Assembly (NCBI RefSeq): GCF_004214795.1
Contig: NZ_CP035928.1
Location: 682,001-746,000 of the forward strand
Length of the DNA stretch: 64,000 nt
Reading direction: 5' to 3'
Source: Malaciobacter pacificus
Lineage (GTDB): Bacteria > Campylobacterota > Campylobacteria > Campylobacterales > Arcobacteraceae
Position 1 is the stretch's first letter. The number at the start of each line of letters is the position of its first letter. The position numbers were made by a program, and so were the translations under genes. The notes under the pieces are model-generated. The model was not told where the DNA came from. It did no database searches and worked only from the letters and a program-made list of their open reading frames with translations. Below are positions 1-64,000 of this stretch, one piece after another.

Positions 1-2
1 TT

Positions 3-407
3 GGTTCTTTTGCAGAAATCTGGGGCATAAGTAATAATTATTGGGAATATCATAATTTAGATAATAACAGACATTTTCCCTATTGGTTACCTTTTGCTTG
101 GGCATTAACTTTTAGCTTTTTTTACAAGTTAGAAAGAGATATTTTAAAAATCACAAATACAATTTCTTTGAAAAGTAAATTGATTTTTGTAGTTTTAGTT
201 TCAGCTATATTTCCTACATGGGGAGAAATAATTACAATTAATTTAGGGGTTTGGACTTATTATTGGGATTATCAGTTTTTTGGAGTTCCTTTATTAGCTA
301 TATTTCTTTTGGTAGTTTTTCATACATTTATATTTATTTTATTTACACTAATTTGTAAAAAATACAAAATCTCTAATCCTGTATTTAACTTTGTTTTAAC
401 TAAATAG
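3..407 (+). CDS. Integral membrane protein, 3-prime part only
   Basis: The frame is open from base 3 to a TAG at 405-407, so the gene begins before the window and 134 residues are visible. The visible part is rich in aromatic residues and has at least two membrane helices: one around LIFVVLVSAIFP and a longer one beginning FFGVPLLAIFLLVVF, followed by a short basic tail. A TTG at 168 could be read as a start, but the frame upstream encodes similar aromatic, membrane-like sequence, so an internal start is unlikely. The last 8 bases overlap the 3-prime end of the convergent GGDEF-EAL gene. I do not recognise the family. Confidence 0.6.
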   Translation, partial: GSFAEIWGISNNYWEYHNLDNNRHFPYWLPFAWALTFSFFYKLERDILKITNTISLKSKLIFVVLVSAIFPTWGEIITINLGVWTYYWDYQFFGVPLLAIFLLVVFHTFIFILFTLICKKYKISNPVFNFVLTK

Positions 408-2304
408 GTTCACTAAAGTAGTAACCTTGAAACTTTTTTATTCCAAGTGATTTTACAGTTTCATATATCTCTTTAGAACTTACATATTCAGCAATTACAT
501 CAATATCAGCCTCTTTTGCAAAATTCATTATATTTTTTGCTACTAAATAAGATAACTCATCCTTATTGATTGTACTAATAATACTGCCATCAATCTTAAT
601 TGCATCAGCATTTATTTTTGAAAGATAAATAAAATTAGAGTATCCACTTCCAAAATCATCAATATAGATTTTATAAGATAGTTTTTTTAACTCCATTATA
701 GTTTTAGTAATCTCTTCATATGATATTATTTCATCAGTCTCTACTATTTCTAAAGCGATTTTAGATGCAATATTACTAGTTTTTGCAAACTCTTTTAATA
801 TGTTTAAAATGGGTTCATTTTGTAAATCTTGTTGAGTTAAGTTAATAGAAATTTGAATATTCTCTTGGGAATTTAAAATTTTTGTTTGAATAATACTTAA
901 TAACTCTTTTGTAAGTTTAGTTGATATAAATGTGTCTTTAATTGTTGGTAAAAACTTTTCAGGAGAGTATATTTGACCATCTTTGATGATTCTAATTAAA
1001 GCTTCATAATATCTTTTTTTATCATTTTCATCCTCATTTATAATCTCTTGATAATAAACCACAACCCTTTTATCCTCAATTGCATCTTTTATATCATTTA
1101 TTGTTAAAAAGTCTTTATTTCTATGATCTTCTTTGTATATCTCAATAGAGTTTCTACCTTTATTTTTGGCATTGTAAAGTGCCATATCAGCTAGTTTAAA
1201 TGCACTTATAAAGTTTCTTTGTTTTTTAGGATTAAGGTTTACTCCTATTGATACGCTTAGGGAGATTCTCTCACTATTAGAGACTTTAAATTCCCTATTT
1301 TTTATTGCATTATGAATTTTTTCTACTAACTCTAAAGGATCAAATCTTTTCTCTTTTTTAATAAGTAAACAAAACTCCTCTCCCCCATATCTTACAAATA
1401 TATCTTTTTTTTCTCTAATCTCATTTTTAATTCTGTTTGATATTTGAACTAAAATATCATCACCAACTACATGTCCATAAGTATCATTAACTTTTTTAAA
1501 ATAATCAACATCAATTGCACAAACAATATAATCATTTAGATTGATAAACATCTCATTATCTTGAAGATAGTTTCTAGAATAAATACCTGTTAATCTATCA
1601 ATATAAGATATTTTTTTAGTTTTGTAAAACTTAAATGTTTGATACATAAGTATCACAAGTAAGATTGATATTAATACCCAAAATAGTTGTAAAAATAGTT
1701 TTACTTGTGAAATCGTAGAAGAGATTTCATCAATTTTTTTTACAGAAAAATCAATGCTTAAAATCAAAGTAATATCTTCAATCTCAATAGGTTTTAAATA
1801 TGTTAAAGAGAGTTCATTTATGTAATCATGTTTAATAACTTTTGATTTTTTAGTATAATAAGCTTCAATCCAATATTTTGAATCAATATCGAATTTTTGA
1901 TTTATCTCAGCTTTCTCTTCACCCCTTGCAGCATCTGAAATAAATCTAAATATTTCATTTTTATCAACATAAAGTATATATGCGTATTTGATATTATTAG
2001 TTTTTAAAAGTGCTACTTTTTTATCTAATAGATTAAATAGTGATTTTTCATTTTTATTTATTTTTTGTTCATTAAGTAATAAATCTAAATCTTCTTTATT
2101 ATCTAATACAATTTTTTTTATTTCATTGGCTGTATTATTTGTTATTTCAAATACATCATTTGTAGAGATCTCTAAGATTTTTGATTCAATATTTTTTTCT
2201 ATATAAATAGTTGAAAAATAAGCCATTAATATTATTATAAAAATAGCAAGAAGTGAACTAAAGTATAGATTAAATCGGCTTTTTAATACAGGTTTTAAAA
2301 TCAT
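400..2304 (-). CDS. Membrane GGDEF-EAL protein (cyclic-di-GMP synthesis/breakdown)
   Basis: 634 residues. An N-terminal membrane helix (about 14-34), a periplasmic sensor segment (about 35-200) and a second helix (about 203-222) precede a GGDEF domain with the intact signature GGEEF at about 307-311 and the metal-binding segment DVDYF. The EAL domain follows, with EALIR at about 434, the NLTQ asparagine, the ETDE glutamate, the DDFGSG pair, IKIDG, AEYV and QGYYF. Both catalytic sites therefore look complete. The inhibitory RxxD site before GGEEF is not canonical (ExxD here), which by family knowledge would weaken product inhibition. The start overlaps the stop of the small secreted protein gene by one base (TAATG), so it is the last gene of the receptor operon. 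The periplasmic segment probably senses the upstream partners; the direction of the activity is unknown. Confidence 0.93.
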   Translation of the reverse strand: MILKPVLKSRFNLYFSSLLAIFIIILMAYFSTIYIEKNIESKILEISTNDVFEITNNTANEIKKIVLDNKEDLDLLLNEQKINKNEKSLFNLLDKKVALLKTNNIKYAYILYVDKNEIFRFISDAARGEEKAEINQKFDIDSKYWIEAYYTKKSKVIKHDYINELSLTYLKPIEIEDITLILSIDFSVKKIDEISSTISQVKLFLQLFWVLISILLVILMYQTFKFYKTKKISYIDRLTGIYSRNYLQDNEMFINLNDYIVCAIDVDYFKKVNDTYGHVVGDDILVQISNRIKNEIREKKDIFVRYGGEEFCLLIKKEKRFDPLELVEKIHNAIKNREFKVSNSERISLSVSIGVNLNPKKQRNFISAFKLADMALYNAKNKGRNSIEIYKEDHRNKDFLTINDIKDAIEDKRVVVYYQEIINEDENDKKRYYEALIRIIKDGQIYSPEKFLPTIKDTFISTKLTKELLSIIQTKILNSQENIQISINLTQQDLQNEPILNILKEFAKTSNIASKIALEIVETDEIISYEEITKTIMELKKLSYKIYIDDFGSGYSNFIYLSKINADAIKIDGSIISTINKDELSYLVAKNIMNFAKEADIDVIAEYVSSKEIYETVKSLGIKKFQGYYFSEPI

Positions 2305-2747
2305 TATTTATCCACAAATCTTTTATAATCACTAGGAATTATCAAATTGTATTTTCTTGCTCTACTTGAAGATATTTTTATATTTGGTCTACTTTTAAAC
2401 CAAAAAAAAGCGCCTAAAATATCACTACTTTTTTTATATGTTTTTTTATTGTCCGTAAAAAAGAATTTCCTTTTATTTTTACATTTATTTATATCAAAAT
2501 CTTTTTTTATATAAATAAAATCTGCATCTTCACAATTTGAAGAAAGCTTTGAATATATTGAAAAAAAACTATTTAATTGTTCATTAGAACCAATTATATA
2601 AATCTTTGGATCAAATACAAATGCTTCTGCAATCTGACTTACAATCTTTGCTTCAAGTTCGATGATATTCGATGAGTTTTGAGGTAAATAGATGTTTTTT
2701 GACACTAAAGGCATTAAAAATAGAAGATTAAAAAAAAGAATTCTCAT
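2304..2747 (-). CDS. Small secreted protein between receptor and GGDEF-EAL protein
   Basis: 147 residues beginning with a hydrophobic signal peptide (MRILFFNLLFLMPLVS). The mature part has two cysteines that could pair (in NCEDADF and NKCKNK) and a conserved-looking C-terminal segment around ILGAFFWFKSRPNI and IIPSDYKRFVDK. I do not recognise the family with certainty. Its start directly follows the receptor stop (TAAATG) and its stop overlaps the start of the GGDEF-EAL gene, so the three genes are translationally coupled. The arrangement recalls periplasmic regulators of membrane diguanylate cyclases such as YfiR, but that comparison rests on context and not on a motif I can point to. Confidence 0.75.
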   Translation of the reverse strand: MRILFFNLLFLMPLVSKNIYLPQNSSNIIELEAKIVSQIAEAFVFDPKIYIIGSNEQLNSFFSIYSKLSSNCEDADFIYIKKDFDINKCKNKRKFFFTDNKKTYKKSSDILGAFFWFKSRPNIKISSSRARKYNLIIPSDYKRFVDK

Positions 2748-4615
2748 TTAAAATACCCACTTTAAGCTAGCTGTATAGCTTCTATTACTATTTGACATAG
2801 TTTTAAAAGAGTTATTTGCATAATCAACAAAAACTACATCCATATCATCATCTAGTAAATTATTTGCTTTAAAATCAATTTGTAGGTTTTTATCTAAATT
2901 ATAAGCTAAACCAAATGACAAATTAAAACTATCATCTATTTTTAGTTTGTCATTATATTTATATTTTTGTTTATAAATAAGCTGTTCATAAAAATTAAAA
3001 TCACCAAATTTTTGATAAGCTTTTATTGAACCACCCATTTTAGGGCTACCATATTTTTCAATTGAGTTAATATATCCATAGTAATTAAAATGGATTTTAT
3101 TAAATTTATTAAAATACCTTTCATAATTTAGTGAAAAGCCAGTTGCATTAAAATCTTTTTCATTGTAGTTAATATAGCCAATTTCATTAGAATCAAAAAC
3201 AATCATATCTTTAATCTCTAAATAGTTTAAAAAAAGTGATAGATTTTGTATTTCATCTTCATACTCTATTTCAAATGTAGCAATATTTTTATTTTCATTT
3301 TTTAGATCTTTTTTTGCTTACTTGCAAAATCAATTTCAAACATTGAAGGTGGAGTAAAAGTATTTGTTAAAAATAGTTTTAAACTATAGTTTTCATTTAG
3401 TGCTGATATATATCCAAGTCTTGATGTTAGAAAATCAAAGTTTTTAAAGCCATTATCTTTAATATATTTATCATATTTTAAATTAGCAATTAATATATTT
3501 GAGTCATTAAGTTTATAAGAGTGTTCACTTAGTATTGAGTAGATAGTTTCACTTTTGAGGTTTGAATATTTAACATCACTTTTTGTAGTATTATCAAAGT
3601 AAGTTATATCTCTTCTATTTATATCATACTCTTTGTGTTTTATTGCTCCACCTAAGTATAAAGAGTAGTTTTTAAAATCAAAAATATTTGTAAGCCCAAA
3701 GTCATATTTTCTAAATGTCAAATCTTCATCTAGCTCTTTTGGTAAATTAAAAGTATTAAAATCAACCTCAGAGGCTAGTAAAATTCCCTCTTGATTTATC
3801 TCAGTTGAGTTTTTTTCAGTTTGATTAAAACTAAAATAGACCTTTCCTAAGTCCTCATTAAAAGCCTTTGAAAACTCTAAAAAATATTGATCATATTCAC
3901 TTTTTGAATAATCAGGTTCTAAATCATATGCAAGTCCAAGATAGTTTTCCTTTTGCACTTTTGTAAAACCAGAACTAAGTTTATACTCATCTTTTTTTAA
4001 AGATAAGTGAGCATATTTATTTACATTTGAGTGGCTTAACATAAATAAAAGTGAAGTATCATCAATATCATTTCCATAAACAGCAGTAGTTGAGTTTGAA
4101 TTTTGTCTTGAAATAGAACTTCTTAATATACCACCTGAAACAGTATATGCTCTTTTTGTATGTAACTTTATAGTAAGTTTTGCAGGTTCATTACCTAAAT
4201 GTAAGGTACTTTCTCCATAATATATTTCAATATGACTTATATGTTCCATTGGATAATTGGCATATAAAAGCCAAGGTGATAGAGTTTGAACTGAGCTTAA
4301 CTCTTGATCATCTATATATAATCTCATAGATGTACTTATACTATTTGGATTTCCTGCGTAAGTTAGATTTGAAGCTCCAAAAAAGTTTGTTTGCATAGAG
4401 ACTTTTGGCAATATTTTTAATATATCTTTTAGTGTCTTAACACCCATCATTTCTAAATCTTCTTGGGTAAATGATACAACATGTCCTAAAGACTCTTTTT
4501 TTGTTTTATTTGCTATTTGTTTAGAAGTTTCATATTTAAATTCATCAAGTAGAGTTTGTAAATCTTGGGCAGAGAGTATTTTTAACAAAAGAAAAAATAC
4601 CAAAATTAAACGCAT
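2748..4615 (-). pseudogene. TonB-dependent receptor-like barrel, split by a -1 frameshift at an A7 run
   Basis: Two frames together give one receptor. The first runs from 4615 to a stop at 3302 (signal peptide, plug domain at about residues 45-155, start of the barrel). The second continues from 3308 to 2748 and ends in the aromatic strand ASLKWVF typical of outer-membrane barrels. At 3316-3308 the minus strand reads CAA AAA AAG followed by ATC TAA. A shift of -1 at the heptamer A AAA AAG continues as GAT CTA AAA and gives about 622 residues. The plug is recognisable from VSFTQEDLEMMGVKTLKDIL and IEIYYGEST, but I see no clear TonB box. A one-base indel in the homopolymer, phase variation, a sequencing error and programmed slippage would all look like this. 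First gene of the operon with the secreted protein and the GGDEF-EAL gene. Confidence 0.75.
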
Positions 4616-4644
4616 AAAAAACCTTAAAAATTATTAATTTTAAT

Positions 4645-4650
4645 ATTCTA
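4645..4650 (-). promoter_or_regulatory. Putative -10 box of the receptor operon
   Basis: The minus strand reads TAGAAT here, about 30 bases before the receptor ATG, in very AT-rich DNA. The argH promoter lies about 45 bases away on the other strand, so this gap holds two divergent promoters. No convincing -35 box is visible, as is usual in this phylum. Confidence 0.4.
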
Positions 4651-4691
4651 CTTGAATAATTCTTAAGTACTTATAATAATATCACTTATGA

Positions 4692-4697
4692 TATAAT
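4692..4697 (+). promoter_or_regulatory. -10 box of argH
   Basis: A perfect TATAAT lies 41 bases before the argH ATG at 4739, and a TAGGGA ribosome site precedes that ATG. The expected transcript starts near 4704. Confidence 0.65.
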
Positions 4698-4738
4698 GGC
4701 ATTTTTATTTTAAGCTACATTACAATTTAGGGATATTT

Positions 4739-6130
4739 ATGTCAAATACAAACAATCAAATTTTAAAAAATACAAATGCTCAAATATTAGATGAATTCAA
4801 CGCTTCTATTATGTTTGATAAAGAGTTATATGCTCAAGATATCAAAGGAAGTATTGCTCACTCACAAATGCTTTGTGAGCAAGGTGTTTTAACTAGTGAT
4901 GAACAAACTGCAATAGAAACAGGACTTTTACAAGTTAAAGAAGAGATTGAATCAGGAAATTTTGAGTTTACACTAGCAACTGAAGATATTCATATGGCAG
5001 TTGAATCAAGGCTAACTGAAATCATAGGAGAACCAGGTAAAAAACTTCATACAGCAAGAAGTAGAAATGACCAAGTTGCAACTGATTTTAGACTTTATGT
5101 TCAAGATAAATCAGTTCAATTAAAAAATCAATTAAAGCAGTTAGTTGCTACTTTTGTAGATGTTGCATCAAAACATACAACAACTTTAATTCCTGGTATG
5201 ACTCACTTACAACACGCTCAACCTCTTAACTTTGGTTATCACATGCTTGCATATGCAAATATGTTTAAAAGAGATTTTGAAAGATTTGAAAGCTCTTATG
5301 AAAGAAACAACTATTCACCACTTGGAAGTGCAGCCTTAGCAGGAACTCCACATAATATTGATAGATTTTCAACTTGTGAAAAACTAGGCTTTAGCTCTCC
5401 TACAAATCATGCTATGGATACAGTTTCAGATAGAGATTTTGCTTTAGAAATCTTATTTAATATCTCAACTTGTATGATGCATATTAGTAGAATTTCTGAA
5501 GAGTTAATTTTATGGTCTTCATATGAATTCCAGTTTGTTAGAATGAGTGATGAATATGCTACTACATCTTCAATCATGCCTCAAAAGAAAAACCCTGATG
5601 TACCAGAATTACTTAGAGGAAAAACAGGAAGAGTTTATGGAAACCTAATTTCACTTCTAACAGTTATGAAAGGTTTACCACTAGCATACAACAAAGATAC
5701 TCAAGAAGACAAAGAGGGTGTTTTTGATTCTGTTAAAACAGCTGAAATTTCTATTTCTATTTTAAATGAAGTTATTAAAACTATGATTGTAAATACTGAT
5801 AAAATGGAAGATGCTTGTAAAATAGGGCACTTAACTGCTACAGATTTAGCAGACTTTTTAGTTCAAAAACAAAATATGGCATTTAGAACAGCTTACTATA
5901 TAACAAAAGATGTTGTAGCAAAGGCAAATGAACTAGGAAAAGATATTAGTGAATTAAATATTGATGAAATTAGAAGTGCAAATGAAGAATTAAAAGATGT
6001 AAGTGAAGAAATAGTTATGTATTTAGATTTAAGAAACTCAATGAACTCTAGAAATTCATACGGTGGAACATCATCAATTCAAACAGAAAATCAAATAAAA
6101 TATTTTGAGCAATGGTTAGAAAAAAATTAA
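4739..6130 (+). CDS. argH: Argininosuccinate lyase
   Basis: 463 residues, the usual length. It splits argininosuccinate into arginine and fumarate, the last step of arginine synthesis, in the cytosol. The fumarase-superfamily signature [11 protein letters not shown] is present at about residues 277-287, and the N-terminal [13 protein letters not shown] segment and [14 protein letters not shown] are typical of ArgH. It has its own promoter and a strong inverted repeat downstream, so it looks monocistronic. argC lies 2.2 kb downstream in another operon, so the arginine genes are dispersed. Confidence 0.97.
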
Positions 6131-6142
6131 GAATAAATAATT

Positions 6143-6169
6143 AATAAGATGAGAAGATCTCATCTTATT
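6143..6169. terminator. Bidirectional terminator hairpin between argH and cheV
   Basis: A perfect 12-bp stem (6143-6154 with 6158-6169) and a 3-base loop lie between the convergent stops of argH and cheV. AT-rich tracts flank both sides, so it can serve both strands. Confidence 0.7.
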
Positions 6170-6177
6170 TAAAAGTT

Positions 6178-7086
6178 TTAGTGTAATAAAAATCTCTTAG
6201 TGTAGTCAAAAAGTGTTGGAATATCAGTTTTACCAACAAAACCATCAACTCCAATTTGTTTCATTTTACCTCTTACAGCATCAGTAGTCATTGATGAGTT
6301 TACAATTACAGGAATTTCACTATATAACTTGCTATTTTTTACAAAAGATGCCACTTGATATCCATCAGTTCCTGGCATTTCAATATCAGTTAAAATCATA
6401 CCAACATCTTGTGGGTCTAACTCTTCAAGTCTTTTTATTAGTTGAGAACCATTTGTATAAATCTCATACTTAGCACCAGTTTTTTTGAAGAATTTATTTA
6501 ATACTTCTCTAGCAACTCCTGAATCTTCAGCTGCTAAAATAACTCTATCTGAGTGTAGTTTCTCATCTACATATTTTTGAACTTCATTTTCACCATCATC
6601 AGTAAAGTGAATATCTTTTAATAACTGCTCTGCATTAAATACTGTACAAAGTTCATCTTTATCGTGAACTTTTACATAAGTTGTATATGTGATTTTAGAA
6701 TTTGTCTCTTCTGTATGTCTTAATTGATCTGTTGTTTTTTCTACAATATCAAGCATATCTTTTACTAAGAAACCAATTTTTTTATGATTAAATTCACAAT
6801 AAATAATAAGCTTATAATCTTTTATCTCTAAAGGTTTAACCCCTAACCAAACATCAAGATTGATAAGTGTTACAGGCTCACCCCTAATAGTTGCAATACC
6901 AGCAATAACATCACTATCTTTTGGTGTGTCATTAATTGCAACTTCTTCTGTGATTATAAACGCTTTTACTTTTGCAATATTAATCGCATATATACTATTA
7001 TGACCAGTGTAAAATACAGCTAATTGTTGAACGTTTCTTAAATGACCTTGCGTCATTTGTTCAACACTACCACTAATACCGCTCAT
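6178..7086 (-). CDS. cheV: Chemotaxis coupling protein CheV (CheW + receiver)
   Basis: 302 residues. An N-terminal CheW-like domain (about 15-160) couples receptors to CheA, and a C-terminal receiver domain (about 180-302) can be phosphorylated. The receiver has the acidic pair in AAEDSG, the phospho-acceptor aspartate in LTDIEMPG (about residue 234), the serine/threonine position in VNSSM and the conserved lysine in VGKTD. CheV proteins tune adaptation in Campylobacter and Helicobacter. A good -10 box precedes the gene, so it is probably transcribed separately from tcdA 64 bases upstream. Confidence 0.95.
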   Translation of the reverse strand: MSGISGSVEQMTQGHLRNVQQLAVFYTGHNSIYAINIAKVKAFIITEEVAINDTPKDSDVIAGIATIRGEPVTLINLDVWLGVKPLEIKDYKLIIYCEFNHKKIGFLVKDMLDIVEKTTDQLRHTEETNSKITYTTYVKVHDKDELCTVFNAEQLLKDIHFTDDGENEVQKYVDEKLHSDRVILAAEDSGVAREVLNKFFKKTGAKYEIYTNGSQLIKRLEELDPQDVGMILTDIEMPGTDGYQVASFVKNSKLYSEIPVIVNSSMTTDAVRGKMKQIGVDGFVGKTDIPTLFDYTKRFLLH

Positions 7087-7116
7087 GTGAATCCTTTATT
7101 AAATCTTAAGTTATCA

Positions 7117-7122
7117 ATTATA
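7117..7122 (-). promoter_or_regulatory. -10 box of cheV
   Basis: The minus strand reads TATAAT here, 31 bases before the cheV start at 7086, in the short gap behind tcdA. An AAGGATT ribosome site lies just before the start. Confidence 0.55.
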
Positions 7123-7150
7123 TAAATTTTAAACTTTAAGACACTTTAAG

Positions 7151-7801
7151 TTATTTTTTTTGTTTCTTCAAAATTTTTTGTACAGTAACCGATGCCATCA
7201 TAAGTCCAAATGAGCCAGTTACACCTTCAAAGCTTCCTTTTTCAATACAATTTGGGTTTTCAGATGAAAAAATTACTTTAAATTTTTTCTTAAAACCTTG
7301 AGCTTTTAACTCATTTCTTATTTTTCTAATAAATGGGTCATTATAAGTATCCCATATTGAAATATATTCAATTTTACTAGGATCAAATCTTTTAGCTCCA
7401 CCACTTGTACTAATTACTTTTGTAAAATGTTTTTTGATTAAATGAACTTTTGGTTTAACATCATCAATTGCATCTAAAATATAATCATATGATGAAAAAT
7501 CATGTTGATCAATCCACTCAGGAGTTATTTTTACATGAATTGGCGTAACATTTGGATATTTTTCTTTTAAAGCATCAACTTTAACTCTTCCAATATTACC
7601 ATGACTTCCCATTTGTCTGTTCATATTTGACTCTTCGTATGTATCAAAATCAACTATTGTAATATCTGTAATTCCTGTATTATATAGTGCATCAAGTGCA
7701 AAACTTCCTACACCTCCAACTCCTAGTAAAATAAGTTTTGTATTTTGAAACTTCTCAAAAGTTTCTTCACCAAATAATTTTATAGTTCTATCATATTGCA
7801 T
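7151..7801 (-). CDS. tcdA: tRNA threonylcarbamoyladenosine dehydratase (ThiF/E1-like)
   Basis: 216 residues. A ThiF/E1-like fold with the nucleotide-binding LLGVGGVGSFALDAL (about residues 25-39), the DFDTYEESNMNRQ segment and DAIDDVKPK, which match TcdA (CsdL/YgdL). By family knowledge it uses ATP to cyclise t6A37 in ANN-decoding tRNAs. It is slightly shorter than E. coli TcdA because the C-terminal tail is reduced. It is divergent from greA, with starts about 75 bases apart. Confidence 0.9.
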   Translation of the reverse strand: MQYDRTIKLFGEETFEKFQNTKLILLGVGGVGSFALDALYNTGITDITIVDFDTYEESNMNRQMGSHGNIGRVKVDALKEKYPNVTPIHVKITPEWIDQHDFSSYDYILDAIDDVKPKVHLIKKHFTKVISTSGGAKRFDPSKIEYISIWDTYNDPFIRKIRNELKAQGFKKKFKVIFSSENPNCIEKGSFEGVTGSFGLMMASVTVQKILKKQKK

Positions 7802-7876
7802 AATTCTTCTCTTTATATAATCTACTCTTTTATTAAAATAGGATATTATATCATAAAATATATATGGGAGTTATTG

Positions 7877-8362
7877 ATGGATAAAGAACCAATGACAAAT
7901 GCCGGTTACACTAAAGTAACTAAAGAATTAGAATTTTTGAAAAAAACAGAAAGACCTGAAACAGTTATTGCTTTAGATGAAGCAAGACAATTAGGTGACT
8001 TAAAAGAAAATGCAGAATATCATGCTGCAAAAGAGAAATTAAAATTAATTGATGTAAGAATTGCAGAATTAAATGACTTAATTTCAAAAGCTATTATTAT
8101 TGATCCTTCAACACTTCCTCATACAAAAGTTAGTTTTGGTTCTACTGTTGATTTAGTAGATTGCAATAGTGATGAAGAGTTTACATACTCAATTGTTGGT
8201 GGAGTTGAATCAAGTGCACAAAATGGTTTAATCTCTTTTAACTCACCTTTAGCAAAACAACTACTTGGAAAAGAAGAGGGTGAAGAAATAACTGCAACTC
8301 TTCCTGGTGGAAATAAAACTTATGAAATATTAGCAGTGTATTATAAGGAGTTAGAACTATAA
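7877..8362 (+). CDS. greA: Transcription elongation factor GreA
   Basis: 161 residues. GreA binds the RNA polymerase secondary channel and stimulates cleavage of backtracked RNA. The coiled-coil N-terminus carries the family sequence around RQLGDLKENAEYHAAKEK with the acidic tip, and the FKBP-like C-terminal domain ends in SPLAKQLLGKEEGEEI. The ATG at 7877, with GGGAG seven bases upstream, gives the standard length. A longer frame from 7796 would overlap the divergent tcdA start and adds a hydrophobic tail foreign to GreA. The stop overlaps the argC start (TAATG). Confidence 0.96.
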   Translation: MDKEPMTNAGYTKVTKELEFLKKTERPETVIALDEARQLGDLKENAEYHAAKEKLKLIDVRIAELNDLISKAIIIDPSTLPHTKVSFGSTVDLVDCNSDEEFTYSIVGGVESSAQNGLISFNSPLAKQLLGKEEGEEITATLPGGNKTYEILAVYYKELEL

Positions 8363-9366
8363 TGAACGTAGCAATAATTGGAGCTAGTGGTTACACAGGC
8401 TTAGAATTAATAAAGATTTTAATCAATCACCCAAAGTTTAATATCACTTATATAGCTAATTCAACTGGAAATGAAAATGTTCAAGATTTACATCCATGTT
8501 TAGCAGGTGTAATAGATGTGGAAGTTTCAAAAGCAGATGCTAGTGAAGTAGCCAAAGTTGCTGATTTAGCATTTTTAGCATTACCTCATAAGACTTCAAT
8601 GTTTTTTGCAAAAGAGTTATTAGACCTTGGTGTGAAAGTAGTTGATTTAAGTGCAGATTATAGACTTGAGTTAGAAACTTATGAAAAACATTATTGTCCA
8701 CATGAAGATAAAGAACATATAAAAGATTCAGTTTATGGATTACCTGAATATTATAAAAATGATTTAAAAGATGCAAAACTAGTAGCAAACCCAGGATGTT
8801 ATCCTACAGCATCTCTTCTTGCTCTTTTACCATTTGTAGATTATATTCAAGAAGATTCTCAAATCTTTATTGATGCAAAATCAGGTGTTAGTGGTGCTGG
8901 TAAAAAGCTAAGTGAAGTAGCTCATTTTGTAAATTTAAATGAAAACCACCATGCATACAATCCATTTAAACACAGACATATGCCAGAGATTGAAGAAAAA
9001 GTAAAAAAAGTAAAAAATAAAGAGTTTCAAATAAACTTTGTACCACATTTACTTCCAATCACAAGAGGAATGTTAGTATCAGTATTTGCAACACTTAAAG
9101 AAGAAATCGATGTAGAAAAAGTACTTGAAGATGCATATAAAGATAGTGAATTTGTAAGAGTTAGAAAAACACCAGTTGATTTAAAATCAACAGCTGGTAC
9201 AAACTTCTGTGATATTTTTGTATCAAGAAATGGTAAAGCACTATTTATAAACTCTTCAATTGATAATTTATTAAGAGGAGCTTCATCACAAGCTGTTGTA
9301 AATGCCAACATCATGTGTGGATATGAAGAGGGTGAAGGGATTCCTAAAATAGCTTATGTTCCATAA
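8362..9366 (+). CDS. argC: N-acetyl-gamma-glutamyl-phosphate reductase
   Basis: 334 residues. NADPH-dependent reduction of N-acetylglutamyl phosphate to the semialdehyde in arginine synthesis. The N-terminal nucleotide-binding loop is IIGASGYTGLELIKIL, and the catalytic cysteine sits in NPGCYPTASLL at about residues 143-153. Conserved histidines follow in NHHAYNPFKHRH and VPHLLPITRGM. It overlaps greA by one base and the next gene by 11 bases, so it is the second cistron of a tightly packed operon. Confidence 0.97.
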   Translation: MNVAIIGASGYTGLELIKILINHPKFNITYIANSTGNENVQDLHPCLAGVIDVEVSKADASEVAKVADLAFLALPHKTSMFFAKELLDLGVKVVDLSADYRLELETYEKHYCPHEDKEHIKDSVYGLPEYYKNDLKDAKLVANPGCYPTASLLALLPFVDYIQEDSQIFIDAKSGVSGAGKKLSEVAHFVNLNENHHAYNPFKHRHMPEIEEKVKKVKNKEFQINFVPHLLPITRGMLVSVFATLKEEIDVEKVLEDAYKDSEFVRVRKTPVDLKSTAGTNFCDIFVSRNGKALFINSSIDNLLRGASSQAVVNANIMCGYEEGEGIPKIAYVP

Positions 9367-10057
9367 TATAAAATATGATGCTATTTTTGTAGCAGATTCT
9401 CACTACAACCAAAATCACCAAGAGTTTTTGACTTTTTTAAAAAAGTTAAACTCTGGTGAAATCACAGCAACTCAACTTATACTAATGGGAGATAATTTTG
9501 ATTTTATCTCAGGTGAGTGTAAATATTTTATAAAAATAAATCAAGAACTAATTGATATTTTAAATATTTTGTCTCAAAATATAGAGATACTTTATTTAGA
9601 GGGAAACCATGATTATAATATGCAAGTATTATTTCCAAATATCAAAGTGATAAAAAGAGAAAATCAACCATATATTTGTAAAACACAAGATGGCAAAAGT
9701 ATAGCTTTATCCCACGGTGATAATTTTATCGATTGGAAATATGATTTATATTGTTCTATTATTAGAAACTCTACTTTATTAAAGTTTTTAAATATTTTAG
9801 ATTTTAATTTCTCTATTTCAAAAAAAATAGAAAATGCACTTCTTGGAAAAAGTATATGTCATGATATGAAGAATTTTGAAGAATTAGTGAAAAAAAGAGT
9901 GAAAAACTATAAAACTGATTTAATCATAGAAGGACACTATCATCAAGGTAAGAGTTATAATATTGATAATAAATTTTATGTAAATATCCCGTCATTGTGC
10001 TGTTCAAAAGAGTTTTCAAGATTTACAAAGGATGGATTTAAAAAGGAAAGTTTATGA
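9356..10057 (+). CDS. Metallophosphoesterase, LpxH-like
   Basis: 233 residues with all calcineurin-type metal motifs in order: DSHYNQNH, GDNFDF, GNHDYN, SHGDNF and GHYHQG. Length and motif spacing resemble the family that includes UDP-2,3-diacylglucosamine pyrophosphatase LpxH (lipid A synthesis). The sequence does not let me separate that role from another phosphoesterase role. It starts inside argC (11-base overlap) and its stop overlaps the next start (ATGA), so expression is coupled to greA-argC. Confidence 0.85.
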   Translation: MFHNIKYDAIFVADSHYNQNHQEFLTFLKKLNSGEITATQLILMGDNFDFISGECKYFIKINQELIDILNILSQNIEILYLEGNHDYNMQVLFPNIKVIKRENQPYICKTQDGKSIALSHGDNFIDWKYDLYCSIIRNSTLLKFLNILDFNFSISKKIENALLGKSICHDMKNFEELVKKRVKNYKTDLIIEGHYHQGKSYNIDNKFYVNIPSLCCSKEFSRFTKDGFKKESL

Positions 10058-10587
10058 TAAATACAATTTTAGTAGTCATAATTTTACTTTTAGTTATCAT
10101 TTGTTTGATTTTAGTCTATTTGCTAATGAAAAGTAAAACTACTATTTCATATAAATATGAACCTACAGATAATAAAGAAGAATCATTTAATTTAGTATTT
10201 CATAACAATATAGAAAAAAGTGATTATCATCTTTTGGTAAAAACTTGCATGCTTATATTTGATTCTTATAAAGCCTTAGACTATAAAAATAGTGATGAAA
10301 AGGTACTAGCTCAAATAGAGTGGCACTCATGGCAAGTCTCTTTGCTATTATCTTTAATCCAAAAAAATGGACAACTTTTTTTACCTGATTTAAAAAATCA
10401 TATCCCTTCTACTATTTTACAAATGCCAAAAGAGAGTGTAGAGTTCGAAATAAATAGAATCAAAAAGAAGTATTATGAAAACGTAAATATAAGTAAAAAT
10501 AGAGATCAACTTAGTAAACATGTGATTTGGAGTGTAAAAGAGGTTTCCTTGATTTTTTATTATTTAACCTTTTCTCGAAATTCTTGA
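10054..10587 (+). CDS. Membrane-anchored protein of unknown function
   Basis: 177 residues. One strongly hydrophobic N-terminal helix (about residues 4-25) anchors a soluble, largely helical domain with no motif I recognise. It is coupled to the phosphoesterase gene by an ATGA overlap and is the last gene of the greA operon. Its final bases overlap the -35 box of the toxin-antitoxin promoter that begins the accessory region. Confidence 0.75.
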   Translation: MINTILVVIILLLVIICLILVYLLMKSKTTISYKYEPTDNKEESFNLVFHNNIEKSDYHLLVKTCMLIFDSYKALDYKNSDEKVLAQIEWHSWQVSLLLSLIQKNGQLFLPDLKNHIPSTILQMPKESVEFEINRIKKKYYENVNISKNRDQLSKHVIWSVKEVSLIFYYLTFSRNS

Positions 10588-10612
10588 CATCTTGTATCTT
10601 TTAAGATACAAT
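10584..10612 (+). promoter_or_regulatory. Near-consensus promoter and palindromic operator of the TA pair
   Basis: TTGACA (10584-10589), a 17-base spacer and TACAAT (10607-10612) form a nearly perfect sigma-70 promoter, unusual in this AT-rich window. A palindrome with 9-bp arms (TTGTATCTT and AAGATACAA, centre TT) covers 10592-10611 and overlaps the -10 box. That is the expected position of an operator for the HTH antitoxin. The expected transcription start coincides with the toxin ATG at 10619. Confidence 0.75.
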
Positions 10613-10618
10613 TTCTTT

Positions 10619-10918
10619 ATGTATTTAATAAAACAAACAAATATCTTTTCAAAATGGCTATCAAAACTCAAAGATACTCAAGGTAAAGTTGCTGTATTAA
10701 GAAGAGTTGAGAGAATGAAATTAGGAAACTTTGGAGATCATAAATCAGTTGGTAATAATATAAATGAACTTAGAATTCCAACAGGTCCAGGATATAGAGT
10801 TTACTATACTTTAAAAGATGATGAAATTATTGTTTTATTAATTGGTGGAGATAAATCATCACAAAGTGATGATATTAAAAAAGCAAATGAGATTTTAAAG
10901 GAGCTTGAAAATGAGTAA
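10619..10918 (+). CDS. RelE-superfamily toxin, HI1419/Gp49 type
   Basis: 99 residues. The motif run GDHKSVGNNINELRI, GPGYRVYYT and VLLIGGDKSSQ is typical of the phage Gp49/HigB-like toxins found upstream of HI1420-type antitoxins. By family knowledge they cleave mRNA on the ribosome. I chose the ATG at 10619 because it matches family N-termini. The alternative TTG at 10592 lies inside the promoter spacer. No Shine-Dalgarno sequence precedes 10619, so the message may be leaderless. The 3-prime end overlaps the antitoxin start by 8 bases. Confidence 0.88.
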   Translation: MYLIKQTNIFSKWLSKLKDTQGKVAVLRRVERMKLGNFGDHKSVGNNINELRIPTGPGYRVYYTLKDDEIIVLLIGGDKSSQSDDIKKANEILKELENE

Positions 10919-11195
10919 TGTAGAACTTACAAACTTTGATATAGCACAATATCTTGATAATAAAGAAGTAATAGCTGAATATCTATCTCAAATTTTAGCT
11001 GATGGTGATATGGATGAATTACTTGAAGCTCTAGGAAATATTGCAAAAGCAAAAGGTATGAGCCAAATTGCAAGTGAAACTGGATTAGGTAGAGAAAGTT
11101 TATATAAAACTTTTCATAAAGGTACAAAACCTAAATTTGATACAATTATGAAAGTAATTAGTTCACTTGGAGTTAAAGTCCAAGTAACAGCTTAA
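10911..11195 (+). CDS. HTH antitoxin, HI1420 type
   Basis: 94 residues. The N-terminal half (FDIAQYLDNKEVIAEYL) and the helix-turn-helix (GMSQIASETGLGRESLYKTF, then TIMKVISSLGVKV) match the HI1420 addiction-module antidote family. It should bind the toxin and repress the promoter through the palindrome at 10592-10611. A strong AAGGAG lies 8 bases before the ATG, in contrast to the toxin gene, which would favour antitoxin synthesis. A TTG at 10905 in the same frame is a weaker start. Confidence 0.9.
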   Translation: MSNVELTNFDIAQYLDNKEVIAEYLSQILADGDMDELLEALGNIAKAKGMSQIASETGLGRESLYKTFHKGTKPKFDTIMKVISSLGVKVQVTA

Positions 11196-11210
11196 TTTAA
11201 TAAGGAATAA

Positions 11211-11291
11211 AATGGTATTGGATTGCATTTTGATAAAATTGATGAAGACTTATCTGTTGAAGGTTTAATTAGAGACTTTGGAAATACATAA
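11211..11291 (+). pseudogene. Relic: C-terminal tail of a DUF2442 protein
   Basis: A 26-codon open frame without a start encodes GLHFDKIDEDLSVEGLI and then a stop. This resembles the ending of DUF2442 proteins (the pattern HWPxIDEDLSVEGLL), a family often found beside toxin-like DUF4160 genes. Nothing of the N-terminal part remains. Its last bases run into the first copy of the duplicated uvrB upstream DNA. Confidence 0.5.
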
Positions 11292-11420
11292 AAAAGTGAT
11301 TACTGATTATAGAAAAAGAAATTTTTCAGTAGAATCTCAATACTCTCCAGCAGGAGATCAACCCCAAGCAATCGAAAAACTGAGTAATAGTATCCTTGAA
11401 GGTAATAAGTTTAATACTCT
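11283..11420 (+). repeat. Direct repeat copy 1: duplicated uvrB upstream region and 5-prime end
   Basis: Bases 11283-11330 match 11636-11683 exactly (48 bases), and 11331-11420 match 11711-11800 with one difference (T at 11385, C at 11765). A 27-base stretch present in the functional copy (11684-11710), holding part of the -10 box and the start codon, is missing here. The gap is bounded by AGT on both sides. The copy can encode only the first 30 or so UvrB residues in a dead frame (open 11278-11508) that then runs into unrelated sequence. Confidence 0.9.
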
Positions 11421-11541
11421 CAGATTTCAAATGAAGATTTTAAAAGTAAATTTAATTTATGAAATATTAATTTTAAAAGTTGACACTAGAGGTGATATTT
11501 ATAAATAATTTATAGTATTAAAAAGATAAAATTAAACAAAT

Positions 11542-11652
11542 AGAAATAAATTAAAAGGTTCATGGGATGAGTATTTTACAAATGCTAAAGAACATCATTT
11601 ATCAAGATCAGCTCTTATTCAAAAAGCAGCATCTGAATACATAAAAAAGTGA
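11542..11652 (+). pseudogene. Relic: C-terminal part of a ribbon-helix-helix-like antitoxin
   Basis: A 36-codon open frame bounded upstream by a stop encodes KGSWDEYFTNAKEHHLSRSA, followed by LIQKAASEYIKK and a TGA. The SRSALIQKAASEYI part resembles the second helix of CopG/RHH-type antitoxins. There is no start codon or promoter-proximal part. The last bases lie inside copy 2 of the uvrB upstream repeat. The family assignment is tentative. Confidence 0.4.
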
Positions 11653-11800
11653 TTACTGATTATAGAAAAAGAAATTTTTCAGTATAATCCCACATGACAA
11701 AATTTAAAGTAGAATCTCAATACTCTCCAGCAGGAGATCAACCCCAAGCAATCGAAAAACTGAGCAATAGTATCCTTGAAGGTAATAAGTTTAATACTCT
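11636..11800 (+). repeat. Direct repeat copy 2: promoter and 5-prime end of functional uvrB
   Basis: The partner of 11283-11420. This copy keeps the 27 bases with TATAAT and the ATG, so it is the working 5-prime end. Between the copies lie 215 bases that hold the RHH relic and otherwise AT-rich sequence without an intact gene. A TTGACA near 11476 may be a promoter relic. Confidence 0.9.
11683..11688 (+). promoter_or_regulatory. -10 box of uvrB, directly before the start codon
   Basis: A perfect TATAAT ends only 5 bases before the uvrB ATG at 11694. The predicted transcription start falls on or next to the ATG, which implies a leaderless or nearly leaderless mRNA. There is no Shine-Dalgarno sequence between them. 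Confidence 0.6.
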
Positions 11801-13667
11801 TTTAGGTGTTACAGGTTCAGGTAAAACCTATACTATGGCAAAGGTTATTGAAAAAACTCAAAAACCAACACTTATTATGACTCATAATAAAACACTAGCT
11901 GCTCAGTTATACTCTGAGTTTAAACAGTTTTTCCCAAACAATCATGTGGAATACTTCATCTCATACTATGATTATTATCAACCTGAAGCTTATATTCCTA
12001 GAACTGATCTGTTTATAGAAAAAGATAGTTCTATAAATAGTGAATTAGAAAGATTAAGACTTAGTGCAACAGCATCACTTCTTTCTTTTAATGATGTAAT
12101 AGTTATCGCTTCAGTTTCAGCAAACTATGGTTTAGGTAATCCTACTGAATATAAAGAGATGGTTCAAAGAATCGAAGTAGGATTTGAATACTCTCAGAGG
12201 GAATTTTTACTAAAACTTATAGAAATGGGATATAAAAGAAACGACAAATTTTTTGATAGAGCTGATTTTAGAGTAAATGGTGATGTAATTGATATCTACC
12301 CAGCATATTATGATGATGAGTTTATTAGAGTTGAATTTTTTGGTGATGAGGTTGAATCAATCACAAAACATGAGTATCTAACAAACAATAAAATCAAAGA
12401 AGTTGAAGATGTGATTATCTATTCTGTTAATCCCTTTGTTGTTACAAATGATAGATTAGCAGTTGCCGTTAAACAAATAGAAGAAGAGTTAGATGAAAGA
12501 CTAGAACAACTTTATAGTGAAAACAAACTTGTAGAGTATCAAAGACTAAAACAAAGAGTAGAGTTTGATTTAGAGATGATTGAAGGAACAGGTGCTTGTA
12601 AGGGAATTGAAAACTATGCACGACACTTAACTGGTCAAAAGCCAGGTGAGACTCCATATTCACTTATGGATTATTTTGAAACGATGAATGATGACTTTTT
12701 ACTAATAGTTGATGAATCACACGTTTCACTTCCTCAGTTTAGAGGGATGTACGCAGCTGATAGAAGTAGAAAAGAAGTACTTGTAGAGTATGGATTTAGA
12801 CTTCCAAGTGCACTTGATAATAGACCTTTACAGTTTGATGAGTTTATGAGTAAAAAAGCTTCATATTTGTTTGTAAGTGCTACTCCAAATGAACTTGAAA
12901 TAGAAAAATCAAGCGTAGTTGCAGAGCAAATCATCAGACCAACAGGACTTCTTGACCCACTAATTGAGATAAAAGATAGTGAATATCAAGTAGAGACACT
13001 ATATGATGAACTTAAAAAAGTAATAGAGAAAAATGAAAGAGCCTTAATCACTGTTTTAACAAAAAAGATGGCAGAAGAGCTTGCAAGTTATTATCAAGAT
13101 TTAGGTATCAAAGTTAAGTATATGCACAGTGAAATTGATGCAATTGAAAGAAATCAAATCATCAGAGAGTTAAGACTTGGAGAGTTTGATGTTTTAATTG
13201 GTATTAATCTACTTAGAGAAGGGCTTGATATCCCAGAAACTTCACTTGTAGCAATACTTGATGCAGATAAAGAAGGATTTTTAAGAAGTAGAACTTCACT
13301 AATACAGACAATAGGAAGGGCTGCAAGAAATCAAAATGGTAGAGTAATACTATTTGCAAAAAGAATCACAGACTCTATGCAGTATGCTATTGATGAAACA
13401 AGTAGAAGAAGAGAAATCCAAGAAGCCCATAACAAAAAGCATGGTATTACTCCAACTTCAACAAAAAGAAGTTTAGACCAAAATCTAAAAATGGAAGAGT
13501 ATGATGATGTTGCTTGGAAGAAAAGCAAGCTAGAAAAAATGCCAGCAAGTGAGCGAAAGAAAATCTTAGTTGAGTTAAATAAACAGATGAAAAAAGCCGC
13601 CCAAGACTTGAATTTTGAAGAAGCAATTAGACTTAGAGATGAGATAGATAAGATAAAGAAGTTATAG
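11694..13667 (+). CDS. uvrB: Excinuclease ABC subunit B
   Basis: 657 residues, full length. UvrB is the helicase-like damage-verification subunit of nucleotide excision repair, loaded by UvrA and recruiting UvrC. The Walker A motif GVTGSGKT is at residues 38-45, the damage-probing hairpin region [12 protein letters not shown] follows, the Walker B/DEAD-type box is [12 protein letters not shown], helicase motif VI is QTIGRAARN, and the C-terminal UVR coiled coil ([20 protein letters not shown]) binds UvrC. Its first 35 codons and upstream DNA are duplicated at 11283-11420. It is not next to other uvr genes but is flanked by two TA modules. Confidence 0.97.
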
Positions 13668-13668
13668 G

Positions 13669-13674
13669 TATAAT
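13669..13674 (+). promoter_or_regulatory. -10 box of the MNT-HEPN pair
   Basis: A perfect TATAAT follows the uvrB stop by one base and lies 27 bases before the MNT start at 13701, which is preceded by a GGAG site. Confidence 0.6.
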
Positions 13675-13700
13675 AGAAAAAATTAATTTGGAGTTTATAT

Positions 13701-13991
13701 ATGCAAGTAACAAAAGAAACTATATTGTCTTTTTTAAAAGAGCATAAAAAAGAATTTCAGAAAAAATATTTGGTAGAAAAAATCGGACTTTTTGGATCTT
13801 ATGCAAGAGATGAAGCAACCGAAGATAGTGACATAGATATTCTTGTAAAAATGCCTTCAAGTTTTGATAACTATTATGATTTCAAAGAGTATTTAGAAGA
13901 AAAACTTCAGAAAAAAATTGATTTAGGATTAGAAAAAAGTATTCGTAGTTTTATTGCAGAAGATATAAAAAAGGACATAATATATGTCTAA
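13701..13991 (+). CDS. mntA: MNT-type nucleotidyltransferase antitoxin
   Basis: 96 residues. A minimal polymerase-beta-fold nucleotidyltransferase with GSYARDEATEDSDIDILV, an exact GSx10DxD catalytic motif. By family knowledge MntA antitoxins inactivate the partner HEPN RNase by adding AMP units to a tyrosine. The 8-base overlap with the HEPN gene and the antitoxin-first order fit this class. Confidence 0.88.
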   Translation: MQVTKETILSFLKEHKKEFQKKYLVEKIGLFGSYARDEATEDSDIDILVKMPSSFDNYYDFKEYLEEKLQKKIDLGLEKSIRSFIAEDIKKDIIYV

Positions 13992-14424
13992 AAGAAAAAT
14001 AGAATTCTATATATTAGACATATTAATTGCAATTGATAAAGTAGAAAGATATACAAAAAAATTTTCAAATGGTACTGAATTACTAAATGATGAACTAAGT
14101 TGGGATGCAACTATTAGAGAGTTAGAAATTATTGGCGAAGCAACTAAAATATTATTGAATGAATCTTTTTTAGAAGACAAAAAGTATAGAAGAATCGTAG
14201 ATTTTAGAAATCAGATAAATCATGGTTATTTTGGTATTGATGAAGATATAGTTTGGGATGTTATTAAAAATAAATTAGTTGAATTTAAAACAGATATTGA
14301 TGAATTAATTTATTTAAAAAATATTGATATTATTCTCACAATTGAAATATTTGAAAAAGAAAACTTAAAACAAAAATCAGTAATAAAGTTTTTACAGCAA
14401 TTAAAAAATTTAAATAGTAAATAA
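13984..14424 (+). CDS. hepT: HEPN (DUF86) RNase toxin
   Basis: 146 residues. The helical HEPN fold carries the catalytic and modification motif RNQINHGY (RNxxxHxY) at about residues 79-86. Arginine and histidine form the RNase site, and the tyrosine is the expected target of AMPylation by MntA. Family members usually end soon after the HEPN helices. This one has a lysine-rich C-terminal extension of roughly 35 residues (from about residue 110) of unknown role. It lies between uvrB and nth. Confidence 0.88.
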   Translation: MSKRKIEFYILDILIAIDKVERYTKKFSNGTELLNDELSWDATIRELEIIGEATKILLNESFLEDKKYRRIVDFRNQINHGYFGIDEDIVWDVIKNKLVEFKTDIDELIYLKNIDIILTIEIFEKENLKQKSVIKFLQQLKNLNSK

Positions 14425-14436
14425 AAGGAAATTGGT

Positions 14437-15093
14437 TTGCCAAGATTAAAAAAAGCAACTAAAGAAGAGATAGAGATCATAAAACAAGCGTTTGTAGAAA
14501 AGTATAGTGATGCAGTTACAGAGTTAGAGTATAGAAACGATTATGAGTTATTAATCGCAATCATACTTTCAGCTCAATGTACAGATAAAAGGGTAAATAT
14601 CATCACTCCTGCACTTTTTGAAAAGTACCCAAGTGTAAGAGAGCTTGCCGTTGCAAATTTAGAAGATGTAAAAGAGTTATTAAAATCTTGTTCATTTTTC
14701 AATAACAAAGCAAAAAATATCATCAAAATGGCACAAAGTGTTTTAGAAGATTTTGATGGTGAAATCCCACACGACCAAAAGAAGCTTATGAAACTTGCAG
14801 GTGTTGGAAATAAAACTGCAAATGTATTTATGATTGAGTTTGAGGGTGCAAATTTGATGGCTGTTGATACTCATGTATTTAGGGTTTCGCATAGACTAGG
14901 TCTTAGTGATGCTAAAACTGTAGATAAAACAGAAGAAGAGTTAGTAAAAAAACTAAAAGGGCATGATTTACACATCTTTCATCAAGCGATGGTTTTATTT
15001 GGTAGATATATTTGTAAAGCAGTTAAACCTGATTGTGATAACTGCTTGTTCCCTCATGTATGTAAATCAAAGAGTGGGTTCAAACCACATTGA
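14437..15093 (+). CDS. nth: Endonuclease III
   Basis: 218 residues. A bifunctional DNA glycosylase/AP lyase for oxidised pyrimidines. The helix-hairpin-helix LMKLAGVGNKTANVF carries the catalytic lysine, VDTHVFRVSHRLGL the catalytic aspartate, and the C-terminal cysteines (C-x6-C-x2-C-x5-C, within CKAVKPDCDNCLFPHVC) hold the 4Fe-4S cluster. The start is TTG with AAAAGGA 8 bases upstream. It lies 12 bases behind the HEPN gene, so it may be co-transcribed with the TA pair. With uvrB it brackets the MNT-HEPN module between two DNA repair genes. Confidence 0.95.
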   Translation: MPRLKKATKEEIEIIKQAFVEKYSDAVTELEYRNDYELLIAIILSAQCTDKRVNIITPALFEKYPSVRELAVANLEDVKELLKSCSFFNNKAKNIIKMAQSVLEDFDGEIPHDQKKLMKLAGVGNKTANVFMIEFEGANLMAVDTHVFRVSHRLGLSDAKTVDKTEEELVKKLKGHDLHIFHQAMVLFGRYICKAVKPDCDNCLFPHVCKSKSGFKPH

Positions 15094-15119
15094 TTAAAAA
15101 TAATTATAAAAGGAATGAT

Positions 15120-15350
15120 ATGAGTCAAAATGTAGATGATGAAAGATTCACTCCAAATTGGCACACAGAAATTCTAGATGAATTAGAAACTAAAGAAAAA
15201 GACAATCAATTAAAATTTTCAAATTTTGATGATGCTAAGAAAAGGTTACAATCAAAAGCTATTGCAGGCTTTCATCATTCCATTCCGAAAATTATACATA
15301 AAAATTCCGAAAATTCAAAGCAATTATTCCGAAAATTCAAACAGCTTTAA
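15120..15350 (+). CDS. Degraded addiction-module-like small protein
   Basis: 76 residues from the ATG at 15120, which has AAGGA before it. The segment FTPNWHTEILDELETKEKDN and the following NFDDAKKRLQSK resemble the second half of PF09720 addiction-module (ParE-partner) proteins. The first half of that family is missing, and the last 25 residues (from about AIAGFHH) do not look like it. That tail is encoded by three 22-bp repeats. I read it as a truncated antitoxin gene that runs on into repeat DNA, and its product may not be functional. No toxin gene is adjacent. Confidence 0.45.
   Translation: MSQNVDDERFTPNWHTEILDELETKEKDNQLKFSNFDDAKKRLQSKAIAGFHHSIPKIIHKNSENSKQLFRKFKQL
15282..15347 (+). 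repeat. Three tandem 22-bp repeats
   Basis: ATTCCGAAAATT starts at 15282, 15304 and 15326, exactly 22 bases apart, each followed by 10 less conserved bases. Units 2 and 3 are also alike in those 10 bases. Because 22 is not a multiple of three, the repeat is kept at the DNA level and not as a peptide repeat, although it lies inside the reading frame above. Confidence 0.85.
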
Positions 15351-15353
15351 ACC

Positions 15354-15752
15354 CTATCTAACTCTACACTCTTCTTTAAAATCTTTAAAGATATACTCAT
15401 CTTCTACTTTGATTACTTCTACATCTTTTGCTTCACAAAAGTATTCTTGGCCTTCTTTTTGGATGAGGTAGTTAAATTTATATATATTTTTACTACTTGA
15501 TAGTACCTCTACATTTGTTTGATTAAATGATAGTTTTAAAACCTCTAAACCTTTATGCTCTTTGTAGTATTGTTTAAAAGCATTTGGAAGTTGATTTTTC
15601 TTTTCAACACTAAAGAAAAGTATAGCCACTACTATAGATACAGCTACCACCGAAGTAGTCACCAGCTCTTTTTTTGTAAAACTTGTTTTTATTTTATATA
15701 CTAAATATATGATTAAAGCTATTATAAGTAGGGAAAATATAAGTATTTGCAT
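15354..15752 (-). CDS. Membrane protein of unknown function
   Basis: 132 residues with two N-terminal membrane helices (about 3-20 and 32-48), then a soluble C-terminal part with two cysteines, one in YFCEAKD and one four residues from the end. No family recognised. It ends 3 bases from the convergent 22-bp-repeat gene and follows the 81-residue gene by 3 bases, so the two minus-strand genes probably form one transcript. Confidence 0.65.
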   Translation of the reverse strand: MQILIFSLLIIALIIYLVYKIKTSFTKKELVTTSVVAVSIVVAILFFSVEKKNQLPNAFKQYYKEHKGLEVLKLSFNQTNVEVLSSSKNIYKFNYLIQKEGQEYFCEAKDVEVIKVEDEYIFKDFKEECRVR

Positions 15753-15755
15753 GAT

Positions 15756-16001
15756 TTATTTACCTTTATTTTGAAGTCTTGCTTTAAATGCATCTTTTGA
15801 TAGATATTTACTAGAAGTTGATACAGCCTTTGGCAAAAACTCATCTTCTGCTACAGCTTGTGTTCTTTTTACAAGTGAGCTTTTACCTATTGGTTTATTA
15901 TCTACTTTTATATCTTTTATCAAATCAGATTTTAGATTCTTTAAAATCATCAAAACCGTATCTTTATTTTTATTATCCACATCTAAAACTATTTTCGCCA
16001 A
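15756..16001 (-). CDS. Small protein of unknown function, antitoxin-like size
   Basis: 81 residues. The N-terminal half (VLDVDNKNKDTVLMILKNL) looks like a small alpha/beta unit, and the C-terminal part is basic and ends in SKDAFKARLQNKGK. Its size and basic tail resemble antitoxins, but I see no defining motif. Its promoter region (15991-16078) is the first copy of the direct repeat that is found again in front of ugd, with TATAAT on the minus strand at 16023-16028. Confidence 0.6.
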   Translation of the reverse strand: MAKIVLDVDNKNKDTVLMILKNLKSDLIKDIKVDNKPIGKSSLVKRTQAVAEDEFLPKAVSTSSKYLSKDAFKARLQNKGK

Positions 16002-16078
16002 TTTTTCGCCTTTTTAATTTGGATTATATTATCTTTTTTATTTATATTGAATAACTTAAAAATCTAAAAGAAGCAAAT
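15991..16078. repeat. Direct repeat copy A: duplicated intergenic promoter
   Basis: About 88 bases closely match 16454-16545. The shared core reads TTTTTAATTTGGATTATATT, followed by ATCTTTTTT, then a divergent few bases and an ending like AAAAATCT...GAAGCAAA. Copy A contains the start of the 81-residue gene and its minus-strand -10 box. It lacks the plus-strand TATAAT that copy B uses for ugd. Confidence 0.85.
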
Positions 16079-16099
16079 ATTCTAAAATATTTTATAAAA

Positions 16100-16177
16100 A
16101 TGAATGAGGGAGTAAATGAGGGACTATATAAGGGAGTAAATGAGGGAGTAAAATCTCTGTACAATCTCACGATTTAG
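16100..16177 (+). pseudogene. Relic with NEGV repeats, possibly from an ATP-binding/HTH protein
   Basis: A 25-codon frame encodes MNEGVNEGLYKGVNEGV and a short tail before a stop. Runs of NEGV are typical of the linker before the C-terminal helix-turn-helix in AlbA_2/RecG-like ATP-binding proteins of this phylum, so this may be a relic of one. At the DNA level it is a short tandem array of GGGAGTAAATGA. The 3-prime end overlaps the convergent RHH gene. Confidence 0.35.
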
Positions 16178-16391
16178 ATAGTTTTCTCATATCTTTTAAA
16201 CTAATTGTTTCATTTTTCTCTAAACTTCTCTTTTTTGCAATTTGTAAATCAAGATGATCAAAATAAAATTCTAAGGCTTGTGAAACTAAGGCACTTTTAT
16301 TTTGATTTAATTCTTTTGCAAATTCTGTCACTTCATCTGATAAACTTTTTGGCATGGAAACTAGTAGTTTTGTATTTTTAGTTGTTATCAT
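16167..16391 (-). CDS. Orphan ribbon-helix-helix (CopG-like) protein
   Basis: 74 residues. The RHH pattern is clear: a short strand (TKLLVSMPKSLSDEV), then two helices with NQNKSALVSQALEFYFDHLD. It resembles the RHH antitoxin at 40961 but has no toxin partner downstream, where only the NEGV relic overlaps it. It is probably transcribed from the minus-strand -10 box of repeat copy B. An inverted repeat at 16424-16441 is a likely operator. Confidence 0.8.
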   Translation of the reverse strand: MITTKNTKLLVSMPKSLSDEVTEFAKELNQNKSALVSQALEFYFDHLDLQIAKKRSLEKNETISLKDMRKLSKS

Positions 16392-16423
16392 AATCTAATC
16401 CTATGGTTTTATATATACATTAG

Positions 16424-16441
16424 TATATCTAAAAAGATATA
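16424..16441. promoter_or_regulatory. Inverted repeat, likely operator of the orphan RHH gene
   Basis: TATATCT and AGATATA arms of 7 bp are separated by AAAA, 33 bases before the RHH start codon. RHH proteins usually bind such paired sites in their own promoters. Confidence 0.45.
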
Positions 16442-16453
16442 AATCTTAGAATA

Positions 16454-16545
16454 ATTTTCGCCAATTCTTTGCCTTTTTAATTTGGATTATATTATCTTTT
16501 TTGTTTATATTAAATATAATAACCTAAAAATCTTAAGGAAGCAAA
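16454..16545. repeat. Direct repeat copy B: promoter region of ugd
   Basis: The partner of 15991-16078. It carries a minus-strand -10 box at 16486-16491, which would drive the RHH gene, and a plus-strand TATAAT at 16515-16520 for ugd. The copies flank the RHH gene and the NEGV relic like the ends of a cassette. Confidence 0.85.
16515..16520 (+). promoter_or_regulatory. -10 box of ugd and the start of the polysaccharide locus
   Basis: TATAAT lies 31 bases before the ugd ATG, with AAGGAAG as ribosome site. It is the first clear rightward promoter of the polysaccharide gene block. Confidence 0.55.
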
Positions 16546-16551
16546 CATCAT

Positions 16552-17556
16552 ATGAAGATTGCTATTGCTGGAACAGGCTATGTAGGACTTTCAAACGCTC
16601 TTTTACTATCACAACAAAATGAAGTAATAGCACTAGATATAATCCCTCAAAAAGTAGAACTCTTAAACAACAAAAAATCACCAATCAAAGATAAAGAGAT
16701 AGAAGAGTATCTACAAAAAGATAACATAAACTTCACAGCAACCTTAGATAAACAAAAAGCCTACCAAAACGCAGACTTCATAATCATAGCAACACCAACA
16801 GACTATGACCCACAAACAAACTACTTCAACACAAAATCTGTAGAATCAGTAATAAAAGATATCATAGAAATAAACCCAAACACAACAATAGTAATAAAAT
16901 CAACTATTCCAGTAGGATACACAAAAGAAGTATCAAAAAAATTCAATACAAATAATATAATCTTCTCACCAGAATTCCTAAGAGAAGGAAAAGCACTATA
17001 TGATAATCTATACCCTTCTAGAATAATAGTAGGTGAAAAATCAAAGCGAGCCCAAACCTTTGCAAAACTACTAGAACAAGGTGCTAAAAAAGAAAACATT
17101 GATATATTATTCACAAACTCAACAGAAGCAGAAGCTATAAAACTATTTTCAAATACATATCTAGCCATGAGAGTAGCATACTTCAATGAACTAGACTCTT
17201 ATGCTCAAACTCACAACTTAGATACAAAACAAATCATAGATGGAGTTGGATTAGACCCAAGAATAGGAAATCCCAAGGTAGTTGGTATTTATAGACTGAT
17301 TATGAAAAGTGGAAGTGATAACTTTAGACAAAGTGCTATTCAAGGCATCATGAAAAGAATCAAAGCAAAAGGTATCGAAGTAGTTATCTATGAACCAGAA
17401 CTAAAAGACAAAGAGTTTTATAACTCAAAAGTCATAAACGATTTAGAAGAGTTTAAACTCCTAAGTGATTTAATAGTAGCAAATAGAATGGAATCACCTC
17501 TAGAAGAGATTAAAGAAAAAGTTTATACTAGAGATATTTTTAATAGTGATAGTTAA
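16552..17556 (+). CDS. ugd: UDP-glucose 6-dehydrogenase with an internal deletion removing the catalytic cysteine
   Basis: 334 residues. The Rossmann start [48 protein letters not shown] and the C-terminal [13 protein letters not shown] match E. coli-type Ugd of about 388 residues closely. At residues 234-245 the sequence goes from LDPRIGN straight to PKVVG. Related enzymes have about 54 residues in between, including GYGGYCLPKDTKQ with the catalytic cysteine and the lysine for the thioester. The deletion keeps the frame, so a stable but catalytically dead protein is likely. It would otherwise make UDP-glucuronate for surface sugars. First gene of the polysaccharide locus; manC follows 15 bases later. 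Confidence 0.9.
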
Positions 17557-17571
17557 GAAAAGGACCAAAAA

Positions 17572-18993
17572 ATGACAAACATAATCCTATGCGGAGGAAG
17601 TGGAACAAGATTGTGGCCAATAAGTAGAACACTTATGCCAAAACAATTCGTAAAACTATTCTCTCATAATAAAAAAATAAAATCATTGTTCCAATTAACA
17701 GTTCAAAGAAACTCAAAAATATGTGATAGTCAATTTATAGTCTCAAATACAGAACAATACTTCCTAGCCCTAGATCAACTTGAAGAATTAAGTAAAACAA
17801 ATAATAAATACCTCCTAGAACCAATAGGAAGAAATACTGCCCCTGCTATTGCCCTAGCTTGTATGCAATTAGATAAAGATGAAATAGTCCTAGTAACTCC
17901 AAGTGATCACCTAATAAAAAATGAAATAGAATATGAAAAAGTTCTATTAAAAGCAAAAGAATTAGCTGAAGATAATAACCTAGTAACCTTCGGTATTACC
18001 CCAACATTTCCTGAAACTGGATTTGGATATATTGAATCACAAAATGAGTTTGATGTAAAAGCCTTCCATGAAAAACCAGACTTAAATACAGCAACTTCCT
18101 ACCTAAAAGCAGGAAACTACTACTGGAATAGTGGTATGTTTATGTTTAAAGCAGGTGTGTTTTTAAATGAACTAAAAAAATACTCTCCAAATATTTATGA
18201 AACATCACTAAATGCCCTAAATAATGCAAATAAAGAAAATGACCTAACTAGAATAAAACATACTGATATGATAAATATCCCAGAAGATAGTATAGATTAC
18301 GCTGTAATGGAAAAATCTTCTATAGTAAAAGTAATACCCTCTAATATAAACTGGTCAGATGTAGGTAGCTTTGATGCCCTTTATGAAGAACTTCCATGGA
18401 GTGAAACGGAATCCTGCAGCGAAGCAAAGGTAAAAGATGAAAATAATAATACATTAAATGAAAATCATATATCAATAGATTCTAAAAATAATCTAATATA
18501 TGGTAATGATAGAATAATAGCAACAGTAGATGTAGAAGATCTTATTGTAATAGATACAGGAGATGCACTACTAGTATCAAAAAAAGGCTCTTCTCAAAAA
18601 GTAAAAAAAGTAGTAGAAAAACTAAAACAACAAAACTCCCAACTACATAATATCCACCTAACAGGACATAGACCATGGGGAACATATACAGTACTAGAAG
18701 ATAAAAGTGGATATAAAATAAAAAGAATAGAAGTAAAACCAGGAAAAAGACTATCCCTTCAAAAACACTTCCATAGAAATGAACACTGGATAGTAGTATC
18801 AGGAACTGCAACAGTAACAGTAGGAGATAAAAAACAATATATCAGACCAAATGAAAGTACATATATAAAAATGGGAGAACTTCATAGACTAGAAAATGAA
18901 GGAAAAATACCAGTAGTACTAATAGAAGCCCAAGTTGGTGAGTATACAGGTGAAGATGATATTGTTAGGGTTGATGATGATTTTAGGATGTAA
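17572..18993 (+). CDS. manC: Mannose-1-phosphate guanylyltransferase / mannose-6-phosphate isomerase
   Basis: 473 residues, the type II bifunctional form. The N-terminal nucleotidyltransferase has the signature LCGGSGTRLWPISR at residues 6-19 and the FHEKPD and YYWNSGMF segments. The C-terminal cupin (about 360-473) holds the isomerase site with RPWGTYTVLE, QKHFHRNEHW and GELHRLEN. It makes GDP-mannose for surface polysaccharide. No GDP-mannose dehydratase is seen in this window, so mannose itself or a product of genes elsewhere is the likely use. Confidence 0.95.
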   Translation: MTNIILCGGSGTRLWPISRTLMPKQFVKLFSHNKKIKSLFQLTVQRNSKICDSQFIVSNTEQYFLALDQLEELSKTNNKYLLEPIGRNTAPAIALACMQLDKDEIVLVTPSDHLIKNEIEYEKVLLKAKELAEDNNLVTFGITPTFPETGFGYIESQNEFDVKAFHEKPDLNTATSYLKAGNYYWNSGMFMFKAGVFLNELKKYSPNIYETSLNALNNANKENDLTRIKHTDMINIPEDSIDYAVMEKSSIVKVIPSNINWSDVGSFDALYEELPWSETESCSEAKVKDENNNTLNENHISIDSKNNLIYGNDRIIATVDVEDLIVIDTGDALLVSKKGSSQKVKKVVEKLKQQNSQLHNIHLTGHRPWGTYTVLEDKSGYKIKRIEVKPGKRLSLQKHFHRNEHWIVVSGTATVTVGDKKQYIRPNESTYIKMGELHRLENEGKIPVVLIEAQVGEYTGEDDIVRVDDDFRM

Positions 18994-19153
18994 AATTTGC
19001 AAAAAATCAATAAAAATATAAAAATGAGTCATTTCTGAGACATTTGTATAGTACAATACATGATGAAAATATAACGGTAAAATATACTTGTTTATTATTT
19101 ACTAAGTTGTAAGAAGATAAAATATTTGTCTTAAAAATAGGGAGTAATGAAGT

Positions 19154-20287
19154 TTGAAAAAAGTCCTACTAGTATTCGGAACAAGACCAGAAGCAATAAA
19201 AATGGCACCATTAGTAAAAGCCTTTGAAGAAGAGAGCTCAATTGAATCAAAAGTATGTGTAACAGCACAACATAGAGAAATGCTTGATCAAGTTCTTGAA
19301 ATGTTTGATATTAAACCTGATTATGATTTAAATATTATGAAACCAGGTCAAGATCTTTTTGATGTAACTTCAAATGTTCTTTTGGGATTAAAAGAAGTAT
19401 TAAATGACTTTAATCCTGATGTAGTTTTAGTTCATGGTGATACAACTACTACTAGTGCATCTTCACTAGCTGCTTTTTATAATAAAATAAAAGTAGGACA
19501 TGTTGAAGCAGGACTCAGAACAGGTGATTTATACTCTCCATGGCCAGAAGAAGCAAATAGACAAATAACAGGTGTATTAGCAAACTATCACTTTGCTCCC
19601 ACAACAACATCTCAAAATAATCTTCTAAAAGAAAATAAAGATCCAAAAAATATAATAGTAACTGGTAATACAGTTATTGATGCACTTTTTTTAGCATTAG
19701 ATAAAATAGAAAAAAATGAAGAATTAAAAACTAAAATTGTAAATTCTATAAACTCTCAATATGAATTAAAAGAAAATAAAAAACTAATCTTAGTAACAGG
19801 ACATAGAAGAGAAAACTTTGGAGATGGATTTATAAATATTTGTGAAGCTTTAAAAACACTTGCAATAAACAATCCCGATGTAGATATAGTATATCCAGTA
19901 CACTTAAATCCAAATGTACAAAAACCAGTTAAAGAAATACTATCAGATACTAAAAATGTATTTTTAATAGAACCACTTCAATATGAACAATTTATATATA
20001 TGATGAATAAATCATATTTTATAATAACAGATTCAGGAGGAATACAAGAAGAGGCACCAAGTTTGGGAAAACCTGTATTAGTTATGAGAGATACAACAGA
20101 GCGACCAGAAGCAGTGGAAGCTGGAACTGTAAAATTAGTAGGAACAAATAAAGAGACTATTATCAAAGAGGCTCAAAATCTTATAGATAATGAAGAAGAA
20201 TACAACAAAATGTCAAAAGCACACAATCCATATGGAGATGGTAAGGCTTGTGAGAGAATTGTAAATTTTATTAAGGAAACAAAATAA
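19154..20287 (+). CDS. wecB: UDP-N-acetylglucosamine 2-epimerase (non-hydrolysing)
   Basis: 377 residues. It converts UDP-GlcNAc to UDP-ManNAc. The start [19 protein letters not shown], the HGDTTTT and [10 protein letters not shown] segments, [10 protein letters not shown] and [14 protein letters not shown] with RDTTERPEA are all diagnostic. The start is TTG with GGGAG 9 bases upstream. A 160-base gap after manC carries possible -10 boxes (TACAAT at 19052-19057, TAAAAT near 19078), so a new transcript may begin here. It pairs with the wecC that follows after one base. Confidence 0.96.
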
Positions 20288-20288
20288 T

Positions 20289-21485
20289 ATGAATCAAAAT
20301 AAAAAGATATGTGTAATAGGACTTGGATATATAGGTTTACCAACAGCAGCACTTTTGGCAAATAGAGGTTATAGTGTACATGGAGTAGATGTAGTTCAAA
20401 GTACAGTTGATACTATCAACCAAGGTAAAATTCATATTGTAGAACCAGAACTTGATACATTTGTACAAAGTGCTGTAAATAGTGGAAAATTAAAAGCAAG
20501 CCTAAAACCTGATATTGCAGATGTATTTATCATAGCTGTTCCTACTCCTTTTCATGATGGGCATGTACCAAATGTGGATTATGTAGTAAGTGCTACAAAA
20601 GCAATAACTTCTTATGTAAAAGATGGTGATATAGTGATACTTGAATCAACATCACCAGTAGGAACTACAGAGCTTGTAGAAAAGACTCTAAAAGAAGAAG
20701 ATGTAGATACAAGCAAACTTTATATAGCTCACTGTCCTGAGAGAGTACTTCCTGGTCATATCATGAGAGAACTTGTGGAAAATGATAGAATCGTAGGTGG
20801 TCTTACACCAGAAGCTACAGAAAAAACTGTAGAATTTTATAAAACTTTTGTAAGTGGTGCGGTACTTTCAACAGATGCAAGAACAGCTGAAATGGCAAAA
20901 TTAACTGAAAACTCTTTTAGAGATACAAATATAGCTTTTGCAAATGAATTATCTATGTTATGTGATAAGTTTGATATAAACGTATGGGAATTAATATCTT
21001 TAGCAAATAGACACCCAAGAGTAAATATACTTCAACCAGGTGCTGGAGTAGGAGGTCACTGTATAGCTGTAGATCCATGGTTTATAGTTCATGCAGGTGG
21101 TGAAACAGCTAAGATGATAAGAACAGCAAGGGAAGTAAATACATATAAAACAGAGTGGGCTATAGAGAAGATAAAAAATGCTGCACTAGCTTACGAAGTT
21201 GAAAATGGAAGAAAAGCAAAAGTAGCTTGTATGGGATTAGCATTTAAACCTGATATTGATGACTTAAGAGAATCACCAGCACTTTATATAGCTAGAAGAC
21301 TTAAAGCTGATGGACTAGATGTATTAGCAGTTGAGCCGAATATAGAGAGTCATAAAGAATTTGAAATAGTAAATTATAAAGAGGCTATAAAACAAGCCGA
21401 TATAGTGACATTTTTAGTAGCACATAAAGAGTTTAAATCTTTAGAAATTCAAACTGATTTAGACTTTTGTGGAGTTTTAAATTGA
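20289..21485 (+). CDS. wecC: UDP-N-acetyl-D-mannosamine dehydrogenase
   Basis: 398 residues. It oxidises UDP-ManNAc to UDP-ManNAcA using NAD. The Rossmann loop is VIGLGYIGLPTAALLANRG, and the catalytic cysteine is intact in GAGVGGHCIAVDPWF at about residues 253-267, unlike in the ugd of this locus. The C-terminal part AFKPDIDDLRESPALYIA is typical. With wecB and wecG it indicates a ManNAcA residue in the polymer. Confidence 0.96.
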   Translation: MNQNKKICVIGLGYIGLPTAALLANRGYSVHGVDVVQSTVDTINQGKIHIVEPELDTFVQSAVNSGKLKASLKPDIADVFIIAVPTPFHDGHVPNVDYVVSATKAITSYVKDGDIVILESTSPVGTTELVEKTLKEEDVDTSKLYIAHCPERVLPGHIMRELVENDRIVGGLTPEATEKTVEFYKTFVSGAVLSTDARTAEMAKLTENSFRDTNIAFANELSMLCDKFDINVWELISLANRHPRVNILQPGAGVGGHCIAVDPWFIVHAGGETAKMIRTAREVNTYKTEWAIEKIKNAALAYEVENGRKAKVACMGLAFKPDIDDLRESPALYIARRLKADGLDVLAVEPNIESHKEFEIVNYKEAIKQADIVTFLVAHKEFKSLEIQTDLDFCGVLN

Positions 21486-21545
21486 TTACGTATATCAAAA
21501 TAAATTCTTTAATAAAAATAATGTTTTAACTAAGAAAAACTATTA

Positions 21546-23075
21546 ATGACCCAAAACAACAAACGAATAGCCAAAAACACAATGTTTCTTTACTTCCGTA
21601 TGATTATCATCATGGCAGTAGGTTTTTATACTGTAAGAGTCGTATTAGATATACTTGGTGTAACAGATTTTGGTCTTTACAATCTTGTGGCTAGTTTTGT
21701 TCTTCTCATGGCTGTTTTGAATAATACTTTAACAGGCGGTACACAAAGATTTTTGACTTTTGAAATAGGCAAAGGTGACTTAGTAAAACTCAAACAGACT
21801 TTTTCAACTGCTGTAATGATTCATATCGCTTTAGCTTTATTAATTTTACTTTTAGGTGAAACTATTGGTCTTTGGCTATTGTATGAAAAGATAAGTATCC
21901 CAGCTGATAGATTTGATGCTGCATTTTGGGTTTATCAGTTTGCTATATTTTCTATTATGGTCACAGTTATGCAAGTACCTTACCACGCTTTGATTATAGC
22001 TCATGAAAGGATGCATATATTTGCCTATGTAAGTATTGTTGAAGCTATTTTAAAACTTTTTGTTGTTTATTTACTGTTGGTTATATCATTTGATAAATTA
22101 ATAATTTATGGTATTTTGATGTTTTTAGTTTCATTAACAATTGCTTTATATTATAGAATTTATGTGTTAAAAAATTATGAAGAGTCTCATTTTACACTTA
22201 TGTTTGATAAACATATTATTAAATCTATGATGCAATTTTCAGGTTGGAATTTATTTGGAACATTAGGTGCAATGTTATCTAATCATGGAGTATCTATACT
22301 TTTAAATCTATATTTTGGACCTGTGGCAAATGCTGCACATGCTATTTCAATGCAAGTGAGTAATGGATTAAATCAATTTGTAAATAGTTTTCAAACAGCT
22401 ATAACACCACAAATAACTAAACTATATGCATCAAATAAAATAAATGAACTAAATAATTTTTTATATCAAAATACTAAGTATGCATTTTTATTACTTTGGA
22501 TAATGGTATTACCAATCATTTTAAAGTTAGATTATGTTTTATCTGTATGGTTAACGCAAATACCTGAAAATACAATTATTTTTACAAAATTACTTATGAT
22601 ATATGGTTTAATGTATTCTTTTATACGTCCAATGGTTATGGCTATACAAGCAACTGGAAAAGTTAAAGGTATTCAAATTAGTGCTGGAGTGTTATTGATT
22701 CTTGTTTTACCAATTTCATGGGTTTTATTAGAAAATGATTTTCCTATATATTCTCCATTTATAGTGATGCTTTGCATGTGGATTTTTCATATTTTATTAG
22801 AAATATTTTTCTTAAAAAGATTAATAGGTTTTTCATTGATAAGCTTTTTAAAAATATCTTTTGCTCCTCTTATAATCATTATAAGCATTTCTTTACTATC
22901 ACTAAATTATTTATCTAATTTGATAGATAATAATATTTATCAACTATTACTTTTTTTTGTAGTGTCTATATTTGTAAATTTTATTTTAATCTATTTTATA
23001 GGTATAGATTTACAAACAAGAAAAAAACTAAAAATTATTTTTAAAAATAAGTTTAAATTACAAGGAAATAGATGA
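21546..23075 (+). CDS. Polysaccharide flippase, Wzx/MATE-like
   Basis: 509 residues with about 12-14 predicted membrane helices across its length. The family start FLYFRMIIIMAVGFYTVRVV, then FGLYNLVASFV and GGTQRFLTFE, matches oligosaccharide flippases of the Wzx superfamily. It should move the lipid-linked repeat unit across the inner membrane. Its 3-prime end overlaps the FrhB-type gene by 4 bases. Confidence 0.92.
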   Translation: MTQNNKRIAKNTMFLYFRMIIIMAVGFYTVRVVLDILGVTDFGLYNLVASFVLLMAVLNNTLTGGTQRFLTFEIGKGDLVKLKQTFSTAVMIHIALALLILLLGETIGLWLLYEKISIPADRFDAAFWVYQFAIFSIMVTVMQVPYHALIIAHERMHIFAYVSIVEAILKLFVVYLLLVISFDKLIIYGILMFLVSLTIALYYRIYVLKNYEESHFTLMFDKHIIKSMMQFSGWNLFGTLGAMLSNHGVSILLNLYFGPVANAAHAISMQVSNGLNQFVNSFQTAITPQITKLYASNKINELNNFLYQNTKYAFLLLWIMVLPIILKLDYVLSVWLTQIPENTIIFTKLLMIYGLMYSFIRPMVMAIQATGKVKGIQISAGVLLILVLPISWVLLENDFPIYSPFIVMLCMWIFHILLEIFFLKRLIGFSLISFLKISFAPLIIIISISLLSLNYLSNLIDNNIYQLLLFFVVSIFVNFILIYFIGIDLQTRKKLKIIFKNKFKLQGNR

Positions 23076-24370
23076 GTTTCAATATTATAAAAACTACTGT
23101 ACAAAAAGATCAATGTATAGGTTGTGGAACTTGCGATGCTATTTGCCCCGTAGATGTTTTAAAAATGGATTTTAACTCAATAGGTATGTATGAACCTATT
23201 GAATCAGAGGGTTGTTTAGATAAATGTACACTTTGTATGGATGCTTGCCCTTTTGTAGAAGAGAATAAAGATGAAAAAGAGTTAGCAAAAGATATCTATG
23301 AAGATGAAGAAAATATAAATTTTCATAAAGATTTAGGCTATTTTGTAAATACCTATGAAGTACATAAAAAAGATACTTATGAAAGGTTAAAGTCAGCATC
23401 TGGTGGAGCAGGACATTCACTACTGAAAAATTTACTTGAGCAAAAGCTTGTAGATACAATATTGACAGTAGAATCAAATAATGATCCAGATAAACTTTTC
23501 AAGTTTTCTAACTTTAAAGAGATTAAAGAGTTAGAAAAAATAAGAGGCTCAGTATATTATCCTACAGAAATGTCTGAAGTTTTAGATTATGTTTTGAAAA
23601 ATGATGGAAGATATGCTATTACTACACTTCCATGTTTTGCAAAAGCTATCAGGCTTGCACAAGCTAAAAATAGTAAACTAAGAAAAAGAATCAGATTTAT
23701 CATAGGTCTTGTTTGTGGGCAGATGAAAACAAAGGAGTTTGCCCATGCTTTGGCAAAAGTTGCTATTGGAACAGATAGATTGAAAAAAGTCAATTTTAGA
23801 GTCAAACAAGAAAACAAATCAGCGATAAATTTTGGTTTTGAATTTACAAGTATTGATGAAAAAAAAGTTAATAGACTTTCAAATGCAGATCTCCCTTCAA
23901 AGTTGTGGGGAAGCAGAGCCTTTACTCCAAATGCTTGTAATAGTTGTACAGATGTTTTTGCTCATTGTGCAGATGTAGTTCTGATGGATGCTTGGCTACC
24001 TGATTATATGAAAGATTATAAAGGTCATACTTTAGCAATAGCTCGTACAAATGAAATAGATGAAATTATTTGTAATAGTAATGATGTATCGATTGAAATG
24101 ATTGATTATAATTTAGTATATAAATCTCAAGAAATGGTAGTAGATACTAAAAATAATTATAAATATGGTAATAAAAATTATTTTATTAATAAAATAATAA
24201 AATATAGAAAAGAAATACAAAAACTAAGTAATAGTGGATATGAAGAGAATAAGAAAAAAATTAATTCATTATTAAAAAAAATTAGAGTGATGGGAAAGCT
24301 TTCTAATATCAATAATCTTGAAAGTATTTCAAAAAAAATAGTTAATAAATTTAAAAGGTTTAATAAATGA
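23072..24370 (+). CDS. FrhB-type 4Fe-4S/flavin oxidoreductase of a polysaccharide cluster
   Basis: 432 residues. The N-terminal ferredoxin module has two cluster motifs, CIGCGTCDAICP and CLDKCTLCMDACP (residues about 12-70). The F420 hydrogenase beta-subunit N- and C-domains follow, with the family features ASGGAGHSLL, CFAKAIRLA, GLVCGQMKT and CNSCTDVFAHCADV. The family transfers electrons in archaea, but its bacterial members often sit in surface-polysaccharide loci beside a pyruvyl transferase, as here. The reaction in this setting is not known to me. It overlaps the flippase and the pyruvyl-transferase gene by 4 bases each. Confidence 0.9.
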   Translation: MSFNIIKTTVQKDQCIGCGTCDAICPVDVLKMDFNSIGMYEPIESEGCLDKCTLCMDACPFVEENKDEKELAKDIYEDEENINFHKDLGYFVNTYEVHKKDTYERLKSASGGAGHSLLKNLLEQKLVDTILTVESNNDPDKLFKFSNFKEIKELEKIRGSVYYPTEMSEVLDYVLKNDGRYAITTLPCFAKAIRLAQAKNSKLRKRIRFIIGLVCGQMKTKEFAHALAKVAIGTDRLKKVNFRVKQENKSAINFGFEFTSIDEKKVNRLSNADLPSKLWGSRAFTPNACNSCTDVFAHCADVVLMDAWLPDYMKDYKGHTLAIARTNEIDEIICNSNDVSIEMIDYNLVYKSQEMVVDTKNNYKYGNKNYFINKIIKYRKEIQKLSNSGYEENKKKINSLLKKIRVMGKLSNINNLESISKKIVNKFKRFNK

Positions 24371-25476
24371 AAATAGCAGTACTGACAATGACTTTCAATA
24401 ATAATTATGGAGGGTATTTACAATCATATGCACTAATTGAAACACTAAAAAAACTTGGTCATGAACCAATGTTATTGTTTGTACAGTCAAATGATCTAAG
24501 TCTTAAAACTAAATTTAAAAAATATTTAAAAAGATATTTTTTATCTTATGTAACAACTAGATGGAAGAATGAACGATTTAAAAATATTATTGAAAAAAAT
24601 ACTAAATACTTTGTTGATAGATATATTATACCCAAAACTGATCCAATATACTCATTTGATGATTTTAAAAAGTATGGGGATAAGTTTGATGCTTATATTG
24701 TTGGTAGTGATCAAGTTTGGCGACCTACTATGTATAAGTATATCGACAGGGCTTTTTTTGATTTTGTAATAAATCCAAAAGCAATTTTACTTTCTTATGC
24801 TCCATCATTTGGACTTGATAAATGGGAATTTACTCCGGAGCAAACTTCAAAGTTTAAAAAACAAATTAAAAGATTTAAAGCAGTATCAGTTAGGGAAAAT
24901 AGTGGAGTTTTACTTTGTAAAAATAATTTTGGAATTAATGTTCAGCATGTTCTTGATCCAACTATGCTATTAGAAAAAGATGATTATGATAAAATCATAA
25001 AACAAGAAAATGAATCTGATTTTAATGGTGAATTATTATCCTATATTTTAGATGAAACACACGATAAAAAATATCTTGAGGAGCTAATAGTTTCTACTCT
25101 TGGTTTAAAACCATACAGTATAAATGTTAAATCAAAAGATCCGAATGAGGATATTGAGAAGCAAATTTATCCAACAGTAACTTCATGGTTAAAAGGTTTT
25201 GATAATGCTAAGTATGTAGTAACTGATTCTTTCCATGGCTGTGTATTTTCTATCATATTTAATAAGCCTTTTATTGTATATGGAAATAAAAGCAGAGGAA
25301 TGGCTAGATTTAATTCTATTCTTAAAATATTTGGTCTAGAAGATAGGCTAGTTCTGAATAAAAGTGATATAAATATAGAAAAAATTCAAAGCCAAATTGA
25401 CTGGAAGAAAATAAATTTAATACTAAATAAGTATAAAGTTAGATCTAAAAATTTTTTAATTGATAACTTACAATAA
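24367..25476 (+). CDS. Polysaccharide pyruvyl transferase family protein
   Basis: 369 residues. The start LTMTFNNNYGGYLQSYALIE, the YIVGSDQVWRPTMY motif, SVRENSG, QHVLDPTMLL and the C-terminal TDSFHGCVFSIIFNKPFIV are the landmarks of the PS_pyruv_trans family. Members add pyruvate ketals from PEP to sugars, while some are sugar-chain enzymes of unproven chemistry. Coupling to the FrhB-type gene suggests the two act on the same sugar. Confidence 0.92.
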   Translation: MKIAVLTMTFNNNYGGYLQSYALIETLKKLGHEPMLLFVQSNDLSLKTKFKKYLKRYFLSYVTTRWKNERFKNIIEKNTKYFVDRYIIPKTDPIYSFDDFKKYGDKFDAYIVGSDQVWRPTMYKYIDRAFFDFVINPKAILLSYAPSFGLDKWEFTPEQTSKFKKQIKRFKAVSVRENSGVLLCKNNFGINVQHVLDPTMLLEKDDYDKIIKQENESDFNGELLSYILDETHDKKYLEELIVSTLGLKPYSINVKSKDPNEDIEKQIYPTVTSWLKGFDNAKYVVTDSFHGCVFSIIFNKPFIVYGNKSRGMARFNSILKIFGLEDRLVLNKSDINIEKIQSQIDWKKINLILNKYKVRSKNFLIDNLQ

Positions 25477-25484
25477 GGAATAAA

Positions 25485-26264
25485 ATGCAAGATGATTTAT
25501 TAGGAATATATTATATTTCATTAAAAAAAGATACTCATAGAAGAAATAAAATGTCAAAATCATTTAATGATGAATTTGAAAAAATGAACTATATAGAAGC
25601 AGTTTATGGAAAAAACTTAACTACAGAGGAGTACTTTAATAGAATGAATCATTTTTTTCATAATACTGATAAGTTAATAACTCCTGGTGAGCTTGGTTGT
25701 CTTATGAGTCATGAAAAAGCCTTGAAAAGTTTTATAGATTCAGATTACAAATATGCACTTATTCTTGAAGATGATATAATAGGTACTGAACAAGACATAA
25801 AAGAGATAAGAGATATTATAATTAATTTAAAAGAAGAATTTTTCTTTCATTGTGGTGGAATGGACGGTAGGAAAGCAAGTAAATATATTTTTGGAAAAAA
25901 AATAAAAAAAAATAAAAACATATTTTTATTAGCAGAATTTAGTATTAATCATTTATGGAGGGCATCTTCTTACTGTATTGATAAAAATACAGCTATTAAG
26001 TTATTAAATATATACAAGAATAATATTGCTGTTGCAGATGAGTGGAATAAAATTTTACCAAGACTAAAAGTTAAATCTTATGTAGCAAGTATATTGCTTC
26101 ATCCTATTGAACTTAGTGAGTCCAATCTTGAATCAGATAGATTATTAAAAAAAGACAAGATGACATTGATGAAGTTTTTAACCAAATCAGTTAGGAAAAT
26201 AAAAAACATTTTAAATAAAAAATTTTATAAATTAATTGGGTACAAAAATATTTATAATGATTAA
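25485..26264 (+). CDS. Glycosyltransferase family 25
   Basis: 259 residues. The GT25 pattern is clear: IYYISLKKDTHRRNKM at the start, IEAVYGKNL, TPGELGCLMSHEKALKSF and the metal-binding LILEDDI at about residues 91-97. GT25 enzymes add galactose or related sugars in lipooligosaccharide. It follows the pyruvyl-transferase gene by 8 bases and overlaps the next gene by 8 bases. Confidence 0.92.
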   Translation: MQDDLLGIYYISLKKDTHRRNKMSKSFNDEFEKMNYIEAVYGKNLTTEEYFNRMNHFFHNTDKLITPGELGCLMSHEKALKSFIDSDYKYALILEDDIIGTEQDIKEIRDIIINLKEEFFFHCGGMDGRKASKYIFGKKIKKNKNIFLLAEFSINHLWRASSYCIDKNTAIKLLNIYKNNIAVADEWNKILPRLKVKSYVASILLHPIELSESNLESDRLLKKDKMTLMKFLTKSVRKIKNILNKKFYKLIGYKNIYND

Positions 26265-27510
26265 TAATATTAGATATCTGTCAGGTTTAATTCTTTTAAC
26301 AACTAGTTTGTTTATGCCATATGTATTATATATTTATTGTTCTCTGTTATATTTTTTTTTCTTGTCTGAAAAAATATTTATAAAATATAATTTTTTATTA
26401 TTTCTATTTATAATTACTTTTTTGGTTTCAAGTCGATATGTAGGTTTACTGTGGGATGGCTCAGATGATATGGCTTCCTACTTTTTAGCATATGAACATT
26501 ATACGACCTTTGAAACTGTTCCTGCTATTTCACTATTTTATGCTAAAAATGTTGATATATTATTTGCATATTATTCATATTTTTTGAAAGTATGGAATTT
26601 TAATTTATTTCAATACTATTTTTCCACAATTTTAATAACTTTTATAATTATGTATTTTAGTTATAGAAAAATTTTAACCTTAAAAGAAGCAATTTTTTCT
26701 GTAGTATTTTATATTTTATATATAAAAAGTTTTCAGTTACAATGGCATATTCTCAGATCATCAGTTGCTCTCCCAATACTTTTCATGGCAATTTACTATA
26801 GATCTATTGATGAAACTATAGCAAAAAAATCACTACTTATTTATGTTATTGGTGCGACAATTCATATGTCATCTGCATTATTATTATTACCGCTATTTAT
26901 TTTTGCAAAAAACTTAAGAACACATATTAACTTTATCAAGTACATTAAGATAATATTAAAAATATTATTTGTCTCAATAATTTTATTTTTAATATTAACA
27001 TTAACAGATAATTATGTAGTTAATAAAATAACCGGTTCTTTTGATACTCGTTCTTTTTTTCAAATTAATTCAAATATTATTTATTTAATATTACCATTAT
27101 TTTTAATGGTTACATATGTGATAGTTTTCAAAAAATTAAATTTAACAAATTATTTCATATATAATATTATATTATACAATTTATTACTTATTATAGTAGG
27201 TGTAGTAATAGCAGGAGGGGAGATATTTAGAATTGTTCAGTTTACTTTATTTTTACAACCCATTGTATTTTTAATGATATTACAAAATATTAAAAACTTA
27301 TCGATAAAAATTATATTTTCAATACCAATCATTTTAAGTTTATACCTTGGACATTTATATATTGTAAACCTTAATCAATCTAAATTCTTTTATAAAAGTA
27401 ATCAAGCCCCAATTAATCTAACAGTATATCAAACCTTCCCCCTTCTTATAGAATATTTAGAAAACGATATTCAATATTTTAATGGATACAGATATAAGGA
27501 AAAACATTGA
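26257..27510 (+). CDS. Wzy/EpsG-like polysaccharide polymerase
   Basis: About 417 residues from the ATG at 26257. A TTG at 26236 would add 7 residues. Some 9-11 membrane helices, with periplasmic loops containing GLLWDGSDDMASYFLAYEHY and the conserved-looking QLQWHILRSSVALPILFMA, match EpsG/Wzy-type polymerases. It is the only candidate polymerase in the locus. The base composition is very AT-rich even for this window, as usual for wzy genes. The stop overlaps the next TTG start. Confidence 0.85.
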   Translation: MINNIRYLSGLILLTTSLFMPYVLYIYCSLLYFFFLSEKIFIKYNFLLFLFIITFLVSSRYVGLLWDGSDDMASYFLAYEHYTTFETVPAISLFYAKNVDILFAYYSYFLKVWNFNLFQYYFSTILITFIIMYFSYRKILTLKEAIFSVVFYILYIKSFQLQWHILRSSVALPILFMAIYYRSIDETIAKKSLLIYVIGATIHMSSALLLLPLFIFAKNLRTHINFIKYIKIILKILFVSIILFLILTLTDNYVVNKITGSFDTRSFFQINSNIIYLILPLFLMVTYVIVFKKLNLTNYFIYNIILYNLLLIIVGVVIAGGEIFRIVQFTLFLQPIVFLMILQNIKNLSIKIIFSIPIILSLYLGHLYIVNLNQSKFFYKSNQAPINLTVYQTFPLLIEYLENDIQYFNGYRYKEKH

Positions 27511-28577
27511 AAATCTTATTAATATCAAACATGTATCCATCAAAAGAAACACCTTTTTTTGGTACATTTGTAAAAAATTTTAGAGAACGACTAGAAGATG
27601 AAAATATTACTTTTAAACTTGTAGTTATCAAAGGCAAAGGAACTTCTAAATTAGATAAAATCAAAAAATATTTTAACTTTTTCAAAAATACAATTAGCAA
27701 AGTAAAAGTAGATAACTATGATATGATATATGTACATTATATAAGTCACTCTTTACTACCACTTTTGTTAGTACAACGATATATTAAAAAGCCTCTAGTT
27801 TTAAATGCTCATGGAAGTGATATATTTGTAAACAATAGAATTGGTGGATTTATTCAAAAGCTTGTAACTCCTATTATTAAAAAAGCAGATATGATAGTAG
27901 TGCCATCAGATTATTTTCAAGATGTTATTTACACTAAATTTAATATCTCTAAAGAAAGAATATTTGTTTCTCCATCTGGTGGTATAGATACTAATCTGTT
28001 TAAGCCTCAAGAGATAAAAAAAGAGATATTTACAATAGGATATGTTTCAAGAATAGATAAAGGCAAAGGTTGGGACACTCTACTAGATGCTGTTAATTCA
28101 CTGATGAGTGAAGGTGTAACATTTCGAGTTTTAATTATTGGTGGTGGTGCAGAGGAAAAATCACTTTTGCAAAAGATTGAAGATCTAGAACTTAAAAATA
28201 TAGTGGAGTTTGTCGGACCAAAGCCTCACAATGAGCTTGTAAGCTATTTTAATCAAATGAGTATTTTTGCCTTTACTACTAGGCTTGCAGAGAGTTTGGG
28301 TCTTGTAGGACTTGAAGCTATGGCATGTAGTGTGCCTGTAGTTGGCTCAAACATAGGTGCACTTCCTAGTTATATTAAGGATAACATAAACGGTAAACTT
28401 TTTGAAGTAGGAAATGCTGAAGCTTTAGCAAATAATATTGAACATTTTATCAACATGAATGAAAAAGAATTACAAATGTATAAAAACAATGCACTAAAAA
28501 CAGCGATACTATATGATTCCAAAATTGTAGCTAAAATTTTGTCTTCTAAATTGAAAGGATTTATCGATGAGAAGTGA
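27507..28577 (+). CDS. Glycosyltransferase family 4
   Basis: 356 residues with a GT-B fold. The N-terminal acceptor domain begins LLISNMYPSKETPFFGTFVK, the linker has SPSGGIDTNLF, and the donor domain has GYVSRIDKGKGWDTLLDA, FVGPKPHNELVSYFNQM and the E-x7-E motif within ESLGLVGLEAMACSVPVVG. The start is a TTG overlapping the stop of the polymerase gene, with AAGGA before it. The sugar cannot be told from sequence. Confidence 0.94.
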   Translation: MKILLISNMYPSKETPFFGTFVKNFRERLEDENITFKLVVIKGKGTSKLDKIKKYFNFFKNTISKVKVDNYDMIYVHYISHSLLPLLLVQRYIKKPLVLNAHGSDIFVNNRIGGFIQKLVTPIIKKADMIVVPSDYFQDVIYTKFNISKERIFVSPSGGIDTNLFKPQEIKKEIFTIGYVSRIDKGKGWDTLLDAVNSLMSEGVTFRVLIIGGGAEEKSLLQKIEDLELKNIVEFVGPKPHNELVSYFNQMSIFAFTTRLAESLGLVGLEAMACSVPVVGSNIGALPSYIKDNINGKLFEVGNAEALANNIEHFINMNEKELQMYKNNALKTAILYDSKIVAKILSSKLKGFIDEK

Positions 28578-29259
28578 AATTATTAATGATTATAAAATAA
28601 ATGCATTTGAAAATAAAAAACACTTTTTAAATCAAATTAAAAATGAAAAAAAAATACTCATAGCAATGAATGCAGAAAAGATACTTAAAGATGATGAAAA
28701 ACTAAGAAAAATTGTAAATGAAAATATCTCATATCCTGATGGTATTGGTGCAGTTATGGCATTAAAACAAAAGGGCTTAAATACTATAAAGATACCTGGT
28801 AGTGAATTTTGGTTAGATATAATAAAAGAATTTCAAAATGAAAAAAGTTTTTATTTTATAGGCTCTACACAAGAAGTAATAGAAAATACAATAAGAAAAT
28901 TGAAGATAGAATATCCAAGTATAAATATTTTAGGATATCAAAATGGATTTATAAATGAAGAACAAAAAAGTGAACTAAAAGAGAAACTACAAAATTTAAA
29001 ACCTGATGTTATTTTTGTAGCACAAGGAAGTCCTCGACAAGAGTTTTTAATGGATGAACTTATACATTTACAGCCTGCTTTATATATGGGGTTAGGTGGT
29101 AGTTTTGATATTTATGGAGGAAATAAAAAAAGAGCTCCAAAGGTATTTTTAGATTTACATTTAGAGTGGTTATATAGACTTTTAAAAGAACCTACAAGAA
29201 TAGGCAGACAGTTAAATTTAGTGAAATTTTTAGTTTTGTTAAAACTAGGTAAATTATAA
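28567..29259 (+). CDS. wecG: WecG/TagA/CpsF-family glycosyltransferase (GT26)
   Basis: 230 residues. Family landmarks are SYPDGIGAVMALKQKG with PGSEFWLDII, FYFIGSTQEVIENT, IFVAQGSPRQEFLMD, MGLGGSFDIYGGNKKRAP and LEWLYRLLKEPTRIGRQ. GT26 enzymes transfer ManNAc or ManNAcA onto lipid-linked GlcNAc. With wecB and wecC here, ManNAcA transfer to GlcNAc-P-P-undecaprenol, as in enterobacterial common antigen, is the likely step. It overlaps the GT4 gene by 11 bases. Confidence 0.93.
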   Translation: MRSEIINDYKINAFENKKHFLNQIKNEKKILIAMNAEKILKDDEKLRKIVNENISYPDGIGAVMALKQKGLNTIKIPGSEFWLDIIKEFQNEKSFYFIGSTQEVIENTIRKLKIEYPSINILGYQNGFINEEQKSELKEKLQNLKPDVIFVAQGSPRQEFLMDELIHLQPALYMGLGGSFDIYGGNKKRAPKVFLDLHLEWLYRLLKEPTRIGRQLNLVKFLVLLKLGKL

Positions 29260-29272
29260 ATCAGGAAAATAT

Positions 29273-30352
29273 ATGCTTATAATAAAACTTATCTCTATAC
29301 TCATTTTGACATTTATTTTTATAAAACTAATTATAAAAAACGCCTCATTTCTAGGATTAGTAGATATCCCAAATGACAGAAGTTCTCACACTAAAATCAC
29401 TCCAAGAGGTGCAGGTATTGGTTTTGGTTTGAGTTTTTTTCTATATTTTTTGGTTTTTGATTTTTCTTTTTTTATAGAGTATTGGAGTGTATTTTTAGCT
29501 ATATTTTTAGTATTTTTGATAGGTATTTTAGATGACCATAAAGATGCAAGTCCAAAGCAGAAGTTTTATGTGATATTTATATCTTCTATTATTTTGTATT
29601 TTAGTGGTATTAGTATAGATAGTTTGGGGTTGTTTTTTGGTTTTGAAGTTTATCTTTGGTATTTTGCATTGCCTTTTAGTATGTTTGCATTTGCAGGATA
29701 TACAAATGCCTTAAATCTTATCGATGGATTAGATGGATTGGCTGGATTGGTATCTCTTATTATACTTAGTACTTTTGTATATATTGGTTATAAGTTTGAT
29801 GATGAACTTATACTATCGCTTAGTACTGTGCTTATAGTGACACTATTGGCTTTTTTGTACTTCAACTGGAACCCTGCGAAGATATTCATGGGAGATAGTG
29901 GGAGTCTTTTTTTAGGATTTATTATAGCATTACTTGGAGTTTTATCTATAAAGTATGTACATCCTATAGCTGTATTATACATCATAGCTATTCCTATACT
30001 AGATACTGTTATTGTGATGATAAGACGTATAAGATATGGTAAGTCACCTTTTAAGCCAGATAAGACTCACATACATCATATTTTATTAAAGTTCTTTTCA
30101 AAAAATGTCAAAAAAACAGTATTTTTCATATCTTTGATGCAAGGACTTTTTTCTTTACTTGGTATAGTCCTAGCTTCAAACTCAAAAGAGTTGGGTAATG
30201 GTGCTGGAGCTTTTATGGCTTTGGTTGGATTTTTTGGTATTACTATACTTTTTTATATGATATTTACAGGTATGAAAAGAAGACAAAAACTCATAGAAAA
30301 ACTAGCTTTAAGAAAAAAAAGAAAATATAAGCTAAATAACCAAAAAAGTTAG
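29273..30352 (+). CDS. wecA: UDP-GlcNAc:undecaprenyl-phosphate GlcNAc-1-phosphate transferase
   Basis: 359 residues and about 10-11 membrane helices. MraY/WecA-family motifs are PNDRSSHTKITPRGAGIG, the aspartates in GILDDHKDASPKQKF, NALNLIDGLDGLAG, FMGDSGSLFLGF and the HIHH loop (DKTHIHHILLKF). It starts glycan synthesis by loading GlcNAc-1-P on undecaprenyl phosphate. Standing at the end of the sugar-assembly genes, it points to GlcNAc as the first sugar of the polymer. Confidence 0.95.
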   Translation: MLIIKLISILILTFIFIKLIIKNASFLGLVDIPNDRSSHTKITPRGAGIGFGLSFFLYFLVFDFSFFIEYWSVFLAIFLVFLIGILDDHKDASPKQKFYVIFISSIILYFSGISIDSLGLFFGFEVYLWYFALPFSMFAFAGYTNALNLIDGLDGLAGLVSLIILSTFVYIGYKFDDELILSLSTVLIVTLLAFLYFNWNPAKIFMGDSGSLFLGFIIALLGVLSIKYVHPIAVLYIIAIPILDTVIVMIRRIRYGKSPFKPDKTHIHHILLKFFSKNVKKTVFFISLMQGLFSLLGIVLASNSKELGNGAGAFMALVGFFGITILFYMIFTGMKRRQKLIEKLALRKKRKYKLNNQKS

Positions 30353-30389
30353 ATAAAATCTTACTTAATTTTATAAAAGGACTATATAA

Positions 30390-32987
30390 ATGAGATACCT
30401 ATTAGTAGTATGTTTACTATTTATAAACTTATTTGCCATACAGCTAAGCCCTGAGCAGATCATGATGGCAAAACAAGCAGGCATAAGCCAAAGCCAGATA
30501 GATAGTGCTATAGTACAAAAAGAACAAGCTAGCGAGCAAAGCGTAGCAAAAGAGCAAGTAGTTCAAAACGATCTCGTATCAACTACTACAAAAGTACAGC
30601 TACAAAGATTTGGAAGTCAATTTTTCAATAATAAAAATAAAATAAATCCATACTCTATGCCAACTCCATCAAACTATATACTAAACTATGAAGATAAACT
30701 AAACATAGTGATATATGGAGCTACAAATGAAAACTTCAAACTATCTATAAATAACAATGGAAATGTAACTATCCCACTAGTAGGAGAGCTTAAACTTATC
30801 GGTAAGACTTTTGAAGAGGCAAAGACTCTTATAGAAGAAGAGGTAAAAAAAGCCTATCCAAACTCTACGAATATCTTAGTAGATATCTCTGAGTTTACAT
30901 CTATTCAGGTTACTATCTCAGGACTTGTAAACGCACCTGGTCTTTATAACCTTACTAGTTTTTCTACTATAAAAGATGCTATCTTAAATAGTGGGGGAAT
31001 CCTACCTAGTGGTTCATATAGAAATATATCACTAAAAAGAGATGGAAAAGTTATAAAAAACTTTGATCTATATGAGCTTATAAGATATGGTAAAAACTCA
31101 TCAGATATGACTTTGAAAAATGGCGATATCATAGTAGTAAATCCAGTGAGTAAACAAGTATCTATAAAAGGTTTTATAAATAACCCAGCTATATATGAGC
31201 TAAGATCATACGAATCATACAAAAACCTTATCAACTTCACTACAGGATTCAAAGCAAAAGCAAACACAAAAGCAATAAAACTAAAAAGATATGAAAACAA
31301 CTCTATAAAAGTCCTAAGCCTAAACAAAGAAGAGTTATACAAACTAAAACCAAAAAATGGTGATGAAATAGTAGTAAGCCAACTAAGCGCCCAAAATGCA
31401 AACCTAGTGACTATAGTAGGAAATGTATTCTTAGAAGGAGAAGTACAACTACCAAAAGATAAAAAAATCACTACACTATTCAAAGACCTACTAGATACTC
31501 ACGGTCAAAATGGTTTTTTCAAAAAAGACACAAGATATGAGTTTTCTATGGTAGAAGATATCAAAGGCAAGGTAAAAAGTTTTAGTCTAAAAGATGTCTT
31601 AGACTCTAAGTTGGACTTTTCTTTAAGTGCAGGAGATACTATAAAGGTATTTAAAAAAGATGAATTCCAACAAAAACCTTACATCTTCGCAAGTGGTATG
31701 ATAGTAAGTGATGAAAAAAGAAAATATGACTTTATAGATGGACTAAAAGCCAAAGATCTATTTAGTATAGTTAACTTCAAAACAGAGACTATAATAGATG
31801 ATAAAAGAAAAGCAATCTACCCAGACAAATCAAAAATCCAAATAAACAGAGTAGAAAACAACCAAAAAGTAACTCATCTAGTAGATATATCTACAAATGG
31901 AAACTTTGCTATCAAAAAATACGATGAGATAGTTTTCTTTGACTTTGAAAGTACAAACGACATATCAAAAGCCACTATAAAAGGTGAGATATTTATCCCA
32001 GGTACTTACAACATCACAAAAAATACTACTATAAAAGACCTAGTGAACCTAGCAGGAGGTTTTACTAAAAAGTCACTACTTAGTAGAGCAGAACTAGCAA
32101 GATATGAAACAAAAGGCGATGAGAGAATCAGAACTATCATCCCAATAGACCTAAACAAAGCCTTTGATCTAAACTTACAGATATTTCCAGATGATGAGTG
32201 GACGATATTTACCATAAAAAACTGGAATGAAAAAAAATATATAGATATCAAAGGAGAGGTTAGATTCCCAGGAAGATACTCTATAGCAGAGGGTGAGAAA
32301 CTATCTAGCGTTCTAGCTCGTGCTGGTGGATTTACAAAGCATGCCTTTGTAGAAGGTAGCGTGTTTACTAGAGAAGAAGTAAAACAACTACAACAAAGAA
32401 GACTAGATGATAGCTTAGATAGACTACGTACAAAAGCCCTTCAAATAAGCTCAAGCGCAAATGAAGCAGGTGAATCACTGCAGAGTAAACAAAACATGGT
32501 ATCAACAGTAGCCCAACTAGAAAAAGAAGCTTCAAGAAACAAACCAATAGGTAGAATATCTTTAAATTTATACTTAGATTTACAAAGATTCCAAAACTCA
32601 CCTTTTGATTTAACACTAAAAGACCAAGATAGTCTATATATACCAAGTATAAACGACACTATCTCAGTAGTAGGAGAAGTACTAAATCAAAACACTTTTG
32701 TATATGAAAAAGACCTAGATGCCAAAGACTACCTAGCAAAAGCAGGTGGTATCACAGAACTAGCTGATGAAGAGTATATATACATAGTAAAAGCAAACGG
32801 TGAAGCAAAAAGAGTAAAGACAGACTACTTCTGGGGTAACTCAAACGATGTATTCAAAGGTGACACTATAGTAGTGCCTATGATGTTAGACCCAGTATCA
32901 GATATAAGCTTCGCAAAAGATGTATCAAGTATAGTTTATCAGTTGGCTGTAACAGCAGCATCTCTAAAAACAGTAGGTGGACTATAG
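30390..32987 (+). CDS. Multi-SLBB polysaccharide export protein (Wza/GfcE-like)
   Basis: 865 residues. A signal peptide (about 1-18) has no lipobox cysteine. The polysaccharide-export domain follows (YEDKLNIVIYGATNENFKL, GNVTIPLVGEL), then about six or seven SLBB repeats, each with the pattern GxVxxPGxY...LxxAGG, for example GLVNAPGLY, GEIFIPGTY and GEVRFPGRY. The chain is more than twice the length of Wza (about 380), so it may combine roles held by several proteins elsewhere. It should form the outer-membrane or periplasmic conduit with the Wzz protein that follows. Confidence 0.93.
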   Translation: MRYLLVVCLLFINLFAIQLSPEQIMMAKQAGISQSQIDSAIVQKEQASEQSVAKEQVVQNDLVSTTTKVQLQRFGSQFFNNKNKINPYSMPTPSNYILNYEDKLNIVIYGATNENFKLSINNNGNVTIPLVGELKLIGKTFEEAKTLIEEEVKKAYPNSTNILVDISEFTSIQVTISGLVNAPGLYNLTSFSTIKDAILNSGGILPSGSYRNISLKRDGKVIKNFDLYELIRYGKNSSDMTLKNGDIIVVNPVSKQVSIKGFINNPAIYELRSYESYKNLINFTTGFKAKANTKAIKLKRYENNSIKVLSLNKEELYKLKPKNGDEIVVSQLSAQNANLVTIVGNVFLEGEVQLPKDKKITTLFKDLLDTHGQNGFFKKDTRYEFSMVEDIKGKVKSFSLKDVLDSKLDFSLSAGDTIKVFKKDEFQQKPYIFASGMIVSDEKRKYDFIDGLKAKDLFSIVNFKTETIIDDKRKAIYPDKSKIQINRVENNQKVTHLVDISTNGNFAIKKYDEIVFFDFESTNDISKATIKGEIFIPGTYNITKNTTIKDLVNLAGGFTKKSLLSRAELARYETKGDERIRTIIPIDLNKAFDLNLQIFPDDEWTIFTIKNWNEKKYIDIKGEVRFPGRYSIAEGEKLSSVLARAGGFTKHAFVEGSVFTREEVKQLQQRRLDDSLDRLRTKALQISSSANEAGESLQSKQNMVSTVAQLEKEASRNKPIGRISLNLYLDLQRFQNSPFDLTLKDQDSLYIPSINDTISVVGEVLNQNTFVYEKDLDAKDYLAKAGGITELADEEYIYIVKANGEAKRVKTDYFWGNSNDVFKGDTIVVPMMLDPVSDISFAKDVSSIVYQLAVTAASLKTVGGL

Positions 32988-32988
32988 T

Positions 32989-33909
32989 ATGAGTGAAGTA
33001 GTAAATAAAGAGTATATCCAAGAAGATGAGATAGACCTAAGGGAACTTTTCTCTACTATTTGGAAACATAAGATTAAAATAGTACTATTTTCTTTTATAG
33101 TAGTTTGTGCTACTTTGATATATGCCTTAAGTATCCCAAACTCATATAGGTCAAGTGTAGTACTATCACCCCAAGGTGATGATGGTAAGTCAAGTCTAGG
33201 AGGTCTAGGCTCACTTGCAGGACTTGCAGGTATATCTCTTGGTGGTGGAAGTAGCAAAGACCCTATGACTATGATGCAAACAGTACTAAAAGACTATGAG
33301 TTCAACTCATATATGATAAAAAAGTATGACCTGATAGAAAAAATAAATAAACCATCAAATCTTGTATTTGCTCTTGGTTTTGATTCACTTTATAGTGTGC
33401 CAGAAATTGATGAAGAAAAAACTCAAGATGAATTGATATATGATACAAACTTAGCTTTATCAAAAATATTAAGTATATCTAGTGATAAAGATAGTGGACT
33501 TATCACTTTTAGTGCTGAGTATATAGATAGATTTTTAGCAAAAGAACTAGTAGATATCTACTTAAAAGAGATTATAGAAAAGATAAAAATCCAAGATATG
33601 AAAGAGATAGAAAAACAAATCACTTACTACCAAAAAGAGCTAAGCTCAACATATGATGTAAGCCTAAAAGAACAGCTAAGTAAGTCAATCTCTTCGCTTA
33701 TGCAAAAAAGAGTATTCTCTCAAGCAAATGACTACTACTTTGTATCAAAGCTAGTAGATAGTAGAGTAGCATATATCAAAGAAAAAACAAAACCAAAAAG
33801 AGCACTTATCTTAGTAGTGTCATTTGTGACATCTATCATACTAGGTATTTTTATGGTATTTTTTTATGAGTTTATAAAAGGAAATAAAAAAGATGAAAAA
33901 ACTATCTAA
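32989..33909 (+). CDS. Wzz-type chain-length determinant without kinase domain
   Basis: 306 residues from the ATG at 32989, two bases behind the SLBB gene stop. A GTG at 32977 is possible but less likely. Two membrane helices (about 30-50 and 275-297) flank a periplasmic domain with a Gly/Ser-rich stretch GLGSLAGLAGISLGGGSSK and coiled-coil segments. A proline-containing KTKPKRAL precedes the second helix, as in Wzz and Wzc. No Walker motifs follow, so it has no BY-kinase domain, and none is encoded nearby. The end overlaps the YjbH gene by 17 bases. Confidence 0.9.
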   Translation: MSEVVNKEYIQEDEIDLRELFSTIWKHKIKIVLFSFIVVCATLIYALSIPNSYRSSVVLSPQGDDGKSSLGGLGSLAGLAGISLGGGSSKDPMTMMQTVLKDYEFNSYMIKKYDLIEKINKPSNLVFALGFDSLYSVPEIDEEKTQDELIYDTNLALSKILSISSDKDSGLITFSAEYIDRFLAKELVDIYLKEIIEKIKIQDMKEIEKQITYYQKELSSTYDVSLKEQLSKSISSLMQKRVFSQANDYYFVSKLVDSRVAYIKEKTKPKRALILVVSFVTSIILGIFMVFFYEFIKGNKKDEKTI

Positions 33910-36025
33910 GGTAGTTTTATCTACTCTTTTTTTTTCTTCAAGCGTTTTAGCCTCAAACAACACTTCCATGTTCAATGGAAACACAGGTATCATAGAGACA
34001 CCAAACGCTAGAATTATGCCTGATTGGTCTATGAGAATGTTTTTAAATCAAGATCAACCATTCACTTACTTTGGTTTTACAGCAACTCCTCTACCTTTTT
34101 TAGAAGCAAACTTCCATGTTACAAGAATCAGTGGAGTTACTGGATTTGGTAGTAATTATGGATATGGCAATTACAAAGATAAATCTTTTAATCTAAAACT
34201 ACTTTTACAAGAAGAGACTGAACTTCTTCCTAGTGTGGTATTTGGACTAGATGATTTTTGGGGAACAGCTTTATATAGTTCTAAATATGTGGCCTTGGGC
34301 AAAGAGATAGGTTATTTTGATTTTACTTTAGGATATGCAAAAGGTAGGCTTGGAGGTGAAGATATCTCTAAATACTCATCAACTTCAAATAGTGGTGGAA
34401 GTGATAATAGTGCTGTACAGTTTATAAAAGATACAAACTGGAGTGGTGGAAAACCCTTTGGGAGTGTAGTTTTTAAAGCTCACCCAAAAGTGAACTTATT
34501 AGCAGAATACTCACCTATAGAGTATGAAAAAGATAGAGTAAATGCCTTTTATGATGGCGCAAGTTTTGATAAAGCAAAGTCAAATATAAACTTAGGTTTA
34601 AAATACTTTTACTCTCCAAATAGTACTGTAAGTTTAGCTTTTACTAGAGGGAATAACTTCGCCTTTGGATACGCTTATCAGTTTGGTTTTTCAAATGATG
34701 GTATGTTTGATAGACTTCCAGACCCAAAATGGAAAGCAGATGAAAAAAAACTAAAACAGTATGAAAATATATCTCAGGATGAGTTCACAGCAAAACTATC
34801 AAATGAAGTCGCAGCAGAAAAGTTCAAAAAAGTAACAAGTGAAATCTCAAAAAATAAAATCTGGATCGAACTAGAAAACTCAAGATACAATAGTGATATA
34901 AAAGCAGCAGGACGAGCTATCTCAACAGTAGATGAAGTAGCACCAAAAAACTATGACACTATATATGCAACACTAAAACAAAAAGACGTCCCAACAAAGA
35001 CTTTTAAAGTTAGTAGAAAAGAGTATGATGCCTTTGAAAATGAAAAAGTAAGTTCAAACTACATGAAAGATGCACTTATTTTATCAAATAGCTATGAAAA
35101 AATGTATAAAGAGTTTAAAGAGGACACAAAAGAGACACATAAATCAGACAAACTAAATATCGGTGGATTTAACTACAACTTTGGTATGAGTGCAAGTAGT
35201 GTTTTAAATAGAAAAGAAGACCCATTTGCTATAAAACTTGGTGTTAAGCTTGATTTAGAGTATGACTTTGGAGGAGGATTTTTCTCAAGTGCTTCACTAT
35301 CTCATCCTTTATATAATTCAATAAAAGATTTACCATCAGATGATGATGTGACTACAAACCTATCAGTAAATACACAGCTTTTAGATTATAGTAAATACGA
35401 TAGCACTCAACTAAATCACTTTACTGTAGGATATATGACAAAAGCTCCTTATGAAAGTTTGGCAAGAGTTGAACTTGGATATTTAGATATTGCTTTTGCA
35501 GGTGTTGACTTAGAGTGGTACAAACCACTGTTTGATGATAGGTTTGGTGTAGGTTTACAGTATCAAGTAGCTTATAAAAGATATATAAACAACATGGTAA
35601 AAATTTATGGTGACACACAATATGATGCCAAGTTTGTAAATCTATACGCTTTAGTATCACCAAAATATGATATTCATATGGGATTAAAAATTGGTGAGTT
35701 TATGGCAGGAGATAGAGGATTTAAGATAGATTTATCTAGAAATTACAAAGAGTTCTCTATGGGTGTATTTGCAACATTTACAAACTCTGATGAAGTATTT
35801 ACCGATGAAGAAAACAAAGGATATATAGATAAAGGTGTATATTTAAAAGTTCCACTAGAGGTGTTTACATTTAAAAATATTAAAAATATTTTAACATACA
35901 ACCTAAAACCATGGACAAGAGACGTAGGCAAGTTTATAGAAAGCCCAAATGCAATATATCCTATGAGTAGTAGTGAAAACAATAGTCAAATAATGAAAAA
36001 AAATATTCATAGATTTAAAGAATAA
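33893..36025 (+). CDS. YjbH/GfcD-type outer-membrane polysaccharide secretion protein
   Basis: 710 residues with a signal peptide ending near SVLAS. The N-terminal GNTGIIETPNARIMPDWSMR and QPFTYFGFTATPLPFLEANF match YjbH. The long chain is rich in beta-barrel strands with alternating aromatic residues. E. coli YjbH and GfcD act in secretion of exopolysaccharide and group 4 capsule together with Wza-like proteins. It overlaps the Wzz gene and is followed by the GfcA/YjbE-like gene, a pairing also known from the yjbEFGH and gfcABCDE operons. Confidence 0.92.
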   Translation: MKKLSKVVLSTLFFSSSVLASNNTSMFNGNTGIIETPNARIMPDWSMRMFLNQDQPFTYFGFTATPLPFLEANFHVTRISGVTGFGSNYGYGNYKDKSFNLKLLLQEETELLPSVVFGLDDFWGTALYSSKYVALGKEIGYFDFTLGYAKGRLGGEDISKYSSTSNSGGSDNSAVQFIKDTNWSGGKPFGSVVFKAHPKVNLLAEYSPIEYEKDRVNAFYDGASFDKAKSNINLGLKYFYSPNSTVSLAFTRGNNFAFGYAYQFGFSNDGMFDRLPDPKWKADEKKLKQYENISQDEFTAKLSNEVAAEKFKKVTSEISKNKIWIELENSRYNSDIKAAGRAISTVDEVAPKNYDTIYATLKQKDVPTKTFKVSRKEYDAFENEKVSSNYMKDALILSNSYEKMYKEFKEDTKETHKSDKLNIGGFNYNFGMSASSVLNRKEDPFAIKLGVKLDLEYDFGGGFFSSASLSHPLYNSIKDLPSDDDVTTNLSVNTQLLDYSKYDSTQLNHFTVGYMTKAPYESLARVELGYLDIAFAGVDLEWYKPLFDDRFGVGLQYQVAYKRYINNMVKIYGDTQYDAKFVNLYALVSPKYDIHMGLKIGEFMAGDRGFKIDLSRNYKEFSMGVFATFTNSDEVFTDEENKGYIDKGVYLKVPLEVFTFKNIKNILTYNLKPWTRDVGKFIESPNAIYPMSSSENNSQIMKKNIHRFKE

Positions 36026-36051
36026 ATTTATAAAAATTAAAAAAATTATGT

Positions 36052-36057
36052 TATAAT
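36052..36057 (+). promoter_or_regulatory. -10 box of the Ala/Gly-rich gene
   Basis: TATAAT lies 29 bases before the ATG at 36087, with AAAAGGAAT as ribosome site. The gene therefore has its own promoter and can be made in excess over the rest of the locus. Confidence 0.6.
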
Positions 36058-36086
36058 AATGCCAAAATTGAAAAAAGGAATTTAAA

Positions 36087-36383
36087 ATGAAAAAATTATG
36101 TGTGATTTTATTATCAGTTTCATTAGGTTTAACATCAGCTACAGCAGCAGGTTCAGCAGCAGGTGCTGGTGCGGCAGCAGCAGGTAGTACTGGTGGAGCA
36201 GCAGCGGCAGGTGGAGCGGCAGCAGCAGGTGGAGCAGCAGCAGCAGGTGGAGCAGCGGCAGCTGGTGGTATTGCAATCGGTGGTACTGTTATCTCTACAG
36301 CAACTGTGATTGGTGCTACAGTAGCAACAATTGGTGCAGCAGCTATTGCATCGTCTTCAAACGATTCAAACCACTCACACTAA
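36087..36383 (+). CDS. Secreted Ala/Gly-rich protein, GfcA/YjbE-like
   Basis: 98 residues. The signal peptide (MKKLCVILLSVSLGLTSATA) is followed by a low-complexity Ala/Gly region with GGAAAA units, a Val/Thr/Ile-rich segment and a His/Ser/Asn tail (SSNDSNHSH). Small Ala/Ser/Gly-rich secreted proteins (YjbE, GfcA) accompany YjbH-type genes in E. coli, and the position supports the same role here, which is not understood in detail. The DNA of the repeat is GC-rich against an AT-rich background. Own promoter and own terminator. Confidence 0.8.
   Translation: MKKLCVILLSVSLGLTSATAAGSAAGAGAAAAGSTGGAAAAGGAAAAGGAAAAGGAAAAGGIAIGGTVISTATVIGATVATIGAAAIASSSNDSNHSH
36192..36263 (+). repeat. Four tandem 18-bp repeats encoding GGAAAA
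   Basis: Units at 36192, 36210, 36228 and 36246 follow the pattern GGTGGAGCNGCNGCNGCN. Third positions differ between units while the peptide is kept, which indicates selection on the protein. Gain or loss of a unit would keep the frame. Confidence 0.9.
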
Positions 36384-36389
36384 TTACTT

Positions 36390-36421
36390 AAAAGAGAAGT
36401 TATTTCAACTTCTCTTTTTTA
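36390..36421 (+). terminator. Intrinsic terminator closing the polysaccharide locus
   Basis: A 12-bp stem (36390-36401 with 36407-36418), a 5-base loop ATTTC and a run of T residues follow the Ala/Gly-rich gene. It separates the locus from the copper-receptor gene. Confidence 0.8.
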
Positions 36422-36488
36422 CTTCTAAATTAACACAAAATTAACAACTCTTAGCAATAATTCATAAATTTTTATTTAAGGAAAGTTT

Positions 36489-38435
36489 ATGAAAAAAATT
36501 TTAACTTTATCTTTTATTAGTGCAGCAGTTTTAGTAAATGCACAAGAAGTACAATTAGAAACTCTAAGTGTAGTAGAAAAAGAAAATAGTAAAATAATCA
36601 AAGACATAAGTAACGAACAAATCAAAAGTGCAGATTTAGCAGAAGCCCTGACAAAAAACATCCCATCTATTTCAATAGTAAGAAGAAGCGGTATTGCAAA
36701 TGATATTATATTAAGAGGGCAAAAAAAAGATAATATCAATATCCTAATAGACGATGCCAAAATCTACGGAGCCTGCCCAAACAGAATGGACCCAGCAACA
36801 TCTCATGTATTATCAAACAACATAGAAAGTGTAGAAGTTATAGAAGGTCCATACGATGTTGAAAACTTTGGTACACTAAGTGGAAAAGTTACAGTAAATA
36901 CAAAAGAACCAACAAAAGATTTTGGTGGTGACATAAATGTAGGATTTGGAAGCTTTGGATACAAAAAAGCAAGTGCAACAATCAGCGGTGGAACTGATAA
37001 ATTAAAAGTATTAGTAAGTGCATCAACAGAAACAAGTGATCAATATGAAGATGGTGAGGGAAACAACTTTTTAGAGCAACAAAAAGCAAGTGGCGTACCA
37101 GTTGCTAATCAATACTCAAGAGATGGTTTAGATGCTTATGAGAAAAAAACTTTACTTACAAAAGCAGTATATAATATCACTGATGATAGTGAAATAAAGC
37201 TATCTTATACTGCAAATAGAAGTGATAATGTTTTATATCCAAATACTCCAATGGATGCAAAATATGATGACTCAAATATCTACACAGTTGGATATACTAC
37301 AAGAGACTTAGGAAGTTTATCAAAAGAATTAAATATTGATTATTACTACTCAAATGTTGATCATCCAATGGATACATCATTTAGAGATGCTGGAAGTATG
37401 ATGTATATGACAAATCATATGAAAAGCTCAATTTGGGGAGCTAAAATAAAAAATAGTTTAGAAGTTGCAAGCTCTATTGTAACTGTAGGACTAGATACAA
37501 GTGTTAGAAACTGGAGAGGAAAATACTTAAATATCACAAATCCTTATATTGGAGATTCTATAGCTAGTACAGATACTAATAATAAAGCAATTTTTACAAA
37601 ATTAGAAAAATCATTTGGAAAATTAGATTTAGAGTTTGGCGCTAGATATGATTATACTGATATAGATACAGTTGATAATAGTTTAACTGATAAAAAATAT
37701 ACTGATTTGAGTGGAAACATATTTGCAGTTTATAATGCAGACGAAAATACAAAATATTTCGCAGGTATAGGAAAAGCTTCAAGGGTTCCAGATGCTAGAG
37801 AATTATACTCAAGAAAATCAACTGGAGATTTAACAGGAAATGATAATCTAGAAGATACAAAAAACTATGAACTAGACTTAGGTTTTGAGAAAAATATTGG
37901 AGCACTAAATATCAAAACAAAACTTTTCTACTCAAAATTAGAAGATTATATTTATAATACAGGAACATTTACAAACATAGATGCAAAAATCTTTGGAGCA
38001 GAAATTTCAGGTTTCTATTTAGCAAGTGAAAATTTATCAATTGATTATGGAATTGCATATCAAAGAGGAAAAAAAGATGGTAATTATACAGATAAAGATT
38101 TAGCAGAGGTTCCACCATTAAAAGCCAATTTAGCTCTAAACTATGAACAAAATACTACAACATACACAGCAGAAGTTATTGCAGTTGATTCTTGGGATAC
38201 ATATGATTCAAGTGCAGATGAACAAGAACTAGCTGGCTATGCAGTTGTAAACTTAAAAACAAATAGCAAACTATCTAAAAACTTCGCTTTGACTTTAGGT
38301 ATTGATAATTTATTTGATAAGACTTACAACTCAACAAATACTTATCAAGATATTACGTATATTGGTTTAGGGGATGTTCAGTTATTAAATGACCCAGGAA
38401 GATACCTTTATGCAAATTTAAAATATAGCTTTTAA
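36489..38435 (+). CDS. TonB-dependent copper receptor, OprC/NosA-like
   Basis: 648 residues with a signal peptide ending near VNA. The plug domain (about 40-145) contains YGACPNRMDPATSH, and the barrel ends in YANLKYSF. In Pseudomonas OprC copper is held by a CxxxM plus HxM site. Here CPNRM is at residues 96-100 (bases 36774-36788) and HPM at residues 292-294 (bases 37362-37370), a similar spacing. I therefore prefer copper over a siderophore as ligand. It stands alone, with AAGGAAAG before the ATG and a terminator upstream. No copper-responsive operator was recognised. Confidence 0.88.
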   Translation: MKKILTLSFISAAVLVNAQEVQLETLSVVEKENSKIIKDISNEQIKSADLAEALTKNIPSISIVRRSGIANDIILRGQKKDNINILIDDAKIYGACPNRMDPATSHVLSNNIESVEVIEGPYDVENFGTLSGKVTVNTKEPTKDFGGDINVGFGSFGYKKASATISGGTDKLKVLVSASTETSDQYEDGEGNNFLEQQKASGVPVANQYSRDGLDAYEKKTLLTKAVYNITDDSEIKLSYTANRSDNVLYPNTPMDAKYDDSNIYTVGYTTRDLGSLSKELNIDYYYSNVDHPMDTSFRDAGSMMYMTNHMKSSIWGAKIKNSLEVASSIVTVGLDTSVRNWRGKYLNITNPYIGDSIASTDTNNKAIFTKLEKSFGKLDLEFGARYDYTDIDTVDNSLTDKKYTDLSGNIFAVYNADENTKYFAGIGKASRVPDARELYSRKSTGDLTGNDNLEDTKNYELDLGFEKNIGALNIKTKLFYSKLEDYIYNTGTFTNIDAKIFGAEISGFYLASENLSIDYGIAYQRGKKDGNYTDKDLAEVPPLKANLALNYEQNTTTYTAEVIAVDSWDTYDSSADEQELAGYAVVNLKTNSKLSKNFALTLGIDNLFDKTYNSTNTYQDITYIGLGDVQLLNDPGRYLYANLKYSF

Positions 38436-38465
38436 AAAATAATTGCTTTTTGCTTATTTATTTAG

Positions 38466-38492
38466 TATAATTTATTTGAAAAGATAAATTAA
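38466..38492 (+). promoter_or_regulatory. hipBA promoter with inverted repeat
   Basis: TATAAT at 38466-38471 lies about 60 bases before the hipB start. An inverted repeat, AATTTAT and ATAAATT around TTGAAAAG, begins inside the -10 box, a plausible HipB operator. Confidence 0.45.
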
Positions 38493-38532
38493 TATATTTA
38501 TTCTAATATAAATTAGTAAAAAAAGGATAATT

Positions 38533-38847
38533 ATGATTGAGATGATGTCACCATATGACATTATGGAAAAATTTGTTGAAATTATTGAAAAAGAAAGAAT
38601 TCGAAAAAATATGACACAAGTAGAGTTATATAAGGCTGCTGGTATGTCATCAAAATCCTATGCGAATTTTATTCAAAATAAAACAACAAAATTTGAAAAT
38701 ATCATCAATATCATGATTGCCCTTGATATGACAGCTAAACTTGAATCTTTACTTCAACAAGAAAAATTCACTTCAATTGATGAAATTAGAAATGAAAAGA
38801 ACAAGAAAGAGAGAAGAAGAGTTAGAAAAGGAAAAAGTCATGGATGA
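38533..38847 (+). CDS. hipB: HipB-like HTH antitoxin
   Basis: 104 residues. An XRE-type helix-turn-helix (KNMTQVELYKAAGMSSKSYANFI, about residues 26-48) is followed by FENIINIMIALDM and a very basic C-terminal tail (KKERRRVRKGKSHG). By family knowledge it binds HipA and represses the operon. The ATG at 38533 has AAAAGGA upstream. An ATG at 38542 or 38545 would also leave the HTH intact. The stop overlaps hipA by 8 bases. Confidence 0.88.
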   Translation: MIEMMSPYDIMEKFVEIIEKERIRKNMTQVELYKAAGMSSKSYANFIQNKTTKFENIINIMIALDMTAKLESLLQQEKFTSIDEIRNEKNKKERRRVRKGKSHG

Positions 38848-40105
38848 AATCAATGCATACATTTATGGTAAGAAAATTGGCACAATGATTGAACATGATG
38901 GAGTTGTATATTTTGAATATGACAAAGATTTTAAATTAGAAGGATTAGAGATATCTCCTCTTAAACTTCATACTTCAAAAACAAAAGATGCCTATACCAA
39001 CCCAAATCATCCTACTTTATACCATGGAATAGCAGGTGTCTTTTTTGATTCACTTCCAGATAAACATGGAATGCCTTTTATTGACAGGTATTTTGAAAAA
39101 CAAGGGCTAAAATCTTTTGACCTAACCCAATTACATAAACTAGCATTTATTGGTGATAGAGGAATGGGAGCAATTGAATATTTTCCAAAAGAAGAAGATG
39201 ATTTTGTAACACATGATATTGCGATAAATGCAAAAGATGCTTATGAAGAAATGAAACAAGCCTTAAAAGAAAAAGAGTCTTCTATTGAAACATTAATGAA
39301 TATACGAGAAAGTGTTTCTCCTGTAGGAGGAGGAAGACCTAAAATGCTAGTTCAATATAATTATAAAACTAAAGAAATTAGATTAAACAAAAGAACATTA
39401 CATAAAGAATTTGAAAGAGCAATAATAAAATTTGATGAGATTTATGATTATGTTGGAAGTATTGGTTTTACAAAACTAGAATATATTTTTATGTCAATGG
39501 CAAAAGAAATGGGAATAAATACTGCTGATTTTGAATTAATCAGTGAAAATAATGCCAATCATTTACTTGTTAAAAGATTTGATAGAGATAAAAATGATAA
39601 AAAGATACATTTATGTACAGCTGCAGGATTAATGCATACAGATATATCTATTTTAAAATCAACTTCATATGAAAATCTATTTGCATTGACAAGAATAGTT
39701 TGTAAATCACAAGAAGACATAGAAGAACTGTTTAAAAGAATGGTTTTAAATATATTAGTTTTCAATTTCGATGATCATGCAAAAAACTTTTCGTATCTAA
39801 TGGATGAAAATGGAGAATGGAGTCTATCTCCAGCTTATGATATTACATACTCAAAGGGTGTAATGAAATCACATACAACAACAATTGGAGGGAAAGACTT
39901 AAACTTTACAAGATCAGATGTTCTTAATATCGCAAAGTCTCAGTCTATTAAATCTATAGCTGCTGCAAAAATTATAGACAAAGCTATTGAAGTTGTAAAA
40001 AACTTTGAAAATAAAGCTAAAGAAATTGGACTTGATAAAAAAACTATTGAAGAGTGTAAAGAAGATATCGATAGTCAAATCTCTTTACTTAATCACTATT
40101 CTTAG
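38840..40105 (+). CDS. hipA: HipA-family serine/threonine kinase toxin
   Basis: 421 residues from the ATG at 38840. An earlier start at 38741 would overlap most of the hipB tail with a basic extension unlike HipA. The N-terminal subdomain (YIYGKKIGTM, LHTSKTKDAY) is followed by the Ser/Gly loop SPVGGGRPKM, the catalytic NFDDHAKNFSYL and the metal site LSPAYDITYS. HipA kinases phosphorylate targets such as glutamyl-tRNA synthetase and cause growth arrest. The 3-prime end overlaps the convergent gene by 17 bases. Confidence 0.93.
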   Translation: MDEINAYIYGKKIGTMIEHDGVVYFEYDKDFKLEGLEISPLKLHTSKTKDAYTNPNHPTLYHGIAGVFFDSLPDKHGMPFIDRYFEKQGLKSFDLTQLHKLAFIGDRGMGAIEYFPKEEDDFVTHDIAINAKDAYEEMKQALKEKESSIETLMNIRESVSPVGGGRPKMLVQYNYKTKEIRLNKRTLHKEFERAIIKFDEIYDYVGSIGFTKLEYIFMSMAKEMGINTADFELISENNANHLLVKRFDRDKNDKKIHLCTAAGLMHTDISILKSTSYENLFALTRIVCKSQEDIEELFKRMVLNILVFNFDDHAKNFSYLMDENGEWSLSPAYDITYSKGVMKSHTTTIGGKDLNFTRSDVLNIAKSQSIKSIAAAKIIDKAIEVVKNFENKAKEIGLDKKTIEECKEDIDSQISLLNHYS

Positions 40106-40838
40106 CATCCTCTTTTTTATCTTCAATAAAATGACTTATGGCATCTTTTATATTTTCTAATTTATTTGGATTACCTTGTAGTCTTGTGAAGTGTTTATTT
40201 ACATCTTCATTCTCTTTGATTTTTAAATCTGCAATTGCAGAACAAATATCCAAAAATACACTATATGGTACATCATCTCCTCTTTTTAAGAAGTGAATAG
40301 ACCTTTGTAAAGATACAAAAGGATTTACACTAACTCTATGCAAATTATTTACTTTTGTGTTGATATAGTTTACAAACTCTACTCTCATATCACATTTTTC
40401 AATACTAAGAAGTTTTTTTGTAGTATGAAAAGTACACTCAAAAGCAACTTTTGTAGAATCAAAATCAAATCCATCTACTAAGTATTCAAGAGATGCATCT
40501 TTGAATTTTTCTCTAAAAACAAGTTGATAAATATCATTTTTGTATCTATATGTATAAGAGTTGTTTTCATATTCAAAAAAGTCTTTATTTAAAGCATTAT
40601 TTATAAGCTCTCTATCTTCACTAATAGGAAATATCATATCTAAGTCTCTAAAAACATCAGACTTTATACAAGACCCCGCAAGAAAAAATCGAATCTCTTC
40701 TTTCTCAATATTTTGTACTATCAATCTTTGAAAAAAATCATTTAATTTTATAACAATATTATCAAGTCTATAATCAAAAGCCAAAGCTTGATCATAAGAT
40801 AAAAACTCCTGGTAGTGTTTCCAAAAATCGTAAACCAC
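40089..40838 (-). CDS. Nucleotidyltransferase-fold protein of unknown role
   Basis: 249 residues. The segment FFLAGSCIKSDVFRDLDMIF has the GS...DxD arrangement of the polymerase-beta superfamily (GSx8DxD), and a third acidic residue may be the glutamate in KVAFECTF. The rest is helical with no family I can name. Its stop lies within the 3-prime end of hipA in antisense orientation, and no other gene shares its transcript. It could belong to the HipBA unit or be an independent accessory gene. Confidence 0.65.
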   Translation of the reverse strand: MVYDFWKHYQEFLSYDQALAFDYRLDNIVIKLNDFFQRLIVQNIEKEEIRFFLAGSCIKSDVFRDLDMIFPISEDRELINNALNKDFFEYENNSYTYRYKNDIYQLVFREKFKDASLEYLVDGFDFDSTKVAFECTFHTTKKLLSIEKCDMRVEFVNYINTKVNNLHRVSVNPFVSLQRSIHFLKRGDDVPYSVFLDICSAIADLKIKENEDVNKHFTRLQGNPNKLENIKDAISHFIEDKKEDAKNSD

Positions 40839-40923
40839 TTTTTATTCCTGTTGTATAAATTTTTCCAATTATACTATGTATTAAATTATTTTATTCATAA
40901 TTGATATTTAAATACAAATACAC

Positions 40924-40940
40924 TACAATTGTATATACAA
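40924..40940. promoter_or_regulatory. Overlapping palindromes with -10 box of the RHH/RelE pair
   Basis: TACAATTGTA (40924-40933) and TTGTATATACAA (40929-40940) are perfect palindromes that overlap. TACAAT is also the likely -10 box. Two adjacent sites suit cooperative binding by the RHH antitoxin encoded at 40961. Confidence 0.6.
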
Positions 40941-40960
40941 ATTTAACAAAGGAATTATTT

Positions 40961-41191
40961 ATGAAACAAGCAATAAATATTAGACTTGAAAAAGATATAG
41001 TTAAAAGTTTAGATGAATATGCCCTAGAATTGGATAAAACAAGAACTAGTTTGATTGAAAAAGCCATTGATTTATATTTTGATAAATTAGATGAAATGGT
41101 TGCAGATAAAAGAATTGATAATTTAAAAAATGGATCAACAAAAGTTGTACCGTTAGAAGAAGTATTTGCAAAAGCTGGAATTGATGTATAA
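40961..41191 (+). CDS. Ribbon-helix-helix antitoxin
   Basis: 76 residues. The RHH strand and helices (INIRLEKDIVKSLDEYALEL, then RTSLIEKAIDLYFDKLDEM) are clear, and the C-terminal tail is the toxin-binding part. The ATG at 40961 has AAAGGA before it. The longer frame from 40901 would run through the promoter palindromes. The stop overlaps the toxin start by 8 bases. It is similar in layout to the orphan RHH protein at 16167-16391. Confidence 0.88.
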   Translation: MKQAINIRLEKDIVKSLDEYALELDKTRTSLIEKAIDLYFDKLDEMVADKRIDNLKNGSTKVVPLEEVFAKAGIDV

Positions 41192-41435
41192 AATAGCTTT
41201 TGAGGAAGAAGCTCAAAAAGAATTCTTGAAAATTGATAAGAAAAATCAAGAATTAATTGCTACAAAAATTCTTGATTTACAAAATGGTATTTTTTCAAAA
41301 AATAAGGCTTTACAAGGAAAACATAAAGGTAAATATAGAAAACGAGCAGGTGATTATCGAATTATTTATTTAAAGGAAAATAATTTCTTAGTTATTACAA
41401 TAATTAGAGTGGCCCACAGAAAAAAAGTATATTAA
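41184..41435 (+). CDS. RelE/ParE-family toxin
   Basis: 83 residues. The motif run QKEFLKIDKKNQELIATKI, GKYRKRAGDYRIIY and IIRVAHRKKVY is typical of RelE-type toxins, with the arginines and tyrosines expected at the ribosome-dependent RNase site. The ATG at 41184 is inside the antitoxin gene. It ends 24 bases from the convergent HD gene. Confidence 0.9.
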   Translation: MYKIAFEEEAQKEFLKIDKKNQELIATKILDLQNGIFSKNKALQGKHKGKYRKRAGDYRIIYLKENNFLVITIIRVAHRKKVY

Positions 41436-41459
41436 ATTTAATCTCATAAATACTATTTT

Positions 41460-42689
41460 TTAATCAAAATCCATTCTAACTTGCGTTTGTCCTGTTGTTC
41501 CAAACTCATAATCTATCTGTGTTGCAATTGCTTTGAAATCTATTCCTTGAATCTCTTTAAAAGCTTTTAAAATCTCTTTTTTACCATTTACCAACTCTTT
41601 TGATTTTATACCATGAGATATAGATAAACTAGCTTCCACAAAAGCTGATAATTTATCGCACTGTTTTAGTGCAAGTCCATCAATTGCATCATATTTATCA
41701 GAGTTGTATTTTGAAACATCTTCTACAACTTCTATCTTTCCATCTACTTTGATTTTATTTTCAAACTCTTCTTTTACTCCATCATATAATCCAAGAATAT
41801 ATGAAAACTCTTCATGGAGTGTTTCTGGTACATTTGGTAAAATATCATCTTCTATTTTTTGTATTTCATACTCTGCAATTATTTCAGATAATTCATCTAC
41901 ACAGTATTTTACAGGAGTGATTATATCTCTTGTTAAAGCTTCAGGTAAATCATGGAAAAGGGCTGTGAAAAAGTTGTTTTGAAGTCTTTTATCACAGGCA
42001 TTTACATCAATAGAGTAAAAATATCCAAAAATAGCTACTGTTAACATATGACCTAAAACTGAAGTTTCAGGAACTCTTGGAGTTTGAGCCCATCTTTTTT
42101 GAAATCTCAATCTACCACTAAGATCAATTACTTTTGCAAGCTTTTTATTAAGTGCAATTTTTCGCACTCCTATAAGTTCATAATAATCCTCTATCTCTTC
42201 ATCAACACTTTTTTTAACATCTTCAATATCACTTAAGAATTGACTTGTTTGATATACGATAGAAAACTCCCATTTCGTAGATAGATATGATGCGGCTTTT
42301 AGTATAAATCTCTCTTTTTTATATATTTCTGGGTTGTTTAAATAATCTTCAAATTTTTGTAAAAAATTACCATTATCTATATCTTCAAGTGATGGTCTTA
42401 GTTTTGAGATAACCCAAGAGTTAATCTCTTTTGATTTTTTTTGAAGTGCTTTTCTAAAAACATCAGGTCTAATATCAGTTACAACTACACGTCTTAAAAA
42501 CTCAAAAATTCCAGCTTCAATCAAGTGAGTAAAGTTTATATCATCTTCAAGTTTTGCTATAAAATAAGCAATAATAAATTTGTGGGCTTGCTTATCAAGC
42601 TCAACTAGCTCAACCATTCTTGGATAGTCATTCCATCTTTGAATAGATGCACTTGAAAATATATAGTCAATTATTTTTGGATTTATCAA
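41460..42689 (-). CDS. HD-domain phosphohydrolase
   Basis: 409 residues. The HD metal motifs are H in TSVLGHMLTVAIF and the pair in FFTALFHDLPEALTRDI (about residues 215-256), with a later aspartate in LKQCDKLSAF. This resembles YfbR/HD_3-type nucleotidases, but the N-terminal 180 residues are of unknown function. The start is TTG with AAGGATT 8 bases upstream, just behind the 34-residue membrane protein. Some phage-defence and nucleotide-pool proteins share this fold. The substrate is unknown. Confidence 0.82.
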   Translation of the reverse strand: MINPKIIDYIFSSASIQRWNDYPRMVELVELDKQAHKFIIAYFIAKLEDDINFTHLIEAGIFEFLRRVVVTDIRPDVFRKALQKKSKEINSWVISKLRPSLEDIDNGNFLQKFEDYLNNPEIYKKERFILKAASYLSTKWEFSIVYQTSQFLSDIEDVKKSVDEEIEDYYELIGVRKIALNKKLAKVIDLSGRLRFQKRWAQTPRVPETSVLGHMLTVAIFGYFYSIDVNACDKRLQNNFFTALFHDLPEALTRDIITPVKYCVDELSEIIAEYEIQKIEDDILPNVPETLHEEFSYILGLYDGVKEEFENKIKVDGKIEVVEDVSKYNSDKYDAIDGLALKQCDKLSAFVEASLSISHGIKSKELVNGKKEILKAFKEIQGIDFKAIATQIDYEFGTTGQTQVRMDFD

Positions 42690-42692
42690 GTT

Positions 42693-42797
42693 TTAATCCT
42701 TTTTTGTTTTATCATCTGAAAAAAACATCAGTTTTTTTCCAACTAACATAAGAACTATTACAAAAAACATCATCAAATAAACTTGCCAATCTTCCAT
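42693..42797 (-). CDS. Small single-helix membrane protein
   Basis: 34 residues, MEDWQVYLMMFFVIVLMLVG followed by a charged tail. A strong AAGGAG lies 7 bases before the ATG at 42797. One membrane helix spans about residues 6-20, and the C-terminus (SDDKTKKD) is hydrophilic. The stop is 3 bases before the TTG start of the HD gene, so the two are probably translated together. Its size and layout resemble small subunits that anchor or regulate a larger partner. Confidence 0.6.
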   Translation of the reverse strand: MEDWQVYLMMFFVIVLMLVGKKLMFFSDDKTKKD

Positions 42798-42856
42798 AAT
42801 AGCTCCTTTTTTATTGCTTCGATTATCTCATAAGATTGATATGAAAGAAATTAATC

Positions 42857-43156
42857 TTATAAATTATTATCTTCGATTAATTGAAGAATTTTATTATCTT
42901 CAATATTTTCTAAATCACTTTTTGAATATATGCACATTAGGTATATAATACCTTTTTGGTCAATATAATAGTATATAACCCTAAATCCTCTAATTTTTAT
43001 TTTGTAACAGTTACTGCCTAAGTCAATTCCTGCTTTAGGATTATTTAAAAGTTCTTCTTGAAGTTTTTTTAAATCATTTGAGATTTCTTTATATTTTTTT
43101 GCAAGTTTCTTAGCCTCTTTTTTGAAGTTTTCAAGAGGCTTAATTATCAATTTCAT
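42857..43156 (-). CDS. RelE/StbE-like toxin
   Basis: 99 residues. The signature YKIKIRGFRVIYYYIDQKG with VxLxSIYSKSDLENI-like ending matches RelE/StbE toxins, here as MCIYSKSDLENIEDNKI. The lysine-rich N-terminus (KKEAKKLAKKYKEISNDL) is usual. Second gene of the pair; the start overlaps the antitoxin end by 17 bases. Confidence 0.88.
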   Translation of the reverse strand: MKLIIKPLENFKKEAKKLAKKYKEISNDLKKLQEELLNNPKAGIDLGSNCYKIKIRGFRVIYYYIDQKGIIYLMCIYSKSDLENIEDNKILQLIEDNNL

Positions 43157-43409
43157 TTATGAAATCCTCTAAAGTATCTAAATCATCACCTTCATTTGCA
43201 ATTATTGTTTTTAATTCTTTACAAGATTCATTAAAACTATCATAAAGTCTTTTACTTTTTTGTTCTATTAGAAATGCCTTTATTGATTCTGTAATAATTT
43301 CACTTCTATTTAGTGAATATTCTTTTGTTAATTCATCAATTTGCTCTATTAAGTATTTAGGAAGTCTTAATCCAACTTGCTGCTTTTCAATTTGTTCTAA
43401 AGTATACAT
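43140..43409 (-). CDS. Ribbon-helix-helix antitoxin of the StbE-like toxin
   Basis: 89 residues from the ATG at 43409, which has AAGGTG before it. The longer frame from 43514 adds a hydrophobic tail that overlaps the promoter. The RHH core is VGLRLPKYLIEQIDELT with NRSEIITESIKAFLIEQ, followed by an acidic C-terminal tail (EGDDLDTLEDFINEID) that should neutralise the basic toxin. A -10 box lies upstream at 43435-43440. Confidence 0.88.
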   Translation of the reverse strand: MYTLEQIEKQQVGLRLPKYLIEQIDELTKEYSLNRSEIITESIKAFLIEQKSKRLYDSFNESCKELKTIIANEGDDLDTLEDFINEIDN

Positions 43410-43434
43410 ATATAACACCTTATATAAAATAGTT

Positions 43435-43440
43435 ATTATA
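43435..43440 (-). promoter_or_regulatory. -10 box of the RHH/StbE-like pair
   Basis: The minus strand reads TATAAT here, 26 bases before the antitoxin start at 43409. AT-rich inverted repeats (for example TTATATAA at 43421-43428) lie between it and the gene. Confidence 0.5.
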
Positions 43441-43457
43441 TTGTAAAACAAAATAAA

Positions 43458-43501
43458 AAAAAAGTCAATAATTTTATGAGAAAAAAATTTTTTGACTTTT
43501 T
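43458..43501. other. Inverted repeat between divergent promoters
   Basis: Arms AAAAAGTCAA and TTGACTTTTT are separated by about 23 AT-rich bases, between the divergent promoters of the TA pair and the DUF2156 gene. It could be a hairpin or a protein-binding site. Function not assignable. Confidence 0.35.
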
Positions 43502-43524
43502 GACGCAAAATCAAAAATTAGGAG

Positions 43525-43530
43525 TATAAT
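43525..43530 (+). promoter_or_regulatory. -10 box of the DUF2156-GNAT pair
   Basis: TATAAT lies 33 bases before the ATG at 43564, with AAGGAAA as ribosome site. Confidence 0.6.
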
Positions 43531-43563
43531 TCCGCAAATTTTTATACAAGGAAAAAGAAATAT

Positions 43564-44544
43564 ATGTCAACACTAAGTATTGGAAAATATACTTTAAAGC
43601 ATTTTGATTTAAGTGCAAAAGAGACAATGGATAAGTATCTAAATCTTATAAATGTAGATGTTAGTGATTATACATTTGCAGGAAATTATATTTGGTTATC
43701 AACTGCAACTGGTTTTTATGCAATTGTAAATGATACTTTTTGTCTGTTTATTTTAAACTCTGGTGAATTAACTATGCTTTTGCCTCCAATTGGAAAAAAA
43801 GAGAATACTTATGAAGCTATTATTGATTGTTTTGAGATTATGAACTCCCACAATAGTAATAGAAACTACTCAAAAATGGAGTATGTTCATGAAGATATCT
43901 TAGAAGGTTTTGTTGATTATTTAGAAGAGGGTACTTTGATATATGAAATGTTAAAAGATTTTATTATAGAAAAAAAGTTAGTTGATTATATTTATAAAGT
44001 TGATGATTTGATCGATCTAAAAGGGGATTCTTATAAATCAAAAAGAAATGAAATCAATAGATTTAATAAAGTTTATCCAGAACATAAAATTGAGATACTT
44101 GATATAAAGAAACATGGAAATGATGTTTTAAATCTTTTTAATAAATGGGTAAAAGATAGAACAACATATATGCCAAAAGAGGAAGTTGAAGTATTTTTAG
44201 ATGGTATCTATTTTGAAAGATTTGCTATTAAAAGATTAGTAAAAGATTATGAAAACTTAGACATCATTGGATTAGTGATATATATAGATGATGAAGTAAA
44301 AGGCTTCACTGTAGGTGAAAAAATAAATAAAACAACAGCCAGTGTAATCTTAGAGAAAACAGATTTTGAAATACTTGGCTGTGCGCAGTTTATTTTTAGA
44401 GAGTTTACAAAAATATTAAAAGATAAATATGGCGTTGAGTATATAAATGTAGGTGATGATATGGGATTTGAAAATCTTAAAAAAGTAAAAATGTCATATA
44501 GACCAAATAAATTAGTACCAAAATATACTATTTATCAAAAATGA
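43564..44544 (+). CDS. DUF2156 (GNAT-fold, LPG-synthetase C-terminal-like) protein
   Basis: 326 residues. The N-terminal half with VSDYTFAGNYIWLSTATGFY and the segment KGDSYKSKRNEINRFNKVYP, followed by VGEKINKTTASVILEKTD and EYINVGDDMGFENLKKVKMS, match DUF2156. This double-GNAT fold is related to aminoacyl-tRNA:lipid transferases and FemX-like enzymes. Its substrate is unknown. It overlaps a GNAT gene by 4 bases (ATGA), so the two probably act on related substrates. Confidence 0.88.
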   Translation: MSTLSIGKYTLKHFDLSAKETMDKYLNLINVDVSDYTFAGNYIWLSTATGFYAIVNDTFCLFILNSGELTMLLPPIGKKENTYEAIIDCFEIMNSHNSNRNYSKMEYVHEDILEGFVDYLEEGTLIYEMLKDFIIEKKLVDYIYKVDDLIDLKGDSYKSKRNEINRFNKVYPEHKIEILDIKKHGNDVLNLFNKWVKDRTTYMPKEEVEVFLDGIYFERFAIKRLVKDYENLDIIGLVIYIDDEVKGFTVGEKINKTTASVILEKTDFEILGCAQFIFREFTKILKDKYGVEYINVGDDMGFENLKKVKMSYRPNKLVPKYTIYQK

Positions 44545-44954
44545 TTGAAATCGCAACAACAAAAGATTTGAATACTCTATTTGATATTGAAAACAGAGTA
44601 TTTGCAAATGATAGTTTTGCACTAAGTAAAAATTCACTTAGATATCATCTATCAAATAATATTATCTATAAAATTGAACAAGATGAAAAAATAGCAGGAT
44701 ATATTCTGTGGCTAAAAAGAAAAAATTATTATAGATTATACTCTTTGGCTATTCATCCAGATTTTAGAGGTTTAGGACTTGCTTCAAGATTACTAGAGTA
44801 TAGTTTAGAAAACCTAGATAAAGAGAAGTTTTCACTTGAAGTAAAAGTATCAAATTTGGATGCCATTAGATTATATAAAAAGTTTGGCTTTAAAGTAAGT
44901 AGAATTTTAAAAGATTATTATGAAGATATTGATGGATACTTGATGGTAAAGTAG
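44541..44954 (+). CDS. GNAT N-acetyltransferase, RimI-like
   Basis: 137 residues. The acetyl-CoA loop is LAIHPDFRGLGLASRLLEY (motif RGxGxA), and LEVKVSNLDAIRLYKKFGF is the typical RimI-type ending strand and helix. The N-terminal half reads IEIATTKDLNTLFDIENRVF, close to RimI. It could acetylate a protein N-terminus or a small metabolite. Confidence 0.9.
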   Translation: MIEIATTKDLNTLFDIENRVFANDSFALSKNSLRYHLSNNIIYKIEQDEKIAGYILWLKRKNYYRLYSLAIHPDFRGLGLASRLLEYSLENLDKEKFSLEVKVSNLDAIRLYKKFGFKVSRILKDYYEDIDGYLMVK

Positions 44955-44975
44955 GGCATAGAAACTATGCTCTAC
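44951..44975. terminator. Hairpin at the convergent ends of the GNAT gene and rpiB
   Basis: An 11-bp stem (44951-44961 with 44965-44975, one G-T pair) and an AAA loop cover the GNAT stop codon and the 3-prime end of rpiB. There is no strong T run, so termination efficiency is uncertain. Confidence 0.5.
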
Positions 44976-45420
44976 AACTTCCCATTTTTCCTAAGGCATT
45001 GATTTTTTCAACTCTACCTTCGTGTCTTCCACCTTCAAAAGATGCTTCATTCCACGCATCAACGATTGCTTCAACCATACCGTATCCGCTTACTCTTTCA
45101 CCTAAACAAATAACATTTGCATCATTGTGCTCTCTTGCCATTTTTGCAGAGTATTCATTATGACAAAGTGCCGCTCTAATTCCATCAAATTTATTAGCAG
45201 CCATTGACATACCAATACCTGAACCACAAATTAAGATTCCCTTTGAACCTTCATTTGCTAATACACTTTCACAAACCTTTGCTGCAAAATCTGGATAATC
45301 AACTCTATCTTTTGTGCTTGGTCCTAAATCAACTACTTCATGACCTCTTGCTTCAAAAAGCTCTTTTACATAAGCTTTTATATCAATTCCAGCGTGGTCT
45401 GCTCCAATAAAATACTTCAT
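44965..45420 (-). CDS. rpiB: Ribose-5-phosphate isomerase B
   Basis: 151 residues. It interconverts ribose 5-phosphate and ribulose 5-phosphate. ADHAGIDIKAYV, VDYPDFAAKVCESV, the catalytic cysteine loop LICGSGIGMSMAANK, RAALCHNEYSAKMAREHNDAN and the DAWNEASFEGGRHEGRVEKI ending are diagnostic. It starts at the stop of lepB and forms the folD-lepB-rpiB transcript. Confidence 0.96.
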   Translation of the reverse strand: MKYFIGADHAGIDIKAYVKELFEARGHEVVDLGPSTKDRVDYPDFAAKVCESVLANEGSKGILICGSGIGMSMAANKFDGIRAALCHNEYSAKMAREHNDANVICLGERVSGYGMVEAIVDAWNEASFEGGRHEGRVEKINALGKMGSCRA

Positions 45421-46205
45421 TAGTAAATTCCTTTTTCGTGGTTAATTTCTATATCTTTATCTTTTAAATCTTCTTCCAAAGAATCAACTGTCTTTAAAAC
45501 TCTATCCCATCTAATTTCATAATTGTCATCAATTGAAAAATATACTATCCAAGGTTTTCCAACAATATATTTGTATGGAACAGTTCCCCAAAATCTTGAG
45601 TCATTTGAGTGATCTCTATTATCACCCATCATAAATGTTTCATCTTCAGGAACTTTAATAGGCATCATATCAAACAGTTGTGCAGGATTTAATCCATTGT
45701 TTACAACACTTGGGTCATTGTGAATTCCTGGATGATCTATCTTATATGGATCTACTACCCAAAGTTTATCCTCTATTTGAATGATATTCTCTTTTGGATA
45801 ATTAGCTTTTACATATTCATTTCCTTCAACAGGATGTAAAAGAAGGTGTTTAGATTTAAGTGCAACTAAATCTCCACCTGTTGCAACAGCTCTTTTTACA
45901 TAGTGAATAGCTTCATTTTTTGGATATCTAAATACTACGATATCTCCTCTTTTTGGTCTTGGTCCTTCTATTAAGTGACCATTGTCATTAAAATCAGGTA
46001 ATACTTTAACTTCTAACCAAGGAATTCTTGGAGTTGGAATACCATAAGAGAATTTTTTTACAAAAAGCATATCACCTATTAAAAGTGTATTTTTCATACT
46101 TCCACTAGGTATTACAAATGCCTGAGCTATAAAAAATATAATACCTAATACTATTACAATAGTTCCAGTCCAAGAAGAAGACCATCTATAAAGTTTATTT
46201 AACAT
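45420..46205 (-). CDS. lepB: Signal peptidase I
   Basis: 261 residues. It removes signal peptides of exported proteins at the inner membrane. One N-terminal membrane helix (about 14-32) precedes the catalytic serine in FVIPSGSMKNTLL and the general-base lysine in YVKRAVATGGD. MGDNRDHSNDSRFWG and VGKPWIVYFS close the fold. It lies directly between folD and rpiB with no gap. Confidence 0.96.
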   Translation of the reverse strand: MLNKLYRWSSSWTGTIVIVLGIIFFIAQAFVIPSGSMKNTLLIGDMLFVKKFSYGIPTPRIPWLEVKVLPDFNDNGHLIEGPRPKRGDIVVFRYPKNEAIHYVKRAVATGGDLVALKSKHLLLHPVEGNEYVKANYPKENIIQIEDKLWVVDPYKIDHPGIHNDPSVVNNGLNPAQLFDMMPIKVPEDETFMMGDNRDHSNDSRFWGTVPYKYIVGKPWIVYFSIDDNYEIRWDRVLKTVDSLEEDLKDKDIEINHEKGIY

Positions 46206-47066
46206 CTATCTTGCTTCTCTTTTCTCTCTTAGTTTTGCAGCTTTAACAGTATTTTTAAGTAACATACCAATTGTCATAGGTCCTACTCCACCTGGAACTG
46301 GAGTTATATGTGAACACTTATGCTTACAATCTTCAAAATCAGCATCACCTGTTAATTTTCCTGTATCAAGTCTATTAATACCAACATCAATAACAACTGC
46401 ACCGTCTTTTAACATATCACCTTTTAGTAAATGTGGAACACCAACAGCAATTACAACTATATCTGCTTCTTTTGTGTGTGCTGCTAAATCTTTTGTTTTA
46501 CTATTACATACAGTTACTGTTGCTTTTGCATTAATTAAAAGTGATGCCATTGGTTTACCAACAATATCAGATGAACCAATTACTACAACATTTTTTCCAC
46601 TTAATTCAATATTATACTCTTCAAACATTCTCATAACACCAAATGGAGTCGCTGGTAAAAATGAATCTAAGTTCGAAACCATTCTTCCTACATTGTATGG
46701 GTGGAATCCATCAACATCTTTTAAAGGGTCAATTGCTTCTAAAACAGTTGTTGTATCAATATGTTTTGGAAGTGGTAATTGAACTAAAATACCATCAAGT
46801 TTTGGATTTTTGTTCATCATAGCTATAGTATCTAGTAGCTCTTCTTGAGTAATAGAACTAGGCATTTCATGCACAACAGAGTAAATTCCTGCACTTTTAC
46901 ATGCTTTTGCTTTGCTTCCTACATAAGTAGCACTTGCTGCATCATCACCAACTAATATTACTGCAAGACCTGGAGTGATTTGTTCATTTTCAACTAGTTG
47001 AGAAACTTCAACTTTAACTTCTTCTTTGATTTTATTTGATAGTTCTTTTCCATCTAAAAGTATCAT
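46206..47066 (-). CDS. folD: Methylenetetrahydrofolate dehydrogenase / cyclohydrolase
   Basis: 286 residues. A bifunctional enzyme of one-carbon metabolism using NADP. VILVGDDAASATYVGSKAKA (with the catalytic lysine and tyrosine), DGILVQLPLPKH, VVIGSSDIVGKPMASLL and PVPGGVGPMTIGMLLKNT are all present. First gene of the folD-lepB-rpiB transcript and divergent from rplY. It feeds the folate cycle used by the glyA product at 62163. Confidence 0.97.
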   Translation of the reverse strand: MILLDGKELSNKIKEEVKVEVSQLVENEQITPGLAVILVGDDAASATYVGSKAKACKSAGIYSVVHEMPSSITQEELLDTIAMMNKNPKLDGILVQLPLPKHIDTTTVLEAIDPLKDVDGFHPYNVGRMVSNLDSFLPATPFGVMRMFEEYNIELSGKNVVVIGSSDIVGKPMASLLINAKATVTVCNSKTKDLAAHTKEADIVVIAVGVPHLLKGDMLKDGAVVIDVGINRLDTGKLTGDADFEDCKHKCSHITPVPGGVGPMTIGMLLKNTVKAAKLREKREAR

Positions 47067-47182
47067 AGGGTATTACCTTGTTTTAAAGTTTTATTAAGGC
47101 AAATATATTAGCAAAAAACCAATTAATAAAAGTTAAATAGTAGTTTAATTAAAACTTAAACAAATATTTAGGTAAGTTTGTG

Positions 47183-47188
47183 TAAAAT
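47183..47188 (+). promoter_or_regulatory. Extended -10 box of rplY
   Basis: TAAAAT with an upstream TGTG lies 34 bases before the rplY ATG, and AAAGGAT serves as ribosome site. It sits in the 156-base divergent gap with folD. Confidence 0.5.
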
Positions 47189-47222
47189 CCCGCACTTAAA
47201 ATTTAAAACAAAGGATCTGTTT

Positions 47223-47759
47223 ATGTTAGAGGGTATCGTAAGAGATAGTATGACAAAACAAGCAACTAAGACTTTAAGAAGAGATGGTTACTTAATTGCA
47301 AATATTTATGGTAAAGGTTTAGAAAATATTTCTGCTGCGTTCAAAAGAAATGAATTCATTAAATTCATGAGAACAAAAGAAACTTTAGCATTTGATGTAA
47401 AAGTAGGTGATAACACACTTAAAGTAGTAGTACAAGAGTACCAAAAATGTCCATTAACTTCTGATTTATTACACGTTGATTTAATGGTAGCACAACCAGG
47501 TGTTAGAGCATCTTACAAAGTTCCAGTTTATACTACAGGAACTCCAAAAGGTCTTAAAAATAAAGGTCTTTTAATGATTAACCACAAAAGAGTACCTGTA
47601 AAATGTACTTATGAGAACTTACCACAAAACTTTACGTTAGAAGTTTCTCAATTAGATACAGGTGATAACATCTTAATTAGAAACATTGAATTCCCAGAGG
47701 GTGTTGATTGTTATTTAGACCCAAGAGTACCAGTTGTTGGTGTAATTAAAGCTAAATAA
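47223..47759 (+). CDS. rplY: 50S ribosomal protein L25, Ctc form
   Basis: 178 residues. The N-terminal L25 domain binds 5S rRNA ([27 protein letters not shown]), and the C-terminal TL5/Ctc domain follows ([29 protein letters not shown]). I chose the ATG at 47223, with AAAGGA before it. An earlier start at 47178 would include the promoter. It is followed by pth after 15 bases, the usual order in many bacteria. Confidence 0.95.
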
Positions 47760-47774
47760 TTTTAGATAAATCAC

Positions 47775-48326
47775 ATGCATTTAATCGTTGGTCTTGGTAA
47801 TATTGGTGAGAAATACGAATTAACAAGACACAACATAGGATTTATGGTCATTGACGAGATGACCAAAAATCTTACAACTTCAAATATAAATAAATCAAAC
47901 TTCAACTCTACACTTTTAAAATCAGGTTATAACCTTTTTTCAAAACCTACAACTTATATGAATAATTCAGGTCTTGCAGTTGGTTCTATAAAAGAGTACT
48001 ATAAAATTGAAAATGAAAATATTATAGTTATTCATGATGATTTAGATTTACCATTTGGTGCTGTTAAGTTCAAAATAGGTGGTGGACATGGTGGTCATAA
48101 TGGACTTAAATCATGTGATGCACATATTGGAAAAGATTATATTAGAGTTAGAATTGGAATTGGAAAACCACAAGATAAAGCTGAAGTTGCAAATTATGTA
48201 TTAAGTAACTTTTCAAAAGAAGAATTAAATAAACTAGAAGATATAATACCTCATACTATAAAAGCGATAGAAGCACTTAAAAGTGAAGATATCGATCAAG
48301 TAAAATCAAAATTTACATTGAAATAA
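47775..48326 (+). CDS. pth: Peptidyl-tRNA hydrolase
   Basis: 183 residues. It recycles peptidyl-tRNA dropped by ribosomes. LIVGLGNIGEKYELTRHNIG with the catalytic histidine, FSKPTTYMNNSGLAVG, VIHDDLDLPFGAVK and GGGHGGHNGLKSCDAHIG are the family signatures. Second gene of rplY-pth-lptG-like. Confidence 0.97.
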   Translation: MHLIVGLGNIGEKYELTRHNIGFMVIDEMTKNLTTSNINKSNFNSTLLKSGYNLFSKPTTYMNNSGLAVGSIKEYYKIENENIIVIHDDLDLPFGAVKFKIGGGHGGHNGLKSCDAHIGKDYIRVRIGIGKPQDKAEVANYVLSNFSKEELNKLEDIIPHTIKAIEALKSEDIDQVKSKFTLK

Positions 48327-48329
48327 AGA

Positions 48330-49397
48330 ATGAGAATATTAACAAAATATATTTTAAAAAAATACCTTCAAAACTTTTTAATTGTTTTAATTTCACTAGA
48401 ACTTTTTTTTGTTGGAATTGATTTTTTACAAAACTTTAAAGATCTACCAAGCTCAGCAAATTTACAGCTACTATATCTTTTATATAACAGTTTTTTTACT
48501 TTAACTTTAGCACTTCCATTATCAATAGTATTTGGTTGGATTATTACTTTAGTTTTATTTATTAGATCAAACGAACTTGTTGCTTTTAACGCAATAGGTG
48601 CAGATCTTAAAGATATATACTCTCCTGTATTAAAAATATCTTTTGCTCTTTTAACACTGCTTATTGTGCTTCAATTGACACCTTTAGCATACTCTTATGA
48701 CCAAAAGAAAAAAATACTTGATAATGAATATTTTACAAGTACAAAAAGTGATATTTTTTTAAAATATAATGACTATTATGTATACTTTAAAAAACTATTA
48801 CCTTTGGAGCAAAAAGCTGAAAATATACATATCTTTAGAGTTGAACAAGGGGATGTTATTGAGACAATCATAGCAAGAAATGCATACTTCCAAAATAATA
48901 AATGGTATGTAGTAGATGCTAAAATTGTAACAAAACCAAAAGAGTTAAATTTTGATAACTCAAAACTAACTATTAGATATGAAAAGTTTTTGAATACTTT
49001 AGAGGGATTTAAACCAAAAATTTTAGATAATGTATATGAATCAAAATCAAATTTTTCTGTCATAGATGCAGTTTCAGCATTGATTTTATTATCAAATCAA
49101 GGAATAAATACTGATACAATTAGAGGTATTTTATATAATCAATTAGTAGTTACTTATTTTGTAATACCTTTGATTTTACTAATATTTGCATATGCATCAC
49201 TAAATAGTAGATTTTTTAATATGGGTAAATTCGTATCCCTATGTGTATTTGGAACACTAATTGTTTGGGGTGTGTTTTTTATGCTTTTTAAATTTACAAG
49301 TGGTGGAATTATACTTCCTGAGCTATCAATACTACTTCCTATGTTTATTTGGGTAGTTGGCTCAATATATTTTTATAATAAAAAAATCAACTCTTAA
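48330..49397 (+). CDS. LptF/LptG-family permease (LPS export)
   Basis: 355 residues. The N-terminal ILTKYILKKYLQNFLIVL and two further helices, a periplasmic beta-jellyroll domain (about 125-240) and three C-terminal helices match the YjgP/YjgQ family. These form the inner-membrane part of the LPS-extracting ABC transporter. The start lies 3 bases behind pth. No second LptF/G gene is in the window, so I do not choose between lptF and lptG. Confidence 0.92.
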   Translation: MRILTKYILKKYLQNFLIVLISLELFFVGIDFLQNFKDLPSSANLQLLYLLYNSFFTLTLALPLSIVFGWIITLVLFIRSNELVAFNAIGADLKDIYSPVLKISFALLTLLIVLQLTPLAYSYDQKKKILDNEYFTSTKSDIFLKYNDYYVYFKKLLPLEQKAENIHIFRVEQGDVIETIIARNAYFQNNKWYVVDAKIVTKPKELNFDNSKLTIRYEKFLNTLEGFKPKILDNVYESKSNFSVIDAVSALILLSNQGINTDTIRGILYNQLVVTYFVIPLILLIFAYASLNSRFFNMGKFVSLCVFGTLIVWGVFFMLFKFTSGGIILPELSILLPMFIWVVGSIYFYNKKINS

Positions 49398-49408
49398 GGT
49401 AGAAATTT

Positions 49409-49855
49409 ATGAAATCTCATGAAAAAGCATATGGTGTAGTTCCTTATTTAGCTATTGATGATGATATTAAAATTTTATTGTGTAAATCTGTTGCGAGTAA
49501 AAATAAGTGGGGATGTTTAAAAGGTAGTAAAGAAAAAAATGAGACTGCTTATGAATGTGCCCAAAGAGAGTTTTACGAAGAGAGCTCTATTAATGTTGAA
49601 ATAGGTTTATTTGAAGACTATTTTGAGCAAATAAATCTTGAAAAAGATATTGGTATTTGGTTAGTAAATGCTAAAAATATAGAAGGCTTAGAAGAGTTTT
49701 TTAATGAAGATAAATTAAAAAGCAATTATCTATCTTGGGAAAATTCAAAAGTGAAATTCTTTTCACTTGATGATTTACCCGAGATTAAAAAAAAGCAGAT
49801 GAAACTAATCAATCAAGTTAAGGATTTTTTGAGAAGTAAGCATCTACACCATTAG
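49409..49855 (+). CDS. NUDIX hydrolase
   Basis: 148 residues. The Nudix box GSKEKNETAYECAQREFYEE, continuing SSI, fits Gx5Ex7REUxEExGU except for S in place of G near the end (residues about 38-60). The substrate cannot be predicted. It follows the lptG-like gene by 11 bases, and its last 38 bases overlap the 3-prime end of the convergent amidase gene. Confidence 0.88.
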   Translation: MKSHEKAYGVVPYLAIDDDIKILLCKSVASKNKWGCLKGSKEKNETAYECAQREFYEESSINVEIGLFEDYFEQINLEKDIGIWLVNAKNIEGLEEFFNEDKLKSNYLSWENSKVKFFSLDDLPEIKKKQMKLINQVKDFLRSKHLHH

Positions 49856-51395
49856 CAATACCATTTGCTAATAGTTTTTGATAAGTTGAAGAGTATAATC
49901 TTTTACTCTCAACAGGATGAGACATATATCCAAGTTCTATTAAAATAGAAGGCATCTGAGCACCTACAAGAACCCAGAACGGTCCTTCTCTAACTCCTGA
50001 ATCTTTTACATCTGTATATTTACTGTGAGCAAACTGTAGTAATCCTGCTTGCACATCAATAGCTAATTTATGTGAAGCTGTAATTCTTGGTCTATTTAGT
50101 GATTCTAAAAAGGCACTCTTTGTAGAAGAACTCATTTTTGTAATATCCTCTTTATTTTCCATCGCAGCAACTCTTTTTGCTCTTTCACTTCTAGCAGGAC
50201 TTAAAAAGAATGTTTCTATACCTTCAACTTTAGTTGCTTTTGCCTTAGGAACAGCATTTGCATGAATAGATATAAATATATCAGCATTTTTTTCATTTGC
50301 TAATATTGTTCTATTTCTAACTTTTATATATTTGTCATTGTATCTAGTAAGATAAACTTTATGACCACGTTGTTTCAACATAGCGTGAAGATATTTAGCA
50401 ACATTTAAAGTAACTACTTTCTCATATCTTTTTCCAGGACCCACAGCACCTACATCATGCCCTCCATGTCCTGCATCAATTACAATAGTTCTTGGTCTAA
50501 AGTTTGGATATGGTAGTGTCTCTTTTTGTTCTTTTACACTAATTGTTAGAAGTTTTCCATTTAAACTATATTTTACATCAGTTTTATTTTTATTTCTAAT
50601 CTTTATTCTAACAGCAGTTTTTGCATAGTCTGTAACTATTATTCTATCTATTTCATCAATTTTTAAAACAGTTGGTTTTGTGTGTTCAAATTTTCCTTTT
50701 ATATCAAAAGTATTTTCAAAATTTTTGCCAAATTTATATGATTTATATTTAATATCATTTAATGTTACATTTTTATTAAATCTCACAAAAATCTTATTGT
50801 TTTTTGCAGTAATTGTCCTAATCTCATTTTTCTTATCAACATAAGGATTGCCAAGTTCTTCTTGTTCTAAATATTGTTTTTGAACATCTTCTACACTAAT
50901 TATAATTTGTCTATCATTTATTTCATATGATGTTTTTAGATTTTTTTTATCTGAAAAAACAATTCGTAAAACATCTGGTTTAAATTGACCAATTACAATT
51001 TTTTCAACACCATCTATACTAAGTTTTGTAGGAGCTGCATCTTTAAAATAGCCATTTATATCATAAACATCTTTTGTTAAAGGGTTTTGTTTAAGTTCAA
51101 AAAATTTAATATCATCTTTTGTAACATCAACATTAAAATCTATTATTACTTTATTACCTTGAGTATAAACAGATTCTATTGCATATTTTACAGTTGATTC
51201 TTTTGTATCTTTAGACTCTTTTATCTCTTTTTGTGGAGTAGATGATATTTTATTTCCTCTTTCTAAAAGTATTTCCAACTTTTTTTTATCAGGAGTAATA
51301 TCTTTATTTAGTTTTTCACCAAGAACAATAAGTTTTTTCAGCTCTTCGATTTTTTTATCATTATCTTTTTTTAGAACAGCTTTTAGGTATTCCAT
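49818..51395 (-). CDS. N-acetylmuramoyl-L-alanine amidase with two AMIN-like domains
   Basis: 525 residues from the first ATG. Amidase_3 catalytic domain at the C-terminus: zinc ligands in IDAGHGGHDVG, the glutamate in KRYEKVVTLN, the histidine in FISIHANAV, and the catalytic glutamate in ILIELGYMSHP. Two AMIN-like beta repeats precede it, one beginning YAIESVYTQGNKVIIDF and one IRTITAKNNKIFVRF. It cleaves septal peptidoglycan in the periplasm. The ATG at 51395 leaves no signal peptide, but the frame upstream to 51488 encodes one (separate entry), so the true protein is probably about 556 residues. It follows the nitronate monooxygenase gene closely. Confidence 0.93.
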   Translation of the reverse strand: MEYLKAVLKKDNDKKIEELKKLIVLGEKLNKDITPDKKKLEILLERGNKISSTPQKEIKESKDTKESTVKYAIESVYTQGNKVIIDFNVDVTKDDIKFFELKQNPLTKDVYDINGYFKDAAPTKLSIDGVEKIVIGQFKPDVLRIVFSDKKNLKTSYEINDRQIIISVEDVQKQYLEQEELGNPYVDKKNEIRTITAKNNKIFVRFNKNVTLNDIKYKSYKFGKNFENTFDIKGKFEHTKPTVLKIDEIDRIIVTDYAKTAVRIKIRNKNKTDVKYSLNGKLLTISVKEQKETLPYPNFRPRTIVIDAGHGGHDVGAVGPGKRYEKVVTLNVAKYLHAMLKQRGHKVYLTRYNDKYIKVRNRTILANEKNADIFISIHANAVPKAKATKVEGIETFFLSPARSERAKRVAAMENKEDITKMSSSTKSAFLESLNRPRITASHKLAIDVQAGLLQFAHSKYTDVKDSGVREGPFWVLVGAQMPSILIELGYMSHPVESKRLYSSTYQKLLANGIANGVDAYFSKNP

Positions 51396-51488
51396 TCGAG
51401 CTGTTCTATAATCATCTTTAATAGAAGCATATGTATTTGTACTAAATACTATAAATAGAAGGGTTAGAAGAAAAAAATTCTTAAAAAT
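51396..51488 (-). other. In-frame signal peptide of the amidase without ATG, GTG or TTG
   Basis: The codons before the ATG at 51395 are open and encode FKNFFLLTLLFIVFSTNTYA, followed by SIKDDYRTAR, a good signal peptide with a TYA/S cleavage site. The only plausible initiator is ATT at 51488-51486, placed six bases after a strong AAGGAG (51500-51495). Either translation begins at ATT, or a base change or small indel has removed a normal start codon. Confidence 0.65.
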
Positions 51489-51489
51489 T

Positions 51490-52569
51490 TTATTCTCCTT
51501 TTGTTAGTTTTTCCATTAGCTCATGAACTGATATTAGTTTATCAATTCTGTAGCCATTAGCCCCTGTAAAAAATAGACCTGTATCTTCATCACCATTATA
51601 AGCTGCACCTAATCTATCTGCAATACAGTATCCAACGGCTTTAGCTTCAACACCTCTGTTACATGGTGCAACACAGTTTGAGATACACTGAACTTTTGGT
51701 GCTGTGTTATTTTCCATAGAAAAATGTAATTTAGTTCTAACTGATCTTGCAGGTAATCCAACAGGAGATTTACCTAATTTAATATCATCTTTATCAGCAT
51801 TGATTAATACTTCTTTTAAATTTTGATGGGCGTCACACTCGAAAGTACCTATAAATCTTGTTGCCATCTGAACACCAGTACAACCTAGTGCTTGGAATTT
51901 TTCAATATCTTTTTTATCCCAAATTCCACCAGCTGCAATAATTGGAATATCTCCCCAATTTTTAGCCTCTTCAATAACAGGTCCAACAATATTTTCTAAT
52001 TGAAACTCTTCTTTGAAACAATCTTCATATTTGAATCCTTGATGACCACCACTTAAAGGACCCTCAACAATAACGGCATCTGGAATTTTGTTATATTTTT
52101 GCCATTTTTTACAAATAAGTTTTAAAGCTCTTGCACTTGATACAATAGGAACTAAAGCTACATCTGGAAAATCTTTTGTAAATTCTGGCATATTTGTAGG
52201 AAGTCCAGCTCCTGTAATAATAATATCAACACCAGCTTCACATGCATCTTTTACAACTCTTCCATAATCATTAATTGCATATAAGATGTTACAACCTAGT
52301 GGAGCATCTCCACAAATTTTTCTTGCATTTTGAATGATTTCATTAAGAGAGTCTCTATTATAAAAGTTCGCTACATCTTTTGGTTTATCTTTTTTTGTGA
52401 TAATTTGTACATTTTCACTTCTATTTCTATAATAACCTGTACCAACAGCAGAAATAACACCTAGACCACCCTCTTTACTTACATTACCAGCTAATTGGTC
52501 CCAACTAATACCTACTCCCATTCCACCTTGGATAATTGGGTGTTTTATTTCATACTTTCCTATTTTCAA
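51490..52569 (-). CDS. Nitronate monooxygenase family protein
   Basis: 359 residues with an FMN TIM-barrel. IIQGGMGVGISWDQLAG at the start, ITGAGLPTNMPEF, EGPLSGGHQGF, IIAAGGIWDKKDIEKFQALG and GVQMATRFIGTFECDAH fit class I nitronate monooxygenases, which share the fold with FabK enoyl-ACP reductase. A cysteine-rich segment (CISNCVAPCNRG) near the end is seen in this branch. The reaction in this organism is not certain. Confidence 0.9.
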   Translation of the reverse strand: MKIGKYEIKHPIIQGGMGVGISWDQLAGNVSKEGGLGVISAVGTGYYRNRSENVQIITKKDKPKDVANFYNRDSLNEIIQNARKICGDAPLGCNILYAINDYGRVVKDACEAGVDIIITGAGLPTNMPEFTKDFPDVALVPIVSSARALKLICKKWQKYNKIPDAVIVEGPLSGGHQGFKYEDCFKEEFQLENIVGPVIEEAKNWGDIPIIAAGGIWDKKDIEKFQALGCTGVQMATRFIGTFECDAHQNLKEVLINADKDDIKLGKSPVGLPARSVRTKLHFSMENNTAPKVQCISNCVAPCNRGVEAKAVGYCIADRLGAAYNGDEDTGLFFTGANGYRIDKLISVHELMEKLTKGE

Positions 52570-52580
52570 AATTAGCCCTT

Positions 52581-53789
52581 CTAGTTTATTGTTATCTTAG
52601 CGAAACTTTTTTTACCTTTTTGTAAAATGTACTCACCTTTTGATAAATTTAGTTTATCATCTGTTACTTTTTCTTGATTTAATTTAACAGCACCTGCTTT
52701 TATATCTCTTCTTGCTTGTGAAGTTGAAGGCACTAATTTAGAGTCAACTAAGGCTTGACCAATCCAAATTTCACCTTCAAAAGTGTATTCATCAATATCT
52801 GTTGGGATATCTTTTTTTGCAAAAACTTTTTTAAACTCTTCTTTAGCTTTTTGACCAGCACCAATTCCATGGTATCTATCTACAATCTCAATTGCTAAAG
52901 AGTCTTTCGCATCTTTTGGATGAATTGAACCATTTTCAACACCATCTTTTAACTCTTCAATCTCTTTTAGTGACTTAGTAGATAATAGTTCATAATATCT
53001 CCACATTAATTCATCACTAATTGATAAAACTTTACCAAACATATCAAATGCCTCATCAGTAACACCAATATAGTTACCTAAAGATTTAGACATTTTTTGA
53101 ACACCATCTAAACCTTCTAAAATAGGCATCATTAAAACTGCTTGTTGTTTTTTACAGTTGTATGCTTTTTGTAAAGTTCTTCCCATAAGTAAATTAAACT
53201 TTTGATCAGTTCCCCCAAGCTCAATATCTGTATCCATAGCAACTGAGTCATAACCTTGTAATAATGGGTAAGTAAATTCACTTACAGCAATTGGTGTATT
53301 TGATGCATATCTTTTTGAAAAATCATCTCTTTCTAACATTCTTGCAACAGTTAAATTTGAAGCAAGTGAAATTAATCCAGCAGTACCTAACTCTTTTAAC
53401 CAAGTTGAGTTAAATTTTACCTCTGTTTTACTCTCATCTAAGATTTTAAATACTTGCTCTTTATAACTTTGAGCATTTTGTAATACTTGCTCTTCACTTA
53501 ATACTTTTCTTGTTTCACTTTTACCTGTTGGATCACCAATAGTTGCCGTAAAATCACCAATTAAAAATTGAACAATTCCACCATATTTTTGGAAAGCTGC
53601 TAATTTTTGGATTAATACAGTATGCCCTAAGTGTAAATCTGGAGCAGTTGGATCAAATCCCGCTTTTACATAGAAGTTTTCACCTGTCTGGAAATATCTA
53701 GTAATAAGTTTCTCAATTCTTTCGATATCAATTATTTCAGCTGTTCCTCTTTGTATTTCAGCAATTGCTTCTTGAACTTTGTTTTCCAT
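52581..53789 (-). CDS. tyrS: Tyrosyl-tRNA synthetase
   Basis: 402 residues from the ATG at 53789. An ATG at 53822 would add 11 residues inside the spoT end and lacks family similarity. It is a class I synthetase: the HIGH-type motif is DLHLGHTVL, the KMSKS loop is KMSKSLGN, and a C-terminal S4 RNA-binding domain ([17 protein letters not shown]) follows. The stop of spoT lies 16 bases upstream of the chosen start. Confidence 0.96.
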
Positions 53790-53805
53790 TAAATTCTTAC
53801 CTTTT

Positions 53806-55950
53806 CTAATTTTTATATGCATCTTTTTTTGAGAAAAACTCTATAACTTTAACTTTTTTCTCTATTATTTTTCTAACTTCATCAATATTTGATTTATTTA
53901 TCTCAAATTCAATATCACAATATTGTCTATAAGAGTGCTTTTGTCTTCCAAAATCTACAGATAAAATATATATTTCGTATTGAGACATATGAGTTAGTAA
54001 TCTTGCTAATTCACCTTTTGTATTAGGTAAAGATACTAGCATCTTATATTGATATACTGTATCTTTTGTCCATTTACAAAATAGCATTTGATTTTTTGAT
54101 AATATTTTATTATATGCTTTGTCACATAATTTATGATGTATTACAGCATTACTTCCATCTCTAAAAGCTACTATATCATCACCAAATTTTGGGTGACAAC
54201 AATGGTCAAATGATACAGAATTAATACTAAAATTAGAATATATCAACATATTATCAAATTTAAACTCTTTTATTTTACTAGTTAAGATTTTAAATCTTGT
54301 CATCAATCCTCTGTGGGCAACTATTTTTTTCTCAACTTGTAACTTTGTGTGTTTAAAATAGTCTAATATTTGAGGGATTTTATATGGAGATTCAACTTCA
54401 AACTTACTAGTAATATCTTCATCATATCTTGAGAATACTGTATTTATTATATTTTTACCATATAACTCATCAATCTCTTTTTGTCTATGAGAACATGTAA
54501 GTCTTATTTGTTTTTTTACCCTTGATGTTTTAACCATCTCAATCCAAGAACATCTAGCAATCTCTTTATCACTTACTTCAATATTAACAATATCTGTACT
54601 TTTAAGTTCAGTTAATAAAGGTTTTTTAATCTTGTTAATATAGCAAGCTTTTGCTCTCTTACCCACATCAGTGTGAACTAAATATGCAAAATCAAGAGCC
54701 GTTGAACCAACTGGTAGATTAAAAATCTCACCCTTTGGTGAGTAAACAATAATCTCTTCAGTATATAAATGATCTTTTGTCTCTTGATAAAACTCTTCTA
54801 CATTTTCATTTGAAAACTCTAGTGATTTTAACCAATTTAAATTTGTAGTACTTTTTTCACCTGTTTTATACTTCCAATGAGCTGCAATACCATATTCAGC
54901 AACTTTATTCATTTCAAATGATCTAATTTGAATTTCATAAATTTTAGAGTTATAAAAAACTGTTGTATGAATAGTTTGATAACCATTCTCTTTTGGAGTT
55001 GCTACATAATCTTTAAATCTTGAAATCAAAGGTTTATACTCTAAGTGAATAAATCCTAAAACTTTATAACAATCAATATCCTCTTCAACTAAAACTCTAA
55101 TTGCAAATAAATCTAAAACTTCATCTAAAGAGATACCTTTTCTCTGCATTTTTAAATAAATAGAGTAATGGTGTTTAATTCTAGAGTAGATTTTGATTTT
55201 TTCTAAATCAAATCCATTTTTTTCTAATAAAGATTTTGTAGTTGATATAAAATTATTAAAAGTTAATTGCATTGCATGTTCATTATCTTTTAAAAATTTA
55301 TCAATCTTTTTATACTCTTGTGGATAAATGTAAAAAAATGCTAAGTCCTCTAAAGCATTTTTTAGTGTAGAAATACCAAGTCTATTTGCTATTGGCACAT
55401 AAACAACAAGTGTTTCTTCCGCTATTCTTCTTTGTTTATTAGGTGGAAGTGCTGAAAGTGTAAGCATATTATGCAATCTATCACATAACTTTACTACTAA
55501 TACTCTAACATCATCAATTGAAGCAATTAGCATTTTTCTAAATGTTAAAGCTGAAGATATTAGTTTTGCATCATTTGTGTTATTTGAAGGAACAAACTCA
55601 TGCTCTCTAATTTCTACAATTTTTGTTAATCCATCAACCATGTGGGCAATATCATATCCCCATCTTTGTTGAACGTACTCTAGTGAATAGTTTGTATCTT
55701 CAACAACATCATGAAGTAGGGCAGTTGCAATTATTGCTTCATCTTTTGAAAAGTGAGCTGTAATTGAAGCTACTAAAATAGGGTGTACACAATAAGGTTC
55801 ACCACTTTTTCTGTATTGATTTTCATGTGCAGTTATAACAAAATCTATTATTTCTTTTAGTTTTGATGAGAGTTTTGTTTCTGATTCGAGTTCTTTTATA
55901 GCATCTTCAACAGAATTAATCTGTTGAATTCTTTTGATAAATGGATCCAT
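53806..55950 (-). CDS. spoT: (p)ppGpp synthetase/hydrolase, SpoT/Rel type
   Basis: 714 residues. The N-terminal HD hydrolase ([22 protein letters not shown]), the synthetase domain ([45 protein letters not shown]), TGS ([20 protein letters not shown]) and a C-terminal ACT domain are all visible. It is the bifunctional form, with HDVVED and the substrate region intact, and makes and degrades the stringent-response alarmone. It lies between rpoZ and tyrS; rpoZ ends 35 bases upstream. Confidence 0.96.
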
Positions 55951-55985
55951 TAAATTTAGACCAAGATATAAGAGAGTTCTTATAT

Positions 55986-56201
55986 CTAATTTTTGTCTAC
56001 TAGTCCTTCAATTTTTAATAAACCGTTTGCAATTTCATCGATTGCAATATCAGTATATTTCATTTTTTGAGTATTTTGCTCTAATAATGGTTTTGCACCT
56101 TTACTTAATTCATCAGCTCTTTGTCCAACAGCAATAGCTAAAATATATCTATCATTGTTAACTTGTTTTAAAGCTTTTGTCATTCTTTCTTCTAATCTCA
56201 T
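55986..56201 (-). CDS. rpoZ: RNA polymerase omega subunit
   Basis: 71 residues, a usual length. MRLEERMTKALKQVNNDRYI and AIAVGQRADELSKGAKPL are the conserved omega sequence. It stabilises the beta-prime subunit and in many bacteria forms part of a ppGpp site, which fits its place directly before spoT. It follows pyrH by 17 bases in one transcript. Confidence 0.95.
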   Translation of the reverse strand: MRLEERMTKALKQVNNDRYILAIAVGQRADELSKGAKPLLEQNTQKMKYTDIAIDEIANGLLKIEGLVDKN

Positions 56202-56218
56202 TTAAATTCCTCTGTGAT

Positions 56219-56947
<729 letters not shown>

Positions 56948-56992
56948 TTAATAATTCGTGATTTTATCTAAAATTTTATTAACAATTACTTA

Positions 56993-58060
56993 TTAGCTTA
57001 AAGCCCACTCATAAAATGGCAAAATATTAATTTTTATATTTGGATCTTTTATATTTTCATTGTTTGAAATAGTGATAATATTTACCTCATTTATTTCATT
57101 ATCTTTAGCTGTTTTTATTATCTTTTTTAAAATACTTCCCATTAAAATTGAGTTAAAAAAAGGAATACAAACAACAGCTTGATTTAAAGATTTGATATAA
57201 AAATCTATATTATCTAAGTAATATAACTCTTTAAATTTACTATTTAATTCTAAAAAAATCATATTTGTAAACTCATTTTTAAACTTTTTATTATGAGTAA
57301 TTGCATTTAAAAATGAGTGATTATAACAGTAGATTTTTTTTACAGCTTTCTCTTGATTATATTTTTGTAAGAAATATATAGTATTGTTTTCTTGAAGTTT
57401 TTTAGCTGTTTCATAAAATATATCTTTTGAGACTTTAATTTTCATTTTAAGTGCATTAAAAAGTTGGAATAATGATTTCTTTTCATCAATATTTTCAATT
57501 AAAATATTAAGTATTTCATACTCCGTAGTATTTTTAGATTGTAGTTTTATAATCTCTTGAAGTCTATGTACTTTTTTGTGTTCTTCAAGATTAATTATTT
57601 CTGGGAGATTCCCATATTTTAGGAAGTTATTAAAACTAATTGTAATATTTTGATGTCTTTGATCATGAAGTATATACTCTTCAAAATCTAAAGGATTTAT
57701 AGTTAAGTTTTTAAATCCTTTTAGCCTCTTTTTTATATCACTACTAATAATTATATTATCACAATATGGTATTTCAAATGAGAAATCAAAATTTTCTAGG
57801 ACTAAAACTTTTATTTGATTTTTTCTTAAAAATTCATCAAGATTATTTTTTATATCTTCATAGTTATTTCTACTGTCATTAAAATCAATATAAATATATT
57901 CACTTATTTTAAAATGTGATAAATAATCATAAATAAGATAGGTTTTACCCACATTTGAAGGGCCATAAAGTATTGTTTTAGGATGAGTTATTTTAACTTT
58001 TCTTTCTAAAAAATTAATTTTAGAAAGATTTAATTCATATGAAGCTTCTAAACTTTTCAT
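56993..58060 (-). CDS. AAA-type ATP-binding protein of unknown function
   Basis: 355 residues. The Walker A motif is YGPSNVGKTYLI at about residues 32-43, and the likely Walker B is KVLVLENFDF. The overall order (P-loop, IIISSDIKKR, LNPLDFEEY-like segment, then a winged-helix-like C-terminal part) resembles the AAA_14/DUF4143 or archaeal ATPase group. The role is unknown to me. It overlaps the pdxA stop by one base, so it is the third gene of the pdxJ-pdxA transcript. Confidence 0.7.
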   Translation of the reverse strand: MKSLEASYELNLSKINFLERKVKITHPKTILYGPSNVGKTYLIYDYLSHFKISEYIYIDFNDSRNNYEDIKNNLDEFLRKNQIKVLVLENFDFSFEIPYCDNIIISSDIKKRLKGFKNLTINPLDFEEYILHDQRHQNITISFNNFLKYGNLPEIINLEEHKKVHRLQEIIKLQSKNTTEYEILNILIENIDEKKSLFQLFNALKMKIKVSKDIFYETAKKLQENNTIYFLQKYNQEKAVKKIYCYNHSFLNAITHNKKFKNEFTNMIFLELNSKFKELYYLDNIDFYIKSLNQAVVCIPFFNSILMGSILKKIIKTAKDNEINEVNIITISNNENIKDPNIKINILPFYEWALS

Positions 58061-58983
58061 TATTGGTTTTTAGATAGTACTACAGCTTCTTTTATTGCAT
58101 TGATATAACTTTTAGTATTGATTTTTTCATTTTTATAAGCAATATTAAAGGCAGTTCCATGGTCAACTGATGTTCTAACAATAGGTAAATTAAGACTTAC
58201 ATTAATACTTTCATCAAAATATAAAGCTTTTAATGGTGCTAATCCTTGATCATGATACATTGCTACAAAGTATTTATAGCTTTTTCTAGAAAGGGGTGAA
58301 AAAGCAGTATCAGGAACTAGTGGTCCAGTGAAAACCTTTTTGTTTAGTATTTTATTAGCATTTTTTATTGCTTTAAATATCTCAACTTCTTCATCCCCTA
58401 ACACTCCATTATCACTTGCATGTGGATTTAAGCCTAAGACACCGATTTTTTCAGCTTTTACATTAGTATAAAAATCAATTAAAAATTGAGTTAAATCCTC
58501 TTCTTTTATTTTTTTAGCTACTTTTTTAAGGGGAATATGCTCTGTAAAAAGTCCTACAAACATCTTTTTACAACCTAGCATCATGATTGCATTTTTACCA
58601 AAATAGTCCCTTAAAACTTCTGTATGACCTTTATATTTTATATCAGCTTTTGACCAAGCTTCTTTATTAATAGGAAGTGTACAAATTGCATCAACTTCAT
58701 TTTTAGAAGCTAAGTTTATTGCATCATGAAATGAGTCAAAAGAGTATTGCCCAGATTTTTTGTGAACTGTTCCAGGCCTAATTTCAAAGTCACCTTTTGT
58801 TTTGAAAGTTTCAAAATTTTTGGGAATTTCTATATTTAATTCTGTCGCAGCTTTTTTTAGCATTTTTTTATTAATACAATAAATAGGTTCACAAAGTTTT
58901 GAAACTTTTTCATGACTTTTTAAAGCAATTTCTATACCAATTCCATTTAAGTCACCAATACTTATAGCTATTTTAGGTTTCAT
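58060..58983 (-). CDS. pdxA: 4-hydroxythreonine-4-phosphate dehydrogenase
   Basis: 307 residues. An NAD-dependent enzyme of vitamin B6 synthesis. AISIGDLNGIGIEIALK at the start, TLPINKEAW, KGHTEVLRDYFG, GLNPHASDNGVLG and VAMYHDQGLAPLKAL with TSVDHGTAFNIAYKN carry the zinc-binding histidines and aspartate. It forms a pair with pdxJ 9 bases upstream. Confidence 0.97.
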   Translation of the reverse strand: MKPKIAISIGDLNGIGIEIALKSHEKVSKLCEPIYCINKKMLKKAATELNIEIPKNFETFKTKGDFEIRPGTVHKKSGQYSFDSFHDAINLASKNEVDAICTLPINKEAWSKADIKYKGHTEVLRDYFGKNAIMMLGCKKMFVGLFTEHIPLKKVAKKIKEEDLTQFLIDFYTNVKAEKIGVLGLNPHASDNGVLGDEEVEIFKAIKNANKILNKKVFTGPLVPDTAFSPLSRKSYKYFVAMYHDQGLAPLKALYFDESINVSLNLPIVRTSVDHGTAFNIAYKNEKINTKSYINAIKEAVVLSKNQ

Positions 58984-58992
58984 TTATTTGCC

Positions 58993-59772
58993 TTAGTTTA
59001 TTATATTTTTCATATCAATAATTGCTGTTGAAAGTCCTGTAAAAACACTTCTTGCAACTATACTTTGCCCAATGTTAAGTTCACTAATTCCTTTAATTGA
59101 AGAAATAAGTGTAACATTTTGGTAGTTTAATCCATGACCTGCAGCTATTTTTAAATTGTGTTTTAAAGCAAATTTAGTAGCATCATTTATACTTGTAATT
59201 GATTCATCAAGTTTAGTTTTTAACTCTTTTTTACTAAGTTCTAATTCTTTAATACTATGATGAGTTTGAGCTAAGTTTGAATAAAGCATTGCATAAACAT
59301 TTGCAAAAGTTCCAGTATGTAGTTCAATCCATTCAACTTTTAATTTAGAACAAAGTTCTATAGTTTCTAAGTCTGGGTCTACAAAAAGAGAAACTTCGAT
59401 TTCATTTTCATGTAATCTTTCAACAACTCTTTTTATCTTTTCAAAATTTGACTCTATATCAAGTCCACCCTCTGTTGTTACTTCATTTCTATTCTCAGGT
59501 ACTAATGTAGCTCTATGAGGTTTTAATTCACATACAATATCAATAATATCATCATTAATTGAACATTCTAAATTAACAGGAAGTGTACTTTGCTCAATAA
59601 TTGCTTTTGCATCATTGTCATGTATATGACGTCTATCTTCTCTTAAATGAATTGTGATTTGATCAGCACCTGATAGCTTACAAATTCCAAGTGCATCAAG
59701 GGGATTTGGGTCGTTTATTTTTCTCGCTTCTCTTAAAACAGCAATGTGGTCTATATTTACACCAAGTAGCAT
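58993..59772 (-). CDS. pdxJ: Pyridoxine 5-phosphate synthase
   Basis: 259 residues. It condenses the PdxA product with deoxyxylulose phosphate to pyridoxine 5-phosphate. LGVNIDHIAVLREARK, DQITIHLREDRRHIHDND, NLECSIND and AAGHGLNYQNV are the family landmarks. First gene of pdxJ-pdxA-ATPase, with its own -10 box. Confidence 0.97.
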   Translation of the reverse strand: MLLGVNIDHIAVLREARKINDPNPLDALGICKLSGADQITIHLREDRRHIHDNDAKAIIEQSTLPVNLECSINDDIIDIVCELKPHRATLVPENRNEVTTEGGLDIESNFEKIKRVVERLHENEIEVSLFVDPDLETIELCSKLKVEWIELHTGTFANVYAMLYSNLAQTHHSIKELELSKKELKTKLDESITSINDATKFALKHNLKIAAGHGLNYQNVTLISSIKGISELNIGQSIVARSVFTGLSTAIIDMKNIIN

Positions 59773-59805
59773 AGTGTGTCCTTTTTAGGGATTTTAAGTG
59801 GTAAA

Positions 59806-59811
59806 ATTATA
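59806..59811 (-). promoter_or_regulatory. -10 box of pdxJ
   Basis: The minus strand reads TATAAT here, 34 bases before the pdxJ start. AAAAAGGA precedes the ATG. It lies just beyond the trpE stop and hairpin. Confidence 0.6.
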
Positions 59812-59815
59812 ACTT

Positions 59816-59838
59816 AAAAGACTTAAGACAAGTCTTTT
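59816..59838 (-). terminator. Hairpin at the end of trpE
   Basis: A 9-bp stem (AAAAGACTT and AAGTCTTTT) with a 5-base loop includes the trpE stop codon, with T residues in the outer arm on the minus strand. It separates the lysS-glyA-SPOR-trpE transcript from pdxJ. Confidence 0.5.
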
Positions 59839-61232
59839 AATGTAGAGATATTAGCAGCTAGTTTATTATGAACTTCTAAGTATTCCTCTTCAGGTATTGA
59901 ATCAGCAACAACTCCTGCTCCTGCTTGGAAAATAATACTATCTTTTTTAATCATTGAAGTTCTAATTGTAATTGCACTATCCATATTTCCATCAAATCCA
60001 AAATATGCAATGCTTCCTGAATAAAAGTTTCGCTTAATTCCTTCAAATTGTGCAATAAGTTCCATAGCTCTAATTTTAGGAGCTCCTGTCATAGTACCAG
60101 CTGTAAAAGTTGCGGCAAATAAATCAAACATATCATATTTATCATCAATTACAGCCTCAACATCAGAAACTATATGCATTACATGAGAGTATCTTTCAAC
60201 TCTCATTAAATCAGTTACTTTAACTGTACCTGGTCGTGCTACTCTTCCAACGTCATTTCTTCCTAAATCAACAAGCATTAAATGTTCTGCTCTTTCTTTA
60301 GGGTTATTAATCATTTCTTCTTCAAGCTCTAAATCTCTTTCAATTGTTTTTCCTCTTTTTCGAGTTCCTGCAATAGGTCTTAAAAGAAGATGTCCATCAA
60401 CAAGCCTAATCATAACTTCTGGACTACTTCCTGCAATTGAAAAATCTTCAAATTGTAGTAGATATAAATATGGACTTGGATTTTTACTTCTTAGGGCTCT
60501 ATAAAAACTTAATGGGTCAACTTGGGCTTTTTGAATAAATCTATTTGACATTAAAATTTGGAATACATCACCTGACTTAATCATTTCTTTTGATTTTGCA
60601 ACCATATCAAAAAACTTTTCTTTTGAAAAGTTAAATTTACCTTCATCTTTAATAATAGCTTTCTTAAGTGGAGTAAAAGTATAGGCAGTTAAAAGTTGTT
60701 CTTCTATTTTATCAAGTTCTTTTTCTTTTTCTTCTAGAGAAGTAACCATAACTAATTTTGAAGTTTTATGGGAAAACCCTAAAATTATCTTTGGTCTAAT
60801 TAAATCTAAATCAGGAATATTTAATTGATCTTCTAATGAATTCATATAAGGTTTTAATACAGGTTCAAACTCTTTACCTATATCATAACCTACATTTCCT
60901 ATAAAACCATCAACAAGACCAATTCCTAACTCTTCACTTTTTGCTTTAAAAAGCTCTTTATCAAAATTTTTGTAATAGTTTTTTAAGAATTTTAATGGAT
61001 TTGATTCAACTTCATTTATTTCACCATTTTCATTTTTATGATAACAAACACCATTTTCATACCAAACTCGCTCACGTGCTTCTATTATTATATATGAGTA
61101 GTTCCCATCACTAGAGTTGATAGTACTTTCAAAAAGAAAAGTAATCTCTTCTTTATAAATCTCTTTAATCTTTTCATAAATTGAAACAGGTGTAAACTGG
61201 TCTAAAAATAGTTCTTTACTATAAAAATTCAT
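59823..61232 (-). CDS. trpE: Anthranilate synthase component I
   Basis: 469 residues. A chorismate-using enzyme that starts tryptophan synthesis with a glutamine amidotransferase partner. Landmarks are the N-terminal FLFES (the tryptophan-feedback LLES region), SGDVFQILMSNRF, LLRPIAGTRKRGK, HLMLVDLGRNDVGRV, FAATFTAGTMTGAPKIRA and FQAGAGVVADSIPEEEY. No trpG is in the window, so the partner is encoded elsewhere. It follows the SPOR gene by 9 bases. Confidence 0.95.
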   Translation of the reverse strand: MNFYSKELFLDQFTPVSIYEKIKEIYKEEITFLFESTINSSDGNYSYIIIEARERVWYENGVCYHKNENGEINEVESNPLKFLKNYYKNFDKELFKAKSEELGIGLVDGFIGNVGYDIGKEFEPVLKPYMNSLEDQLNIPDLDLIRPKIILGFSHKTSKLVMVTSLEEKEKELDKIEEQLLTAYTFTPLKKAIIKDEGKFNFSKEKFFDMVAKSKEMIKSGDVFQILMSNRFIQKAQVDPLSFYRALRSKNPSPYLYLLQFEDFSIAGSSPEVMIRLVDGHLLLRPIAGTRKRGKTIERDLELEEEMINNPKERAEHLMLVDLGRNDVGRVARPGTVKVTDLMRVERYSHVMHIVSDVEAVIDDKYDMFDLFAATFTAGTMTGAPKIRAMELIAQFEGIKRNFYSGSIAYFGFDGNMDSAITIRTSMIKKDSIIFQAGAGVVADSIPEEEYLEVHNKLAANISTLKDLS

Positions 61233-61241
61233 TTAATCTCT

Positions 61242-62141
61242 TTAAAACTTAAGTACGTATGCACTTGATAAATTTAATTTCTTCTTGATAGAATCAATAT
61301 TGTCTTTTGCAACAGCCCTTGAAGAGTAAGGTCCAATTAGTACTTTATTATACATAGTACCTTTTACTTCAACTTTATATACTTTATACTTTAATCCTGC
61401 ATCTCTAATTTTATTAATATAACTTGAAGAAGGTGTTTTAGTAAATGCACCAATTTGTACAAAATAACCACTAATTACTTCATTTGAAGCAGTTGATTGA
61501 ACTAAGTCTTTTATGCTTTTTTTAGGCTCTTCTTTTACTTCAGGTTTTGTTTTAACTGCTTTTTCTTCAGTTTTCTGAATCTCTTTAGTTTTCTCTTCTA
61601 TTTTTTTAATAGTTTCATCTAAAGTTGATTGAAGAGTCTTTTCTTTTTCTTCTTCTTGAATGTTTTGTTCAATATTATCAATTTTATCTTCAGAAGATTT
61701 AGTATCAGTATTAGCTACTGTTTCAGCCTCTTTTTTTATTCTTTCATTAATGATTTTTTGAAAATTTTCTTCTATATTAGAGTTTTCTTCAAGCTTTTTC
61801 ATCTCTAAAGAACTAGCTTTTGAAGATGTAAAATCATCCTCTTTTTCATCTCCAGTTAAAAGGCGAATAATGATAATTGTCAATAAAAATAGTACAACTA
61901 AAACAATACCTAGAGCTAGATATTTTTTCTTATTGTCATTGTCATTATTTATTGGTTCATTTGCATCTAACATAATGTTATTTAGCTCATGTTCATTTGA
62001 AATAGGAGTTTCAACTATAACTGGATCTTCTTCAGTGTAAGTTTGTTCTGCCTCTTCTAGTTCATTTAATTTTTGTTCAAGCTCTTCTCTTTCTTGTTGA
62101 AGTTGAACTTTTTTAATAAACTCTTCGCCTTTTATTTGCAT
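61242..62141 (-). CDS. SPOR-domain membrane protein
   Basis: 299 residues. A charged cytosolic N-terminus with a coiled coil, one membrane helix (about 74-94, LGIVLVVLFLLTIIIIRLL), a long Glu/Lys-rich periplasmic linker and a C-terminal SPOR domain (GYFVQIGAFTKTPSSSYINK to SSAYVLKF). SPOR domains bind denuded glycan strands at the septum, so a division role is likely, as for FtsN-like proteins. It lies between glyA and trpE, whose roles are unrelated. Confidence 0.9.
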   Translation of the reverse strand: MQIKGEEFIKKVQLQQEREELEQKLNELEEAEQTYTEEDPVIVETPISNEHELNNIMLDANEPINNDNDNKKKYLALGIVLVVLFLLTIIIIRLLTGDEKEDDFTSSKASSLEMKKLEENSNIEENFQKIINERIKKEAETVANTDTKSSEDKIDNIEQNIQEEEKEKTLQSTLDETIKKIEEKTKEIQKTEEKAVKTKPEVKEEPKKSIKDLVQSTASNEVISGYFVQIGAFTKTPSSSYINKIRDAGLKYKVYKVEVKGTMYNKVLIGPYSSRAVAKDNIDSIKKKLNLSSAYVLKF

Positions 62142-62162
62142 AGCTAATCCTTATAGGTTTTC

Positions 62163-63425
62163 TTAGTACGTTGATTGATTATAGATTACAAAATTACTTG
62201 CTAACTCTTTTAGTTCTTCTTTAATTTTTGCATGTAATGCAGTATCTTCAATATTATCTAAAACATCACAAATCTTATTTGCAATAATTTCAAATTCAGC
62301 TTCTTTCATACCTCTTGATGTAAGTGCTGGTGATCCTATTCTAATACCTGAAGTAACAAATGGACTTCTTGTCTCACCAGGAACTGTATTTTTATTTACT
62401 GTAATTCCTGCATTTCCAAGTGCTGCATCTGCATCTTTACCACTAAATGGTTTATTTAAAAATGATACTAATACTAAGTGGTTATCTGTTCCACCAGAAA
62501 CGATGTCATAACCTCTAGAAACTAATACTTCACCAAGTTTTTTTGCATTTGCTTTTACTTGTTTTGCATAATCTTTCCAAGAAGGATCTAAAACTTCTTT
62601 AAATGCAACAGCTTTTGCAGCCATAACGTGTACTAATGGACCACCTTGTAATCCTGGGAAAATTGCAGAGTTGATTTTTTTAGCAATCTCTTCATCATTT
62701 GTCATAATTAAACCACCTCTTGGACCTCTTAAAGTCTTATGAGTTGTTGTTGTTACAACATCAGCATAAGGGAATGGACTCATATGCTCACCAGCAGCCA
62801 CTAATCCAGCAATATGTGCAATATCAGCAAATAAAATAGCACCAACTGCATCAGCTATTTCTCTAAATTTAGAAAAATCAATCTCTCTTGCATAAGCTGA
62901 TGCTCCACAAACGATAATTTTTGGTTGAGTGATTTTAGCAATTTCCATTACTTTATCATAGTTAATTCTACCATCTAGCTCTACACCATAGTAGAATGCT
63001 TGGTAATTTTTACCAGAAAATGAAGGTTTAGAACCATGAGTTAAGTGACCACCATGAGATAAATCCATACCTAAAATTTTGTCACCTGCTTTTAATAATG
63101 CTGCATAAACTGCACCATTAGCTTGGCTTCCTGCATGAGGTTGAACATTTGCATAGTTACATCCAAAGATTTCACAAGCTCTATCAATTGCTAGTTGCTC
63201 TGCTTTATCTGCAAATTCACATCCACCATAGTATCTTTTATATGGATAACCTTCTGCATATTTATTAGTAAAAACAGAACCCATAGCTTCCATAACTGCT
63301 GGACTTGTAAAGTTTTCACTTGCAATCATTTCTAAGTGGTAAGTTTGTCTTTCTAACTCAGACTCAACAATATCAAAAATCTCTTTATCTGCATCTTTTA
63401 AAGATTTATTACTAATGTAACTCAT
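62163..63425 (-). CDS. glyA: Serine hydroxymethyltransferase
   Basis: 420 residues. A PLP enzyme converting serine and tetrahydrofolate to glycine and methylene-tetrahydrofolate. Diagnostic segments are [35 protein letters not shown], the PLP lysine region [18 protein letters not shown] and [18 protein letters not shown]. It lies 30 bases behind lysS. Its product is the substrate of the folD enzyme encoded in this window. Confidence 0.98.
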
Positions 63426-63455
63426 TTATTTTCTCCTAATAGTTTTAATTATATT

Positions 63456-64000
<545 letters not shown>

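Follow-up and report, generated by a model that had tools for sequence, protein, structure and literature searches.

A frame break at an A7 tract splits a TonB-dependent receptor gene in a predicted receptor/YfiR-fold/GGDEF-EAL operon of Malaciobacter pacificus

Introduction

In dnaX-type programmed -1 ribosomal frameshifting, a slippery heptamer of the form X XXY YYZ, placed in the phase of the zero frame, is accompanied by an upstream Shine-Dalgarno motif, a downstream hairpin and conservation of the site (excerpts of PMC4066793). According to the same excerpts, frameshift-prone heptamers of E. coli that lack stimulators shift at 2.1 to 10 times a background of 0.055%. Transcriptional slippage on poly(A) is described for Thermus dnaX and for IS elements, at runs of nine A's (PMC1088944, in part). 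The GeneTack survey contains singleton frameshifts and pseudogenes, in which a shift is confined to one species, the homologs are continuous and no signal is conserved; in the text available from that survey, its authors expected sequencing errors to account for most shifts that are BLAST-validated but unclustered (PMC3711429). With respect to function, the Pseudomonas protein YfiR acts as a repressor of the diguanylate cyclase YfiN, an effect opposed by YfiB, a lipoprotein of the outer membrane (PMC2837407, in part).

The receptor gene considered here may be set beside each of these systems. It has the in-phase heptamer A AAA AAG in common with dnaX-type frameshifting, but not the upstream Shine-Dalgarno motif, the hairpin or the conservation of the site described in PMC4066793. 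It shares an A-run at the frame break with Thermus dnaX and the IS elements of PMC1088944; however, the run has seven A's rather than nine. It resembles the singletons of PMC3711429 in being a one-species shift with continuous homologs and no conserved signal, although here the operon is otherwise intact and a canonical heptamer happens to remain. As in the YfiBNR system of Pseudomonas aeruginosa, a small protein with a YfiR fold, a membrane GGDEF protein and an outer-membrane partner are found together. In contrast to that system as given in PMC2837407, the partner is a TonB-dependent receptor in place of the OmpA/Pal-like lipoprotein YfiB, the enzyme has an additional EAL domain, and the small protein has no Pfam YfiR sequence match.

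The interrupted receptor gene

The window is a 64,000-nucleotide stretch of a complete genome of 2.66 Mb (contig NZ_CP035928.1, positions 682,001 to 746,000); together with 20 further stretches it forms a sample of 464 kb with a GC content of 28%. On the minus strand, the receptor is encoded in two frames. The first part, ORF1 (3302..4615, 437 aa ending Q-K-K-I-stop), contains a signal peptide, the Plug and approximately two-thirds of the barrel. Its Plug was identified with PF07715 (E 3.4e-6, 28 bits against a curated cut-off of 23.9). The last part, ORF2 (2748..3317, minus strand, 189 codons), is open in the -1 frame and matches the barrel family PF00593 with an E of 0.0012 and 19.2 bits, under the cut-off of 27.

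A T7 run on the plus strand at 3309-3315 reads CAA AAA AAG ATC TAA in the zero frame of the minus strand. The heptamer A AAA AAG (3308..3314, minus strand) lies in the zero-frame phase inside this A7 run (3315-3309), and the stop codon TAA (3302..3304) follows one codon (ATC) later. The original prediction had placed the split at this heptamer and anticipated a product of about 622 residues; both points were confirmed, with a -1 shift joining 436 residues of ORF1 to 186 of ORF2. The possibility that the barrel is made from two genes was ruled out, since ORF2 is startless until codon 38 and its homologs are single genes. The earliest ATG, GTG or TTG of ORF2 is at 3206, 111 nt into the frame, leaving codons 1-37 with no start, and the sequence upstream of this codon already scores high for coding.

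Heptamers and frameshift stimulators

The in-phase canonical heptamer and a joined product of receptor size speak for dnaX-type programmed -1 frameshifting as the means of setting the amount of receptor. The X XXY YYZ pattern is present in the correct phase (A AAA AAG, 3314-3308), while the other features of dnaX-type sites were absent. No stem-loop was found 3' of the heptamer, with fold z-scores of 0.08 and 0.01 relative to shuffled sequences in a calculation excluding pseudoknots. None of the motifs GAGG, GGAG, AGGA, GGNGG and AGGKG, a Shine-Dalgarno-like set taken from the available text of PMC4066793, occurs in the 30 nt upstream. The original prediction, which saw neither stimulator, was therefore correct on this point. 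For conservation of the site, a cluster of five or more homologs was taken as the standard, following the portion of PMC3711429 available; none of the 29 relatives inspected has the site.

The heptamer itself carries little information in this genome. Among 348 uninterrupted ORFs of the 464 kb sample, 52 contain an in-phase A AAA AAG; the neighbouring intact GGDEF-EAL gene also has one. Since 61 in-phase heptamers were counted where synonymous shuffles gave 47.9 +/- 7.5, the heptamer is not avoided. It is also readily generated by mutation. Within intact ORFs, loss of one base yields an in-phase heptamer in 95 of 298 A7 runs and 12 of 75 A8 runs; for all A-runs of at least six, the heptamer arises in 108 of 1076 cases by a one-base loss and in 71 of 1076 by a one-base gain. 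A stop codon follows within three codons in 37% of one-base losses. Textbook slippery heptamers thus arise easily by chance in an AT-rich genome, and conservation or stimulators are needed before such a site is called programmed. Because one-base losses from common kinds of A-run produce it, the canonical heptamer at the break is best regarded as a by-product. With the stimulators absent, the site unconserved and the heptamer common and undepleted in intact genes, programmed frameshifting is extremely improbable here, and an ordinary broken gene is likelier than a deliberate translation switch.

Unprogrammed slippage of RNA polymerase or the ribosome at the A7 run, in amounts sufficient to supply a functional receptor, may also be considered. 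The heptamer is in phase, ORF2 is free of decay, and in E. coli and Buchnera transcriptional insertions become steeply more frequent as A/T runs lengthen (PMC5574713, in part). However, the text available from PMC1088944 reports that many genomes show selection against slippage only at nine A/T, and the unstimulated E. coli heptamers of PMC4066793 reach at most about ten times the 0.055% background. Rescue of this kind is accordingly very improbable.

The receptor gene in relatives

Matches to ORF1 were found in 41 of 104 family genomes, its own included. The single receptors of relatives are 615-662 aa long and share 29-35% identity with ORF1. When aligned separately, ORF1 and ORF2 together match them end to end: the break falls just 3' of a conserved P-P-S...D-F motif, and ORF2 corresponds to the C-terminal third through the final K-W-V-F. 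Relatives of the receptor also occur in Aquificota MAGs.

The break site was inspected in 29 of the 40 relatives that have a match to ORF1. The frame is continuous across the site in 28 of them, and the remaining relative (L035, from genome G054) has an in-frame TAA at another position. None of the 29 carries A AAA AAG in phase close to the break; four have one elsewhere in a receptor gene that is unbroken. No A-run comparable to the A7 run was present at the site in the relatives inspected. A wider alignment scan covered 48 named loci, which overlap in genomes with the 29 relatives and include records of Arcobacter, Aliarcobacter and Sulfurospirillum. The alignment passes through the site in 43 of these loci, one of which (L111) has an in-frame TAA at a different position. 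In the other five, three leave the contig (L075, L114 and L117), one continues into unrelated DNA (L079) and one aligns poorly (L121). The Sulfurospirillum MAG L079 was considered as a second shift at the same site and rejected; it ends nearby, but the DNA beyond is unrelated.

The original prediction had named relatives with an unbroken frame and no heptamer as the observation that would count against a programmed site, and 28 of the 29 relatives are of this kind while the last is broken elsewhere. Its proposal of programmed frameshifting is thus unsupported. The two fallback options that it listed, a recent mutation and a sequencing error, are the readings that the data support best. With 28 continuous homologs, one broken elsewhere, and a break unique to this genome, we consider it probable that the receptor gene has lost its function through a change in the length of the A7 tract, either recent or segregating.

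The state of ORF2 bears on the age of the change. The conservation of ORF2 relative to ORF1 (ratio 0.93) falls within the range of the 29 relatives (0.88-1.05). Because ORF2 retains this normal relative conservation and a strong coding signal, the break would be recent. The normal conservation of ORF2 is also compatible with continued use of the gene.

Run-length errors, switching and other interrupted genes

The main rival to a loss-of-function change is that sequencing or assembly gave the run a wrong length and that the gene is whole in the living cell. Homopolymers are where such errors occur, ORF2 is conserved at the level of a working gene, and singleton shifts are mostly errors in the opinion of the survey authors, as stated in the part of PMC3711429 available. 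Against this, the sample contains 819 A/T runs at least seven bases long, and the present shift is the only one found among them with a detector that recovered 128 of 267 run losses planted as controls. This argues against an assembly generally ridden with homopolymer errors, although a single miscall is still conceivable.

The detector, a coding-score scan for split genes, flagged none of 246 intact genes and also caught 180 of 300 planted stops. Across the 464 kb, it yielded four validated interruptions, this shift and three genes with in-frame stops; being one of these four, the split of the receptor gene is beyond chance. Two of the three lie about 2 kb apart and have in-frame TAA codons: an HDOD protein (L045:8481, minus strand; G000:C1 about 941481), where profile positions 51 and 54 flank the stop, and a chemotaxis receptor (L045:6238, plus strand; G000:C1 about 939239), in which 4HB and MCPsignal parts were identified. 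The third is an outer-membrane protein with an in-frame TAG (L042:9695, plus strand; G000:C1 about 669696); all six matches in the 40 relatives searched are single open frames of 282-302 aa. Four further candidates were dropped, L042:11960 and L042:6968 as shadow frames of other genes by eye and L044:12117 and L046:12481 as apparent neighbouring genes.

Outside this unbiased sample, a second TonB receptor (L058:55-1962, minus strand; G000:C1 about 1495409) has an in-frame TAA that separates a Plug part of 351 aa from a barrel part of 283 aa. Its stop is again just after an A7 run. Two of the five plug proteins in the genome are therefore interrupted. For comparison, 150 plug matches from 61 family genomes were listed out of a larger number, and among the 147 of these from other genomes a hand count gave four with open frames under 400 aa.

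The in-frame stops in these other genes do not stem from homopolymers and weigh against an error in the run. As substitutions rather than indels, these stops are no proof on their own of the indel in the receptor gene. On balance, an error in the A7 run is unlikely.

Phase variation, in which high-frequency changes in run length would toggle the receptor on and off, was also raised by the original prediction. The gene encodes a surface receptor and homopolymer switching is usual in the related Helicobacter, although the Helicobacter search criterion given in the text available from PMC2823697 is A9 and the present tract has only seven A's. With 640 A/T runs that are exactly seven bases long in the 464 kb, an A7 tract is also unremarkable, and the relatives inspected have no comparable run at the site. 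Switching of this type is, as a result, quite improbable.

Organization of the operon

From 4615 to 400 on the minus strand, the split receptor is followed by a gene for a small secreted-type protein of 147 aa (2304..2747) and a gene for a membrane GGDEF-EAL protein of 634 aa (400..2304) with a GGEEF motif (Pfam EAL E 2e-52, GGDEF E 1e-34). The receptor stop abuts the start of the 147-aa protein, which in turn overlaps the GGDEF-EAL gene by one base. In genome G080, the 3' end of the receptor gene overlaps the next gene, making translational coupling plausible. From the abutting genes, coupling of the receptor to GGDEF-EAL expression is likewise plausible.

The 147-aa protein is conserved beside the receptor and was matched in 41 further genomes of the family. 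The structure predicted for it (pLDDT 83.5) has a YfiR-like fold over the whole mature domain, aligning with YfiR chains over 119-122 residues (Z 9.3-10.5, rmsd 3.0-3.2), with 121 residues at the top score. In the same search, certain substrate-binding proteins reach similar scores (Z 8.3-10.8), with the remaining rows at 7.8 or less. At the sequence level, the YfiR Pfam family was absent from the matches of 20 family members up to an E of 1, and no PDB sequence match to the 147-aa protein was found.

The receptor/YfiR-fold/GGDEF-EAL arrangement is conserved in relatives (L007-L035 and L070-L073) and is also seen in Sulfurospirillum; in 39 of the 48 loci, a GG[DE]EF-type motif lies somewhere on the same strand as the receptor, whether adjacent to it or not. 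By analogy, the operon appears to be a module of the YfiBNR type in which a TonB receptor takes the place of YfiB, and a predicted relay from receptor to c-di-GMP is plausible. No description of such an operon was found in the literature searched by listings, and one may well exist.

In two genomes, G001 (L070) and G019 (L071), the pair of YfiR-like and GGDEF-EAL genes is not preceded by a receptor gene, and G054 keeps both genes behind a receptor with a nonsense codon. The downstream pair therefore persists without a receptor in some genomes. Stops at differing positions in the receptor homologs L035 (G054) and L111 suggest that the receptor may have been inactivated repeatedly.

Consequences for the receptor and the operon

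If the A7 tract has undergone a loss-of-function change, the last third of the barrel would be shifted out of frame and ribosomes would halt after 437 residues. The product would be without the C-terminal strands, and a normal barrel could thus presumably not form. From the published E. coli values, slippage on the tract would give full-length receptor in trace amount at most. Both downstream genes, for the YfiR-fold and GGDEF-EAL proteins, are intact; they would probably function even with the receptor lost, though their expression may be reduced. We infer that the DNA change is genuine and has these effects on protein and expression, with a possible fall in downstream expression in the M. 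pacificus genome.

There is a slim chance that the A7 tract acts as a leaky off-state, where rare ribosomal or RNA polymerase slipping would yield trace amounts of receptor, with the early stop reducing translation of the coupled YfiR-fold and GGDEF-EAL genes. Were this the case, a one-base change in run length would reversibly tune a c-di-GMP switch gated by a TonB receptor.

Under the favored reading of a broken gene, the setting outweighs the split itself. The operon would couple outer-membrane sensing to c-di-GMP, and its receptor appears to have been lost in several lineages.

Follow-up and report, generated by a model that had tools for sequence, protein, structure and literature searches.

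A fragment carrying a toxin-antitoxin (TA) module has, on balance, probably been inserted between orfX and ugd in Malaciobacter pacificus, duplicating about 100 bp of its landing site. The locus lies in the window, the whole 64 kb (64,000 nucleotide) stretch of DNA analysed here, and its features are collected in Table 1 with those of a parallel case at uvrB. Several lines of evidence support insertion: the repeat is real and unique; its left part derives from the native orfX 5′ end, which relatives carry singly and without repeats; the two copies have decayed in complementary ways; the insert holds the relB of pairs that are complete in other genomes, together with its own promoter; uvrB offers a parallel; other TA loci of the family are bracketed by copies of neighbouring gene ends; and there is a precedent in the same phylum. 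Three weigh against it: no empty orfX-ugd site is found among relatives, where orfX faces a TonB-dependent receptor; the copies differ by 11%; and clear duplications of a neighbour account for only about a third of bracketed TA loci.

Table 1. Features of the orfX-ugd and uvrB loci (positions in the window).
Feature	Position	Strand	Description
uvrB repeat copy 1	11283..11420	+	promoter region and about 37 codons; 27-base internal deletion
insert between uvrB copies	11421..11635	+	relBE relic and RHH-like antitoxin end
uvrB repeat copy 2	11636..11800	+	runs on into full-length uvrB (11694-13667)
orfX	15756..16001	-	81 aa, conserved family protein; TTG start at 16001
copy A	15984..16080		first ~6 codons of orfX, start, ribosome site and intergenic region
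NEGV scrap	16101..16178	+	C-terminal fragment (MNEGVNEGLYKGVNEGVKSLYNLTI) of AlbA_2/AAA_4-like ATPase gene
RHH antitoxin, relB-type, orphan	16167..16391	-	74 aa
native relB operator/promoter	16422..16443	-	AGTATATCTAAAAAGATATAAA; minus-strand -10 TATACT; predicted from conservation
copy B	16447..16548		orfX start cut short (MAKIIL before divergence); intergenic region; ugd ribosome site intact
ugd	16552..17556	+	UDP-glucose dehydrogenase, first gene of polysaccharide locus (Pfam/NCBIfam)

A repeated interval between orfX and ugd

Copies A and B are direct repeats of about 100 bases that flank an RHH gene and a NEGV scrap. An earlier note, made from the sequence alone, had described repeats of about 90 bases on both sides of these two elements, and they withstand scrutiny: the alignment contains 86 identical and 11 substituted positions over 97 bases plus one 5-base gap, and the local alignment score of the flanks is 70, whereas 500 Markov shuffles reached 30 at most. 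The genome contains no third copy. Within the window, the only non-tandem direct-repeat pairs to pass a common filter were this one and the pair at uvrB, and 18 sampled stretches of the same genome (360 kb) held no comparable pair, their matches being limited to tRNA copies, paralogues, tandem repeats in proteins and three weak hits of 40-44 nt.

The repeat unit covers the entire interval from about codon 6 of orfX to a few bases 5′ of ugd, with homology between the copies ending 4 bases before the ugd ATG. Copy A retains the orfX codons and has a decayed ribosome site on its ugd-like side (AAAGAAG, corresponding to AAGGAAG before ugd in copy B); copy B shares the orfX start codon and a few codons, is altered beyond them, and has a plus-strand TATAAT (16515-16520) that is missing from copy A. 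Such complementary decay, seen in one pair of sequences, would fit a single functional interval that was doubled, each copy keeping the half still in use: copy A still serves orfX and copy B now serves ugd. The 11% difference between the copies implies either that the event is old or that the copies come from two lineages.

Promoter-like matches in the region (6, compared with 5.4 in shuffles) were not above shuffles, folding of A and B on either strand was no better than that of shuffles (z +0.06 to +1.5), and a search for known RNA elements returned none.

Origin of the repeat

The product of orfX has no Pfam or NCBIfam match and has homologs in 45 of the 104 genomes of the family. Relatives share the gene order uvrB-nth-membrane gene-orfX; a TonB-dependent receptor gene lies opposite orfX in four of them (G002, G016, G121 and G110), and other genes occupy the orfX-receptor interval in G034 and G120. 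The orfX 5′ ends of G016, G121, G120, G034 and G002 can be aligned with the left part of copy A, so this part of the duplication belongs to the orfX side: it is the native orfX 5′ end, and it is conserved in relatives that have no ugd next to orfX. The suggestion that the repeat is the 5′ region of the downstream gene was thus half right, since copy B does lead into ugd while the left part comes from orfX. The assignment covers this left part, and no source was traced for the right part.

In other genera the orfX region is single copy with a different gene opposite, and self-comparison of the orfX regions of G002, G016, G034 and G120 found neither such repeats nor a tandem intermediate. Neither copy has significant DNA similarity to the ugd loci of relatives. 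The search for an empty orfX-ugd site covered a collection in which the genus is represented by the window's own genome.

The polysaccharide locus that begins with ugd is about 20 kb long (16552-36383; ugd, manC, wecB, wecC, wzx-like, glycosyltransferase, export, Wzz and YjbH genes) and separates orfX from the TonB-dependent receptor (36489-38435). The presence of other genes there in G034 and G120 indicates that the orfX-receptor interval is open to insertion and makes it look like an insertion hot spot. A small gene of Ala/Gly-rich repeats with a hairpin-like terminator after it (36087-36383) lies between the polysaccharide locus and the receptor; G034 has a similar gene ahead of ugd (L010). 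Compared with relatives (for example G002), ugd has an in-frame internal deletion at 17260-17280: about 54-66 residues are missing between RIGN and PKVVGIY, among them the GYGGYCLPKD motif, which bears the catalytic cysteine, and the enzyme is probably inactive as a result. A second dehydrogenase of the superfamily, wecC-like, is encoded at 20289-21485.

An orphan antitoxin between the copies

The RHH gene is relB of a relBE-type pair, and six related genomes carry that pair intact. Its protein has a weak NCBIfam RelB-like match (E 3.6e-5) and is 74-93% identical in amino acid sequence to antitoxins in seven genomes, six of which have an intact ParE/RelE toxin of 96 aa overlapping the antitoxin end. 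In the window the native last codons and the overlapping relE have been lost: there is no relE beyond 16167, the linked toxin gene of a type II TA system is missing, and toxin relatives elsewhere in the same genome are only 34-39% identical. An operator-like palindrome with a -10 (TTTATATCTnnnnAGATATACT) upstream of relB is conserved in the six intact relBE loci and in the window, and relB therefore arrived with its own promoter. It had been proposed that copy B supplies the RHH gene with a minus-strand -10 box; a minus-strand TATAAT does exist within copy B (16491-16486), and the gene, having its own operator and -10, has no need of it.

On the branch leading to this antitoxin there are 8 silent and 2 replacement changes, a ratio that argues against long neutral drift, although part of the branch may predate toxin loss. 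The NEGV scrap, to which relB is now joined, shares 90% DNA identity with the NEGV repeat in a G013 open frame of 463 residues, whose protein we read as an AlbA_2/AAA_4-like ATPase, a naming that does not come from a profile match. The insert is foreign to the site: relB lies away from orfX in the relatives read and occupies other sites in seven genomes. Two distant matches to the RHH protein were found on Campylobacter plasmids and none among phages, and PADLOC reported nothing for the RHH protein, orfX, the cognate toxin or the receptor.

A parallel case at uvrB

The uvrB locus is a dead relBE module between two copies of the uvrB 5′ region. The insert joins the end of an antitoxin gene to that of a toxin gene (ILKVDTRGDIYK) and matches relBE-type pairs, mostly intact, from six genomes. 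The repeat copies match the uvrB 5′ region of G002, a member of another genus, in which that region is single, lies some 30 bases away from the gene upstream and has no TA genes. The earlier note had seen the same logic at the two loci, and in outline this is borne out: in each, a TA relic sits between direct copies of site-native DNA and the flanking genes have intact 5′ ends. Both examples are old, eroded insertions, and no end sequence or recombinase shared by the two was seen. The window holds further TA genes, of the HI1419/HI1420 type (10592-11195), the MntA/HepT type (13701-14424) and the RelBE type (40901-41435), as well as a RelE-like gene at 42857-43156.

Direct repeats at other toxin-antitoxin loci

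A survey of TA loci for flanking repeats, as the earlier note had proposed, covered 167 distinct loci of the family (the two in the window, found by the same searches, were excluded) and asked for bracketing direct repeats of 45-300 nt scoring at least 75 bits, with 240 random 3.3-kb tiles as controls. Bracketing repeats occurred at 14 of 167 TA loci and in 6 of 240 tiles (one-sided Fisher p = 0.007 as counted); four of the six positive tiles were pieces of tandem repeats and one was a paralogous gene pair. Restriction-modification loci, represented by C5-methyltransferase genes, had bracketing repeats in 1 of 40 cases when a wider spacing was allowed, and the TA excess over them was not significant (p = 0.17). 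The expected enrichment thus appeared relative to random tiles, although only about a third of the repeats copy neighbouring genes and restriction-modification loci were not significantly exceeded.

The 14 loci are mixed: tandem cassette promoters (L163, L164, L379 and L401), REP- or IS-like elements (L244, L362 and possibly L351), a single attC-like hairpin (L211), and copies of neighbouring gene ends in about five or six cases (L177, L232, L256 and L392, with L387 and L274 less clear). The clear neighbour duplications make up about a third of the bracketed loci; counted alone they occur at 5 of 167 TA loci and in 1 of 240 tiles, a borderline result (p = 0.045) from loci sorted by eye after the data had been seen. 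Neighbour-end copies of 46-150 bp bracket TA loci at, for example, hypF (G095), a transposase end (G021) and the end of an ORF6N-like gene (G072). The hypF case is a weaker, 46-nt duplication of the gene's 3′ end in G095 (L155), flanking a relBE of the same family as the window's relB.

Other arrangements came to light in the survey. L163, L164 and L379 (G024 and G036) are arrays of TA cassettes, each with a similar promoter-bearing leader of 80-150 nt, where recombination between the common leaders might swap cassettes. Two species have different TA pairs at the 3′ end of a sixA-like gene (L274 in G084 and L392 in G072), each pair between its own direct repeats, and this gene end is possibly a recurrent insertion site. 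L211 is a TA pair of the same genome as the window (G000:C1 near 1327077), lying between 69-nt direct repeats (1428-1496 and 2780-2848) with a strong, attC-like hairpin (z -3.0), which hints at integron-type cassettes.

Possible mechanism and alternative explanations

If a TA-bearing fragment was inserted as proposed, it would have entered the divergent orfX-ugd intergenic region in this lineage, with ugd presumably already beside orfX, and about 100 bp of the landing site would have been doubled. Copy A would have kept the orfX 5′ end and copy B the ribosome site and promoter of ugd; with each neighbour retaining its own control copy, neither gene would have been broken. Each copy could later have decayed on the side no longer serving a gene, while the cassette eroded: relE would have been lost and relB joined to the scrap of the ATPase gene. 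The likeliest routes may be one crossover with a circle or joined fragment that brought the cassette together with about 100 bp of site homology, or a template switch during replication with a backward jump of about 100 bp, and neither would require a dedicated enzyme.

The same anatomy could have arisen without the TA genes being the cause of the duplication. It is possible, though rather unlikely, that two haplotypes were joined: the ugd locus would have come later from a sister strain with its own orfX 5′ region (copy B), which was set to the right of a resident orfX-relBE (copy A). The usual neighbour of orfX, the TonB-dependent receptor, now lies 20 kb away at 36489, so the polysaccharide locus is also a newcomer, and 11% divergence would suit two lineages. 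Yet because homology between the copies runs so close to the ugd start, a resident copy A would already have needed a ugd-like leader, and there is no third copy near the far end of the polysaccharide locus. Short tandem duplications are common, and a duplication of the promoter region that came first, with ordinary illegitimate recombination later placing TA DNA between the copies, would give the same final anatomy; this order of events is improbable, as each of the two loci would have had to undergo two independent events, and no tandem intermediate was seen in the orfX regions read.

Two further explanations involve dedicated mobility. The earlier note had raised a shared and possibly undescribed way for small TA cassettes to insert in Campylobacterota, with the end of the target gene regenerated. 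Two cases in one window and the excess of bracketing repeats over random tiles speak for such a TA-specific route, whereas the repeats are heterogeneous, no end sequence or recombinase common to the two window cases was seen, restriction-modification loci are not significantly exceeded, and the pattern has been published for restriction-modification genes. The two parallel cases stand without establishing TA specificity, and a route of this kind seems distinctly improbable. An integron-type cassette flanked by attC recombination sites is hardly credible, even though integrons commonly carry TA cassettes (PMC2654758) and L211 has an attC-like repeat in the same genome. An attC cassette at orfX-ugd was refuted by the folding of A and B, which show no L211-like hairpin, and attC origin was ruled out by the content of copy A, which is orfX 5′ coding and promoter DNA.

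A broader version of the insertion reading, in which Arcobacteraceae-type TA modules spread by a long-target-duplication route with general regeneration of neighbouring gene ends and, in addition, the orphan antitoxin was kept as a regulator of the divergent orfX/ugd interval, is unlikely as a whole; its regulatory part would rest on the ratio of silent to replacement changes given above.

Comparison with known systems

How small TA modules without a transposase move between chromosomal sites is unsettled. If TA genes use the same target-duplicating insertion as restriction-modification genes, one recombination process would explain both, and direct repeats become a testable signature of insertion and of precise loss. 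A limited literature search on TA insertion with target duplication and on TA genes in Arcobacter brought up no paper describing this pattern.

The locus resembles chromosomal relBE/parDE type II modules in its relB-type antitoxin and its autoregulatory-looking palindrome, and intact relatives overlap a ParE/RelE toxin; it differs from them in having no toxin gene and an altered relB 3′ end. Like integron attC cassettes, it is a small TA cassette between direct repeats, but these repeats are not attC-like and derive from the orfX 5′ region. The closest comparison is with insertions accompanied by long, variable target duplications (on the order of 100 bp), described for restriction-modification genes in H. 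pylori from two compared strains (Nobusato 2000, as cited in PMC3874152, PMC3031569 and PMC1643837); a review among these citing papers treats restriction-modification together with toxin-antitoxin systems. The mechanism would accordingly not be undescribed, as had been thought possible. Of the marks of long target duplication, the locus shows direct repeats of the size looked for (about 50-150 bp), a left part that, like the uvrB copies, is native to the site, and a foreign insert. As in the H. pylori cases summarised there, addiction-type accessory genes lie between direct repeats of about 100 bp that copy the target, in the same phylum; unlike them, the passenger is a TA module and is eroded, the copies have diverged by 11%, and no pair of strains offers an empty site. 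At most, then, this is a known mechanism with a new passenger, TA genes in place of restriction-modification genes.
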